A stretch of 64,000 bases of DNA, taken from positions 992,001 to 1,056,000 of the forward strand of contig NC_063021.1 of NCBI RefSeq assembly GCF_020509005.1, in the 5' to 3' direction. The position numbers and the translations under genes were made by a program. Below, in pieces: positions 1 through 64,000 of the stretch. Every line of letters starts with the position of its first letter. Position 1 is the first letter of the stretch. The stretch is from Fulvia fulva (lineage: Eukaryota > Ascomycota > Dothideomycetes > Mycosphaerellales > Mycosphaerellaceae). Under the pieces are notes generated by a model. That model saw nothing but the letters and a program-made list of their open reading frames with translations, had not been told where the DNA came from and made no database searches.

Positions 1-1
1 A

Positions 2-1111
2 CCGCATACCCTCATCGGCAAGTTCATTGGCGAATATGTGCATCCGGACGATAGTGGCATCTTCATGCGGGAGTTCAACGAGAGTATAGCGAGCGGGAAT
101 GCCCTGCGATTCTTCTATCGCTTCAAAAAAGAAGACGGAACGTACATGATCTTCGAATGCGACGGACACCCGCACATATCGCCGGAGCCGCCAGGTTCTA
201 CCTCCTTTGGCCAAACTCCAGCGGGACAGTCGCTACCTGTTGCTGGTTTGTGCAGAGGCTTCTTCATGATGGCGCGACCTTACCCCACCAAGAACGCTGC
301 CTTGCTGGATTCATTCCTAGAACACAAGATCGAGAACGAACGATTACTGAAACGAATTGAGGAGCTGAAACGCGAGGAGCAGGAGGAGAATGCAGAGCAA
401 GACAGATTATACAGAGAACAAACATCGCAAGCCGGAGGGACACCCACAGAGTCTCTAGTCGCTGCTTCGAGGAATAGGGAAGAAGCAACACCGGATACTC
501 CAGCTCAGACTCCGAATTATCAAGGCATGCCGCCGCCCGCCAAACCATCCATGTCGAATACTGCTTTGACGCGGCAGAATCTGGACAGCGCGTTGTCGTC
601 GCAGAAGCCGGACAGTATAGCTGATAAGATGTCACGGTATGAAGCGAACAGCACTCACCTGGAGAGTATCGAATTGCTCACTGGCCTACGATACCGTGAT
701 GGTGAGCGAAGTCATGGCATCAGTACTGGAGACACCTCGCCCGCACTCATTAGAGGTGATGCGGGCATAGCAATCCTGCTGGATCGGGATCGTGAAGGCT
801 CTAAGAAGGAGAAGAAAAAGCTCAAGGTCGCGGACGAGTATGTGTGCGCAGATTGTGGAACATTAGACTCGCCTGAGTGGCGGAAGGGGCCTAAGGGACC
901 CAAGACCCTCTGCAATGCATGTGGTCTGCGATGGGCAAAGAAGGAGAAGAAGCGAGGTGGAGATGATATCAAGACGAGCAATAGCCCGATCAACGGGTTG
1001 CCTGGCCAGCAGCCTCTCCCTGGCAGCATTGGCTTGACCTCAGCTGGTCAGCCGCCTGGAATGCCGTTGCACAACAGCAACGATAGCGGGCAGTCGATGC
1101 AATCGATGTAG
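2..1111 (+). CDS. wc-2: White Collar-2 type GATA zinc-finger protein, 5' end outside the window
   Basis: This is the 3' part of a gene whose frame is open to the first codon of the window, so the true start lies upstream. The first 60 or so residues match the end of a PAS domain ([28 protein letters not shown]). A conserved stretch ([20 protein letters not shown]) and a short Glu/Lys-rich coiled coil (about residues 105-135) follow. A single GATA-type zinc finger near the C-terminus has its cysteines at codons 845, 854, 911 and 920 (C-X2-C-X18-C-X2-C), then a basic tail. PAS, coiled coil and one C-terminal GATA finger is the WC-2 layout. In Neurospora WC-2 pairs with WC-1 in the White Collar Complex, which drives blue-light and clock transcription in the nucleus. 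The sequence shows the domains; the partner and role are family knowledge. No in-frame break or RIP damage is visible. Confidence 0.9.
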
Positions 1112-1502
1112 GATATATGCAGGTGGCGTTCTGGGTATATAGGCGTTGGGGAGTTTTAGACCATGCCGTACGCGAGCGAATGGTGCGGGAGGCAATATTG
1201 TGAGATGAGCAACGTCAAGTGCTGGAATATAGCACTGCTACATAACGATTGTATCTCGGTCATAACGACCTAAGACATAAGCAAAAGACATCAATTTGGT
1301 ATCTGTGTTTGACCGGAGATAGCTGGTCAGTGCTCATCCAGCACGACATCGTATCGAGCTCCACCAAAGCTTCATTGCATGCCGCGTGCGGAGACGCGCC
1401 ATCGCAGGAATTGATAGGCTTAGGTCAAGTCGCATAGCACCTGCTGGCCATGTTTCGGTAGCGGGCAGTCTCGCAGATCACTGCACCGGCTATCCTACTA
1501 CG
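1112..1502. other. Intergenic spacer between wc-2 and D-lactate dehydrogenase
   Basis: About 390 bases with no supported gene. It must hold the 3' UTR of the wc-2 gene and the promoter of the next gene, which lies in the same direction. The frame of the dehydrogenase stays open upstream to 1386, but those 39 codons look like 5' leader: they do not resemble the family and precede a good mitochondrial presequence. No clear TATA box stands out. Confidence 0.6.
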
Positions 1503-3398
1503 ATGGCAGTCACGAAGCGACTTGTCCAGCGGGCAGCCGCGCAATGTCGAGTTCCAGCATGCAGAGTTGCTGGAGTAAGGTCATACGCCACCAAAGACCA
1601 AGACCCAAACGGCAGGGACTCGTTCAAAGGGCAGTTATACCAGAGTACCCATGAGCGATTAGAAAGGGAACGCGAACAGCAGGCTCGCTTTACACAGCAG
1701 CGGGAGGAGCAGAAACAAGCACGCGGTAGCTCGCCTCTCATCATACCTTTCGTCCTCGCCGTCGGTGCTATTGGAGGATGGTTTCTGGGACAGACGAAAC
1801 CGCCCGAGAAAGACCCCAACTCGACTCTGCCACTTGCGAGAACGACACCTCCGAAGCACGATACTGCACCTGCCACGTTACAGGCAGCATGGAGCGACTT
1901 CAAGGACATAGTGGGAGAGGAGAACATTTCGACGACGGATGCGGACGTCAAGTCGCACGCTGGTAGCGAATGGAGCTCGTACACAATCCTGGACGGCGAC
2001 GTACCATTCGCAGTCGTCAAGCCAGGTAGTACAGAAGAGACAGCAGAGATCATGAAGATCTGCCACAAGAGGAAGATCCCAGTCACAGCATACAGCGGAG
2101 GAACATCACTCGAAGGGCACTTCGCCGCAACCAGAGGAGGCATTTGCATCGACTTCAGCCGCATGGACAAGATTCTCACACTGCACAAGGAAGATTTGGA
2201 TGTTGTGGTGCAGCCTGCTGTAGGATGGGAGCTGCTCAACGAGGAGCTCGCTGAAGAGGGCCTGTTCTTCCCTCCTGATCCAGGTCCAGGTGCTATGATT
2301 GGTGGTATGGTTGGTACTGGATGCTCTGGCACAAACGCTTACAGATATGGCACTATGAAGGACTGGGTGCTGTCTTTGACTGTGGTTATGGCTGATGGCA
2401 CTATCATCAAGACGAAGCAACGACCGCGGAAGAGCAGTGCCGGCTATGATCTGACCCGCATGTTCATTGGATCGGAGGGCACGCTTGGTCTGGTCACTGA
2501 AGCTACACTGAAGGTCACGCCCAAGCCTCAAACCACGAACGTCGCAGTATGCACTTTCCCCTCGATCAGGACTGCGGCGGACTGCGTCTTCAAGGTCGTC
2601 GGAGCTGGCGTTCCAATCGCTGCTATTGAGATCCTGGACGATGTACAAATGCGCTGCATCAACGCAGTAGGCTCAACATCTCGCCAGTGGCAGGAGGTCC
2701 CAACGCTCTTCTTCAAGTTCGCCGGCACGCCGAACAGCGTCAAGGAGCATATCGACATTGTCAAAGGGCTCGCCAAGAAATCCGGCAGCAAGACCTTCAA
2801 ATTCGCAAAGAACAAGGAAGAGCAAGATGAGCTGTGGTCAGCTCGTAAAGAAGCCCTGTGGAGCGTCATGACTCAGAGGAAGAACGAAGGCGACCACGTC
2901 TGGACAACTGATGTTGCAGTTCCGATCTCCCGCCTTCCCGACATCATCGAGGAGACCAAGACGGACCTCGACAACAGCGGCCTCACCGGCGCGATCGTGG
3001 GCCACGTCGGCGATGGCAATTTCCACGCCATCATCCTATACAACGACAAGGAGCATTCAGTCGCCGATAAGGTGGTGCATAAGATGGTGAAGCGCGCTAT
3101 CGAAATGGAAGGCACAGCGACAGGTGAACATGGCGTTGGTCTGGTGAAGAGAGACTATCTCCCTCACGAGATTGGACAGCCTGCAGTAGACCTCATGCGC
3201 AAGGTAAGTTCAGATCTGACTCTCGTCGCGCAGATCTCCCCATTCTATGCGCTTTCGGGCATGTTCACCGCGTACGACAGGCTAACTTATGCTCGTTCCT
3301 CACAGATGAAACAAGCTTTCGACCCATTATGTCTGCTGAATTGCGACAAGATTGTCCGTGCAGTGGTGCCCAAGCCGGGTGAAGTACAAGAATGGTAA
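1503..3398 (+). CDS. dld1: Mitochondrial D-lactate dehydrogenase (cytochrome c), FAD-linked, one intron
   Basis: It oxidises D-lactate to pyruvate with FAD and passes electrons to cytochrome c, on the family precedent. The ATG at 1503 opens a basic, Ser/Ala-rich mitochondrial presequence (MAVTKRLVQRAAAQCRV..); the in-frame ATG at 1386 is rejected. After a charged stretch comes one membrane segment (about residues 77-97, IIPFVLAVGAIGGWFLG). The FAD-binding (PCMH/GlcD) domain shows PVTAYSGGTSLEGH (about 193) and PPDPGPGAMIGG (about 258). The C-terminal oxidase domain carries VGHVGDGNFH (about 499) and GTATGEHGVGLVKR (about 538). An intron at 3204-3305 (GTAAGT donor, CTAAC branch site, CACAG acceptor, 102 bases) is a multiple of three, so unspliced translation adds 34 residues that interrupt the conserved link RK-MKQAFDPLCLLNCDK. 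The spliced product is about 597 residues, normal for the family. Confidence 0.9.
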   Translation: MAVTKRLVQRAAAQCRVPACRVAGVRSYATKDQDPNGRDSFKGQLYQSTHERLEREREQQARFTQQREEQKQARGSSPLIIPFVLAVGAIGGWFLGQTKPPEKDPNSTLPLARTTPPKHDTAPATLQAAWSDFKDIVGEENISTTDADVKSHAGSEWSSYTILDGDVPFAVVKPGSTEETAEIMKICHKRKIPVTAYSGGTSLEGHFAATRGGICIDFSRMDKILTLHKEDLDVVVQPAVGWELLNEELAEEGLFFPPDPGPGAMIGGMVGTGCSGTNAYRYGTMKDWVLSLTVVMADGTIIKTKQRPRKSSAGYDLTRMFIGSEGTLGLVTEATLKVTPKPQTTNVAVCTFPSIRTAADCVFKVVGAGVPIAAIEILDDVQMRCINAVGSTSRQWQEVPTLFFKFAGTPNSVKEHIDIVKGLAKKSGSKTFKFAKNKEEQDELWSARKEALWSVMTQRKNEGDHVWTTDVAVPISRLPDIIEETKTDLDNSGLTGAIVGHVGDGNFHAIILYNDKEHSVADKVVHKMVKRAIEMEGTATGEHGVGLVKRDYLPHEIGQPAVDLMRKVSSDLTLVAQISPFYALSGMFTAYDRLTYARSSQMKQAFDPLCLLNCDKIVRAVVPKPGEVQEW

Positions 3399-4091
3399 AT
3401 GCCAAGGCTCCGCGAGGGTGGTCATTTCTTGTACATGATTCGAGACAGACACCGACCGTGTGGATATCGAGGTGCTAGCTCGGTCAAAGCAAGCTACTCT
3501 TCTGTCATACAGCTCTACTGCTACAACCTTTCGTTGCTTCTTCCCATCCTTCATGCCACCAAGTGGGGAGCTCCAATGCAGAGCCGCTGATCGTCTGGGC
3601 CATTGCCGTTCCTATGGGAAGACCCTTGTGCACCGCATTATATCAGACTGCCCTGTCAATAGCAGCCTACCCTAAGCTTCAACTCATGAAGCGGAGCTCT
3701 GCACGCTAGAAGGGAAGGACATGACTCATCAGAGGATGTAATGCCAAGCCTATGCGCCTAAAACCGCCAAACCCGTAGCGCCTTCGCTGGAACAGTTGAT
3801 GCCGTGAAAGCCAAAAGTAGGAGGCCGTGCGTGCACTCCAAAGAGGAAAAAAGTAAGAGTCCCGCAATCGTCATGTGTGTTGTTTCAACGACCAGGTAAA
3901 TGCGTAGCGGCGAGCGAGGTGCTGTCATTGTTGACCGCTGATAAAGCTCGCTAGGGTATCTCCATGCAACTTCCAAAAACATGCCATGCTGTATAATGTT
4001 TGAGGCAACCTAAATTCGGTATTGTGACCTGTGGACCGCAGGTAGTCGAACCTCCGGGGCCGGTGAGGTTGAAGTACTCGGTGCGTATTGA
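3399..4091. other. Intergenic region between converging genes, no gene seen
   Basis: About 690 bases between two genes that converge. The open frames here are short, have no homology I recognise and lack codon structure. It probably holds the two 3' UTRs. No tRNA, repeat or transposon end was found. CA and TG dinucleotides are normal, so it has not been RIPed. Confidence 0.6.
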
Positions 4092-5514
4092 TCAAGTCTG
4101 CGGTCGTCGGGCTGTGCATATGTGTCTGCGTGGGCGCGATGTTAGCATTCCCGCTAGTCTACCAAGATCGTGCTCTGAAACGTGGCGACCACTTACAATG
4201 TAACATGTAAAGGTAGATCCTTTTGCCTTACGACATGCACCACACGCTCGCAGAGTTCGTAGACTTGTTGCGGGGTGAACCCCAAATATCTGGTGAGTAG
4301 TGCCATGCTGAATCCAGGGAATGATTGTGAACCAACGTGGCCCATGGCAGTTTGGTACCCGTGAGCCAGTTGCCACTCCCGCGGGTCCTTTTGGCCATTG
4401 CAGTATAGCGGTATCCTGATTTTCTTATGGCTTATGTCGACGAAACCAGCTTGCTCCAGCATTTCTTCTGTTTGTTCGTTGTAGGCTATGTGTTTGCCCG
4501 ATCGTTCAGAAGCTTGACATACCCATCCCCACCAATTCCACATGTCCATGGCAGCTGCAGGAAAGTTGGCCTGATTTGTGCGAGGTCTCCAGTCAATCTC
4601 GACATGCTCGATCTGGCCAGTCCCGGGTCGTAGACACCTGAAGGCTTTGCGGTAATGTGCGAGCCAATCTGGTACGCAGCCGCATAATTGTGACATGTGA
4701 ACCAAGTCCATTGAAGAATCATCGACGGGCCATTGGGGTGCTGTGAAGTCCACCGGTGACTTGAAGATACATTTTGAGTTTCCTTTGACGACACTATCGT
4801 CCAGGTCTATACCGATGATCTCAGCTTGAGAATACTTGTACTCCATGTCAATCATCCAGAAGCCGGTCCCGAAGCCAACATCCAGTATCCGGGAAGGAGG
4901 AGTCCTGAAGACTGCGTAATGTAATTGGTTGTTGAGGGCTACAGAGTATATGAGTTGATGCATGACATCGAGCCGCTCGAACTCGGTCTGTAGATGGGTC
5001 AGCATGCTAGTTGGTGCGGTAGGTGGTGAGGCGGGAGCTACACACGTCGTCGGCCGGGAAGTTGTATATGTCATTCTTGTACTTGTAATAGGTCCTGTCG
5101 TGCATGACAAACTTCTCGACGGCATCGGGCCTCAGGAGCGCTGCTATGGGCACCCTGTAGACCAAAACCATGTTGTCAGTGAACAGCGCAGGTGAGTTGA
5201 GCGGGTGCAGCGCTGCGATATATAGTGCACACCCTCAATCTACCGGAAGGAGCGACTTACCTCGACATAGTTGCGGCAGATGCATCATACGGCTTAGTGG
5301 TGGGTGGGCCAGCAGGAGCATGCGCAGGCGTTGCCTGCAACGCGTACATTCGAAGGCGTGTGGTGGTATTCTTGGGCGTCGGCGTCGGCGTGCTGTAGGC
5401 GTGTGCGTGTGCCGGTGCCAGTGCTTGTACTTGCACGGATGGGGGGTGCGGGTGCGGGTGCGGGCTTGGACGTGGGCGTGGGCGTGGGCGTGGGCGAGGG
5501 CGAGGGCGTGGCAA
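4092..5514 (-). CDS. LaeA-like SAM-dependent methyltransferase, three introns
   Basis: The splice model comes from restoring frame and homology. Exons (minus strand): 5514-5261, 5154-5046, 4987-4197, 4125-4092. Introns: 106 bases (5260-5155, GTAAGT..TACAG), 58 bases (5045-4988, GTGTGT, CTGAC, ..CTACAG) and 71 bases (4196-4126, GTAAGT, CTAAC, ..CGCAG). Splicing joins FPADD to TEFERLDVMHQLIY, and the last intron gives the tail HICTARRPQT, which resembles the VYGRKP-type LaeA C-terminus. The Rossmann motif I is ILDVGFGTGFWMID (about 155), followed by IIGIDLDD; later come LRPGTGQIEHVEIDW and EMLEQAGFVDI. LaeA-family proteins regulate secondary metabolism and development or methylate small molecules; which applies here cannot be told. 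The start is uncertain: the frame is open to an ATG at 5514 (395 residues, with a Pro-Arg repeat), but ATGs at 5349 or 5266 are possible. Confidence 0.8.
5443..5513 (+). repeat. G-rich minisatellite (GGGTGC / GGGCGT / GGGCGA hexamers)
   Basis: About twelve imperfect hexamers beginning GGG run without a break, shifting from GGGTGC through GGGCGT to GGGCGA. The G-tracts on the plus strand are spaced as in G-quadruplex motifs. Read on the minus strand in the methyltransferase exon 1 frame they encode alternating Pro-His and Pro-Arg. If translation starts downstream at 5349, the repeat is 5' UTR or promoter. Confidence 0.75.
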
Positions 5515-7399
5515 TGGCTCAGGCTCCGGCTCAGCAGTCAGCAGTGGTTATAGAGATACTACGCAGCGGTTGGAGGTAGCAGTAGCGTAGGCTGGGCTGT
5601 TGTAGGTAGAACGAAACACGAGCAAAGCAAAGCACGCCACCCAACTACGACCACAGCCTCAGCACTTCTAACTCTTCACATCCTCGTCGCGACGAGAGCG
5701 GGGACGCTTTATTACAAAAGCCCTGGACGACTGTCGCGGCCTAGCGAGCGCGCAGACAAGGTTGAACCCATACAAGGATCAACGGGGACGGTGCGCACTG
5801 CCCGAGAGAGAGGCGCTAGCAGCAGCGTGCCCAATCTGTCGGTTTTGGCTTGGCGACATGTCGGACGCGGCAGTCTCAGCTCCACTTGCTGTATGACAGT
5901 GCACCAGAAGCCGCCGTGCTGGAGAGTGATCAGTGTCGTCTTGCTCCTTCATGCCCACCCCCAAAACACGGTGAAGCGCTGCAGCAGATGGCGCTGCAGC
6001 TCGCGCGCGACTGGCGCTCCCACAGCACCACGAACTTGGTCGCCGTCAGCTTGGCTTGCGCGCCTCATGATCAAATCCCTGCCGTTTGAGGGCAAGGATC
6101 GAGCCCGCTAATGCACACTCCATAGCATCCATTACCATGATGCTGGGTGCCTCGTGCTCTCAAAAGAATCGGTAACCGCGCGCTTTCTTCGTCAACGAAA
6201 TTGACTCGTCTGGGGTGCCATCGATGTCGCTCCCGAGGCGAGGTGAAAGGGCGATAAGCGTGAGCAATGCACAGGGTTGAACACCGGTCGGAAGTTTGCT
6301 GAGGCAGTGCGCCCAAGGCCTACCGCAGGTGCGGTGCTACAGCATGCTGTGGGCATAGCGAAGCAGTGCGTCGGCTGGGCCTGCTGCTGCTGTTGCTGCT
6401 GGTCCTGCTCGCGGTCCAGCCGGTATATGGGCGGGCAGAGACCGGCGACGTGACACCGCATTCAGTAGAGCGTCTGCATACGAGCCTGCGACAGCATGGC
6501 ACGGGCCATGGTTCTCACATCTGACCTACGAGCTGCATAGCGTCTGCTGCTGTCTGCGCGTGAGAGCAGTAGTCTCAGATAGTGTGGGAGCCGCTGGTCA
6601 GAATCAGAATTGTTTGCCTCGTGAGTGACGGAGCCGCAGCTTGCACGACGTGGAGTCCAACCTTCACCGCTCAATAGCAGCAAGAAGCAGGAGTGCAGGA
6701 CGGAGGTCGCGCTCATTCGGATCCCTCAGAGCTCAATTTCACGACCCGCCAGACGTAGGAAACTATCCAAGGCGTGGGCGCCTCAGAGCATGGCCGCCGT
6801 CTGCGATTCGTCGTCGGGTCCCGAGAACTTGGTATCGGTAGAAGTCAACATGTCCACATCCCAAATTATCTCGCATGGGTAGCGGCAGCATGTTGAAGTT
6901 GAAACACTGGCCTTATTGGACGTGTGCGGGTGCGGGGCATGCATGACGCACCGCCGTCCGCACCTCGACGTTTAAGTTCCCGCGCAAGACACCAAGGCCC
7001 GCCGACACAGACGGACACGCTGCCAGTGCTGCCGATGTGGGAACAGGAGCACAAAACCCGGAAGCTGTCCGGCGTGGCTGTTATACCGAGTTCCAGCCGC
7101 CGCCTGTACAATCCTTCGTGACGGACCGGGCATTCGGCGTCTCGATAGTGTCGACACTAGCAGAGGTCGCAGTCTCCAGTCTTGTGCACATCTGTGCTTG
7201 TCACATGGCATATGCGATGACGACTAGTAGGATTGTGTTTCTGCGCCTCGAGACTTCCTCTGCCCTGGCTTTGGCTTAGAGCCGCCACTGCACTGCTTCA
7301 CGTCACATATCCTGTTGCTAAGCGACCTGCATTGACCGAGGTATAAGCAGACTTGCTAATGCAGCACTTGCAACGAGACGAGCCGATAGCTATCCTGTC
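5515..7399. other. About 1.9 kb of non-RIPed DNA without a supported gene
   Basis: All open frames are under about 110 codons, overlap on both strands, have no domain I recognise, and could not be joined into a convincing spliced gene. Dinucleotide composition is normal. The part near 5515 should contain the methyltransferase promoter. A short CTG/CTT trinucleotide run occurs at about 6380-6402; its Gln-rich minus-strand reading is not evidence for a gene. I cannot exclude a lineage-specific or non-coding transcript. Confidence 0.5.
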
Positions 7400-7407
7400 A
7401 GAACAAC

Positions 7408-7665
7408 CTTTAGAGATGCGAGGCCACCGATGGATGAGATACAGCCACATGGCCACTTATTTGCCCACCCTGTGGCCATGATGAGGCCACAGCCCGGGAT
7501 CACTATAGAGGGCTTGTCAGGCGGTCGTGACAGGTCCATATCAGGCATCTTAGCAGCAATAGCTGGTGCGAGACCGTGGCCATAGTGGGCGAAGCTTGCA
7601 GCCATCTAGACACGCCGTGGCCACACCTTGTGGATGGATGATGGATCAGTGGATCGCATCTCTAG
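7408..7665. mobile_element. MITE-like insertion with short imperfect inverted termini
   Basis: The left end (7408-7427) and the reverse complement of the right end (7649-7665) share CT..AGAGATGCGA..CCAC with small gaps. The element is flanked by AACAAC at 7402-7407 and 7666-7671; the match extends to the 8-base AGAACAAC if the ends are set two bases differently. Inside are at least five copies of GTGGCCA, TGGCCAC or GGCCAC on both strands (near 7422, 7452, 7472, 7484, 7576, 7614), like subterminal transposase sites. It has no coding capacity. An 8-base duplication would suit hAT, but the termini are not diagnostic, so superfamily is left open. Confidence 0.45.
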
Positions 7666-7750
7666 AACAACTACAGCGGCACGGCAGCAGACTCTGGCAT
7701 GACGTGCGAGCGAGTGCGTGTTATGCTACTGTGCAGTGGCTACGACTTAT

Positions 7751-7801
7751 GCCTCGATACTTCCGTTCCCCCCAGATCGCCGCCTTCCCCCCAGCAATAC
7801 C
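7751..7801 (+). repeat. Left terminal inverted repeat of the MULE, un-RIPed
   Basis: It begins GCCTCGATACTTCCG and runs through two C6 tracts. Its reverse complement matches 10899-10949 over nearly the whole length. The mismatches are mainly CpA-to-TpA changes in the right copy, which makes this copy the better guide to the ancestral terminus. Confidence 0.88.
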
Positions 7802-8019
7802 CACACTTCAGATATAGCCATATAGGCTCCTGTATCAAATGGCATTCAATATCGCATCAATTCAAGCTAATGTTATCGCGTCTAATCGCGTTGTTAGGTT
7901 GTTATGGGCTCGTAGCGGCACTGGGAGGTGATCTCGAAATCCGCCCTCCTAGGACCTCATTTTTCGCACTTTCTCAAGCCTAATCTCATCCATTGCAACA
8001 CTACCACCTCAATAGCGAC

Positions 8020-10800
8020 ATGGACGATTACGAGACGGTGTTGTTAGCATCACAGCCACCTGCTATCGACCTCACCGCCGCCGCCGAACCGCCTGTGCTG
8101 CCAGAAACACCTTGTTTTGACCGCTCCGACTCAGATGCGCGTAGGCGTCGAAGAACGCGGTCTATCACCTCTCACACCTTCATACGACCTCAATATTCGA
8201 CACGCTCTGTATCACCACGGCCTTAGAAGCACGCGTTCATTATAAAGCCGGTGCTAGATGGTCCTATACCGCGAGAAGACACGTTCTCTAGCGAGAAGGA
8301 ATTGACCGATTACTACCACGCGTTTAGAAAAGAGGAGGGCTTCGAATACAGACCAGATCCGAAGGGCTCTAAGGATTGCAACCGTACTAGACAGCGGTAT
8401 CGCTACAAGGTAGTGTGTTGCTATGCTGGCTTTGCTAAGACCGATAAGAACAAGGCGAAGAAGAAGTCTAAGCGATATGGTTGCCCTTTCTACTTCTACG
8501 CTATTGCTACTATACTAGACGAGCCTGAAGGGGAGTAGGAGATACGGTATTCGAACAAGCCTAAACACTGTCGATATAATTATAAGCCGGACGATATAAT
8601 AGCGCTTGTTATATACCGCTAACGTTTAAGGACTACTACGTTCTTAGAGGAGCTTAAACGCCTTTAGAAAACACGTATGTCGACAGCGAAGATTATAGCC
8701 TATTTTAGGGGGCGTGTGTTGCTAAAGCCTTACGACATTCATAATATTGCTTAGGCTCGTAATATTAACGCTCGGCGTAAGCATAATCAAGTAGAGAGGA
8801 TGGTCAATCTGCTTAATAGTGAGTCTATATATCATAATATCTACACGGACTCCGAGACAGGCTCAATTCGAAGCATAATAGCCCTTTATCCGAAGAGCCT
8901 TAAAGCCTTTAAGAATACGCCGTATACGATCTATATTACCTTAACCTATAGTATAAACCTATATAATATAGAGCTTGTTAACATTGTATCTACTAGTCCT
9001 ATAAACAATATAATCGAGCTAGGCGTTAGCTTGATTCGACCTAAGCCTAGCAAGTTATACTTTGTCGAATTGCTACGCTCTCTTCGTAAGGGCCTTGAAT
9101 AGACTAGTTGTCTAATACCTACGGTCTTCGGTACTAACCGTAAAGAGGCACTTATATTCGCCGTCGACGAGGTCTTTCTAGAAAGCACGAATATTGTGTA
9201 CGATTAGTATCTATAGTAAGACATCCTTATACGTATACGGAAGGAGAGAGGTGAATTCGGACAGGTTAGGCAAGATGGCTATTAGACGGACAGTCTATCT
9301 ACTACTTAATTCTTAAAGCTATTTACTTACACCGTACGGAGTCAGTCTGAAGACGAGTTTAATAGTAACGTTACGAAGCTCGATATAGTATATCTAATGT
9401 TTAAGTAGTACTTATACGTTAACTAGTAGCGCTTTAAGACACGTATTGTCTATTACTAGACAAACGAGATTAAGCACTTCGGCAAGAAGACAATATTACG
9501 AGTTGAAGTATATTACGGCCGTATTAAGGAGTGGCTTAACTATAGCAGCCGCTACGATATCTTTATACTCTTTAAGTCGTTATTAAATTAGTAGAACTAA
9601 GGCCACGACCGTCGACGTAGTGAACTCGCTAATAACTATAAGCGTTGTTATAAGGTATTAACCGGTCACTTCTAGTAGAGCGTAACTCGCTATATTAGTA
9701 ACTACGTACTACTCGAAGTACTTAAGCTTTATAAGCGCGTAGAAGCATTGCTCTATAATAACTATAGGGTTGACGATGCTAGTAATAAGATCAAGTACTC
9801 TACGTATAGCTATAGCTATAAGTAGTGTTAGTATAACAACTATACTACTAAGACTCTAGGCTAGCTATACGTTTATAATATTATAAAGCTTCTTAAAGTA
9901 AATAGACGACGATCTACAAAGCTACTACTATAGCGCTTCGACCTCTATTAGTTCGTTAAGTTCGATAAGATAAGGCTACTTAAGAAGGTATAGCTACTAC
10001 CTCGAATACGAGAGCCTAATATCTACTTTAGCAACCGTAAGCCTATAATAGGTAGTATAACGTTATATTCGACGAAGCGAGCACTCACTACTCGTGAATT
10101 AGACGACTTGAATAAGGCTACTATTAAGAGAGCGAAGCCGGCTATAGTAACGACTACTGCCTTCGTTCTTAAGCCTAGAGTATTACTTACTTAATTGAAG
10201 AAGACAGTACCTAATTATAGCTATAAGGGTAGCTAATGCCGTACTTAGTAATGCCCTTACTAACGAGACAATCGAGTATATAGTCCTAACTATTACGCTA
10301 CTAGATACGAGTGCTATAACCTTCGGTAGGAGTCCTTATAACTAGCTCCGCCGAAGTAGCTAAGTAAGGTCGATATACTACGCTAACGACTCGCTAAGAT
10401 AGAGGCTCGTAAGTAGTAGCGATAATATACTAAGGAGGAGCGAGCAAGATTATAGGCTAACTACTATCGATAGTAAGCAATATTAGCTAAGTAATACCGT
10501 CGATAGGTTACGCTATAACAATACTAATTATAGTAGTTATAGTAGCAACGGATAGTATATCTATCGACTTAGCCGGTGAGGCCTCTATACTATAGTATCG
10601 TCTAGTAACAGTACTTCTAATAGTCGTAGTAATAGCTAGGTGAGTATTAATATTAGTAATAGCAATAATAGGCCTATTATATCTAGTAGTAGTAATAATA
10701 GCTTAATTAGTATAAACTAGTATATATAGCGCGTAGATATAGGGCTGTAGGGCAGAAGCTAATAGGCCCTAAGTAGATAGTAGTAATAACACCTTTTCTT
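8020..10800 (+). pseudogene. RIP-killed MULE transposase (FAR1-type DNA-binding, MULE core, Gln-rich tail)
   Basis: One reading frame can be followed from the ATG at 8020 to about 10800 without a frameshift, broken only by TAG or TAA. Order: a Ser/Arg-rich N-terminus; a FAR1-like region (8251-8538, KELTDYYHAFRKEEGFEY with Cys residues); a MULE core (about 8880-9240) with LYPKSLKAFKNTPYTIYI, NIVSTSPINN, and IPTVFGTNRKEALIFAVDEVF, which fits the usual D-R-E-L-A segment; a weak SWIM-like region near 9840; and a C-terminal tail (about 10410-10720). In the tail TAG and TAA codons are so dense that the ancestor must have been Gln-rich. The premature stops are explained by C-to-T change at CpA on either strand. 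It would have bound the terminal repeats and catalysed cut-and-paste. Not functional as read. Confidence 0.85.
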
Positions 10801-10898
10801 AGCCTTATTCTAATATGCTCCTTATAGCGAAGTGATAATGATACTAAGTATACGATATAGGCGCAAATACGCTATACTACGTATATTATATATCGTCG

Positions 10899-10949
10899 GT
10901 TATTACTAGGGGGAAGGCGGCGATCTAGGGGGAACGGAAGTATCGAGGC
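10899..10949 (-). repeat. Right terminal inverted repeat of the MULE, RIPed
   Basis: This is the inverse of 7751-7801; it ends CGGAAGTATCGAGGC and is followed by the GACTTAT target duplication. TG and CA steps of the left copy appear here as TA, so this end was inside the RIPed interval while the left end was not. Confidence 0.88.
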
Positions 10950-10956
10950 GACTTAT

Positions 10957-11576
10957 AGTACGAGACGGTCACGCTAGTCTATTTAAGGTCGATAGAGTCT
11001 ATCCTTTTATAAAGTCGTCTACAAAAGAGTCTTCTTCTCCGACTAGGATTTTCAGCCTTACTATACCTATTCGAGGTGTAAGTTTATGTCCGTATAACCC
11101 CTATATAATTGTTATTAACGTATCAATTAAGGACCTAGCTAGTAGGGCACAAGCTGACTTTAGGGAAACTTTGACCGAGAGAAGGTATAAAGGGATAGAG
11201 CGGCCGTATTATAAGCGTATATAAGTCGGGAGAGTACTCTCTACTATAAAGCTACGAGTCGAGGTACGGCTATACTTCTAAGTAGTAAGGAGGGCGTAGT
11301 CTAGTATAGTATAGTAGATCCTAACAAGACTATAAGAGAACCTAATTCCTTTGCAATTTAGTCCTTAAAAGTTACTTTCTAATATTAGCCTTACTATACC
11401 TATCTAAGGTATAAGATGATTTTAAGCTTATTCGAGTTAGTACAACCCTTATACTACTATCTATATTATACTAGTAGTTATTCTCAATATTATTAAGTAT
11501 AGCTAAGCCTATAGTATTAGCTATTAACTTTATAAGAACGCTTACTTAAAGTCGAACCGTACTAACTAGCGCTATC
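10957..11576. other. RIPed DNA of unknown origin
   Basis: TpA-rich sequence with no domain I can read in any frame. A short motif, CAGCCTTACTATACCTAT and its RIPed form with a related GAGGTGTAAG continuation, occurs twice (about 11053 and 11388), suggesting remnants of a dispersed repeat. It separates the MULE from the first LINE fragment. Confidence 0.5.
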
Positions 11577-12665
11577 GCTAAACACGACATATTCGAAAGC
11601 CCTTATTAAGGCTATTCTAACGATCTATAAAGTAGGCTACTACCCCTAGAACTAAGGGAGTTCTACCTTATTTAATTTAGATAGCTTAAAGTTCTCTTTA
11701 CCCTATTTCTTTAGCTCTAAACGCCGCGGAGGTGCCTAGCTACATTAGGTAACTCCTAGGCAATAGTAGCCTAGGCTACGGTACTAACGGCGCCTACGGC
11801 CCTATAGGCGAAGCCCCCCTAAGACAACTAGTAGCAACTTATAGAGGACGTAAAAAGTATAGAAACTAACGATTAGCTCCCTTACCGGTCTCTATAGGTA
11901 ATAATCACTTAGCTACGTACGGCGCTTATACTGTCGTATTACCGAGGGCAATAAGAAATGAGGACGACGTCCTAGGCGATTAGTAAGGCCACCCGGAATT
12001 AACACCCCTATAGCTAGGCATCGGTCGCGGTATCGATACTAGGCCCCCGCCTAACGTACGATATAGTTACGATCCGTATTGTAGTAAAGGAAGACTAGGC
12101 CGAAGTTACGAAGCTATCGAATAAGGAGCTCGCCTAACGAATTAACTAACTAGGGGTAGTCGTAGTGAACTAACAGTCTAACGGCACTCTATAGATCTAT
12201 ACTAGCTCTACTACTACTAGGAGGCACCTAGAGGTATAGCTATAGTAGGCATCTAAGGTTACGGTATTAGCGAAGGTCTTAACGAAACAATTTATAATCC
12301 TAGTCTACGATATACCTAAAGAGTTCGACCGAACTAACTAAGGTTACCTACGTACTCTCTAAGAGGACAACCCGGTCACTCTTAACTCTCTAATCTAGAA
12401 GGCGACTTAGCTCTATAGAAAATGGCTAGAAGGTAAGAAGGCCTCGGCGCTAATTATATAGCTATAAGACGCAAAAGCGGCGGATCTAGTAATAGAACAA
12501 GGCCTAATCTAGTAATATAGCCTTAAGATAGTCGAAAAGTACTCCTTATCCTTTCGTGTCCTCTAATGCTTCAAATACTAATAGTATAGACACTAAACCT
12601 ATACGTATATAAATAAGTAGGCCTACTCGAACTATATAGAAGACTATATATCTAGGGACTATATA
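11577..12665 (+). pseudogene. 5' fragment (ORF1) of a Tad-like LINE, RIPed
   Basis: It is collinear with 14196-15290 (start of LINE A) and, on the other strand, with the 5' part of every unit of the array at 52197-64000. It covers the 5' leader and most of ORF1, the gag-like nucleic-acid-binding protein, and stops inside the first CCHC knuckle (CFKC..). At positions where the subfamilies differ (about 12318-12350) it agrees with tandem units 2 and 3 and not with LINE A or LINE F. Its 3' portion is absent here; either LINE E inserted into it and the rest lies beyond the window, or it is a true fragment. Confidence 0.7.
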
Positions 12666-13265
12666 TCGGCTACGATCGACGAGGACTATCTATTTAATAG
12701 CGAAGTAGAGACGACCGATCGGATTCCTAATTTATCGACGAGGACTATCTATTCGATAGTCCTTATTAAGACGAGTAATCTACTTAAGTAGTAGCGACCC
12801 GCCTACGCTAGCGGCGGCGTAATCGTAGTATAAAGAAGCCTAAAACTAAGGTTCCGTTCCCCTAACGGTAGACCCTAGAGTTACGGAGCTACGGAGGATA
12901 ACTACCTAATTAGGAAGCGCGACCTTACCCCGAATAGTAGCGGAGGATAGTAACTAACGAGAGCTATAGCCTTACGAACATTTAGTACTAAGAGCTAAGC
13001 CGAGGAACAAACTAAGGAAAAACCTAGGATATAAGCTAAGGGCTACTATATAGAAAGTAGAGGCTAACGATAAACAATATAGCGTAGACGACTCTATATA
13101 CGGAGGCGGAAAACTTACTAGAGGATAACAAACACCTAGCCCGGGTATATAAGAACACTATAGTATAGCTACTAGGAGCGCTAAAAGCGCTATTATACTA
13201 AATCCCGAAGACAATCTAATAAGTAATATAGAAGGTAGCCTAGAGACTAACTATATAGGTAATAG
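12666..13265 (+). pseudogene. LINE E, part 1: N-terminal ORF1
   Basis: In the frame that starts at 13082, codons read through a charged, coiled-coil-like segment (LYTEAENLLEDNKHLARVYK) broken only by RIP-type stops. This frame continues exactly into 24272 when the composite at 13266-24256 and one copy of its 15-base target duplication are removed. A 20-base internal near-repeat sits at about 12673 and 12736. The outer limit at 12666 is only where similarity to the A-family LINE stops. Confidence 0.65.
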
Positions 13266-14085
13266 TTCGATAGAACACCTCTAGTATAAGTATAGAATTT
13301 TCACCTCCGGAGACCGTAAACCGAGCGGGCCGAGCGACGAATATTAGACGAGCGGACTATAGAATAATAACTAAGCAGACTATACGACGGCGTCGAGCGG
13401 ACTACGAAACAATCTAGTGTTTACTAGCGGGTAATACGGTAGTAGGTAGACACGCGACGAAGCCTATAAGGGCCTATAAAGTACCCGGTATAGGAACGAG
13501 GGTTTTACCTAAGGTACTATCTATCCCGCTATATAACGTACCTAGTCTAATATAGTAGATTACGACGAGGAAAAGACGATAGCCTAAGTAAGGGAAAGAC
13601 GGCTATTAGGACGGGGTAAAGACGTATAATATAAGTAGATTAGTTCTATAATCGGGGAGGATCGAGGGTAGGGTAATAAGGAACTTGATATTATTTAGCA
13701 GGTAGAAACGTAAGGAGTACGCTACCCGGCATAGTGTATACCCCGAGCAAACCTACGAGGTATAGACGGCCGCTTTCTAGAGATAGGCTACGGTAACGCG
13801 AAGGGCGTCAAAATCTAGGGCGTAGTATATACTAGTAGCGACCGCTAATACTATCTATATAGCCCGAGAGGACGGATACGTATATCGGTTAATAGAGAGC
13901 ACTAAAGGGCTTAGGCCTATAGAGGTAGATATTAGCTTAAGGAGTAAATAGGGAGGGAGGGCGTAGAGGGAAGCTTTTACTCCGGACTAACCTCTCGAAA
14001 CGAGGCTATACGGTAGTACTAGATAAATAGGAAAGCGCGGTTAAGACTTGTTACCTTATCTCGTAGCTAGCTTACTAAATACAAA
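13266..14085 (+). repeat. Module X, copy 2 (5' truncated, RIPed)
   Basis: Collinear with 18336-19166 of copy 1 with CpA-to-TpA substitutions throughout, plus one small indel near the 3' end. It lacks about 250 bases of the 5' end. The 3' end is the same point as in the other copies (ATTCCTTCCTTACC), followed directly by reverse-transcriptase sequence of LINE H. Confidence 0.85.
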
Positions 14086-14155
14086 TTCCTTCCTTACCCT
14101 CGATATTATAGGAGCCTTCGATAACGTCTTATACTAAAGGCTAATATATATCCTA
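14086..14155 (+). pseudogene. LINE H, RT fragment left of LINE A
   Basis: It encodes LDIIGAFDNV-LYQRLIYIL, the first catalytic RT block, corresponding to LDISGAFDNVSHQRLIHIL of LINE T1. The next residues are found at 22352 on the far side of LINE A, after the 11-base duplication TATATATCCTA (14145-14155 and 22341-22351). Confidence 0.8.
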
Positions 14156-17100
14156 GAATTAAGCTAGATTAGGTGAATCCGGACTATCGATCTCTACGCC
14201 AAAACACGACACATTCGAAAGCTCTTATTAAGGCTATTCTAACGATATATAAAGCAGGCTACTAACCCTAGGACTAAGGGAGTTCTACCTCATTTAATCT
14301 AGATAGCTTAAAGCTCTCTTCACCCTATTTCTTTAGCTCTAAACGCCGCGGAGGTGCCTAGCTACATTAGGTAACTCCTAGGCAATAGTAGCCTAGGCTA
14401 CGGTACTAACGGCGCCTACGGCCCTATAGGCAAAGCCCCCCTAAGACAACTAGTAGCAACTTATAGAGGACGTAAAAAGTATAGAAACTAACGATTAGCT
14501 CCCTTACCGGTCTCTATAGGTAATAATCACTTAGCTACGTACGGCGCTTATACTGTCGTATTACCGAGGGCAATAAGAAATAAGGACGACGTCCTAGGCG
14601 ATTAGTAAGGCCACCCGGAATTAACACCCCTATAGCTAGGCATCGGTCGCGGTATCGATACTAGGCCCCCGCCTAACGTACGATATAGTTACGATCCGTA
14701 TTGTAGCAAAGGAAGACTAGGCCGAAGTTACGAAGCTATCGAATAAGGAGCTCGCCTAACGAATTAACTAACTAGGGGTAGTCGTAGTGAACTAACAGTC
14801 TAACGGCACTCTATAGATCTATACTAGCTCTACTACTACTAGGAGGCACCTAGAGGTATAGCTATAGTAGGCATCTAAGGTTACGGTATTAGCGAAGGTC
14901 TTAACGAAACAATTTACGATCCTAGTCTACGACATACCTAAGGAGTTTGACCTAACTAACTAGGGTCAACTACGCGCTCTCTAAGAGGACAACCCGGTCA
15001 CTCTTAACTCTCTAATCTAGAAGGCGACTTGGCTCTATAGGAAATGGCTAGAAGGTAAGAAGGCCTCGGCGCTAATAGTATAGCTATAAGACGCGAAAGC
15101 GGCGGATCTAGCGATAGAATAAGGCCTAGTCTAGTAATATAGCCTTAAGATAGTAGAAAAGCACTCCTTATCCTTTCGTATCCTCTAATACTTCAAATGC
15201 TAACAGTATAGACACTAGACCTATACGTACATAAATAAGTAGGTCTACTCGAACTATATAGGAGACTATATATCTAGGGACTATACATCGACTACGAGAC
15301 GGTACGCGAACTGTCCGGGGTACTACCTATCGTATAGTACGGAATGCCTATAGCGGAAACTAGCGAAAAACAAGGCAATTATAAACAGAACCGTCGCCCT
15401 AAGATTCTACGGCGACCGTAAGGCTAGCCTATACCGGAACTAACTAGCGGCGGTCGGGTATAAGCGCCCTAGGGCCGAGAACGATATAAAGGATACGTAA
15501 CCTAGGGCGTACGGGAGGCTACGTACTCTACTAGCTACGGCGAGGGAATCTAACTAGGCCCGGCTCCCCTTTAGTATATAGCCGATAGGCGTAGACTAGG
15601 ACGTATAGGGTAGTAGGACATAGGACGATATAGAGGAAATAATTGTCGATACCGATAACTAGCCTCGACACGCTTAGTATTATCTAGTATAACGTTAACT
15701 ATAGCAAGGATATAGTCCAGAACCATTTCCTATACGAGGCGGACCCGCGCGTCTACTACGTCCTTATAATATAGGAGCTATAGATTAACCCGTACTATAA
15801 GAGACTAACGACCTATAAGTTACTAGGCTATACGACATACCTACGAGGCGACGGTAGACCCCGTACGTACTTCTATATTAGTAAGGACATACTAGAATCC
15901 GACTAGGAGGTAGTATACTACGTAGACGAAGAAGGCGGGGGCGATATTACCTCCCTCTACGTAGGTAGTACCTAGATACATAACCTATATATATAACCGC
16001 TAGCCTCGAGGTCTAGCTGCGACCTAGGGGTCTATAGACACCTAGACAGTACGCTTAAGAGACAAAGGTGCTATATCGTAGTAGGAGACTTTAATATACA
16101 CCACCCTTCCTAGGAAAGCCTTATATAGCCGTACCCTATAGCCGACGAAGTACTCGACTTAATAGCGAGTAACGTAATTGCCCTTAATACCCCGAAGGAC
16201 CTAGGTACCTAGAAGAGAGGGGGACTCTAAGGCACGATCGACCTCTCCTAGATCTTAGATAGCTACTACTATACGGTAACCTACTATAGGATCGAACATG
16301 AACTCGAGGCGTCGTTAGACTATATACTAGTCAGGACCTCTATTACGATATAGATATAACGTATACTAGCGAGAACCCCTAAGCTAAACTAGGGAAAGGC
16401 CTACTAGGCTAACATCTAGGCATACCTCGATGACTCTAAGAGGCTAGTCTAGATCGCGTAGTAGTAATATAATAGTAAAGACGAGATAGACGAAGTAGTC
16501 TAGGGGTTAATAGACGAAATAAGAAAAGCGACCTTACTTTACGTTCCGCTTACCTAACTCACGACATAGTCTAAACTATACTAGACGCCGGAGTACACTA
16601 CGGTAGTAAGAGAAGTAAGGAGAGCCCGCCGGGTATAGACGAGCAGCTATAGCGAGGAGGCCTAGAACGTATATAGGGAGGTATACTAATAGAAGAAAGC
16701 TATAATACGAAGAGAGAAAGTAGTCGGCTAGAGGGCTATAGTAGAAGAAATCGCCGGCAAGCTAGAGAGGATGTAGAAGCTAGCAAAATGGGCCTAATAG
16801 GACCCTATACAGGGCCCCTCCTTCTCTATCCTAGCGCTATAATCGCCTAGTGGCCCGGTTAGCGACCCTAAGGCTAAGGCGCGTCTACTAGCTAGCAAGT
16901 TCTTCCCGCTCCTAGTCGAGGCTAATCTAAGCAATATAAACAGCTCTACTCCCCTAGCCCCTAGTATCGCGGTCTAATAGGAGGTGTCCGAGGGAGAAGT
17001 TGCCGCTATACTAGGGAAGTTACCGGCGAAGAAAGCCCCGGGGCCGGATAGGATCCTAAACGAGCTACTAAAGAAGTATAGAGATTAACTAGCCCTAGTA

Positions 17101-18087
17101 GTCCTAGCGATCTTTAACGCCTACCTATAGACCGGATACTACCCGATAGTATTTAAACAATCGACGATAGTAGTCCTACGTAAGCCGTAAAAGGAAGACT
17201 ATACGTAGGTAAAGTCGTACCGCCTAATTACGCTCCTTAATACTCTTAGGAAGGCGCTTAAGAAGCTAGTTATAACGAGACTCTCCGAGGCGGTAGAGGA
17301 ATACTCCTTACTCCCGGACACCTAGATAGGTACGCGCCCGTAGCGATCGACGCTATCCGCGATAGAACTTATCACCTCTTAGGTAAAGGCTATCTAGTAT
17401 AATAATAGGGACAAGGTAGTATCCTTACTTAGCCTAGACATATCGGGAGCCTTTGACTACGTGTTATACCCGCGGCTACTCTATATCCTAAGGTCGAAAG
17501 GACTCCCTAAGTAGCTTATTAACTTCGTACGGTCCTACCTCTAAAACCGTAGTACGTCGATCCTAGTCGGCTAGTATAGAAGCCTATTTTAAGCAATCTA
17601 TACTAGAATCCCGTAAGGCTTAACGCTAGTACCTATTCTGTTCCTCTTCTTTATAGCGACGCTACTCCTAGCCCTAGAATCCTAGAACACCGCTACGAGC
17701 GGCTTCGTAGACGACATAAACATCCTAGCGTAGTCTTCCTCGACTAAGGAGAACTATAGGCTACTAGAAGAGAAGTACAAGATCTACGAGGACTAGGCTA
17801 GGAGGTACGGGGCTCGGTTTATCCTAGAAAAGTACAATCTAATACACTTTACGCGCCGGCTACGGTTCTATAATATATAAGCTTCTATCTAGATATAGGG
17901 GTATACGACTAATCCGGTAAATTAGCTTAGGATCCTCGGACTATAGGTAGACCCGGCGCTACGGTAGAGGAAGTACGTATAGGTAATATTATAGAAAGTT
18001 AAATAGAATATAGCATTATACTAGAGGCTTACTACGTCTATATAGGGGGCGGACTTCCGGTAGTTACGACTTCTATATACGGCTATT
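14156..18087 (+). pseudogene. LINE A ORF1, endonuclease and RT (interrupted, RIPed)
   Basis: ORF1 ends in a CCHC cluster around 15180-15350, like that of LINE F where it is less damaged (C-F-K-C, C-S-N-C, C-A-N-C). ORF2 endonuclease is readable from about 15700. RT blocks include KKAPGPDR-like (about 17030), YRLITLLNTL (about 17218), SLDISGAFDYV (about 17430) and GFVDDINILA (about 17702), the YADD-equivalent box. Stops are of RIP type. The frame breaks at 18087 where composite X1-T1 is inserted and resumes at 21284. Confidence 0.8.
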
Positions 18088-19166
18088 GGTCGACGACGAG
18101 AATCACCTGTACGTGGTGTCGGCTACGAACCTCTCGTCTAGCTACGAGAGAGCCAAGTATTCTCACGCTGGAGCGTCGTGGGCGCGACGGGCGCGTAGCG
18201 TAGGCGAAGCCGCGGCGAACAGAGGACTACCAGCAAAACGGGTATGAAAACCATCCGACGAGCGTGTACTCGTGTCGGGAGCGAGTCCCTCTTCTTTCTA
18301 CGTGTAAGAAGGGCGCGGAACCGTGGCCTATACGCTCGACAGGACACCTCTGGTATGAGTGCAGAATTTTCACCTCCGGAGACCGCAAACCGAGCGGGCT
18401 GAGCGACGAACATTGGACGAGCGGACTACAGAACAACAACTGAGCGGACTATGCAACGGCGTCGAGCGGACTACGAAACAATCTGGTGTTTGCCAGCGGG
18501 CAATGCGGTGGGTAGGTGGACACGCGACGAAGCCTGTAAGGGCCTGTTGAACACCCGGTATGGGAACGAGGGTTTTGCCTGAGGCACTGCCTGTCCCGCT
18601 ACACAACGCACCTAGTCTGACATGGTAGATTGCGACGAGGAAAAGACGATAGCCTGAGCAAGGAAAAGACGGCTGTTAGGACGGGGAAAAGACGTACAAT
18701 GCAAGTGGATTAGTTCTGTGATCGGGGAGGATCGAGGGCAGGGTGATAAGGAACTTCATATTGGTTAGTAGGTGGAAACGCAAGGAGTACGCTGCCCGGC
18801 GTGGTGTGTGCCCCGAGCAAACCTGCGAGGCATGGACGGCCGCTTTCTAGAGATAGGCTGCGGTAACGCGAAGGGCGTCAAAACCTGGGGCGTGGTGTAC
18901 ACTGGCAGCGACGGCTGACACTGTCTGTACAGCCCGAGAGGACGGATGCGCATGTCGGTCAATAGAGAGCACTAAAGGGCTTAGGCCTATGGAGGTGGAT
19001 ATTGGCTTAAGGAGCAAACAGGGAGGGAGGGCGTAGAGGGAAGCTTTTGCTCCGGGCTAACCTCTCGAAACGAGGCTACACGGTGGTGCTAGATGAGTGG
19101 GAAAGCGCGGTTAAGACTTGTCACCTTATCTCGTAGCTAGCTTGCTAAATACGATTCCTTCCTTGC
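18088..19166 (+). repeat. Module X, copy 1, full length
   Basis: A 1079-base non-LINE sequence beginning GGTCGACGACGAG and ending ATTCCTTCCTTGCC. Near-identical to copy 3 (33855-34933, inverted) and collinear with RIPed copies 2 and 4. Open frames are all under about 95 codons, lie mostly on the minus strand and match nothing I know, so I treat it as non-coding. Structure: a perfect hairpin CTCTCGT-CTAGCT-ACGAGAG near the 5' end (about 18130); GC-rich inverted segments to 18230; three copies of GAGCGGACTA (about 18417-18470); three copies of GGAAAAGACG (about 18637-18690). No poly-A or RT homology. Confidence 0.88.
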
Positions 19167-21074
19167 CAAGGACACTGCCCTAAACACTTCAAGGAGTCAC
19201 TGACTGTGGTCTTGAGAAAACCACAGAAAGAGGACTACACAAAGCTAAAGGCATACAGACCTATTGCCTTGCTCAACACACTAGGCAAACTCCTGGAAAA
19301 GATCATAGCAGAAAGGCTGACAAACCTAGCTGAAGAACATGGAATCCTTCCTGAAGAACAGATGGGAGGCAGGAAACAAAGATCAACACTAACAGCTGTG
19401 GAACTTATCACAGAGCAGATCAAGACCCTATGGCACTTTGGGAACAACAAAGCAGCCACACTCCTCTCACTAGACATATCAGGAGCCTTTGACAATGTCT
19501 CACACCAGAGGCTGATCCACATCCTGAAACAGAAGGCTATCCCCAACTGGACAGTCCAGTTTATCCAGTCCTTCCTCAGAGGCAGAACCACAAGACTAAG
19601 ACTGGGCAGATACAAATCTGACAGCATGCCTACAGAGACAGGAATCCCACAGGGATCAACAATGTCTCCAATCCTGTTTCTCCTCTTTATGGCAGACCTG
19701 CCAGCAAAGCTAAACTCCAGAAACACATCAGCCTCAGGGTTTGTAGATGACACAAACATCCTAGCCTGGTCAGACAGCACAGAAGAGAACTGCAGAATCT
19801 TGCAGAAGAAACACAAGGAATGTGAGGAATGGGCCAGGAAACATGGAGCCAGATTTGCCCCAGAGAAGTATCAACTCATCCACTTCAGTAGAGCCAGAAA
19901 CAGACACAATATGCAAGCCCCAATCACTATTCAGGGACACACAACAGAACCCTCAAGTGAATTAAGGGTGCTAGGAATATGGATGGATCCAAAGCTCAGC
20001 TGGGGACCACAGGTCAAGAAAGCACAGGCAAGAGCAGACAACAACAGGCAATCAATTGACAGGCTTACAGCCTCCACATGGGGAGCCACATTTGCGAAAG
20101 CAAAGGTTATGTACAAGGCCATTGTGAAGCCAGCCATGCTATATGGAGCCCAGATCTGGTCAGCCCAAGACAAGATCCCAAAGAGAATTGCAGATCCCAT
20201 CAGCAGAGCCCAAGCCTCCTGTCTGAAAAAGGTGCTTGGAGCATACAAGTCAACTCCAACAAGGGTGGTCGAAATGGAGTCTGGCTCCCCACCAGCCAAG
20301 CTCTACCTTCAAGGGTTGAGATACCAGTATGCAGGAAAGACGTCTGCATACCCAGCCCAGCTAGTAATCCAGAAGGCAGTCAACAAAATCAGGAGCCAGT
20401 GCACAAGAAGGCACAGACAAGCAAGACCCAACCCAGCCCCACAGAAGCAGCAGGACCTGCAGAAGTTCAAAGAACTAACAGAACAGCTGCACCTAGCCCA
20501 GCAGGAACAGGACAGAAGGGCTCAAGGGAGAGGATCAGCAGCCAGCCAAGGGAAGAAGCAACAGTCTCTAGCTGAAAGGATGGCAGGACTCCTCTGGAAG
20601 ACTGAATGGACAAGAACCCCACAGAGGCCAGGAACCCCAAAGGCACTCCAACAGTTTGGTAGCCACAACTACCTACTGTACTCAGACCTGACCAGGTCAG
20701 AAGCAAGCATAGCAATACAAATCCGCTCTGAACACATCGGAGTCAGGGCATACCTGCATCAGAGAAAAGTCCCAGGTATCGAAGACAAGAGTTGCCCATG
20801 CGGCTACCTGTCCCAGAATGTCGAACATAGACTTCTGGTTTGCAAAGAATGGAGTACAGGGAGAGGTGAATGGAGGGCAAGGGCAAGGAACAGAAACTTC
20901 CAAGCCATGATCAGCAATAAGGGAGACCTCCAGAGAATTACAAGGTGGATCATCCACCAAGGATTTTTGGAGCAGTTCTCTCTTACTAGGGAAACAGAGA
21001 GATGGATTGAGGAGAGAAAGAAGGAGGAGGAGAGCAGGAAGAGGGGGACAACTCTAGGGTTGCAGACAAGGTAG
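19167..21074 (+). CDS. LINE T1 ORF2 fragment: reverse transcriptase, open but 5' truncated
   Basis: An uninterrupted frame that begins inside RT (the frame enters from module X with no start codon at the junction; the first possible non-ATG start is 19206). RT blocks: YRPIALLNTLGKLLEK, LLSLDISGAFDNVSH (about residue 87 from 19206), ETGIPQGSTMSPILF (about 143) and SGFVDDTNILAWSD (about 177, the catalytic box with FVDD for YADD). The C-terminal part is basic with a coiled stretch and ends in a Cys/His motif CPCGYLSQNVEHRLLVC (about 531). There is no endonuclease and no RNase H, so it cannot be autonomous. It differs from the copy at 48326-50137 by only a few residues, showing recent activity of this family. 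Confidence 0.88.
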   Translation, partial: QGHCPKHFKESLTVVLRKPQKEDYTKLKAYRPIALLNTLGKLLEKIIAERLTNLAEEHGILPEEQMGGRKQRSTLTAVELITEQIKTLWHFGNNKAATLLSLDISGAFDNVSHQRLIHILKQKAIPNWTVQFIQSFLRGRTTRLRLGRYKSDSMPTETGIPQGSTMSPILFLLFMADLPAKLNSRNTSASGFVDDTNILAWSDSTEENCRILQKKHKECEEWARKHGARFAPEKYQLIHFSRARNRHNMQAPITIQGHTTEPSSELRVLGIWMDPKLSWGPQVKKAQARADNNRQSIDRLTASTWGATFAKAKVMYKAIVKPAMLYGAQIWSAQDKIPKRIADPISRAQASCLKKVLGAYKSTPTRVVEMESGSPPAKLYLQGLRYQYAGKTSAYPAQLVIQKAVNKIRSQCTRRHRQARPNPAPQKQQDLQKFKELTEQLHLAQQEQDRRAQGRGSAASQGKKQQSLAERMAGLLWKTEWTRTPQRPGTPKALQQFGSHNYLLYSDLTRSEASIAIQIRSEHIGVRAYLHQRKVPGIEDKSCPCGYLSQNVEHRLLVCKEWSTGRGEWRARARNRNFQAMISNKGDLQRITRWIIHQGFLEQFSLTRETERWIEERKKEEESRKRGTTLGLQTR

Positions 21075-21268
21075 TCAGAGGCTAACCACCATGACACTAG
21101 TGCACCCTAATGGAAGGAAAACTGAGAACTCATGGCAAGGAAGCTATTAGAGAAGGAGAGGAGGTTTTTACCTAGGAATAGGTTTCCTACCTTATGCAGT
21201 AACATATATAGACATAAACCCGCATGGGCCGGAGGGCACCACAACGGGTAAATGAATTATCTATCTAT
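21075..21268 (+). repeat. 3' UTR and TATC tail of LINE T1
   Basis: It follows the ORF2 stop and contains GGGCCGGAGGGCACCACAAC, then four or so TATC units. The same tail, inverted, is at 48326-48530. Related but distinct tails end the A-family LINEs (GGCCGGATAGGGTCCTAG), so it marks family T. The TATC tract is probably the 3' end recognised or extended during target-primed reverse transcription. Confidence 0.8.
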
Positions 21269-21283
21269 CTATATACGGCTATT

Positions 21284-22340
21284 ATATAGCCAGTCCTTAC
21301 CTATAGTAGCCAAGTATAGTCCTTAGGCGAGAGGGCCTACCTATCGAAGGGACTCGTCGCGCCGCTAGCGAAGATCTAAAACTAATGCCTAAGGAAGGTC
21401 ACCGGGGTATATAAGTCGATACTAACGAGGATGCTTAAGTACGAGACCCCTATACCGCCGATCGACCTATATATCTAGGGACTACGGACCTCCTACTTAG
21501 GCAAGTCGGCACAGTACCTAGTATAGAAGGTCATCGCTAGTATAGTCGTAAGGGCCCGCGAATCAGTACTAGCGTATAAGGGCATTCGACCCGGAAACGA
21601 GCCGAACTACCGGGTAAGGGACGAATAGCTAGTAATATAATAGGAAGGTAAGAAATCGTTTATAGAGCAACTATAGAAAGAGAGGTGGAACAACTAGGTT
21701 ATAGGGTATAGTAGACGCCCTTAGCTAGCGGGACAACCTAAGGAATAGTTAGCTACAAAATCCGCGGTCAAGCACCCCCCGAAGCTTATCTACTACCGCC
21801 TTACGAGGGTAGAGAGTAGTATAGCAACCTAACTACAAAGCGAACACATCGGCCTCTAGGGGTACCTATTATAGAGGAAGGTTTCAGGATATACGAATAA
21901 TAGCTACCCCTACGGCTATCGCTCCTAGAACGTACGGTACGTACTCCTCGTCTATCCGAGGTAGTCGCTAGGAAGGGGGGAGTAGATAGTAAAGGCGAGG
22001 AACCGGACGATTAGGGCACTTCTTAATAACGCTAAGGACCTACGGCGTATTACGAACTAGATACTAGAGAAGGGCTAGCTAGAATAGTACCGCCTAGTAG
22101 GAGTAGTATAGGAAGAGAGGACACGACGTAGCGCGACGAGACCGGCTAGGAGCGGGGGCTAACGGGGTAGTAATATAGACTACGTACGTTTAGAGGGAAA
22201 GCTAATCTAGATAAGGAGTAGTCGGGGGCGGGAAGGGTTTTCACCTATTCGGGTTTCCCTTTGTATATAACAATAGACATATACCTATATAGGCCGGATA
22301 GGGTCCTAGAACAGGGAAATAACAAATCTATCTATCTATC
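21284..22340 (+). pseudogene. LINE A, C-terminal ORF2 and 3' UTR after the insertion
   Basis: Continues LINE A from 18087. Same segment as 37380-38430 (LINE B) and, less damaged, as the inverse of 32994-33854 and 51054-51900. The Cys/His region is at about 21885-21960. It ends in TCGGGTTTCCCTTTGTATAT, the GGCCGGATAGGGTCCTAG motif and (TATC)n. Confidence 0.82.
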
Positions 22341-22351
22341 TATATATCCTA

Positions 22352-24256
22352 TAACAGAAAGGTATCCCCTAGTAGGTAATAAAGTTCATCTACTCCTTTC
22401 TCTAGGAACAGACAATATACCTAGTCCTAGGGAGGTATACGTCCGACCCGGTAAAGGTAGAGACTAGAATACCTTAGGGATCTACTCTCTTCTCTATCCT
22501 GTTTCTAATATTTATGTCTGATCTAATTCCCCTACTCACCTCTCCGTAAACCTTAGTATCGGGATTCGCAGACAATATAAACATTCTAGCCTAGTTAGAC
22601 TTAATAGAGGAGAACTATCGCCTCCTTAAAGATAGGTATAAGAAATACGAGGAGTAGGTAAAGAAGTATAGTACCCGGTTCGCCCCTAAAAAGTACTAGC
22701 TTATACACTTTAGTAAAGCGAGAATATACTATAATATAAAGGCGGCGGTAAGAATCTAAGGCTACGAGACTAAGCTATTAGCGGAGCTACGAGTACTAGA
22801 GATCTAGCTCGACCCAAAGCTAAGCTAGAATATATAGATTAAGAAAGCCTAGAGTCGAGCGTAAGTTAATAAAGCCTCGATAAAGAGGCTTACGGCGTCT
22901 ATATAGGGAGTAGTATTCGATAAGGTAAGGGTAATATATAAGGCGATTATTAGACTAGCTAGATAATACGGACAAGGTATAAGATAGGGCGTAAACGTAT
23001 TAATACCTTAGAATCGAATAAGTTCTACGAAGAAGAGAGGATAAGAAAGTCGCGAAGCTACGATAAAGTAAACGTCAAGGCCGGGGTCTAGGGTCTAGGC
23101 GCGCTAGCGTACTAGGTTACGTAGTACTAAGTATAGTCTTACGAGGTGAACCGTAACACTATATTATACGGAGTATAGATTTAGGGAATAGGAGGCGTAG
23201 GTAAGCCGATCCCGAAACGGATAGAGCAACCTCTAAATAGGATATAGGTAGGTAACCTACGTAAAATACTAGGGGCATATAAGATAATGTTAATAAGTAT
23301 AGTAGAAATAGAGACGGGAACACTACTAATCGGCTAATATATCCGGGGAATAAGAATTTAATACGCGGTAAAGACGATAGATTACCTAGTATAAACTACG
23401 ATCTAGGAGGTAGAGAATAAGATAGAAAGCCGCTACCGGAGAGGGGCCGGATATAGGACAAGCTAAAAAGAGGATGATCTTACTACCTTTACGGCCGTAT
23501 AGATAAGTATCGAAAAGCTAGTACGAAAAGAGGAGGAGCGTAGGACTTACTAGGCCGGCGGGAGTAAGGCTAAGACCTAAAGTCTAGCGGAATAGATAGC
23601 GAGCTACCTATAGGAGTAGGACTAGAAAAGGAAGCTCCCTAAGACAATAGGCTCGATAGTACTCCGAGCCTTCTAGAGACATAATTACTAGCTATATAGG
23701 GACCTAATAAGGGCCGAAGTAAGTATAGCGATCCAAATTAGGTCCGAATATATTAGACTAAGGGCCTACCTATTTAGGAGACGCGTACTAGATATCTAAA
23801 GCCTAGCCTACTAGTATAGCTACCTATTATAAAACCTAGAATATATACTACTACGATGCCTATAGTAGGCGAGTAGTAGGGGAAATTAGAGGCACTAAGC
23901 GGGAAGGAGAGACTATAAGTCAATTATTAGGGACAAAGGTAATATTCGCCGAATCTCTCGGTAGATACTATAGTAAGGATACCTCTAGTAGTTTAGCCTT
24001 GCTAGCGAGACGGAGGAGTAGAGAGACAAGAGGCGGAAGCTAGTAGGGTTATAGATAAGGTAGTTATTAGGGCAGGCCTATAACACTAGCGTACCCTTAA
24101 TAAGGGAAATCTAAGATAATAACGAGGGGGAAAAGATAGGCGGGAAGGAGGAGGGGTTTTTACTAATACGGTTTCCCCTCTATATATACGAAAACAAGAT
24201 AGTATAGCTATATAGGCTAAAGGGCACTACAATAGCTTAATGAAATATCTATCTAT
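22352..24256 (+). pseudogene. LINE H, remainder of RT and 3' end (RIPed)
   Basis: It picks up where 14155 leaves off: QKGIP..VIKFIYSFL, LGRYTSDPVKVETRIP, GSTLFSILFLIFMSDL and SGFADNINILA correspond step by step to LINE T1. Downstream, LIHFSKARIYYN and LRVLEI.LDPKLS follow. An extra stretch of about 150-180 bases (about 22965-23150) interrupts the similarity before LYGVQI.G, so a small insertion or rearrangement is present. It ends in a T-like 3' UTR (AAAGGGCACTACAATAG) and TATC repeats. Confidence 0.82.
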
Positions 24257-24271
24257 CTATATAGGTAATAG

Positions 24272-24481
24272 TAGTAGTAGGTAAGAATTAACCCTCTACG
24301 AAGGTAAGTAATACGGTACGCCTATATATTACTAATCTAGTAGAGAAATAAGAAATCGTAGCCCTAATAAGTAAGAAGATTATCGATAGAATTGGCCAAA
24401 AGGAGGTAGTTAGAGCGGAGGTAGAGGTAATAGGCGTAGTAAGACTCTTTACTATATAAGAGTCTAATAGACGAAAACGAG
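24272..24481 (+). pseudogene. LINE E, part 2: middle of ORF1
   Basis: One frame (codon start 24271) reads VRLYITNLVEK, EIVALISKKIIDRIGQKEVV and VVRLFTI.ESNRRKR, typical of LINE ORF1 just before the knuckles. It runs in phase from part 1 (13265) and into part 3 (43881) once the two insertions and one copy of each target duplication are removed. Confidence 0.78.
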
Positions 24482-24665
24482 TATTACGGGCAGCCCGTAA
24501 CCCCTTACTATAGCTACGTTAGCCCGGCTAAACCGCGGACCTTCCGCATCGGGTTAGCGCGGCTTAGCTTTACTTTATAACTTCGCCGCGCCTCGCGCTC
24601 CTCTTTTGTAGCTTCGTAGGATAATAACTCTCTTATTCGGACCCTATAGTATACGCGCCCTTATA
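24482..24665 (+). repeat. Gypsy A left LTR
   Basis: 184 bases; begins TATTACGGGCAGCCCG and ends CGCGCCCTTATA. Homologous to the repeats at 27744, 39733 and 43693, with differences mainly of the RIP type. Just after it, GTTTGTTCTACTACCC is shared with Gypsy B and is the place of the primer-binding site; I cannot name the tRNA. Confidence 0.9.
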
Positions 24666-24899
24666 GTTTGTTCTACTACCCTACCTAGATCACGGATCTA
24701 GGTAAGGGACGCGTAATAATAGGAATAGATAGAACCGTAGAACTCGAGAACGCGTAGAGTCGTATTAGAATATAGAACACGGTAAGGCGTATAGCGCGTA
24801 GATACCTAGAGAACGTAACGCGGCGATATTATTAGTAGGTAGTCGCGCGCTCGTAGATAGTCAGGATATAGGTACCGTTACGCCTCCTCCGAACCTAGA

Positions 24900-27743
24900 T
24901 AATATGACTTTATAAATAGCGAACGGCGGTATACTACCGCTACCTAAGCCTAAGGGCAAAAGTAAGTAGCGTATATCTCTTTTCCCCGACCTCTTCTCTT
25001 TTCCTTAGAGTTAGACATAGGACGACAACCGGCGGGTTATAGTAGACACCGGTGTCGCGCTATAATAAGAGATTAATAAAGCTTACTAGAAGGCTTTCGA
25101 GCGAGAAGAAGGTAGTAAGATTGACTTTATAGAACTGTTCGAGTTTAAGCTTAAAGAGAACCTAGGCGGCGACCTAGACGAGGTGTATCTATTACTTGAC
25201 GAGGCAGAATATATTCTCGTATCCGAATACTAGAATATCACCCTAGACAACCTTACGACCCTTATATCCTAATACCCGAAGACCACCTACGACTTCGTGC
25301 TATAAGTAGTTAATACGGCAATTACTAAGGGTAGACAACTCGATATAATAGAGCGAGCTAACGACCTCTAAAACACCTAGTATACTACGCTATATACCGA
25401 ATACGACCGTATCTATAAGATGCTACGAAGTAAAGAGCTTGTTATATAGAAAATAGTAGTAGATCTTAAGAGTAAGAAGGATTACGACCTAGCTAAGTTA
25501 TAAGAGCTAGAGAAGAAATATAAGGAAGCTAATAACCTATATAAGTAGTTTAGCGAGATCTACGAGAAGGAGAAGAAGAAGGCACAAGATGCTAAGGCAA
25601 AGAACTAGGCCCTATAACAAGAAGTCGATAACCTAAAGGCTCGGCTTAAGGTAGGAGACACTATATAGAACGGAGGTAGGGGCCGCTTAGGCCGCCGACC
25701 CTCTCGTTCCCGCCTACGCGAGACCTTACTCGAGTAGCTATTACGTAGGTATCGCGAAGCTACTAGTAGAGGTAGCGGTAGCGGTAGTAGTAATAACGAT
25801 AGAGACGACGATAACCGTAGTAATAATAGCCGAGGACGTAATAACGACCGTCCGCGACTAGGACCTAATAATAGTCGTGACTCGAGAATACGTAATACCC
25901 GTACCTAGACACTACTAGTTGACCTTCTAGAACGTCTCTTTACTATTAACCGTACCCTTACTCGCGGTATAGAGATCGGTAAGGGTGTACCTAACCCTAA
26001 GTACTTTAAGAACAATAACGACCCTAATTTCGATAGCTAGTATAGTAGTGTTCTCCTAAAGCTAACTATAGTAACCTTCCGTACTAAGGTAGATAGTCTA
26101 CGCTTCGTATATAGGTAGACGTAAGGTAATCCTTAGCGAAGTATTAAGCCGAGGATCCCTATACCTAGATAGTAGTCCTTTAACGAGTTTAAGACTAGAG
26201 AAGAGTTATTAGATTAGATAATACGCTAATATAGTATACGTAATAAAGGAACTAAGGCTATAGTTAATATTACTATCTATAAGTAAGAATAAGGCGAAAC
26301 CTTTATAGCCTTCTATACTAGCTACTCGAAGTTACGCGCCTAGATATTATAGACCGATAAGACCGAGCTTATACTATTCCGTAACCGACTAAACCGTAAG
26401 TACTTTATTAAGACCTTTAGCGACCGCGAAGTCGACCGCCGCCTAGATAGTATATAATACGTTATCGAGGAGTATACCGTACTAGACGAGAGCTTCTACG
26501 AGACAGATCGACTATACCTATAGAAGGAGCGCCCCCGTAGTAATAGTAACTCGAACGGTAATAGCGGCTAGAATAACTAGAATAACGGTAACGTAGTTAC
26601 TAGTACCGCTACCGGTATAGTAGGTACCTTAGTATAGCGCCTACTATAGTACGCTAGTACTAAGAAGAAGGAGGATCTACCGACATATCTATAGAACCTA
26701 CCTACGCTTAACCGTAAGTAGCGCGAAGACCTTAAGAAGTAGGGTAAGTACTACCGCTACCGTATAGGTTCTTACGTATCGACTAACCCTAAATACCTAA
26801 TATATAGGTACAATAGCGACTATCGCCTACCGCGTCTACGTAATACTACGCTAAATCCGAACGTAAACCTTAGTTCCCTAGCCGCCGATCCGTAGTAGGG
26901 AAATAGTACGACCGCTACCTAAGTGTAGTAGATAGCGGTTACCTAAACTTCCTAGGATAGAAAGAGTATAAGATTAAGAGACACGGAATGTAAGAGACGG
27001 TAATAGACTATATTAAGGAGCTTAAGATATCGGTATACGTACTAGATAAGTAATAGCTAGCTATATACCCTTATATAGTATTACCCGTAATAATATAATA
27101 TAGAAAGGCTCGAGGCCTTATAGATTCTACTTCTACCTCTCTCTTTCTTAACTAGAAATTTATACGTAAATATATAATACCCCTAATCCCTTTAACGTAA
27201 AGCCGACGACTAATACTAGGAGATAGAACGGCTACTACGCGGTAGATTATATACACGGCCCTTATAGACGTAGTTATCGGCGATGATTACGAGTAAATAT
27301 TATACTACGTTACCGACCTCGAATATAACATCGTCTTTAGCCTACCGTAGCTTATAGTATATAACCTGAACATCTTCTAGGAGATAGGCGAGGTGGCATT
27401 TAGATCGGATTACTACTTTAGTTACTATCTATAGAATAAGATATCGATAATAGTATAATCCCTAAACTACCGCGAGAAGAAGAAGTAGGTACTAGTACGG
27501 TACGGACTAGAGCCCTTTACTAGAGAAGTAGCGAGCTTTATAGTAGGAGGGGTAGAGCTAAAGGTCTTATTATATAACCTAAAAGATATAGACGATAAAG
27601 AAGTAGACTACTAGGGCGTTTCTTAACGCGCGTAGGGGATGTACGCGTGCCGGCCTAGGGCTAAGTACTTCTATATTATACCTACTAGGTATAAGAGGGA
27701 CGGCGGAGAGCTTAAGCTAAGTATAATAGCTACTAATAATCTA
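24900..27743 (+). pseudogene. Gypsy A gag, protease and start of pol (RIPed)
   Basis: From about 25080 the frame reads AFEREEGSKIDFIELFEFKL, then a long charged coiled coil (about 25480-25640, EKKYKEANNLYK..), an Arg/Asn/Asp-rich linker (25680-25910) and a capsid-like region with FIAFYTSYSKLRA and LILFRNRLNRKYFIKTF (about 26305-26420), as in retrotransposon gag. The protease region follows from about 27110 (ALIDVVIGDDYE.ILYYVTDLEYNIVFSLP). It ends at 27743 where Gypsy B is inserted; the continuation is at 39922. Confidence 0.78.
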
Positions 27744-27927
27744 TATTACGGGCAGCCCGCGACCCCTTACTATAGCTACGTTAGCCTAGGTGAACCGCGG
27801 ACCTTCCGTATCGGGTTAGCGCGGCTTAGCTTTACTTAATAACTTCGCCGCGCCTCGCACTCCTCTTTCGTAGCTTCGTAGAACAATAACTATCTCTCTC
27901 GGACCCTATAGTACGCGCGCCCTTATA
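27744..27927 (+). repeat. Gypsy B left LTR
   Basis: 184 bases, TATTACGGGCAGCCCG..CGCGCCCTTATA, preceded by ATCTA. A short open frame running through it from 27639 is fortuitous. Confidence 0.92.
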
Positions 27928-28199
27928 GTTTGTTCTACTACCCTACCTAGATCGCGGATCGAGATAAGGGACGCGTAATAATAGGAATAGATAGAACTAT
28001 AGAACTCGAAGAACGCGTAGAGTCGTATTAGAATATAGAATACGGTAAGGCGTATAGCGCGTAAATACCTAGAGAACGTAACGCGGCGACATTATTAGTA
28101 GGTAGTCGCGCGCTCGTAGATAGTTAGGAAATAGGCCTCGTTACGCCTCCCCCGAACCTAGATAATATAACTTTATAGATAAACGGCGGTATACTACCG

Positions 28200-31100
28200 C
28201 TACTAAAGCCTAAGAGTAAAGGTAAGTAGCGTATATCTCTTTTCCCCGACCTCTCCTCTTTTCCTTAGAGTTAGACATAGGACGACAACCGACGGGTTAT
28301 AGTAGACACCGATATCGCGCTATAATAGGGAATTGATAAAGCTTACTAGAAAGCCTTCGAGCGAGAAGAAGGTAGTAAGATTAACTTTATAGAACTGTTC
28401 GAATTTAAGCTCGAAGAGGACCTAGACGAGGTGTACCTATTACTCGACGAGATAGAGCATATTCTCGTATCCGAATACTAGAATATTATACTAGACAAAC
28501 TTACAACCCTCGTATCCTAGTACCCGAAGACTACCTACGACTTCGTACTATAGGTAGTAAATATAGCGATTACTAAAGGTAGACAACTCGATATAATAGA
28601 GCGAGCTAATAACCTCTAGAACACCTAGTATACTACGCTATATACCGAGTATAACCGTACCTATAAGATGCTACGAAGCGAGGAGGCTATAATATAGAAG
28701 ATGGCCGTAGACCTAAAGAGTAAGAAGGATTATAACCTAGTAAAGTTATAAGAGGCAGAGAAGAAGTATAGGGAGGCTAGTAACCTATATAAGCAATTTA
28801 GCGAGATTTATAAAAAGGAGAAGAAGAAGATATAGGATGCCGAAGCTAAGAACTAGGCGCTATAGAAGGAGGTTAGCGATCTAAAGACTCGACTCTAAGC
28901 TACTAAAGACACTATATAGAATAGAGGTAAGGGCCGCTCTAGTTACCGACCCTCCTATTTACCTCCGCGCGAGACTTTACTCGAGTAGCTAATACGTAAG
29001 TATCGTAAAGCTACTAGTAGAGGCGGCGGCGGCGGAGGTAGTAGTAACGATAATAATAACGGTAATAGTAATAACGACCGAGGACGTAATAGAAACAGTC
29101 TACGACCTAATAATAATAACGGTCGCGACTCTCGAGCGCGTAATACCCGTATATAGACTCCCCTAACCGAACTTTTAGAACGCCTATTTACTATTAACCG
29201 TACTCTAATACGCGGTATCGAGGTTAGTAAGGGCGTGCCTAACCTAAAGTACTTTAAGAACGATAACGACCCTAACTTCGACAGTTAGTATAGTAGCGTA
29301 CTTCTTAAGCTAACTATAACTACTTTCCGCTTCGAGGTAGACGGCCTACGTTTTATATATAGATAGACATAGGGTGACCCTTAGAGAAGTATTAAGCCGA
29401 GGATTCCCGTACCTAGATAATAATTATTTAACGAGTTTAAGACTAGTAAAGAACTACTAGATTAGATAACGCACTAGTACGGTACCCGTAACGAAGGGAC
29501 TAAGGCTATAGTTAATATCGCTACCTATAAGTAGGAGTAGAGCGAGACCTTTATTACCTTCTACGCTCGCTACTCGAAGCTACGTGCTTAGATAGAGTAG
29601 ACTAACGAGACTAAGCTAATACTATTTTGTAACCGCCTAAACCGTAAGTACTTTATTAAGACTTTCGGCGATAGGGAAGTAGATAGACGCTTATACGATA
29701 TATAGGATGTTATTAAGGAATACACGGTATTAGATAAGAGCTTCTACGAGACCGACCGACTATATCTATAGAAGGAGCGCCTACGTAGCAACCCTAATTC
29801 GAACAATAACGGCGTATAGGGCGGTAGTAATACCGTAGGCGCCGTAGCTACTAGTACGACCGCTATAATCGTCTAGCGACTACTATAATACGTAGGTACG
29901 AAGAAGAAGGAGGACCTACCGGTTTACTTATAGAACCTACCTTTATTAAACCGTAAGTAGCGTAAGGACCTTAAGAAGTAGGGTAAGTACCACCGCTACC
30001 GTATAGGCTCGTATATATTAACGAACCCCGAATACCCGATATATAGTTACGACGGCGACTACCGCCCTCTACGTCTACGAAATAACGCGAACGCTAACCC
30101 GAACTTTAGCTCCCTTACTACCGACCTATAGTAATAGGGAAATAGTACGACCGCTACCTAAGCGTAGTAGATAGCGGTTAGTAACCGAACTTTCTAAGAT
30201 AGAAAGAGTATAAGATTAAGAGATATAGAATATAAGAGACGGACTATAGTAAGGAGCTTAAGATATTGGTATATATACTAGATAAATAACAACTAGCTAT
30301 ACACCCTTATATAGTATTACCCGTAGCGATATAATATAAAAAGGCTCGCGGCCTTATAGATTCTACCTCTACCTCTCTCTTTCTTAATTAGAAATTTATA
30401 CGTAAATATACAACCCCCTTAATCCCTTTAACAAAGAATAGACGATTAACACTAGGAGATAGATCGGCTATAGCGCGTTAGATTATATATATAGCCCTTA
30501 TAGACGTAGTTATTAGCGGTTATTACGAGTAAATATTATACTACGTTACCGACCTCGAATATAACATCGTCTTTAGACTACCGTAGCTCTCCGCGTATAA
30601 CCCGAACATCTTCTAGGAAACTAGCGAGGTGGCGTTTAGATCTAACTACTACTTCGATTACTATCTATATAATAAGACACCGACAATAGTATAATCTCTA
30701 AACTATATCGGTAGAACGAAATATAGACTAAAGCCCTTTACTAGCGAATTAGTAGGATTTATAGCCAGAGGGGCGGAGCTAGATATATCCTCTCTAGAGG
30801 TAGATAAAGAGGTAGATTACTAGGAAGTCTCGTAGCGCGTATAGGAGATATACGCGTACCGGCCTAGGGCCGAGTGCTTCTATATTATGCCTACGGGGCG
30901 CGAGGATGACGATAATAATAATAATGGCCTTAAACTAAGCGTAATAGTAGCTAATAACCTAGATTAGTTCTTAAATAAGCAGTTTAACCACAATCCTAAA
31001 GAGAAGCTCCCGCCTATATACTACGACATTATAGATACTTTCTTAGTAAAGGACTACGAGGGACTCCTATCTTACTAACTAGGTATCGACTACGAGATTT

Positions 31101-32979
31101 ATATTAAACCCGGTAGACCTTAAGAACCGCTATACCGAAAGCTATACGGACTAGCCGAGAAGGAGAATAAAGCCGTTAAGAAATAGTTACTCGAATAGAC
31201 TTTAGAAGGTAAGGTACGTAAGGCCTATTAGAAAACAAGCTAGTTACCGGTACCGGTATTAGTAGTAAGAAAGCCGGGAGGAGGGCTACGAGTATATATT
31301 AACTACCGTAGGCTAAACGCTATTACTAATAAGAATCGCTATCCTATTCTATTTATATAGGAAACGCTTAACCGTATATACGGAAAGAAGTACTTTACGG
31401 AACTAGATATTATAGTAGCCTTTAATAAGTTACGTATCGCGGAAGGGTACGAGTAGCTAATAGCTTTCGTAATACGCTACGGTATATACGAATGCCTCGT
31501 ATTACCGTTCGGCCTCTATAACGGACCCGTAACCTTTTAGTTATATATTAACAAAGTTCTATAGAAATATCTAGATAACTTTGTGTTAGTATATCTAGAT
31601 AACGTCCTTATCTTTAGCGACACTCTAGAGGAACATATCGAACACGTACGAAAGGTATTAATTAAGCTACGAGATACCGGGCTTACTATTAATATCAATA
31701 AGTCCGAGTTCTACTAGGAACGTATAAAATATCTAGGCGTTATTATTACACCCTAGGGCATCGAGATAGACCCGGAGAAATTGGAATGTATACAAACCTA
31801 GGAAGCACTAACTAATCTTAAGGATATCTAAGCCTTCCTAGGATTCGCGAACTTCTACCGTAGGTTTATCGAGGCCTTCTCTCGTATTATATCCCTATTA
31901 ACTAACCTGACGAAGTCAGATAGGCCTAGTAATTATAAGAACCGTAGAATTAACTAGACTGATAATTGCTAGAGCGTATTCGAGGCGTTAAAAGTAGCGT
32001 TTAGTAAGGCGGGCATACTAGTATACTATATACCGGGTAGATAGACCGTCGTTAAGACTAACTCCTTAGACTTTATTAATATAGGTATACTCTTATAATA
32101 CGACGAGTAGGGAGTATTATATTCTATAGCTTTCTATTCGAAGAAGCTAAGCCCCTAGGAGTATAATTACGAGATCTATAATAAGGAACTCCTCGCGATT
32201 ATTAAAGTATTCGAAGAGTAGCGCCTAGAGCTTATATACGAAGTAGACGAGAACGGCGATCTAGTCAAAGTGTTTATAGACTATAAGAACCTCGAATATT
32301 TTATAACCACAAAGTAGCTAAATCGCCGATAAGCGCGATAGGTAGAATTTCTATTACAATTTAACTTCTAGATTATATACCGCCTAGGTATGTAAGGAAC
32401 GAAGCTAGATAGCCTAACGAGACGTAGCTAGGACCTTCCGTAGGGGGTGGACGATCCGAGAAATTAGTACTAGTATTAGACATTGCTTCCGCTAGAGCGA
32501 TTCCTTAAGATCGACTCTATATAAGCTACTATCGAAGATACGCCTAAAGAAGAAGAGACGACAACTCCCCTAAATCCTAAAGTAATCGATTTCATTCTAG
32601 AACTAGAACAGGTACTACAAACATAGCTAGTACTAGCTTAGGAAGTATAGACTACGAATAAAGCCGAAGTCGAAGCTAAACTCGAGTACCGTATAACGAC
32701 TACTTACGCCCTAGACTAGGAACTTAAGGCGGTAATTAAGATACTACGGAAAGATAGTACTATCCCTCTACTCTTATAGAAGGCGAAGATATATCCTACG
32801 TACTATAAGGTAGATAGAGCCTATAGGTACCTAATAACTAGGCCCTACGGACTCGGCTTATTAGAATAAATTATAACGCTCTAGTAGTAGGATATCTAGG
32901 ACGAGCTCGAACCTATAAACTCGTAGCACGAGAATTCTACTAGCCTAGCTTAGTAAGATCAGTACGTAGATATATCGCG
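28200..32979 (+). pseudogene. Gypsy B gag-protease-RT-RNase H (RIPed)
   Basis: gag mirrors Gypsy A (coiled coil about 28740-28900, capsid-like FITFYARYSKLRA about 29540). RT is readable: [20 protein letters not shown] (about 31260), [18 protein letters not shown] (about 31385), LPFGLYNGPVTF (about 31503) and the catalytic YLDNVLIFS (about 31590), in which the second Asp of YLDD reads Asn through a G-to-A change. RNase H follows with IAFYSKKLSP.EYNYEIYNKELLAI (about 32120). These place it in Ty3/Gypsy. Every break is a RIP-type stop and no frameshift was noticed in RT. Confidence 0.85.
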
Positions 32980-32993
32980 AATTGCCGTATATA

Positions 32994-33854
32994 GATAGAT
33001 AGATTTGTCATTCCCCTGTTCTAGGACCCTATCCGGCCTATGCAGGTATATATCTATTGTTATGTACAAAGGGAAACCCGAATAGGTGAAAACCCTTCCC
33101 GCCCCCGACTACTCCTTGTCTAGATTAGCTTTCCCTCTGAACGTACGTAGTCCATGTCACTACCCCGTTAGCCCCCGCTCCTAGCCGGTCTCGTCGCGCT
33201 GCGTCGTGTCCTCTCTTCCTGCACTGCTCCTACTAGGCGGTACTGTTCTAGCCAGCCCTTCTCTAGTATCCAGTTCGTAATGCGCCGTAGGTCTTCAGCG
33301 TTGTTAAGAAGTGCCCCAATCGTCCGGTTCCTCGCCTTTGCCATCCACTCCCCCCTTCCTAGCGACCACCTCGGACAGACGAGGAGTGCGTGCCGTACGT
33401 TCTGGGAGCGATAGCCGCAGGGGCAGCTAGTATTCGTGTATCCTGGAACCTTCCTCCATGATAGGTACCCCTGGAGGCCGATGTGTTCGCTTCGCAGTTG
33501 GGTTGCTATGCTACTCTGTGCCCTCGTAAGGCGGTAGTGGATGAGCTTCGGGGGGTGCTTGACCGCGGATTTTGTAGCTGACCATTCCTTAGGTTGTCCC
33601 GCTGGCTGAGGGCGTCCACTATGCCCTACAACCTGGTTGTTCCACCTCTCTTTCCATAGTTGCTCTACAAACGATTTCTCACCTTCCCATTGTGTTGCTA
33701 GCTGTTCGTCCCTTGCCCGGTAGTTCGGCTCGTTTCCGGGTCGAATGCCCTTGTGCGCTGGTACTGATTCGCGGGCCCTTGCGACTGCACTGGCGATGAC
33801 CTTCTGTACTGGGTACTGTGCCGACTTGCCTAAGTAGGAGGTCCGTAGTCCCTG
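32994..33854 (-). pseudogene. LINE C: 3' fragment of an A-family LINE
   Basis: Carries the C-terminal end of ORF2 with the Cys/His region (inverse of about 33380-33430, CPCGYRSQNVRHALLV-like) and the 3' UTR with (TAGA)n. It has no RT core. Nearly identical to stretches of 51054-51900, especially 51300-51660. It begins at CCAGGGACTACGGACCTCC, where X3 ends. Confidence 0.85.
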
Positions 33855-34933
33855 GCAAGGAAGGAATCGTATTTAGCAAGCTAGCTACGAGATAAGGTGA
33901 CAAGTCTTAACCGCGCTTTCCCACTCATCTAGCACCACCGTGTAGCCTCGTTTCGAGAGGTTAGCCCGGAGCAAAAGCTTCCCTCTACGCCCTCCCTCCC
34001 TGTTTGCTCCTTAAGCCAATATCCACCTCCATAGGCCTGAGCCCTTTAGTGCTCTCTATTGACCGACATGCGCATCCGTCCTCTCGGGCTGTACAGACAG
34101 TGTCAGCCGTCGCTGCCAGTGTACACCACGCCCCAGGTTTTGACGCCCTTCGCGTTACCGCAGCCTATCTCTAGAAAGCGGCCGTCCATGCCTCGCAGGT
34201 CTGCTCGGGGCACACACCACGCCGGGCAGCGTACTCCTTGCGTTTCCACCTACTAACCAATATGAAGTTCCTTATCACCCTGCCCTCGATCCTCCCCGAT
34301 CACAGAACTAATCCACTTGCATTGTACGTCTTTTCCCCGTCCTAACAGCCGTCTTTTCCTTGCTCAGGCTATCGTCTTTTCCTCGTCGCAATCTACCATG
34401 TCAGACTAGGTGCGTTGTGTAGCGGGACAGGCAGTGCCTCAGGCAAAACCCTCGTTCCCATACCGGGTGTTCAACAGGCCCTTACAGGCTTCGTCGCGTG
34501 TCCACCTACCCACCGCATTGCCCGCTGGCAAACACCAGATTGTTTCGTAGTCCGCTCGACGCCGTTGCATAGTCCGCTCAGTTGTTGTTCTGTAGTCCGC
34601 TCGTCCAATGTTCGTCGCTTAGCCCGCTCGGTTTGCGGTCTCCGGAGGTGAAAATTCTGCACTCATACCAGAGGTGTCCTGTCGAGCGTATAGGCCACGG
34701 TTCCGCGCCCTTCTTACACGTAGAAAGAAGAGGGACTCGCTCCCGACACGAGTACACGCTCGTCGGATGGTTTTCATACCCGTTTTGCTGGTAGTCCTCT
34801 GTTCGCCGCGGCTTCGCCTACGCTACGCGCCCGTCGCGCCCACGACGCTCCAGCGTGAGAATACTTGGCTCTCTCGTAGCTAGACGAGAGGTTCGTAGCC
34901 GACACCACGTACAGGTGATTCTCGTCGTCGACC
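33855..34933 (-). repeat. Module X, copy 3, full length, un-RIPed
   Basis: Inverse of 18088-19166 with very few differences over 1079 bases, and the same two ends. As with copy 1, the small open frames have no recognisable domain. Confidence 0.9.
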
Positions 34934-34947
34934 AATTGCCGTATATA

Positions 34948-35162
34948 CCGTACGACTAAATCTCTACACTCCTAGCTACCTAGATTATTATACCCACTTT
35001 TAGTACTAGACTAACCTTAGAGATATATCGCGGTAGACTTCGTAGTCGGACTTCCTAATAGCACCTCCGATAGTATAACCTATAATAACATTATAACCGT
35101 AATAGATAGGCTAACGAAGGAAGTCGAGCTAATTCCGATCGGAGCGATAACTATATAGAATA
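34948..35162 (+). pseudogene. Gypsy B integrase, middle piece
   Basis: Between the two inserts the frame reads HS..P..PLLVLD-like, then YIAVDFVVGLPNSTS and NIITVIDRLTKEVELIPI, the start of the integrase catalytic core with its first Asp (D of AVDF). It continues at 38443 after the second insertion. Confidence 0.85.
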
Positions 35163-36217
35163 GGTCGACGACGAGAATCACCTATACGTAGTATCGGCTA
35201 CGAACCTCTCGTCTAGCTACGAGAGAGCCAAGTATTCTTACGCTAGAGCGTCGTAGGCGCGACGGGCGCGTAACGTAGGCGAAGCCGCGGCGAATAGAGG
35301 ACTACTAGCAAAACGGGTATAAAAACTATCCGACGAGCGTGTACTTGTGTCGGGAGCGAGTCCCTCTTCTTTCTACGTATAAGAAGGGCGCGGAACCGTG
35401 GCCTATACGCTCGATAGGACACCTCTAGTATAAGTATAGAATTTTCACCTCCGGAGACCGTAAACCGAGCGGGCTAAGCGACGAACATTAGACGAGCGGA
35501 CTATACGATGGCGTCGAGCGGACTACGAAACAATCTAGTATTTGCTAGCGGGCAATACGGTGGGTAGGTAGACACGCGACGATGCCTATAAGGGCCTATT
35601 AAACACCCGGTATAGGAACGAGGGTTTTACCTAAGGCACTACCTATCCCGCTACATAACGCACCTAGTCTAATATAGTAGATTACGACGAGGAAAAGACG
35701 ATAGCCTAAGTAAGGAAAAGACGGCTATTAGGACGGGGAAAAGATGTATAATATAAGTAGATTAGTTCTATAATCGGGGAGGATCGAGGGTAGGGTAATA
35801 AGGAACTTTATATTAGTTAGTAGGTAGAAGCGTAAGGAGTACGCTACCCGGCGTAGTGTGTGCCCCGAGCAAACCTACGAGGTATAGACGGCCGCTTTCT
35901 AGAGATAGGCTACGGTAACGCGAAGGGCGTCAAAACCTAGGGCGTAGTATATACTAGTAGCGACGGCTAACACTATCTATATAGCCCGAGAGGACGGATG
36001 CGTATGTCGGTCAATAGAGAGCACTAAAGGGCTTAGGCCTATAGAGGTGGATATTAGCTTAAGGAGCAAATAGGGAGGGAGGGCGTAGAGGGAAGCTTTT
36101 GCCCCGGGCTAACCTCTCGAAACGAGGCTATACGGTAGTACTAGATAAGTAGGAAAGCGCGGTTAAGACTTGTTACCTTATCTCGTAGCTAGCTTACTAA
36201 ATACGATTCCTTCCTTA
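35163..36217 (+). repeat. Module X, copy 4, RIPed, full 5' and 3' ends
   Basis: Begins GGTCGACGACGAGAATCACC and ends ATTCCTTCCTTAC. Collinear with copy 1 with C-to-T and G-to-A changes and a short internal deletion near 35506 that removes one of the GAGCGGACTA repeats. Confidence 0.88.
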
Positions 36218-38430
36218 CTAAGCGATATAAACAGCTCTACTCCCCTAGCCCCTAGTATTACGGTCTAATAGGAGGTGCCCGAGGGAGAAGTTGCCGCTAT
36301 ACTAAGGAAGTTACCGGCGAAGAAAGCCCCGGGGCCGGATAGGATCCTAAACGAGCTACTAAAGAAGTGTAGAGATCAACTAGCCCTAGTAGTTATAGCG
36401 ATCTTTAACGCCTACCTATAGACCGGATACTACCCGATAGCTTTTAAACAATCGACGATAGTAGTCCTACGTAAGCCGTAGAAGGAAGACTATACGTAGG
36501 TAAAGTCGTACCGCCTAATTGCGCTCCTTAATACTCTTAGGAAGGCGCTTAAGAAGCTAGTTATAACGAGACTCTCTAAGGCGGTAGAGGAACACTCCCT
36601 ACTCCCGGACACCTAGATAGGTACGCGCCTATAGCGATCGACGCTATCCGCGATAGAACTTATCACCTCTTAGGTAAAGGCTATCTAGTATAAGAATAGG
36701 GACAAGGTAGCTTCCTTACTTAGCCTAGACATATCGGGAGCCTTCGACTACGTGTTATACCCGCGGCTACTCTATATCCTAAGGTCGAAAGGACTCCCTA
36801 AGTAGCTTGTTAACTTCCTACGGTCCTACCTCTAAAACCGTAGTACGTCGATCCTAGTCGGCTAGTATAGAAGCCTATTTTAAGTAGTCTATACTAGAAT
36901 CCCGTAAGGCTTAACGCTAGTACCTATTCTATTCCTCTTCTTTATAGCGACGCTACTCCTAGCCCTAGAATCCTAGAACACCGCTACGAGCGGCTTCGTA
37001 GACGACACAAACATCCTAGCGTAGTCTTCCTCGACTAAGGAGAACTATAGGCTACTAGAAGAGAAGTATAAGATCTACGAGGACTAGGCTAGGAGGTACG
37101 GGGCTCGGTTTACCCTAGAAAAGTACAATCTAATACACTTTACGCGCCGGCTACGGTTCTATAATATATAAGCTTCTATCTAGATATAGGGACACACGAC
37201 TAACCCGGTAAATCAGCTTAGGATCCTCGGACTATAGGTAGACCTAGCGCTACGGTAGAGGAAGTACGTATAGGCAATATTACGGAAAGTTAAATAGAAT
37301 ATAGCATTATACTAGAGGCTTACTACGTCTATATAGGGGGCGGACTTCTAGTAGTCACGACTTCTATATACGGCTATTATACGGCTAGTCCTTACCTATA
37401 GTAGCTAAGTATAGTCCTTAGGCGAGAGGGTCTACCTATCGAAGGGACTCGTCGCGCCGCTAGCGAAGATCTAAAACTAATACCTAAGGAAGGTCACCGG
37501 GGTATATAAGTCGATACTAACGAGGATACTTAAGTACGAGACCGCTATACCGCCGATCGACCTATATATCTAGGGACTACGGACCTCCTACTTAGGCAAG
37601 TCGGTATAGTACCTAGTATAGAAGGTCATCGCTAGTACAGTCGTAAGGGCCCGCGAATTAGTACTAGCGTATAAGGGTATTCGACCCGGAAACAAGCCGA
37701 ACTACCGGGTAAGGGACGAATAGCTAGTAATATAATAGGAAGGTAAGAAATCGTTTATAGAGCAACTATAGAAAGAGAGGTAGAACAACTAGGTTATAGG
37801 GTATAGTAGACGCCCTTAGCTAGCGGGACAACCTAAGGAATAGTTAGCTACAAAATCCGCGGTCAAGTACCCCCCGAAGCTTATCTACTACCGCCTTACG
37901 AGGGTATAGAGTAGTATAGTAACCTAACTACGAAGCGAACACATCGGCCTCTAGGGGTACCTATTATAGAGGAAGGTTCTAGGATACACGAATACTAGCT
38001 ACCCCTACGGCTATCGCTTTTAGAACGTACGGTACGTACTCCTCGTCTATCCGAGGTAGTCGCTAGGAAGGGGGGAGTAGATAGTAAAGGCGAGGAACCG
38101 GACGATTAGGCTACTTCTTAATAACGCTAAGGACCTACGGCGTATTACGAACTAGATACTAGAGAAGGGCTAGCTAGAACAGTACCGCCTAGTAGGAGTA
38201 GTATAGGAAGAGAGGACACGACGTAGCGCGACGAGACCGGCTAGGAGCGGGGGCTAACGGGGTAGTAATATAGACTACGTACGTTTAGAGGGAAAGCTAA
38301 TCTAGATAAGGAGTAGTCGGGGGCGGGAAGGGTTTTTACCTATTCGGGTTTCCCTTTATATATAACAAAAGATATATACCTATATAGGCCGGATAGGGTC
38401 CTAGAATAGGGGAATGACAAATCTATCTAT
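36217..38430 (+). pseudogene. LINE B: RT and 3' end of an A-family LINE (RIPed)
   Basis: Aligns to LINE A from about 16931 to 18087 and on through 21284-22340 without interruption, so it shows the intact arrangement across the X1-T1 insertion point (about 37366). RT blocks are recognisable (GFVDDTNILA at about 36990). It ends in the A-family 3' UTR and (TATC)n. Confidence 0.85.
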
Positions 38431-38442
38431 CTATATAGAATA

Positions 38443-39720
38443 CGGCAAGACTTTTCCTAAAGTATATATTCTCCCGACGCGGATTTCCTAATACTATTAC
38501 TTTAGACTACGGTAAATAATAGGTTACTACCTTCTAGAAGAAACTTTATAAGATACTTCGTACAAGTCGTAAGCTAAGTTCTTTATACTACCTAGAAACT
38601 AATAGATAGTCGGAACGTACTAACTAAGTAATAGAATAGTATCTCCGTATATTTAATAACGAGGCACAAGATAACTAGGTAGAATAGCTTTGTCTAGCTT
38701 AGTTTACGATTAATAACCACCTTTCTAAAACTACTAGTGTGTCGCTATTCTACGCTACTTTAGGCTATAATCCTAAGTTTATAGAGCGCGTAGACCTAAG
38801 CGCTAGAAAAGAGGGAGGACTAACTACTCTCTAGCGACTAGATACGCAATCGGCTAAAGCCTTCGTACGCCGGATTTACGACCTTTATAAGTACCTTTAA
38901 GAAAATATACGGATATTATAAGCTCTCTAAGCTAAGGTAGTAAACCGCTACCGAAGTATCCCGCTAGACTATAAAGTAGGCGACTAGGTATACCTAAGCA
39001 CTAAGAATATCCGTACGACTCGACTATCTAAGAAGCTTAATAGAAGATACGCTAGTCCGTACTAGATTATAGAAGTTATACTAGCTAAGCTCTTATATAA
39101 ACTAAGATTGTCGGACGCTATAGTAGGACTTAATAACTGCTTTTATACCTCGTTACTTTAGCGAGCCGATCATCTCGACTTCCTACTACTCGAAGGCTAG
39201 TATCTAGTACTACTACCGCCGATAACTATTAAGCCCGATACTACCGAAGCCGATATAGTCGCTAATATAGTCGTAATACCTATATATATAAGGTAGAGAA
39301 GATCTTAGATATATATACTCGTAAGCGAGTAGGCAAAGTAAAGAAGGGGTAGAAGCGTAAAGTAGACACTTAGTATAAGGTAAAATGGCTTAGATATTAG
39401 AATAAGGAGGATAGTAAGACCTAGTAACCGGCTAAGAACATATTTAAACACGCGGCCGCCGCTACTATAGACTTTTACTATAGTCGGCCGGAGTTGTCTA
39501 CGCCTATAAGCTTCGTAGCTCTATCTAATTAGGTCCCCCTAAGCATTTCTCGAAGGGAGCCGGTCGCGGATAGGCTAGTTATAGATAGACTAGATATAGA
39601 TATGTTACTAGACGATAAGAAGGTATTAGAGGATAATTAGACTTTCGTATAGTTATAGAGTAGTACGGGCAAGTCGCCGTATAAGATAGATAACGCTTAG
39701 AGGACTAAGACGCGTTTTTA
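38443..39720 (+). pseudogene. Gypsy B integrase C-terminal half and chromodomain
   Basis: Reads LFLKYIFSRRGFPNTIILDYG (second Asp), AQDN.VE and NNHLSKTTSVSPFYATLGYNP (integrase core end), then VNRYRSIPLDYKVGD.VYLSTKNI (SH3-like region). At about 39285-39420 comes a chromodomain: VEKILDIYTRKRVGK, then YKVKWLRY and EDSKT. Chromodomains target integration to heterochromatin, which fits the nesting. A polypurine tract AGAGGGGGGG (about 39719-39729) leads to the right LTR. Confidence 0.85.
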
Positions 39721-39732
39721 GAGGGGGGGTAC

Positions 39733-39916
39733 TATTACGGGCAGCCCGCGACCCCTCACTATAGCTACGTTAGCCCGGGTGAACCGCGGACCTTCCGTAT
39801 CGGGTTAGCGCGGCTTAGCTTTACTTTATAACTTCGCCGCGCCTCGCGCTCCTCTTTCGTAGCTTTATAGAACAATAACTATCTCTCTCGGACCCTATAG
39901 TATACGCGCCCTTATA
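39733..39916 (+). repeat. Gypsy B right LTR
   Basis: 184 bases, the partner of 27744-27927, followed by the ATCTA target duplication and then the resumed pol frame of Gypsy A. Confidence 0.92.
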
Positions 39917-39921
39917 ATCTA

Positions 39922-42900
39922 GACCAATTCTTAAACAAGTAGTTCAATTACAACCCGAAGGAGAAGTTACCGCCGATATACTACGATATTACGGACGCTT
40001 TCTTAGCTAAGGATTATAAAGGACTCCTACCTTACCGACTAGGCGTAGATTATAAGATTTATATTAAGCCTAATAGTCTATAAGAGCTACTATACCGTAA
40101 GCCCTACGGTCTAGCTAAGAAGGAGAACGAGGTAGTTAAGAAATAGCTAGACGAGTAAATATCTAAAGGGAAGGTACGGAAAGTAGGGCAAAAGACGAGC
40201 TAGTCTTCTATACTAGTACTAGTAGTACATAAGCCTAGAGGTAGGCTATATGTTTATATCGACTATAGAGGATTAAATACGATCACTATTAAGAACCGGT
40301 ATCCAATTCCCTTAATATAAGAGACGCTTAACCGTATATACGGTAAGAAGTACTTTACGAAGCTAGATATTATAGTAGCCTTTAATAAGTTACGGATAGC
40401 TAAAGGGCACGAGTAGTTAACGGCGTTTACGACACGATACGGCATCTACGAGTGTCTAGTGTTACTATTCGGCTTGTGTAACGGACTAGCATCGTTCTAA
40501 TTATATATTAATAAGGTCTTATAAGAACACCTAGACGACTTTATATCGGCCTACCTAGAGAACGTACTTATCTTTAGTAACATCTTAGAGGAGCACATTA
40601 AACACGTACGGAAGGTTCTTACTAAGCTACGCGATATAGGACTTATAGTAGACATTGATAAAAGCGAATTCTACTAATAGAAGGTGAAGTATCTTAGGCT
40701 AATTATAACCCCTAACGGTATCGAGATAGACCCTAAGAAACTCGAATATATTTAGACATAGGAAGCTCCTAAGAACCTAAAGGATGTCTAGGCCTTCCTT
40801 AGATTTACTAACTTCTATAGGCGGTTTATCGAAGCATTTTCGCGTATAGCTACTCCTCTTATAAACCTGACCAAGTCGGACGGACTAAGTAATTATAAGA
40901 ACAGAAGGATTTAATAGTTACTAGATTGCTAACGAGCCTTTAACAATTTGAAAGCTACGTTTAGCAAAGCCGGTATACTCGTACATTACGTACTAGATAG
41001 GGAAACAGTAGTAGAGACAGATTCTTTAGATTTTATAAACGCCGGCGTACTTTCGTAGTATAACGAGAATAGTATACTATATCCTATAGCCTTCTACTCG
41101 AAGAAGTTAAGTCTATAGGAGTGCAATTATGAAATCTATAATAAGGAACTATTAGCTATTATTAAGGCTTTTAAGGAATAGAGACCCGAGCTTGCCTACG
41201 AGGTAGATAATAAGGACTTATAGCTAGTCAAGATTTATACCGACTATAAGAACCTAGAATACTTTATAAAGACAAAGTAGGTAAATCGGCGACAAGCGCG
41301 TTAGGCTAAGTTCTTATTATAGTTCAACTTTAAGATAATATACCGTCTAGGACTTTAAGGTATAAAGCTAGACAGCCTAACGAGACGTAGCTAGGACCTT
41401 CTATAGGGGGTAGGCGACCCTCGGAACTAGCATTAGTATTAGATATTACTATCTCCTAAGCGATTCCTTAAGATCGCCTTACTATAGGCAATAGTAGAAG
41501 ATACGCCGGAAGAAGAGGAACTAGTATAGCTAAACCCTAAAGCTAAAGAGTTTATACCTGTAGAACGAGATACGCCTACTAAATAACCGGCGACGCGTAA
41601 AAGTTAGCGGGAAGCCGAACTCGAGTATTAAATGTCGACGGCGTACGTAACCGATAACGAGCTTAAGACCGCGATTAAGGACCTATAGAAAGACCGTACT
41701 CCTATACTACTATAGAGAGCGAAGATTTACCTAGTATACTATAAAGTAGATAGCGACCTACTAGATATTCGAAATCAATACGACGGCTAGAGCTTATAGG
41801 TACTAAATGACTAAGCCTTATAGACTAGGATAATCAAGATAAACTATAACGCTCTAGTAGTAGGCTATCTAGGACGAGCTCGTACTTATAAACTCGTAGT
41901 ACGTAAATTCTACTAGCCTAGATTAGCGAGATCCGTACGTAGATATACCGCGAATTACCGTACCTATTATATAATAAAATCTCTATACTCCTAGATACTA
42001 GGATTATTATAGCCACTTCCTATTCTAGATCGGCCTTAGAAACATATTATAGTCGACTTCGTTATCGGACTCCTAGATAGTACTCTTAACGGTATAGTCT
42101 ATAACAATATTATAACCGTTACTAATAGGCTTACTAAGGAAGTCGAGCTGATCCCTATTAGCGCGATAATAGTATAGAATACGGCAAGGCTTTTCCTTAA
42201 ACATATGTTCTATCGGCGCGGGTTTCCTAATACTATTATATTAGACCGTAGTAAGTAGTAGGTTACTACCTTCTAGAAGAAACTCTATAAGATACTCCGT
42301 ATAAATCGTAAGCTAAGTTCTTCGTATTACCTAGAAACTAATAGATAGTAAGAACGTACTAACTAGGCGATAGAAAAGTATCTTCGTATATTTACTAATA
42401 AGGCATAGGACAACTAGGTAGAATAGCTATACCTTACTTAGTTCGCGATTAATAATCACCTATCTAAGACTACTAGTATATCGCCGTTCTACGCTACCTT
42501 AGGCTATAACCCTAAGTTTATAGAGCGAGTTAACCTAAACGCTAGAAAGGAGGGAGGACTAACTACTCTCTAGCGACTAGATACGCGATTAGTAGAAACC
42601 TTTATACGTCGAATTTACGAGCTTTATAAGTACCTTCAAGAGAATATACAAATATTATAAGCTCTCTAAGTAGAAGTAGCAAACCGCTACCAAAGTATTC
42701 CTCTAGACTATAAGGTAGGTAATTAGGTATATCTTAGTACTAAGAACATCCGTACGACTCGACTATCTAAGAAGCTAGATAGGAGATATACCGGCCCTTA
42801 CTAGATTACGGAAGTTATACCGGCTAGACTCTCTTATTAACTAAAACTATTAGACGCTCTAGTAGGACTTAATAACTACTTCTATACCTTACTACTATAA

Positions 42901-43680
42901 CGAGCCGACCACCCCGATTTCCTACTACTTAAAGGGTAGTATCTAGCGCCGCTACTACCGATAACTATCGAACCTAATACTACCGAGGCTAATATAGTAG
43001 CCGATATAGTAGTAGTACCTACGTATATATACGAGGTAGAAAAGATCCTTAATATATACACCCGTAAGCGGGTAGGCAAGGTGAAGAAGGGGTATAAGCG
43101 TAAGGTAGATATATAGTATAAGGTAAAAAAAGCTAGATATTAGAACGAGGAGGATAGTAAGACCTAGTAACCTATAGAGGATATACTTAAACACGTAGCC
43201 GCCGCTATTATAGACTTTTACTATAACCGGCCGGAGTTGTCTACGCCTATAGGCTTCGTAGCTCTATCTAACTAGTCCCTACTAGCTACTAAGGTGCTCG
43301 GGCTTAATACGATTAGGGTTATTCCGAAAGACACCGTTATAAATAAGTCGCCTCGAGCCTTACCTCTAATAGAATCTGCTCCGTATATATTCGATACTCG
43401 AGTAGAGCCTATAGAGCCTATAATAATACCTAACTTTAGTTATAAGGATTATACGTAAGTACTAGCCGAAGATAGACTTAGGTCTACGGCAAGCTAGCTA
43501 ACTAGGTAATATATTTCTCGAAGGAAGCCGGTCGAGGATAGTCTTAATAGAGCGAATACGATATTATTAGATGACGATAGGGCACTAGAGGATAATTAGG
43601 CGTTTACGCGATTATAGAGCTCGATAGGCAAGTAGCCTTATAAGGTATATAACGCTTAGAGGACTAAGGCGTGTTTTAGG
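39922..43680 (+). pseudogene. Gypsy A pol, second half: RT, RNase H, integrase, chromodomain (RIPed)
   Basis: Takes up at the residues that follow 27743, as judged by the intact order in Gypsy B at about 30960. RT near 40220-40700 ([30 protein letters not shown] at the catalytic box), RNase H about 41040-41190, integrase about 41930-42640 (HIIVDFVIGLLDSTLN, DRSK), chromodomain about 43030-43170. This copy has no later insertions, so it is the better template for the integrase region. Confidence 0.85.
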
Positions 43681-43692
43681 AGGGGGGGAACT

Positions 43693-43875
43693 ATTATAGG
43701 CAGCCCGTAACCCCTTACTATAGCTACGTCGGCCCGGCTAAACCGCGGACCTTCCGTATTAGGTTAGCGGGGCTTAGCTTTACTTTATAACTTCGCCGCG
43801 CCTCGCGCTCCTCTTTCGTAGCTTTATAGAATAATAACTCTCTTATTCGGACCCTATAGTACGCGCGCCCTTATA
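43693..43875 (+). repeat. Gypsy A right LTR
   Basis: About 183 bases, TATTATAGGCAGCCCG..CGCGCCCTTATA, the partner of 24482-24665, followed by ACTAG and the resumed ORF1 of LINE E. Confidence 0.9.
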
Positions 43876-43880
43876 ACTAG

Positions 43881-45268
43881 AGACTTATAAGGAGTAGACT
43901 ACTAAAGTCGCGAAGTCGGTACGAGTCTCCTACTAATAGTATACCGTTATCGTCTACGGGGTCCCTAGGATATTTAAGGTCGAAGACCTTCCCTAACTCT
44001 AAGTATAGAACTAGAACATATCCCTAGGAGTACGACTAACGAAGGCGGTATAGTTATATAAGATAGTAGACCGAGAGAAGACGTATTTATCGCTTCTAAT
44101 CTAGGTAGAGATAGCGGAATAAGCTAACTAGATACTAGATAATAGACTATTCTATAACTACGAGAGAATAGATACGGAGATCTATTAGAGTAGCTATAGG
44201 GTACTATAGTACTTCTAATACTAATAGTACGGCTATATAGCCCTTAAACACGGGGAGAAGACCCTAAGGTACCCTTACTACGTAGGCCTATACTAGGGAA
44301 GGGAATGCCCTAAAGAGGAGAGTAGGTATATATACTACGGTAGAAGGCACCTAGCGTACTTAAACTAATACCTAGCTAGAATAGTAGTATAAGAACGAGC
44401 GAGACAAGTCAGGATCTCTATACTAGCTAGGTACCCCTAACGATAGTAGGAGGGACCTACCGTATATAAGGACTTCGAGCCGAGTAAGAGGAAGAGGGTA
44501 GAAGAGACGAATAAGGGAACCTAACCTTAAACGTATCTACCTCCCGGTAGGCCTCGACACCTTAACCGGGCTACTAACGAACTAGGCTAAATACGAATCT
44601 TTAGGGCGCCCTAGCGGCCCTAGGGCTAGCCGGATAGCGGGATATAGGCTTAGGAGATATAGTAGGTTAGTACGGAAATAGACCTTACGGATAACAAATA
44701 ATACTATATAATAATATTACTATCGTATAGTATAACGTAAACAAAAGTAGAGACAAGGTCTAGCGCCACTTTCTATAAGAGCTAGACCCGCTACGGTACT
44801 ACGTTATTACGGTATAGGAACTATAGATCAATCCCTAGGTAGGACTCCTAGCTACTTATAATAACCGGAGATACTATACCGTAATTACGGGCGAACGAGG
44901 CGTTATCCCGAGGATATATATATACGTAAGTAAGACTATAGACCTTGAGTCGTAGAAGGTTATACTACCGTAGTAGGGTAACCTAGGAGACATAACATTA
45001 ATCTAGATCGACACGACATAAGGCTCTATCTAGATCTATAACGTTTATAACCCGCTACCGCGGGGTCGGATGAGTAGGGAACTAGGAATCCTCGCCTACC
45101 TAGAGCGGACCCTAAGCTAAGACATAAAGTAAGTACTCCTCGGCGACTTTAACCTCTACTACCTATAGTAGGTATTACGGTTCACCTCGTAAGGCTATAC
45201 TTAGCGTTACGTAACTAAGTACGCTAGCGCGCCCGGACCCTAGACCCTAACCTTAACGTTTGCTTTAT
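43881..45268 (+). pseudogene. LINE E, part 3: end of ORF1 with zinc knuckles, and start of the endonuclease
   Basis: ORF1 resumes in frame (TYKE.TTKVAKSVRV, YTVIVYGVPRIFKVEDLP, NISLGVRLTKAV). A knuckle cluster follows (about 44215-44390): YFQYQ.YGYIALKHGEKT, in which Cys codons appear as Tyr through G-to-A RIP, then GRECPKEESRYIYYGRRHLAY. ORF2 starts near 44700 with an apurinic-type endonuclease: INPWVGTP-like, GVIPRIYIYV, YNVYNPLPRG and LLGDFNLYYL (about 45138). Similarity fades at about 45190-45268 where an LTR-like sequence begins, so RT is missing. A Tad-like LINE, family distinct from A and T. Confidence 0.78.
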
Positions 45269-45435
45269 TATTACGGCCCTAGGCCTAGCGAATGTCTAGC
45301 TAGTACGTAGGTCACGTGACCGCGCGTACTAGCGTAGCACCTCGGCTTATATATAGCCTCGGCGTACCTCGCGCTCCTCTTTCCTACGTACCTAGTTACT
45401 TTATATTAATACGGCTATAAACCGTTATACTTAGC
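45269..45435 (+). repeat. Probable left LTR of Gypsy D
   Basis: Begins TATTACGGCCCTAG like the RIPed TG..CA repeats of Gypsy A/B and contains a TATA-like box (GGCTTATATATAGCC) followed by CCTCGCGCTCCTCTTTC, also seen in the Gypsy A/B LTRs. A partner LTR is not in the window, so the right boundary is a guess. Confidence 0.45.
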
Positions 45436-45439
45436 TAGG

Positions 45440-48325
45440 TCTCGATATCCGTAGAAGAGCTACGACGGGATCTATAAGAGCGTAGATTATTAATAATAAC
45501 CGTATTAAGAGATTACGGCGTATAACAAAAAACATGCGACTCGGTATAAGAGACTACTATAGGCTAAGTAGTACCTAATATAGTACGACCCTAAGGATAG
45601 CGAGGCTCGCTACTAGCTATACGACTAGTAGTATAGCGCGAGTCTATATTTAATATATAGACTTAAGGATAAACGTAAGAGTAGTAGTAGACTACCGACG
45701 ACGCTATATAGTAGAAACTCGAGAACTTATAGCGCCTAGTTACTAACCTACCTAGTAAGTTTAACTTGTACGACCTTCTGAATAATAACGAGATCTAAGA
45801 CGAGAACGGCGTTACTATAGCGGTAGTCGACTACGACGACGACGGCGCGACCGAGGAAGGTAAGGGCGAGGATATATAATAAGTCGCGAAAACCCTCCGA
45901 ATTCCCGTAAACGACCTCCTTTAACTCGATATCGACTAGCTCGTTAAGCTCCTAGTAGAGCCCGAGACCGCTACGGCTATCTACTTTATCCTACGACGTA
46001 CTTTATCCTACGACGCGCCGAGTAAGAGTATAGGAACGTGATATAGATAGCGACTATCCTCTACGAGTAGTTAGGCAAAGTAGGGTAAGAGCTTAGGAGA
46101 TAGAAGAGTCACGACTAATAGATACGTAATAAATACAACACCCTAGTTAAGGAACTCGACAACCTAAGGGCCCGACCTAAGGTATTATCGAATGTAGTAA
46201 TGTCCGTAGAGATTAGTATACTTACCGCGAAGAACGACACCCTAAAGAAGTAAGCTAAGGAGGTACTTAGGTAGTTATCTAATAATAACTCGAAGATTAA
46301 GACCCTCGAATTCGATCTCGATACGTATAAGACAGAAGCTTAAACCTACTAGAACGACATTAAGCATCTTAATAAGTCGTAGTAGACTTAGGTAGATGAT
46401 CTTAAGAAGTAACTCGAAGACCGCCGAGGCCGCTCTCGAGTACGATCCTTACTATCTCGCGCTATATTATAGCGTCGTACCCTATAGAACGGCCGAACCC
46501 TATCTAAGGACAATAATAAGGATAATAATAGAGCTAGTAATAAGGACGAGGAGGACAAGGTAGCTCGCCGTACTACTAGAAAGAAGGCTAAGAAGTCTAT
46601 ACGTAAGGATAATAGTAACGACTCCGATCTATTATCTAAGGAGTTAGAGAAGGACTCGGAGTTAGATAGCGATACTCGTGCTTACCGCCGCTCTTCTAAG
46701 AAGAAGAAGCTAGTCTACGACTTCGAGTCTCTAGTTAAGTACGATCTAGACCTTAGCTAGCCCTTTAAGACTTAGCGTAGTATAGATAAGCTAAAGAAGT
46801 TCGTCGGTACTATCGATAGTAAGCTATCTAGACCCTCCCTCGAGAAGTTCTTCTCCGAGTTAGAGACTATTATCGACTATACGGTCTTTCGCGATAAGAA
46901 GGTAGTACTTAAGTTCGTATATAACTTACTAGCCTTACTAGGTAATACTTAGGAACTAGTTAGACTAAAGATCCCTACTATCTCGGGTAGCCTAACTAGT
47001 AGTAAGAAGACGTATAAGGGTATTAACGACCTTATCTAGGAACTCGCTAAGCGATACGGAGACCGTAACCTAATTAGTAGGGCTCGTAATCGCCTAACTA
47101 ACCTTAAGATAGATAATAAGGACAGCTTCTAGACCTTCTTCCCTAAGTAGCGCTAGAATGCTAATATCCTAGGCCTTAAGGGTAAAGATGTGATAGATAA
47201 CCTATAACGTAAGCTAACTATTCGCTATCTTAATAAGTATCTTAACTTCCGTCCTAAATCGTTATAAGAGATAATCGACAATCTCTATTAGATAGATAAG
47301 GACTTTAGGATCCTCGACGCTCTCTACCTACGCTCCGAGAAGCTAAAGAACGATAAGAAGGACGGTAATAAGGACAATAAGGACGACAAGCTAGTAGGTT
47401 TAGGCTCTAATAAGCCGACCCGTAAGGCTTAGTCTACCCGACCTAAACTATTTAAGAGTAGCCTTAGTAAGACTATAGACAAAGCTAAGAACACTCGCTA
47501 TATACGTCAGAGCCTCTATAAGAAGTGTCGTAAGCCCGGTTACTGCCTATAGTAGCGTACTTACGAGCTGTTCGAGTACGAGATACTAGTACGTCTAGGT
47601 ACTAACGCTAGCGGTACTACCGTTATACTACCGGCGGAAAATGCCTAGTCTACTACTTAAGCGTAATAACTAGTAGACATAAAAAGGAGAATATAAGATA
47701 TAACGAAGAGGCACTACTAGTAAAGCTACCCGAAGGGCTTAAGCTATTATTATATATTCTTAGAATAGTAGAAATAGAATATAACCCTATTATCGGCTTA
47801 TACCTCGTAATACTAGGGATAGCTAATAGGCAAAATGTATTTACTTTCCTTAATAACGGTACTAATTCTAAGTATATCGACTTCTCCTATACGTAAAAAC
47901 ACAATCTACCCTTAATTAAGCTTAATAACCTACTAGCCCTTAGGTTAGTAAACGGCTCGATAGCCGCGGAAATAATAGAATACCGTATAAGTCTAGAACT
48001 TATACTCGGCAATAGTAATAAGGAGACTAGAACCTTCTAGGTTATATATCTAGAGTATAACATTGTACTAGGCAGGCCCTAGTATAATAAACACTAGCTA
48101 GGTATCTACTTTACGTTAGGCACTATAACCCTCGACTCGGAGCACTATAAGGAGTATTGCCTATAGGATAGCGAGCTAGTCTAGGTATAGAGTGTTAACG
48201 ATAAGTAGGAACCGGTAATTACTAAGTAGACCTTCGAACCTACCCTAAAGACCCGACTAGCGTATTAAGCTACTATCGAAGAAGATAACAATAGAGATTT
48301 TGTCTAGACTATAACCTCTAATATA
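45440..48325 (+). pseudogene. Gypsy D gag and protease (RIPed)
   Basis: A charged N-terminal part with an Asp-rich stretch (about 45820-45880), a long coiled coil (about 46120-46420), a Lys/Arg/Asp-rich linker (46500-46700) and a capsid-like region (about 46800-47350). One zinc knuckle shows CRKPGYC (about 47527-47550). The protease-like region follows from about 47780, with FQVIYLEYNIVLGRPQYN-like residues near 48040. Interrupted at 48325 by LINE T2 and continued at 50152. Confidence 0.65.
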
Positions 48326-50137
48326 GATAGATAGATAGATAGATGATTCATTTACCCGTTGTGGTGCCCTCCGGCCTATGCGGGTTTATGTCTATATATG
48401 TTACTGTATAAGGTAGGAAACCTATTCCTAGGTAAAAACCTCCTCTCCTTCTCTAATAGCTTCCTTGCCATGAGTTCTCAGTTTTCCTTCCATTAGGGTG
48501 CACTAGTGTCATGGTGGTTAGCCTCTGACTACCTTGTCTGCAACCCTAGAGTTGTCCCCCTCTTCCTGCTCTCCTCCTCCTTCTTTCTCTCCTCAATCCA
48601 TCTCTCTGTTTCCCTAGTAAGAGAGAACTGCTCCAAAAATCCTTGGTGGATGATCCACCTTGTAATTCTCTGGAGGTCTCCCTTATTGCTGATCATGGCT
48701 TGGAAGTTTCTGTTCCTTGCCCTTGCCCTCCGTTCACCTCTCCCTGTACTCCATTCTTTGCAAACCAGAAGTCTATGTTCGACATTCTGGGACAGGTAGC
48801 CGCATGGGCAACTCTTGTCTTCGATACCTGGGACTTTTCTCTGATGCAGGTATGCCCTGACTCCGATGTGTTCAGAGCGGATTTGTATTGCTATGCTTGC
48901 TTCTGACCTGGTCAGGTCTGAGTACAGTAGGTAGTTGTGGCTACCAAACTGTTGGAGTGCCTTTGGGGTTCCTGGCCTCTGTGGGGTTCTTGTCCATTCA
49001 GTCTTCCAGAGGAGTCCTGCCATCCTTTCAGCTAGAGACTGTTGCTTCTTCCCTTGGCTGGCTGCTGATCCTCTCCCTTGAGCCCTTCTGTCCTGTTCCT
49101 GCTGGGCTAGGTGCAGCTGTTCTGCTAGTTCTTTGAACTTCTGCAGGTCCTGCTGCTTCTGTGGGGCTGGATTGGGTCTTGCTTGTCTGTGCCTTCTTGT
49201 GCACTGGCTCCTGATTTTGTTGACTGCCTTCTGGATTACTAGCTGGGCTGGGTATGCAGACGTCTTTCCTGCATACTGGTATCTCAACCCTTGAAGGTAG
49301 AGCTTGGCTGGTGGGGAGCCAGACTCCATTTCGACCACCCTTGTTGGAGTTGACTTGTATGCTCCAAGCACCTTTTTCAGACAGGAGGCTTGGGCTCTGC
49401 TGATGGGATCTGCAATTCTCTTTGGGATCTTGTCTTGGGCTGACCAGATCTGGGCTCCATATAGCATGGCTGGCTTCACAATGGCCTTGTACATAACCTT
49501 TGCTTTCGCAAATGTGGCTCCCCATGTGGAGGCTGTAAGCCTGTCAATTGATTGCCTGTTGTTGTCTGCTCTTGCCTGTGCTTTCTTGACCTGTGGTCCC
49601 CAGCTGAGCTTTGGATCCATCCATATTCCTAGCACCCTTAATTCACTTGAGGGTTCTGTTGTGTGTCCCTGAATAGTGATTGGGGCTTGCATATTGTGTC
49701 TGTTTCTGGCTCTACTGAAGTGGATGAGTTGATACTTCTCTGGGGCAAATCTGGCTCCATGTTTCCTGGCCCATTCCTCACATTCCTTGTGTTTCTTCTG
49801 CAAGATTCTGCAGTTCTCTTCTGTGCTGTCTGACCAGGCTAGGATGTTTGTGTCATCTACAAACCCTGAGGCTGATGTGTTTCTGGAGTTTAGCTTTGCT
49901 AGCAGGTCTGCCATAAAGAGGAGAAACAGGATTGGAGACATTGTTGATCCCTGTGGGATTCCTGTCTCTGTAGGCATGCTGTCAGATTTGTATCTGCCCA
50001 GTCTTAGTCTTGTGGTTCTGCCTCTGAGGAAGGACTGGATAAACTGGACTGTCCAGTTAGGGATAGCCTTCTGTTTCAGGATGTGGATCAGCCTCTGGTG
50101 TGAGACATTGTCAAAGGCTCCTGATATGTCTAGTGAG
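48326..50137 (-). mobile_element. LINE T2: young, un-RIPed, 5' truncated
   Basis: Flanked by the 14-base duplication TAACCTCTAATATA (48312-48325 and 50138-50151) in Gypsy D. The 3' end with TATC repeats (here GATA) is at 48326 and the truncated 5' end at 50137, inside the first catalytic RT block. The 1812 bases are nearly identical to 19455-21268 (LINE T1). Unlike T1 it has no module X. Confidence 0.92.
48529..50137 (-). CDS. LINE T2 ORF2 fragment: reverse transcriptase, open but 5' truncated
   Basis: Open from the element's truncated end to the stop at 48529, same frame as T1; the first internal Met is at 49977. It contains ETGIPQGSTMSPILF, SGFVDDTNILAWSD and the C-terminal CPCGYLSQNVEH motif. 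It differs from T1 in a handful of residues (for example Leu for Pro in LLAKL, Ala for Thr in KELAEQ, Arg for Trp in GERRARA). It lacks the LDISGAFD block and everything before, so it is dead on arrival though undamaged. Confidence 0.85.
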
Positions 50138-50151
50138 TAACCTCTAATATA

Positions 50152-51053
50152 ATTATAAAGGAACGCCCGCGAACCGCTAAACTATCACTCGAAAAGAAAC
50201 TAGCTACGCCGATACTACCGGATGTCGATATCTAGGAAGTTAGCGCGGAGGCAATTAAGAAGATAGTAAGGCGGAAAGGAGCAGAGGTATATATAATGTT
50301 TATCTTTAATAGGAACGAGCTATAGTAACCTAGCGATATACGTACTATAGACCTACTTACTACCTACGCTATAAGCGCCCGTAATATACGTAATATAGTA
50401 ACATACTCGCCTAATACCGGCTATAGGATGCTTTCTAATAATAAGACTATCGAGCAACTTGATATACGTATAGCGGCGTTCGTACTAGTCGCGCAACGCG
50501 TTAGTCCGACTCTCTCTACCTATAAGATATATACATAAGCCGATATAGACAAATTTATACGTAAGAAGGAGGAGACTATCGATCTAAAGGACTACCTTCT
50601 CCCTATATATTACGAACTCGTATATTGCTTCTCTAAATAAGATATAAAGGAGCTTCTACTATATAGGCCTAGTATTAACCACGAGATTAAGCTGAAGCTA
50701 GGAACTATACCGCCTTTTAGTAGGCCCTACCGGATATTAAACTAGGAGGACAAAGTCATCGCGTACTAGTTCTAAGAGCAGTTAGCCTAGAAGAGTATTC
50801 GTAGATACAAAGGCAGAGTAGATGCTTCATCACCCGTGCTTATTATTAAGAAACTAGGAGGTAGATTAAGAGTCTATATTAACTATAGATAAGTTAACGA
50901 ACGTACGATCAAGTCTAGGTATCCTATACCCTTAATATAAGACATACTTAATCGTATTACTAGTAAGAAGTACTTTACTAAGCTAGATATTATTACCGCT
51001 TTCAATCGTATTAGAATAGTAGAGGGCTCCGAATAGCTGACCGTATTTATAAT
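50152..51053 (+). pseudogene. Gypsy D RT, N-terminal part (RIPed)
   Basis: Reads LSLEKKLATPILPDVDI, then about 50590-50760 LKDYLLPIYYELVYCFSK and the RT entry LKLGTIPPFSRPYRI. RT proper: [19 protein letters not shown] (about 50840), SRYPIPLI and [18 protein letters not shown] (about 50966), with the first catalytic Asp. It breaks at about 51053 before the YVDD box. Confidence 0.8.
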
Positions 51054-52249
51054 AGATAGATAGATTTGTCATTCCCCTGTTCTAGGACCCTATCCGGCCT
51101 ATGCAGGTATATATCTATTGTTATGTACAAAGGGAAACCCGAATAGGTGAAAACCCTTCCCGCCCCCGACTTCTCCTTATCTAGATTAGCTTTCCCTCTA
51201 AACGTACGTAGTCTATATCACTATCCCGTAAGCCCCCGCTCCTAGCTAGTCTCGTCGCGCTACGCCGTATCCCCTCTTTCTATACTACTCCTACTAGGCG
51301 GTACTGTTCTAGCCAGCCCTTCTCTAGTATCCAGTTCGTAATGCGCCGTAGGTCTTCAGCGTTGTTAAGAAGTGCCCCAATCGTCCGGTTCCTCGCCTTT
51401 GCCATCCACTCCCCCCTTCCTAGCGACCACCTCGGACAGACGAGGAGTGCGTGCCGTACGTTCTGGGAGCGATAGCCGCAGGGGCAGCTAGTATTCGTGT
51501 ATCCTGGAACCTTCCTCCATGATAGGTACCCCTGGAGGCCGATGTGTTCGCTTCGCAGTTGGGTTGCTATGCTACTCTGTGCCCTCGTAAGGCGGTAGTG
51601 GATGAGCTTCGGGGGGTGCTTGACCGCGGATTTTGTAGCTGACCATTCCTTAGGTTGTCCCGCTAGCTAAGGGCGTCCACTATGCCCTACAACCTAGTTG
51701 TTCCACCTCTCTTTCCATAGTTGCTCTACAAACGATTTCTTACCTTCCTATTGTGTTGCTAGCTGTTCGTCCCTTGCCCGGTAGTTCGGCTCGTTTCCGG
51801 GTCGAATGCCCTTATACGCTAGTACTGATTCGCGGGCCCTTGCGACTGCACTGGCGATGACCTTCTATACTAGGTACTGTGCCGACTTGCCTAAGTAGGA
51901 GGTCCGTAGTCCCTAGATGTATAGGTCGATCGGCGGTATAGCGGTCTCGTGCTCAAGCATCCTCGTTAGTGTCGACTTATATGCCCCGGTGACCTTCCTT
52001 AGGCATTGGTTTTGGATCTTCGCTAGCGGCGCGACGAGTCCCTTCGATAGGCAGGCCCTCTCGCCTAAGGACCACACTTGGCTGCCATAGGTAAGGACTG
52101 GCCGTACAATAGCCGTATATAGAAGTCGTGACTACCGGAAGTCCGCCCCCTATGTGGACGTAGTGAGCCTCTGGCATGATGCCATATTCTGTTCAGCTTT
52201 CCGTAATATTGCCTATACGTACTTCCTCCACCGTAGCGCCGGGTCCACC

Positions 52250-53460
52250 TATAGTCCGAGGATCCTGAGCTGATTTGCCGGGTTAGTCGTGTGCCCCTAT
52301 ATCTGGATAGAAGCTTGTATATTGTGGAACCGTGGCCGGCGCGTAAAGTGTATCAGATTGTACTTTTCTGGGGCAAACCGAGCCCCGTGCCTCCTAGCCC
52401 AGTCCTCGCAGATCTTGTGCTTCTCTTCTAGTAGCCTACAGTTCTCCTTAGTCGAGGAAGACTACGCTAGGATGTTTGTGTCGTCTACGAAGCCGCTCGC
52501 AGCGGTGTTCTGGGATTCTAGGGCTGGGAGCAGCGTCGCTATAAAGAAGAGGAACAGAATAGGTACTAGCGTTGAGCCTTACGGGATTCCAGTGTAGACT
52601 ACTTGAAATGGGCTTCTATACTGGCCGACTAGGATCGACGTACTGCGGTTTTGGAGGTAGGACCGTACGAAGTTGACAAGCCACTTAGGGAGTCCTTTCG
52701 ACCTTAGGATATAGAGAAGCCGCGGGTGTGACACGTAGTCGAAGGCTCCCGATATGTCTAGGCTAAGTAAGGAAGCCACCTTGTCCCTATTCTTATACCA
52801 GATGGCCTTTACCTAAGAGGTGATAAGTTCCATCGCGGATAGCGTCGATCGCTATAGGCGCGCACCTATCTAGGTGTCCGGGAATAGGGAGTGTTCCTCT
52901 GCCGCCTCGGAGAGTCTCGTTATAACCAGCTTCTCAAGCGCCTTCCCAAGAGTGTTAAGGAGCGCAATTGGGCGGTACGACTTTACCTGCGTATAGTCTT
53001 CCTTCTGCGGCTTACGTAGGACCACTGTCGTCGATTGTTTAAAAGCTATCGGGTGGTATCCGGTCTGTAGGTAGGCGTTGAAGATCGCTGCAACTGCTAG
53101 GGCTAGTTGATCTCTACACTTCTTTAGTAGCTCGTTTGGGATCCCATCCGGCCCCGGGGCTTTCTTCGCCGGCAACTTCCTTAGCACAGCGGTAACTTCT
53201 CCCTCGGACACCTCCTGTTGGACCGCGATGCTAGGGGCTAGGGGAGTAGAGCTGTTTATGTCGCTTAGATTAGCCTCGACTAGGGGTGGGAAGAATTTGC
53301 TAGCCAGTAGACGCGCCTTGGCCTCGGGGTCGCTAACCGGGCCACTAGGCGATTGTAGCGCTAGGATAGAGAAGGAGGGGCCCTGTGTAGGGTCCTGTCG
53401 GGCCCATTTCGCTAGCTTCCACATCCTCTCTGGCTTGCCGGCGATTTCTTCCACTATGGC
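52250..53460 (-). pseudogene. LINE F reverse transcriptase (broken)
   Basis: Two large open pieces: 53454-52870 contains KKAPGPDGIPNELLKKC and the YRPIALLNTLGKALEK block; 52779-52579 contains ASLLSLDISGAFDYVSH and YILRSKGLPKWLVNFV. The catalytic FVDDTNILA is at about 52500-52470 (minus), shortly after a break. The intervening stops are TAG from CAG or TGG. Confidence 0.85.
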
Positions 53461-53463
53461 CCT

Positions 53464-54560
53464 CTAGCCGACTGCTTTCTCCCTCCGTATTATGGCTTTC
53501 TTCTGTTGGCATGCCTCCCTGTATACGTTCCAGGCCTCCTCGCTATAGCTGCTCGTCCACACCCGGCGGGCTCTCCTTGCTTCTCTTACTACCGCAGTGC
53601 ACTCCGGCGTCCAGTATAGTTTGGACCATGTCGTTAGTTGGGCAAGCGGAACGTGAAGTGAGGTCGCTTTTCTTATTTCGTCTGTCAACCCCTGGACTGC
53701 TTCGTCTATCTCGTCTTTACTGTTGTATTGCTGCTGCGCGATCTAGACTAGCCTCTTAGAGTCATCGAGGTACGCCTAGATATTGGCCTAGTGGGCCTTT
53801 CCCTAGTTTGGCTTAGGGGTTCTCGCTAGTGTGCGTTGTATCTGTGTCGTAATAGAGGTCCTGACTAGCATGTGGTCTAACGACGCCTCGAGTTCATGTT
53901 CGATCCCATAGTAGGTTACCGTGTGGTAGTAGCTATCTAAGATCTAGGAGAGGTCGATCGTGCCTTAGAGTCCCCCTCTCTTCCAGGTGCCCAGGTCCTT
54001 CGGGGTATTAAGGGCAATTGCGTTGCTCGCCATCAAGTCGAGTACTTCGTCGGCTATAGGGTGCGGCTGTATAAGGCTTTCCTAGGAATGGTGGTGTATG
54101 TTGAAGTCTCCTACTACGATGTGGCACCCTTGTCTCTTAAGCGCACTGTCTAGGTGTCTGCAGACCCCTAGGTCGCGGCTAGACCTCGAGGCTAGCGGTT
54201 GCATGTATAGGTTGTGTATCCAGGTGCTACCCACGTGGAGGGAGGTAATATCGCCCCCGCCTTCTTCGTCTGCGTAGTACACTACCTCCTAGTCGGATTC
54301 TAGTATGTCCTTGCTGACATAGAAGCACGTACGGGGTCTACCGTCGCCTCGTAGGCATGTCGTGTAGCCTAGTGACTTGCAGGTCGTTAGTCTCTTATAG
54401 TGCGGGTTAATCTATAGCTCCTAGATTGTAAGGACGTGGTGGACGCGCGGGTCCGCCTCGTATAGGAAATGGTTCTAGACTATATCCTTGCTATAGTTAA
54501 CGTTATACTAGATGATGCTAAGCGTGTCGAGGCTAGTTATCGGCATCGACAATTATTTCC
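53464..54560 (-). pseudogene. LINE F endonuclease region (broken)
   Basis: Includes an open piece (54282-54082) with HIVVGDFNIHHHS, the conserved GDFN of apurinic-type endonucleases, and the link to RT (53688-53464, LYWTPECTAVVREARRARR). The endonuclease would nick the target to prime reverse transcription. Confidence 0.8.
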
Positions 54561-54689
54561 TCTATATCGTCCTGTGTCCTACTGCCCTGTACGTCCTGGT
54601 CTACGCCTATCGGCTGTGTACTAAAGGGGAGCCGGGCCTGGTTAGATTCCCTCGCCGTAGCTAGCAGAGCACGTGGCCTCCCGTACGCC

Positions 54690-55900
54690 CTAGGCTACGC
54701 ATCCTTTACATCGTTCTCGGCCCTAGGGCGCTTGTGCCCGACCGCCGCTAGTTGGTTCCGGTGTGGGCTAGCCTTACGGTCGCCGTAGAATCTTGGGGCG
54801 ACGGTTCTGTTTGTGATTGCCTTGTTTTTCGCTAGTTTCCGCTGTGGGCATTCCGCACTATACGATAGGTGGTGCCCCGGACAGTTCGCGTACCGTCTCG
54901 TAGTCGATGTACAGTCCCTAGACATATAGTCTCCTACACAGTTCGAGCAGGCCTACTTGTTTGTGCACGTGTAGGTTTGGTGTCTATACTGTTGGCATTT
55001 GAAGCATTGGAGGACACGAAAGGATAAGGAGTGCTTTTCTACTGTCTTGAGGCTGTATTGCCAGACCAGGCCTTGTTCTATCGCTAGATCCGCCGCTTTC
55101 GCGTCTTATAGCCATACTATTAGCGCCGAGGCCTTCTTGCCTTCTAGCCATTTCCTATAGAGCCAAGTCGCCTTCTGGATTAGAGAGTTAAGAGTGACCG
55201 GGTTGTCCTCTTAGAGAGCGCGTAGGTGACCCTGGTTGGTTAGGTCAAACTCCTTGGGCATGTCGTGGACTAGGATCGTGAATTGTTTCGTTAAGACCTT
55301 CGCTAATGCCGCAACCTTAGATGCCCACTGTGGCTGTGCCTCTAGGTGCCTCCTAGTAGTAGCAGAGCTAGTATAGATCTGTAGAGTGCCGTTAGACTGT
55401 TGGTTCACTACGACTACCCCTAGTTAGTTGATTCGTTAGGCGAGCTCCTTGTTCGATAGCTTCGCAACTTCGGCCTAGTCTTCCTTTACTACAATACGGA
55501 TCGTAACTATATTGTACGTAAGGCGGGGGCCTAGTATCGATGCCGCGACCGATGTCTAGCTATAGGGGTGTTGATCCCGGGTGGCCTTACTAATCTCCTA
55601 GGACGTCGTCCTTATTTCTTATTACCCTCGGTAATACGACAGTACAAGCGCCGTGCGTAGCTAAGTGATTATTACCTATAGAGACCGGTAAGGGAGCTGA
55701 TCGTTAGTTTCTATACTTTTTACGTCCTCTATAAGTTGCTACTAGTTGTCTTAGGGGGGCTTTACCTATAGGGCCGTAGGCGCCGTTAGTACCGTAGCCT
55801 AGGCTACTATTACCTAGGAGTTGCCTAATGTAGCTAGGCACCTCCGCGGCGTTTAGAGCTAAAGAAACAGGGTGAAGAGAGCTTTAAGCTATCTAGATTA
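54690..55900 (-). pseudogene. LINE F ORF1, gag-like protein with CCHC knuckles (broken)
   Basis: Open pieces: 55408-55211 (GTLQIYTSSATTRRHLEAQPQWASKV-type RNA-binding core, then ILVHDMPKEFD) and 54925-54695 (knuckles C-T-S, C-PGHHLSYSAEC). A further knuckle, CFKCQQYRHQTYTC, is at about 55000-54955. ORF1 proteins bind the LINE RNA. Confidence 0.8.
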
Positions 55901-56048
55901 AATAAGGTAGAACTCCCTTAGTCCTAGGGGTAGTGGCCTGCTTTATATATCGTTAGAATGGCCTTGATAAGAGCTTTCGAATGTGTCGTGTTTTGGCGTA
56001 GAGATCGATAGTCCGGATTTACGTCAGGTTGTTGCCCGCGCGAGATAT

Positions 56049-59000
56049 CTTTCTATAATATTACCTATACGTACTTCCTCTACCGTAGCGCCGGGTCTAC
56101 CTATAGTCCGAGGATCCTAAGCTAATTTACCGGGTTAGTCGTATACCCCTATATCTAGATAGAAGCTTATATATTATAGAACCGTAGCCGGCGCGTAAAG
56201 TATATTAGATTGTACTTTTCTAGGATAAACCGATCCCCGTACCTCCTAGCCTAGTCCTCGTAGATCTTGTGCTTCTCTTCTAGTAGCCTATAGTTCTCCT
56301 TAGTCGAGGAAGACTACGCTAGGATGTTTGTGTCGTCTACGAAGCCGCTCGTAGCGGTGTTCTAGGATTCTAGGGCTAGGAGTAGTATCGCTATAAAGAA
56401 GAGGAACAGAATAGGTACTAGCGTTAAGCCTTACGGGATTCTAGTATAGACTACTTAAAATAGGCTTCTATACTAGCCGACTAGGATCGACGTACTACGG
56501 TTTTAGAGGTAGGACCGTACGAAGTTAATAAGCTACTTAGGGAGTCCTTTCGACCTTAGGATATAGAGTAGCCGCGGGTATAACACGTAGTCAAAGGCTC
56601 CCGATATATCTAGGCTAAGTAAGGATACTACCTTGTCCCTATTATTATACTAGATAGCCTTTACCTAAGAGGTGATAAGTTCTATCGCGGATAGCGTCGA
56701 TCGCTACGGGCGCGTACCTATCTAGGTGTCCGGGAGTAAGGAGTATTCCTCTACCGCCTCGGAGAGTCTCGTTATAACTAGCTTCTTAAGCGCCTTCCTA
56801 AGAGTATTAAGGAGCGTAATTAGGCGGTACGACTTTACCTACGTATAGTCTTCCTTCTACGGCTTACGTAGGACTACTATCGTCGATTGTTTAAAAGCTA
56901 TCGGGTAGTATCCGGTCTATAGGTAGGCGTTAAAGATCGCTAGGACTACTAGGGCTAGTTAATCTCTATACTTCTTTAGTAGCTCGTTTAGGATCCTATC
57001 CGGCCCCGGGGCTTTCTTCGCTAGTAACTTCCTAAGTATAGCGGCAACTTATCCCTCGGATACCTCCTATTAGACCGCGATACTAGGGGCTAGAGGAGTA
57101 GAGCTGTTTATGTCGCTTAGATTAGCCTCGACTAGGGGCGGGAAGAACTTACTAGCTAGTAGACGCGCCTTGGCCTCGGGGTCGCTAACCGGGCTACTAG
57201 GCGATTATAGCGCTAGGATAGAGAAGGAGGGGCCCTATATAGGGTCCTGTTGGGCCTATTCTGCTAGCTTCTATATCCTCGCTAGCTTACCGGCGATTTC
57301 TTCTACTATAGCCCTCTAGCCGACTACTTTCTCCCTCCGTATTATAGCTTTCTTCTATTAGTATACCTCCCTATATACGTTCTAGGCCTCCTCGCTATAG
57401 CTGCTCGTCTATACCCGGCGGGCTCTCCTTACTTCTCTTACTACCGTAGTGTACTCCGGCGTCTAGTATAGTTTAGACTATGTCGTTAGTTAGGTAAGCG
57501 GAACGTAAAGTAAGGTCGCTTTTCTTATTTCGTCTATTAACCCCTAGACTACTTCGTCTATCTCGTCTTTACTATTGTATTGCTACTACGCGATCTAGAC
57601 TAGCCTCTTAGAGTTATCGAGGTATACCTAGATATTGGCCTAGTAGGCCTTTCCCTAGTTTAGCTTAGGGGTTCTCGCTAGTATACGTTATATCTATGTC
57701 GTAATAGAGGTCCTAACTAGTATATAGCCTAACGACGCCTCGAGTTTATGTTCGATCCTATAGTAGGTTACCGTATAGTAGTAGCTATCTAAGATCTAGG
57801 AGAGGTCGATCGTGCCTTAGAGTCCCCCTCTCTTTAAGGTGCCTAGGTCCTTCGGGGTATTAAGGGCAATTACGTTACTCGCTATTAAGTCGAGTACTTC
57901 GTCGGCTATAGGGTGCGGCTATATAAGGCTTTCCTAGGAAGGGTAGTATATATTAAAGTCTCCTACTACGATATAGCACCCTTGTCTCTTAAGCGTACTG
58001 TCTAGGTGTCTATAGACCCCTAGGTCGCGGCTAGACCTCGAGGCTAGCGGTTGTATATATAGGTTGTGTATCTAGGTGCTACCTACGTAGAGGGAGGTAA
58101 TATCGCCCCCGCCTTCTTCGTCTACGTAGTACACTACCTCCTAGTCGGACTCTAGTATGTCCTTACTGACATAGAAGCACGTACGGGGTCTACCGTCGCC
58201 TCGTAGGCATGTCGTATAGCCTAGTAACTTATAGCTCGTTAGTCTCTTATAGTACGGGTTAATCTATAGCTCCTAGATTATAAGGACGTAGTAGACGCGC
58301 GGGTCCGCCTCGTATAGGAAATGGTTCTAGACTATATCCTTACTATAGTTGACGTTATACTAGATAATACTAAGCGTGTCGAGGCTAGTTATTAGTATCG
58401 ACAATCATTTCCTCTATATCGTCCTATATCCTACTACCCTATACGTCCTAGTCTACGCCTATCGGCTATATACTAAAGGGGAGCCGGGCCTAGTTAGATT
58501 CCCTCGCCGTAGCTAGTAGAGCACGTGGCCTCCCGTACGCTATAGGTTACGTATCCTTTATATCGTTCTCGGCCCTAGGGCGCTTATACCCGACCGCCGC
58601 TAGTTAGTTCCGGTATAGGCTAGCCTTACGGTCGCCGTAGAATCTTAGGGCGACGGTTCTGTTTATAATTGCCTTGTTTTTCGCTAGTTTCCGCTATAGG
58701 CATTCCGTACTATACGATAGGTAGTACCCCGGACAGTCCGCGTACCGTCTCGTAGTCGATATATAGTCCCTAGATATATAGTCTTCTATATAGTTCGAGT
58801 AGGCCTACTTATTTATATACGTATAGGTTTAGTGTCTATACTATTAGTATTTAAAGCATTAGAGGACACGAAAGGATAAGGAGTACTTTTCGACTATCTT
58901 AAGGCTATATTACTAGATTAGGCCTTGTTCTATTACTAGATCCGCCGCTTTCGCGTCTTATAGCTATATAATTAGCGCCGAGGCCTTCTTACCTTCTAGC

Positions 59001-59900
59001 CATTTTCTATAGAGCTAAGTCGCCTTCTAGATTAGAGAGTTAAGAGTGACCGGGTTGTCCTCTTAGAGAGTACGTAGGTAACCTTAGTTAGTTCGGTCGA
59101 ACTCTTTAGGTATATCGTAGACTAGGATAATAAATTGCTTCGTTAAGACCTTCGCTAATACCGTAACCTTAGATACCTACTATAGCTATACCTCTAGGTG
59201 CCTCCTAGTAGTAGTAGAGCTAGTATAGATCTATAGAGTACCGTTAGACTATTAGTTCACTACGACCACCCCTAGTTAGTTAATTCGTTAGGCGAGCTCC
59301 TTGTTCGATAGCTTCGTAACTTCGGCCTAGTCTTCCTTTACTACAATACGGATCGTAACTATATTGTACGTAAGGCGGGGGCCTAGTATCGATGCCGCGA
59401 CCGATGTCTAGCTATAGGGGTGTTGATCCCGGGTGGCCTTACTAATCTCCTAGGACGTCGTCCTTATTTCTTATTACCCTCGGTAATACGACAGTACAAG
59501 CGCCGTGCGTAGCTAAGTGATTATTACCTATAGAGACCGGTAAGGGAGCTGATCGTTAGTTTCTATACTTTTTACGTCCTCTATAAGTTGCTACTAGTTG
59601 TCTTAGGGGGGCTTTACCTATAGGGCCGTAGGCGCCGTTAGTACCGTAGCCTAGGCTACTATTACCTAGGAGTTGCCTAATGTAGCTAGGCACCTCCGCG
59701 GCGTTTAGAGCTAAAGAAACAGGGTGAAGAGAGCTTCAAGCTATCTAGATTAAATAAGGTAGAACTCCCTTAGTCCTAGGGGTAGTGGCCTGCTTTATAT
59801 ATCGTTAGAATGGCCTTGATAAGAGCTTTCGAATGTGTCGTGTTTTGGCGTAGAGATCGATAGTCCGGATTTACGTCAGGTTGTTGCCCGCGCGAGATAT
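56049..59900 (-). pseudogene. Tandem unit 2: truncated A-family LINE, RIPed
   Basis: Same content as unit 1 without indels, but RIPed from end to end, so none of ORF1, endonuclease or RT is open. The only sizeable frame (57110-57319, plus) is a shadow. At about 59085-59105 it carries the subfamily variant shared with 11577-12665, not that of LINE F. Confidence 0.85.
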
Positions 59901-62900
59901 CTTTCTATAATATTACCTATACGTACTTCCTCTACCGTAGCGCCGGGTCTACCTATAGTCCGAGGATCCTAAGCTAATTTACCGGGTTAGTCGTATACCC
60001 CTATATCTAGATAGAAGCTTATATATTATAGAACCGTAGCCGGCGCGTAAAGTATATTAGATTGTACTTTTCTAGGATAAACCGATCCCCGTACCTCCTA
60101 GCCTAGTCCTCGTAGATCTTGTGCTTCTCTTCTAGTAGCCTATAGTTCTCCTTAGTCGAGGAAGACTACGCTAGGATGTTTGTGTCGTCTACGAAGCCGC
60201 TCGTAGCGGTGTTCTAGGATTCTAGGGCTAGGAGTAGTATCGCTATAAAGAAGAGGAACAGAATAGGTACTAGCGTTAAGCCTTACGGGATTCTAGTATA
60301 GACTACTTAAAATAGGCTTCTATACTAGCCGACTAGGATCGACGTACTACGGTTTTAGAGGTAGGACCGTACGAAGTTAATAAGCTACTTAGGGAGTCCT
60401 TTCGACCTTAGGATATAGAGTAGCCGCGGGTATAACACGTAGTCAAAGGCTCCCGATATATCTAGGCTAAGTAAGGATACTACCTTGTCCCTATTATTAT
60501 ACTAGATAGCCTTTACCTAAGAGGTGATAAGTTCTATCGCGGATAGCGTCGATCGCTACGGGCGCGTACCTATCTAGGTGTCCGGGAGTAAGGAGTATTC
60601 CTCTACCGCCTCGGAGAGTCTCGTTATAACTAGCTTCTTAAGCGCCTTCCTAAGAGTATTAAGGAGCGTAATTAGGCGGTACGACTTTACCTACGTATAG
60701 TCTTCCTTCTACGGCTTACGTAGGACTACTATCGTCGATTGTTTAAAAGCTATCGGGTAGTATCCGGTCTATAGGTAGGCGTTAAAGATCGCTAGGACTA
60801 CTAGGGCTAGTTAATCTCTATACTTCTTTAGTAGCTCGTTTAGGATCCTATCCGGCCCCGGGGCTTTCTTCGCTAGTAACTTCCTAAGTATAGCGGCAAC
60901 TTATCCCTCGGATACCTCCTATTAGACCGCGATACTAGGGGCTAGAGGAGTAGAGCTGTTTATGTCGCTTAGATTAGCCTCGACTAGGGGCGGGAAGAAC
61001 TTACTAGCTAGTAGACGCGCCTTGGCCTCGGGGTCGCTAACCGGGCTACTAGGCGATTATAGCGCTAGGATAGAGAAGGAGGGGCCCTATATAGGGTCCT
61101 GTTGGGCCTATTCTGCTAGCTTCTATATCCTCGCTAGCTTACCGGCGATTTCTTCTACTATAGCCCTCTAGCCGACTACTTTCTCCCTCCGTATTATAGC
61201 TTTCTTCTATTAGTATACCTCCCTATATACGTTCTAGGCCTCCTCGCTATAGCTGCTCGTCTATACCCGGCGGGCTCTCCTTACTTCTCTTACTACCGTA
61301 GTATACTCCGGCGTCTAGTATAGTTTAGACTATGTCGTTAGTTAGGTAAGCGGAACGTAAAGTAAGGTCGCTTTTCTTATTTCGTCTATTAACCCCTAGA
61401 CTACTTCGTCTATCTCGTCTTTACTATTGTATTGCTACTACGCGATCTAGACTAGCCTCTTAGAGTTATCGAGGTATACCTAGATATTGGCCTAGTAGGC
61501 CTTTCCCTAGTTTAGCTTAGGGGTTCTCGCTAGTATACGTTATATCTATATCGTAATAGAGGTCCTAACTAGTATATAGCCTAACGACGCCTCGAGTTTA
61601 TGTTCGATCCTATAGTAGGTTACCGTATAGTAGTAGCTATCTAAGATCTAGGAGAGGTCGATCGTGCCTTAGAGTCCCCCTCTCTTTAAGGTGCCTAGGT
61701 CCTTCGGGGTATTAAGGGCAATTACGTTACTCGCTATTAAGTCGAGTACTTCGTCGGCTATAGGGTGCGGCTATATAAGGCTTTCCTAGGAAGGGTAGTA
61801 TATATTAAAGTCTCCTACTACGATATAGCACCCTTGTCTCTTAAGCGTACTGTCTAGGTGTCTATAGACCCCTAGGTCGCGGCTAGACCTCGAGGCTAGC
61901 GGTTGTATATATAGGTTGTGTATCTAGGTGCTACCTACGTAGAGGGAGGTAATATCGCCCCCGCCTTCTTCGTCTACGTAGTACACTACCTCCTAGTCGG
62001 ACTCTAGTATGTCCTTACTGACATAGAAGCACGTACGGGGTCTACCGTCGCCTCGTAGGCATGTCGTATAGCCTAGTAACTTATAGCTCGTTAGTCTCTT
62101 ATAGTACGGGTTAATCTATAGCTCCTAGATTATAAGGACGTAGTAGACGCGCGGGTCCGCCTCGTATAGGAAATGGTTCTAGACTATATCCTTACTATAG
62201 TTGACGTTATACTAGATAATACTAAGCGTGTCGAGGCTAGTTATTAGTATCGACAATCATTTCCTCTATATCGTCCTATATCCTACTACCCTATACGTCC
62301 TAGTCTACGCCTATCGGCTATATACTAAAGGGGAGCCGGGCCTAGTTAGATTCCCTCGCCGTAGCTAGTAGAGCACGTGGCCTCCCGTACGCTATAGGTT
62401 ACGTATCCTTTATATCGTTCTCGGCCCTAGGGCGCTTATACCCGACCGCCGCTAGTTAGTTCCGGTATAGGCTAGCCTTACGGTCGCCGTAGAATCTTAG
62501 GGCGACGGTTCTGTTTATAATTGCCTTGTTTTTCGCTAGTTTCCGCTATAGGCATTCCGTACTATACGATAGGTAGTACCCCGGACAGTCCGCGTACCGT
62601 CTCGTAGTCGATATATAGTCCCTAGATATATAGTCTTCTATATAGTTCGAGTAGGCCTACTTATTTATATACGTATAGGTTTAGTGTCTATACTATTAGT
62701 ATTTAAAGCATTAGAGGACACGAAAGGATAAGGAGTACTTTTCGACTATCTTAAGGCTATATTACTAGATTAGGCCTTGTTCTATTACTAGATCCGCCGC
62801 TTTCGCGTCTTATAGCTATATAATTAGCGCCGAGGCCTTCTTACCTTCTAGCCATTTTCTATAGAGCTAAGTCGCCTTCTAGATTAGAGAGTTAAGAGTG

Positions 62901-63752
62901 ACCGGGTTGTCCTCTTAGAGAGTACGTAGGTAACCTTAGTTAGTTCGGTCGAACTCTTTAGGTATATCGTAGACTAGGATAATAAATTGCTTCGTTAAGA
63001 CCTTCGCTAATACCGTAACCTTAGATACCTACTATAGCTATACCTCTAGGTGCCTCCTAGTAGTAGTAGAGCTAGTATAGATCTATAGAGTACCGTTAGA
63101 CTATTAGTTCACTACGACCACCCCTAGTTAGTTAATTCGTTAGGCGAGCTCCTTGTTCGATAGCTTCGTAACTTCGGCCTAGTCTTCCTTTACTACAATA
63201 CGGATCGTAACTATATTGTACGTAAGGCGGGGGCCTAGTATCGATGCCGCGACCGATGTCTAGCTATAGGGGTGTTGATCCCGGGTGGCCTTACTAATCT
63301 CCTAGGACGTCGTCCTTATTTCTTATTACCCTCGGTAATACGACAGTACAAGCGCCGTGCGTAGCTAAGTGATTATTACCTATAGAGACCGGTAAGGGAG
63401 CTGATCGTTAGTTTCTATACTTTTTACGTCCTCTATAAGTTGCTACTAGTTGTCTTAGGGGGGCTTTACCTATAGGGCCGTAGGCGCCGTTAGTACCGTA
63501 GCCTAGGCTACTATTACCTAGGAGTTGCCTAATGTAGCTAGGCACCTCCGCGGCGTTTAGAGCTAAAGAAACAGGGTGAAGAGAGCTTTAAGCTATCTAG
63601 ATTAAATAAGGTAGAACTCCCTTAGTCCTAGGGGTAGTGGCCTGCTTTATATATCGTTAGAATGGCCTTGATAAGAGCTTTCGAATGTGTCGTGTTTTGG
63701 CGTAGAGATCGATAGTCCGGATTTACGTCAGGTTGTTGCCCGCGCGAGATAT
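59901..63752 (-). pseudogene. Tandem unit 3: truncated A-family LINE, RIPed
   Basis: Nearly base-identical to unit 2. Differences noted are single transitions (for example near 61305, 61548 and 63587). Shared RIP changes mean units 2 and 3 were copied from one already RIPed unit, or that conversion has kept them alike. Confidence 0.85.
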
Positions 63753-64000
63753 CTTTCTATAATATTACCTATACGTACTTCCTCTACCGTAGCGCCGGGT
63801 CTACCTATAGTCCGAGGATCCTAAGCTAATTTACCGGGTTAGTCGTATACCCCTATATCTAGATAGAAGCTTATATATTATAGAACCGTAGCCGGCGCGT
63901 AAAGTGTATTAGATTGTACTTTTCTAGGATAAACCGAGCCCCGTACCTCCTAGCCTAGTCCTCGTAGATCTTATACTTCTCTTCTAGTAGCCTATAGTTC
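63753..64000 (-). pseudogene. Tandem unit 4, cut by the window end
   Basis: The first 248 bases of a fourth unit, with a few transitions that set it apart from units 2 and 3 (near 63905, 63938 and 63971), some like LINE F. The array length beyond is unknown. Confidence 0.8.

Follow-up and report, generated by a model that had tools for sequence, protein, structure and literature searches.

A 1079-nt noncoding unit joined to the 5' side of truncated LINE insertions in Fulvia fulva

A noncoding unit of 1079 nt, here called X, forms the 5' part of truncated LINE insertions in the genome of Fulvia fulva and has been inserted about 200 times. Exact ends, a motif at the junction, independent recurrence of junction sites, target duplications and fusions of X to a second X (X') were read from the DNA itself. 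Our observations lean towards X being a retroposed RNA that enters the genome as the 5' piece of a LINE insertion by means of a predicted ribozyme and a template jump of the LINE RT.

The X unit and its insertions in the window

The window, the whole analysed stretch of 64,000 nucleotides, contains the reference copy of X (haplotype 0) at positions 18088 to 19166 on the plus strand, and an identical copy is present elsewhere in the genome (L002). The D-lactate dehydrogenase encoded in the window has its closest named hit in Fulvia fulva. The longest ATG frame in X has 91 aa and lies on its minus strand. BLAST with the reference copy as query gave four copies in the window. Besides the query itself, these were an intact copy at 33855-34933 on the minus strand (99.7% identity), a RIP-mutated copy on the plus strand (89.7% identity at 35163-36216; 90% as annotated, 35163-36217), and a match at 13267-14095 covering X 249-1077 with 87% identity. 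The latter is an incomplete X, a rearranged relic on the plus strand lacking the 5' part and annotated at 13267-14085. As the sequence-only reading of this DNA had claimed, the 3' ends of the four copies agreed, within two X bases, and three of the four shared the same first base.

The reference copy is followed by a 5'-truncated LINE, termed H, with a TCTA tail (19167-21267, plus strand; RT ORF 19206-21074, PF00078). X and H together are enclosed by a 16-bp target duplication (TCTATATACGGCTATT), with the 5' copy at 18072-18087 and the 3' copy at 21268-21283, both on the plus strand. This insertion (18088-21267) is nested in an F2 copy, the sequence of which resumes at 21268. For the intact minus-strand X, the LINE part consists of the final 861 bp of an F2-type element (32994-33854, minus strand) and the target duplication has 14 bp, and the RIP-mutated X is followed by an F2-type LINE part (36218-38430, plus strand) with a 12-bp duplication. 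The duplications at these three copies flank X plus LINE, which confirmed the earlier view that a fusion is one insertion. It had also been stated that each X is fused to a different LINE point. This held for the three copies, but the relic did not fit the description: its partner is only about 70 bp of F1 (14087-14155, plus strand), beginning at the hot spot F1 3378, and the 4-kb LINE that follows is a separate F2-type element. At the end of the window (52107-64000) lies a head-to-tail array of F2-type LINE on the minus strand, with units of 3852 bp, that runs past the window end.

Ends, partners and junctions of X across the genome

The genome of 67,169,167 bases in 14 contigs was searched for X 3' ends, counted as exact matches only, with mutated copies outside the counts. 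The 23-mer with which X ends (...TTGC) occurred 179 times and was followed by C in 129 cases and by T or A, with G twice, in the other 50. Nineteen further copies lacked the terminal C, with T (18) or A (1) directly after TTG, giving 198 exact X 3' ends. Onward reading covered 156 of these (25 TTGC and 17 TTG[T/A] ends lie outside it). In 149 cases X aligned into LINE DNA and in two into a second, truncated X; the remaining five comprised four LINE-like continuations and one without assigned partner (L183). Thus, counting and junction mapping over the whole genome found no LINE-free X among the 156 ends read onward. The 57 ends in long loci, counted by genome position, all fell into LINE groups, and of 95 ends read by 28 bases, 88 matched LINE and two matched X within 4 mismatches. 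Longer reads assigned L117, L150 and L180 to LINE (BLAST), and L099 appeared LINE-like by eye from its translation. X was followed by LINE F1 at L089, L090 and L080, and by a LINE, judged by eye, at L018. A match to X in IMG/VR was not found with one exact 25-mer.

The 5' end was equally constant. It was examined in 30 copies chosen solely for their 3' end, namely the first 30 places, which are all on C1 and include one tandem array of three. X was complete from base 1 to 1079 in all 30, and the 5' flank was mostly a CTATATA-like target sequence. In the array (C1:8826062-8835422, L053-L055), the three X 3' ends are spaced by 4667 and 4671 bp on the same strand; as they share junction and 5' flank, a single X-LINE insertion seems to have been duplicated in tandem. 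Tandem X-X units were considered as a source of the X 3' end and rejected; the pattern search returned one unrelated chance match.

Clustering separated the LINEs into the H lineage, F1/F2, a fourth group and a fifth, small one, which may belong to one of the others. F1 and F2 were merged by nested copies; their aligned RT stretches are about 67% alike. By this clustering X is joined to at least three, probably four, LINE lineages, which corrects the two families assumed before. The LINE Tad1 is described as abundant in both genome papers of Cladosporium (Fulvia) fulvum (PMC10823647, PMC9453070), where it makes up 16.3% of the genome (PMC9453070).

A full-length F1 (L076:3167-8310) encodes an ORF1 of 470 aa, for which Pfam gave no match, and an ORF2 of 1118 aa with EN and RT. 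The open frames overlap by four bases at L076:4757-4760. Full-length F1 (L076, L077) starts with ATTGATCTCG and has its own 5' UTR without X, and L091-L094, with intact ORF2, extend to F1 position 17 or 24, also without X. In full-length F1, the only family in which full-length ends were read, X is therefore not a 5' UTR at a fixed junction, in agreement with the earlier proposal that X is a separate unit. Two types of F1 start were seen: ATTGATCTCGATCGAT before AGAAGCG (L076:3167, L077, L079; three exact genome copies) and GGC directly before AGAAGCG (L091-L093). Near-identical F1 copies whose ORF2 is long and open number more than 30 and stand alongside many RIP-mutated ones, and judged by its sequence F1 appears recently active. 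Among the first 100 of 245 F1 3' ends, 29 had an exact X end upstream, 32 reached the endonuclease without an exact X end (one of these, L080, carries X with a TTGT end), and 39 had neither.

The LINE bases left behind at the junction were legible at 134 of 152 ends (57 + 95), where a LINE or X copy spans the site; four long loci and 14 of the 28-base reads were left out for want of a good donor. C was found at position -1 and Y at -2 in all 134 events, and R at -3 in 124. Counted as distinct sites (76), C and Y were present in 76/76 each and R in 68/76, against an RYC background of 6.3% (P about 4e-72). The base after the junction was C in 89 events, T or A in 43 and G in two. Extra bases were absent: 48 of 49 junctions aligned from the first base and the other has a RIP-type first base. 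Since X ends in C and the LINE has C at -1, the boundary may equally be drawn as X...UUG followed by RY|C. At L080, where X has no terminal C, the LINE base at -1 is still C, and L018 looks alike by eye. An origin of the motif in microhomology was rejected: X and LINE share no more than the C at -1, X has G at -2, where the LINE always has Y, and X ends reading TT[CT] numbered zero genome-wide.

A small sample of LINE truncations without X was compared, namely seven of F1 (L081-L087, left from nine fetched after L080 was dropped as X-fused and L088 because it continues as LINE) and the H-family copy at 48319-50137 (minus strand) of the window. The target duplication was checked in the window copy only (14 bp); the edge of L084 is uncertain and L087 comes from a RIP-mutated copy. 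None of the eight breaks at RYC| (Fisher P about 3e-7 against the X-fused sites). Four of the eight start at R|YC (P about 0.001), an excess that is suggestive only, and two of these four lie at X-fused sites, with the X fusion two bases further on (L083/L125, L085/L014). This suggested that the site may be a property of the LINE RT or the LINE RNA and not of X.

Target duplications of 12-16 bp were found in the ten insertions read whole (seven loci and three window copies), the ones at which they are readable, as most other loci stop before the LINE tail. X haplotypes are few (109C/111A; 314A/569A; 314A/733G/895C; the window type; an older type), and the common ones are each joined to many sites and lineages. 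Conversely, more than one X haplotype is found at each of the shared sites F1 2910, 1750 and 3637, which indicates that sites recur independently; the maximum was ten events at one site (F1 3378). Read from these haplotypes, a few X sources feed many separate events.

In two cases X runs into X': at L116 (C3:1273018) into X 298 after GACC, and at L188 (C11:2169483-2170781) into X 166 after AACC. In L188, the expected end of X' is C11:2170419, and F1 was matched at C11:2170781, exactly where a LINE from 2910 predicts it, so that by its coordinates L188 is a tripartite X-X'-LINE element. GACC and AACC before the X' starts imply that the same junction rule applies when X is the template left. Moreover, the X-X' junctions, together with the hot spots shared among different haplotypes, point to joining at the RNA or cDNA level and do not fit internal deletion or recombination, the case that had been named as speaking against the earlier reading.

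A predicted ribozyme at the 5' end of X

Positions 1-77 of X (18088-18164 of the window, plus strand) can be folded as an HDV-like ribozyme with a cut before base 1, a fold read by hand and then put into a descriptor. The predicted helices are P1 (1-7/31-37, with G1.U37), P2 (11-16/72-77), P3 (18-20/28-30), P1.1 (22-23/38-39) and P4 (44-50/57-63), and J4/2 (AGCCAAGU) would contain the catalytic C66. The layout includes a 3-bp P3, an L3 of 7 nt, a possible P1.1 and CNAAG in J4/2. A wobble of the G1.U37 type is typical of HDV ribozymes.

Applied to 82,369 different 120-mers starting with G, the strict descriptor, whose limits were fixed after the fold had been read by eye, matched in eight distinct X contexts, each time at X base 1 and nowhere else, and gave no match in 20,000 shuffles. 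Both intact X copies of the window match at base 1. A relaxed descriptor gave 32 matches, of which eight lie at X base 1, nine at X base 2 and 15 at other places; a clean result is thus confined to the strict form. Rfam reported no ribozyme in X and only an unrelated match below threshold. When pseudoknots are left out, the first 79 nt take a predicted fold other than that of the ribozyme, with a stability no greater than that of shuffles (z -0.5). The fold of X as a whole is less stable than those of 20 simple shuffles (-374 versus -390, sd 8.6). The X copies are nearly identical, with differences of the RIP type, and too alike for covariation. In view of the limits set afterwards, the silence of Rfam, the fold results and the likeness of the copies, the HDV-like ribozyme with cleavage at the first base of X is a prediction and no more. 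It would explain the constant 5' end of X. HDV-like folds at the 5' ends of R2 templates help insertion, as described in PMC11331408. At the other end of X, a fold of the last 160 bases suggests a possible pairing of the 3' tail UUCCUUCCUUG with the upstream CAGGGAGGGAG, with the terminal C as a one-base overhang.

Routes to the chimera and known systems

In the route we favour, an X transcript, possibly produced by read-through from upstream, would cut itself by the HDV-like ribozyme, which would fix base 1 and leave a protected end. The LINE machinery would nick a CTATATA-like site and begin to copy the LINE RNA at its TCTA tail. On reaching an RYC site, the RT would quit the LINE RNA and resume on the free 3' end of an X RNA (UUGC-3'), X would be copied to its 5' end, and the joining of the cDNA to the target would yield one insertion with one target duplication. 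The template left may be X RNA itself, giving X-X'-LINE. The jump of the RT from LINE RNA to the X 3' end, as put forward in the sequence-only reading, is thus supported, and is favoured as the more probable over prior joining of the RNAs.

The junctions without extra bases count against template jumping, as they are more exact than expected of it. This exactness, and a rule that resides in the uncopied bases, make joining at the RNA level a serious rival. Here an RtcB- or Trl1-like activity would ligate the X 3' end to LINE RNA that had been cut at RY|C or RYC|, or X would itself attack the LINE RNA, and the chimera would then be copied by the LINE. We regard this as possible but clearly the less probable of the two. 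The exact junctions and the strict three-base motif among uncopied bases suit it, RYC is exactly what pairs, wobble included, with the 5'-GGU of X, and RtcB ligation is discussed for U6/LINE-1 chimeras (PMC13174262). However, it presupposes a cutter of LINE RNA, the X-X' fusions demand that X RNA was cut and rejoined as well, and R|YC starts occur in half of the X-less truncations, two of them at X-fused sites.

In an unlikely variant, X would be a ribozyme that acts in trans and becomes spliced by its own activity to LINE RNA. The 5' GGU, freed by self-cleavage, would pair with RYC (C with G1, C/U with G2, A/G with U3, the observed letters), the X 3' end would be joined to the next LINE base, and the LINE machinery would fix the chimera, a reaction similar to the first step of intron reverse splicing. 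If this is true, WEIRD, the X-like unit of Magnaporthe discussed below, should begin with GGC, since in the 15 fitting rows of the published Table 3 its sites are GYC, with G as the only purine.

Still less probable is that a few X-LINE elements spread as units by retrotransposition and so yielded the copies. Recurrent junctions (up to ten events per site), the tandem array at C1:8.826-8.835 Mb and haplotypes common to some hot-spot copies (L062/L043; L005/L029) are what it would produce, and it may have added some copies. As the main route it is largely refuted by the 76 distinct sites, by different X haplotypes at the same junction and by single haplotypes with many junctions and lineages. 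That X belongs to a LINE as its regular 5' UTR, with variable junctions arising by internal deletion or later recombination, is highly improbable even though some LINE 5' UTRs typically carry a 5' ribozyme and a few X copies (L113, L117) are fused close to the 5' terminus of a further LINE lineage, because full-length F1 has a 5' UTR of its own, one X serves several lineages, the X end is fixed and comes with motif and target duplications, and no full-length F2 or H element with X at a fixed junction was seen (full-length ends having been read for F1 only).

Template jumping is also the model that Gogvadze et al. (2007) proposed for the MINE elements of Magnaporthe (PMC2104539). Our facts fit this model. 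They add to it a predicted ribozyme, which would fix and may protect the 5' end of X, and they define the site that is left more sharply. According to that paper, which gives GenBank EF585235-EF585237 for MINE transcripts, MINE consists of WEIRD (1113 nt) and an MGL LINE, has the motif GCC*A/U, and no solo WEIRD was found. Both systems have a full-length noncoding RNA of about 1.1 kb placed 5' of a variably truncated LINE in the same orientation, target duplications (10-20 bp in MINE, 12-16 bp in X chimeras), no solo copy found and a known tripartite element. MINE junctions follow GCC or GTC, and by our own count 15 of the 18 rows of Table 3 (PMC2104539) fit RYC. The precedent named in the sequence-only reading was therefore apt in size, truncation pattern, the upstream part of the motif and in that no solo unit was found, and X-LINE is a larger and sharper version of WEIRD/MINE. 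The two differ in the base after the junction (mostly C for X, A/U in the MINE consensus), in number (198 exact X ends against 33 bipartite MINE chimeras) and in partners, X having at least three LINE lineages and forming X-X'-LINE. An HDV-like 5' end is predicted in X and absent from the MINE description as available (PMC2104539). The host of X, a member of the Dothideomycetes, belongs to a different fungal class from the MINE host, and the likeness, as described, is one of layout.

In the accessible parts of the open-licence literature, fungal LINE chimeras appear only in PMC2104539 and PMC3978060, and no HDV-like ribozyme is linked there with WEIRD or with such chimeras; the C. fulvum genome paper (PMC10823647) does not contain the words chimeric, WEIRD or template switch. 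The HDV-like fit of the first 77 nt, a modelled feature, is new here. The finding made in one fungus in 2007 is thus extended to a large natural dataset with 134 mapped RNA-to-LINE junctions, a strict motif, hot spots and X-to-X jumps, by which the nature of WEIRD-like RNAs and the choice between RT jumping and RNA joining become testable in simple in-vitro assays.

SINEs are noncoding and mobilised by LINEs. X is likewise noncoding and LINE-mobilised; unlike SINEs, it was not seen without a LINE among the 156 ends read and brings no LINE tail itself. R2 and L1Tc/ingi resemble X in having a ribozyme, predicted in X, at the exact 5' end of the retrotransposed RNA; as far as described (PMC3774820, PMC4035085), their ribozyme is the element's own, whereas that of X belongs to a noncoding unit borrowed by LINEs. 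In the mammalian U6/LINE-1 chimeras, a noncoding RNA likewise lies in sense orientation 5' of LINE-1, and RT jump and RNA ligation have both been proposed (PMC13174262). Unlike U6, X has no known cellular role, and its LINE site has a strict motif.
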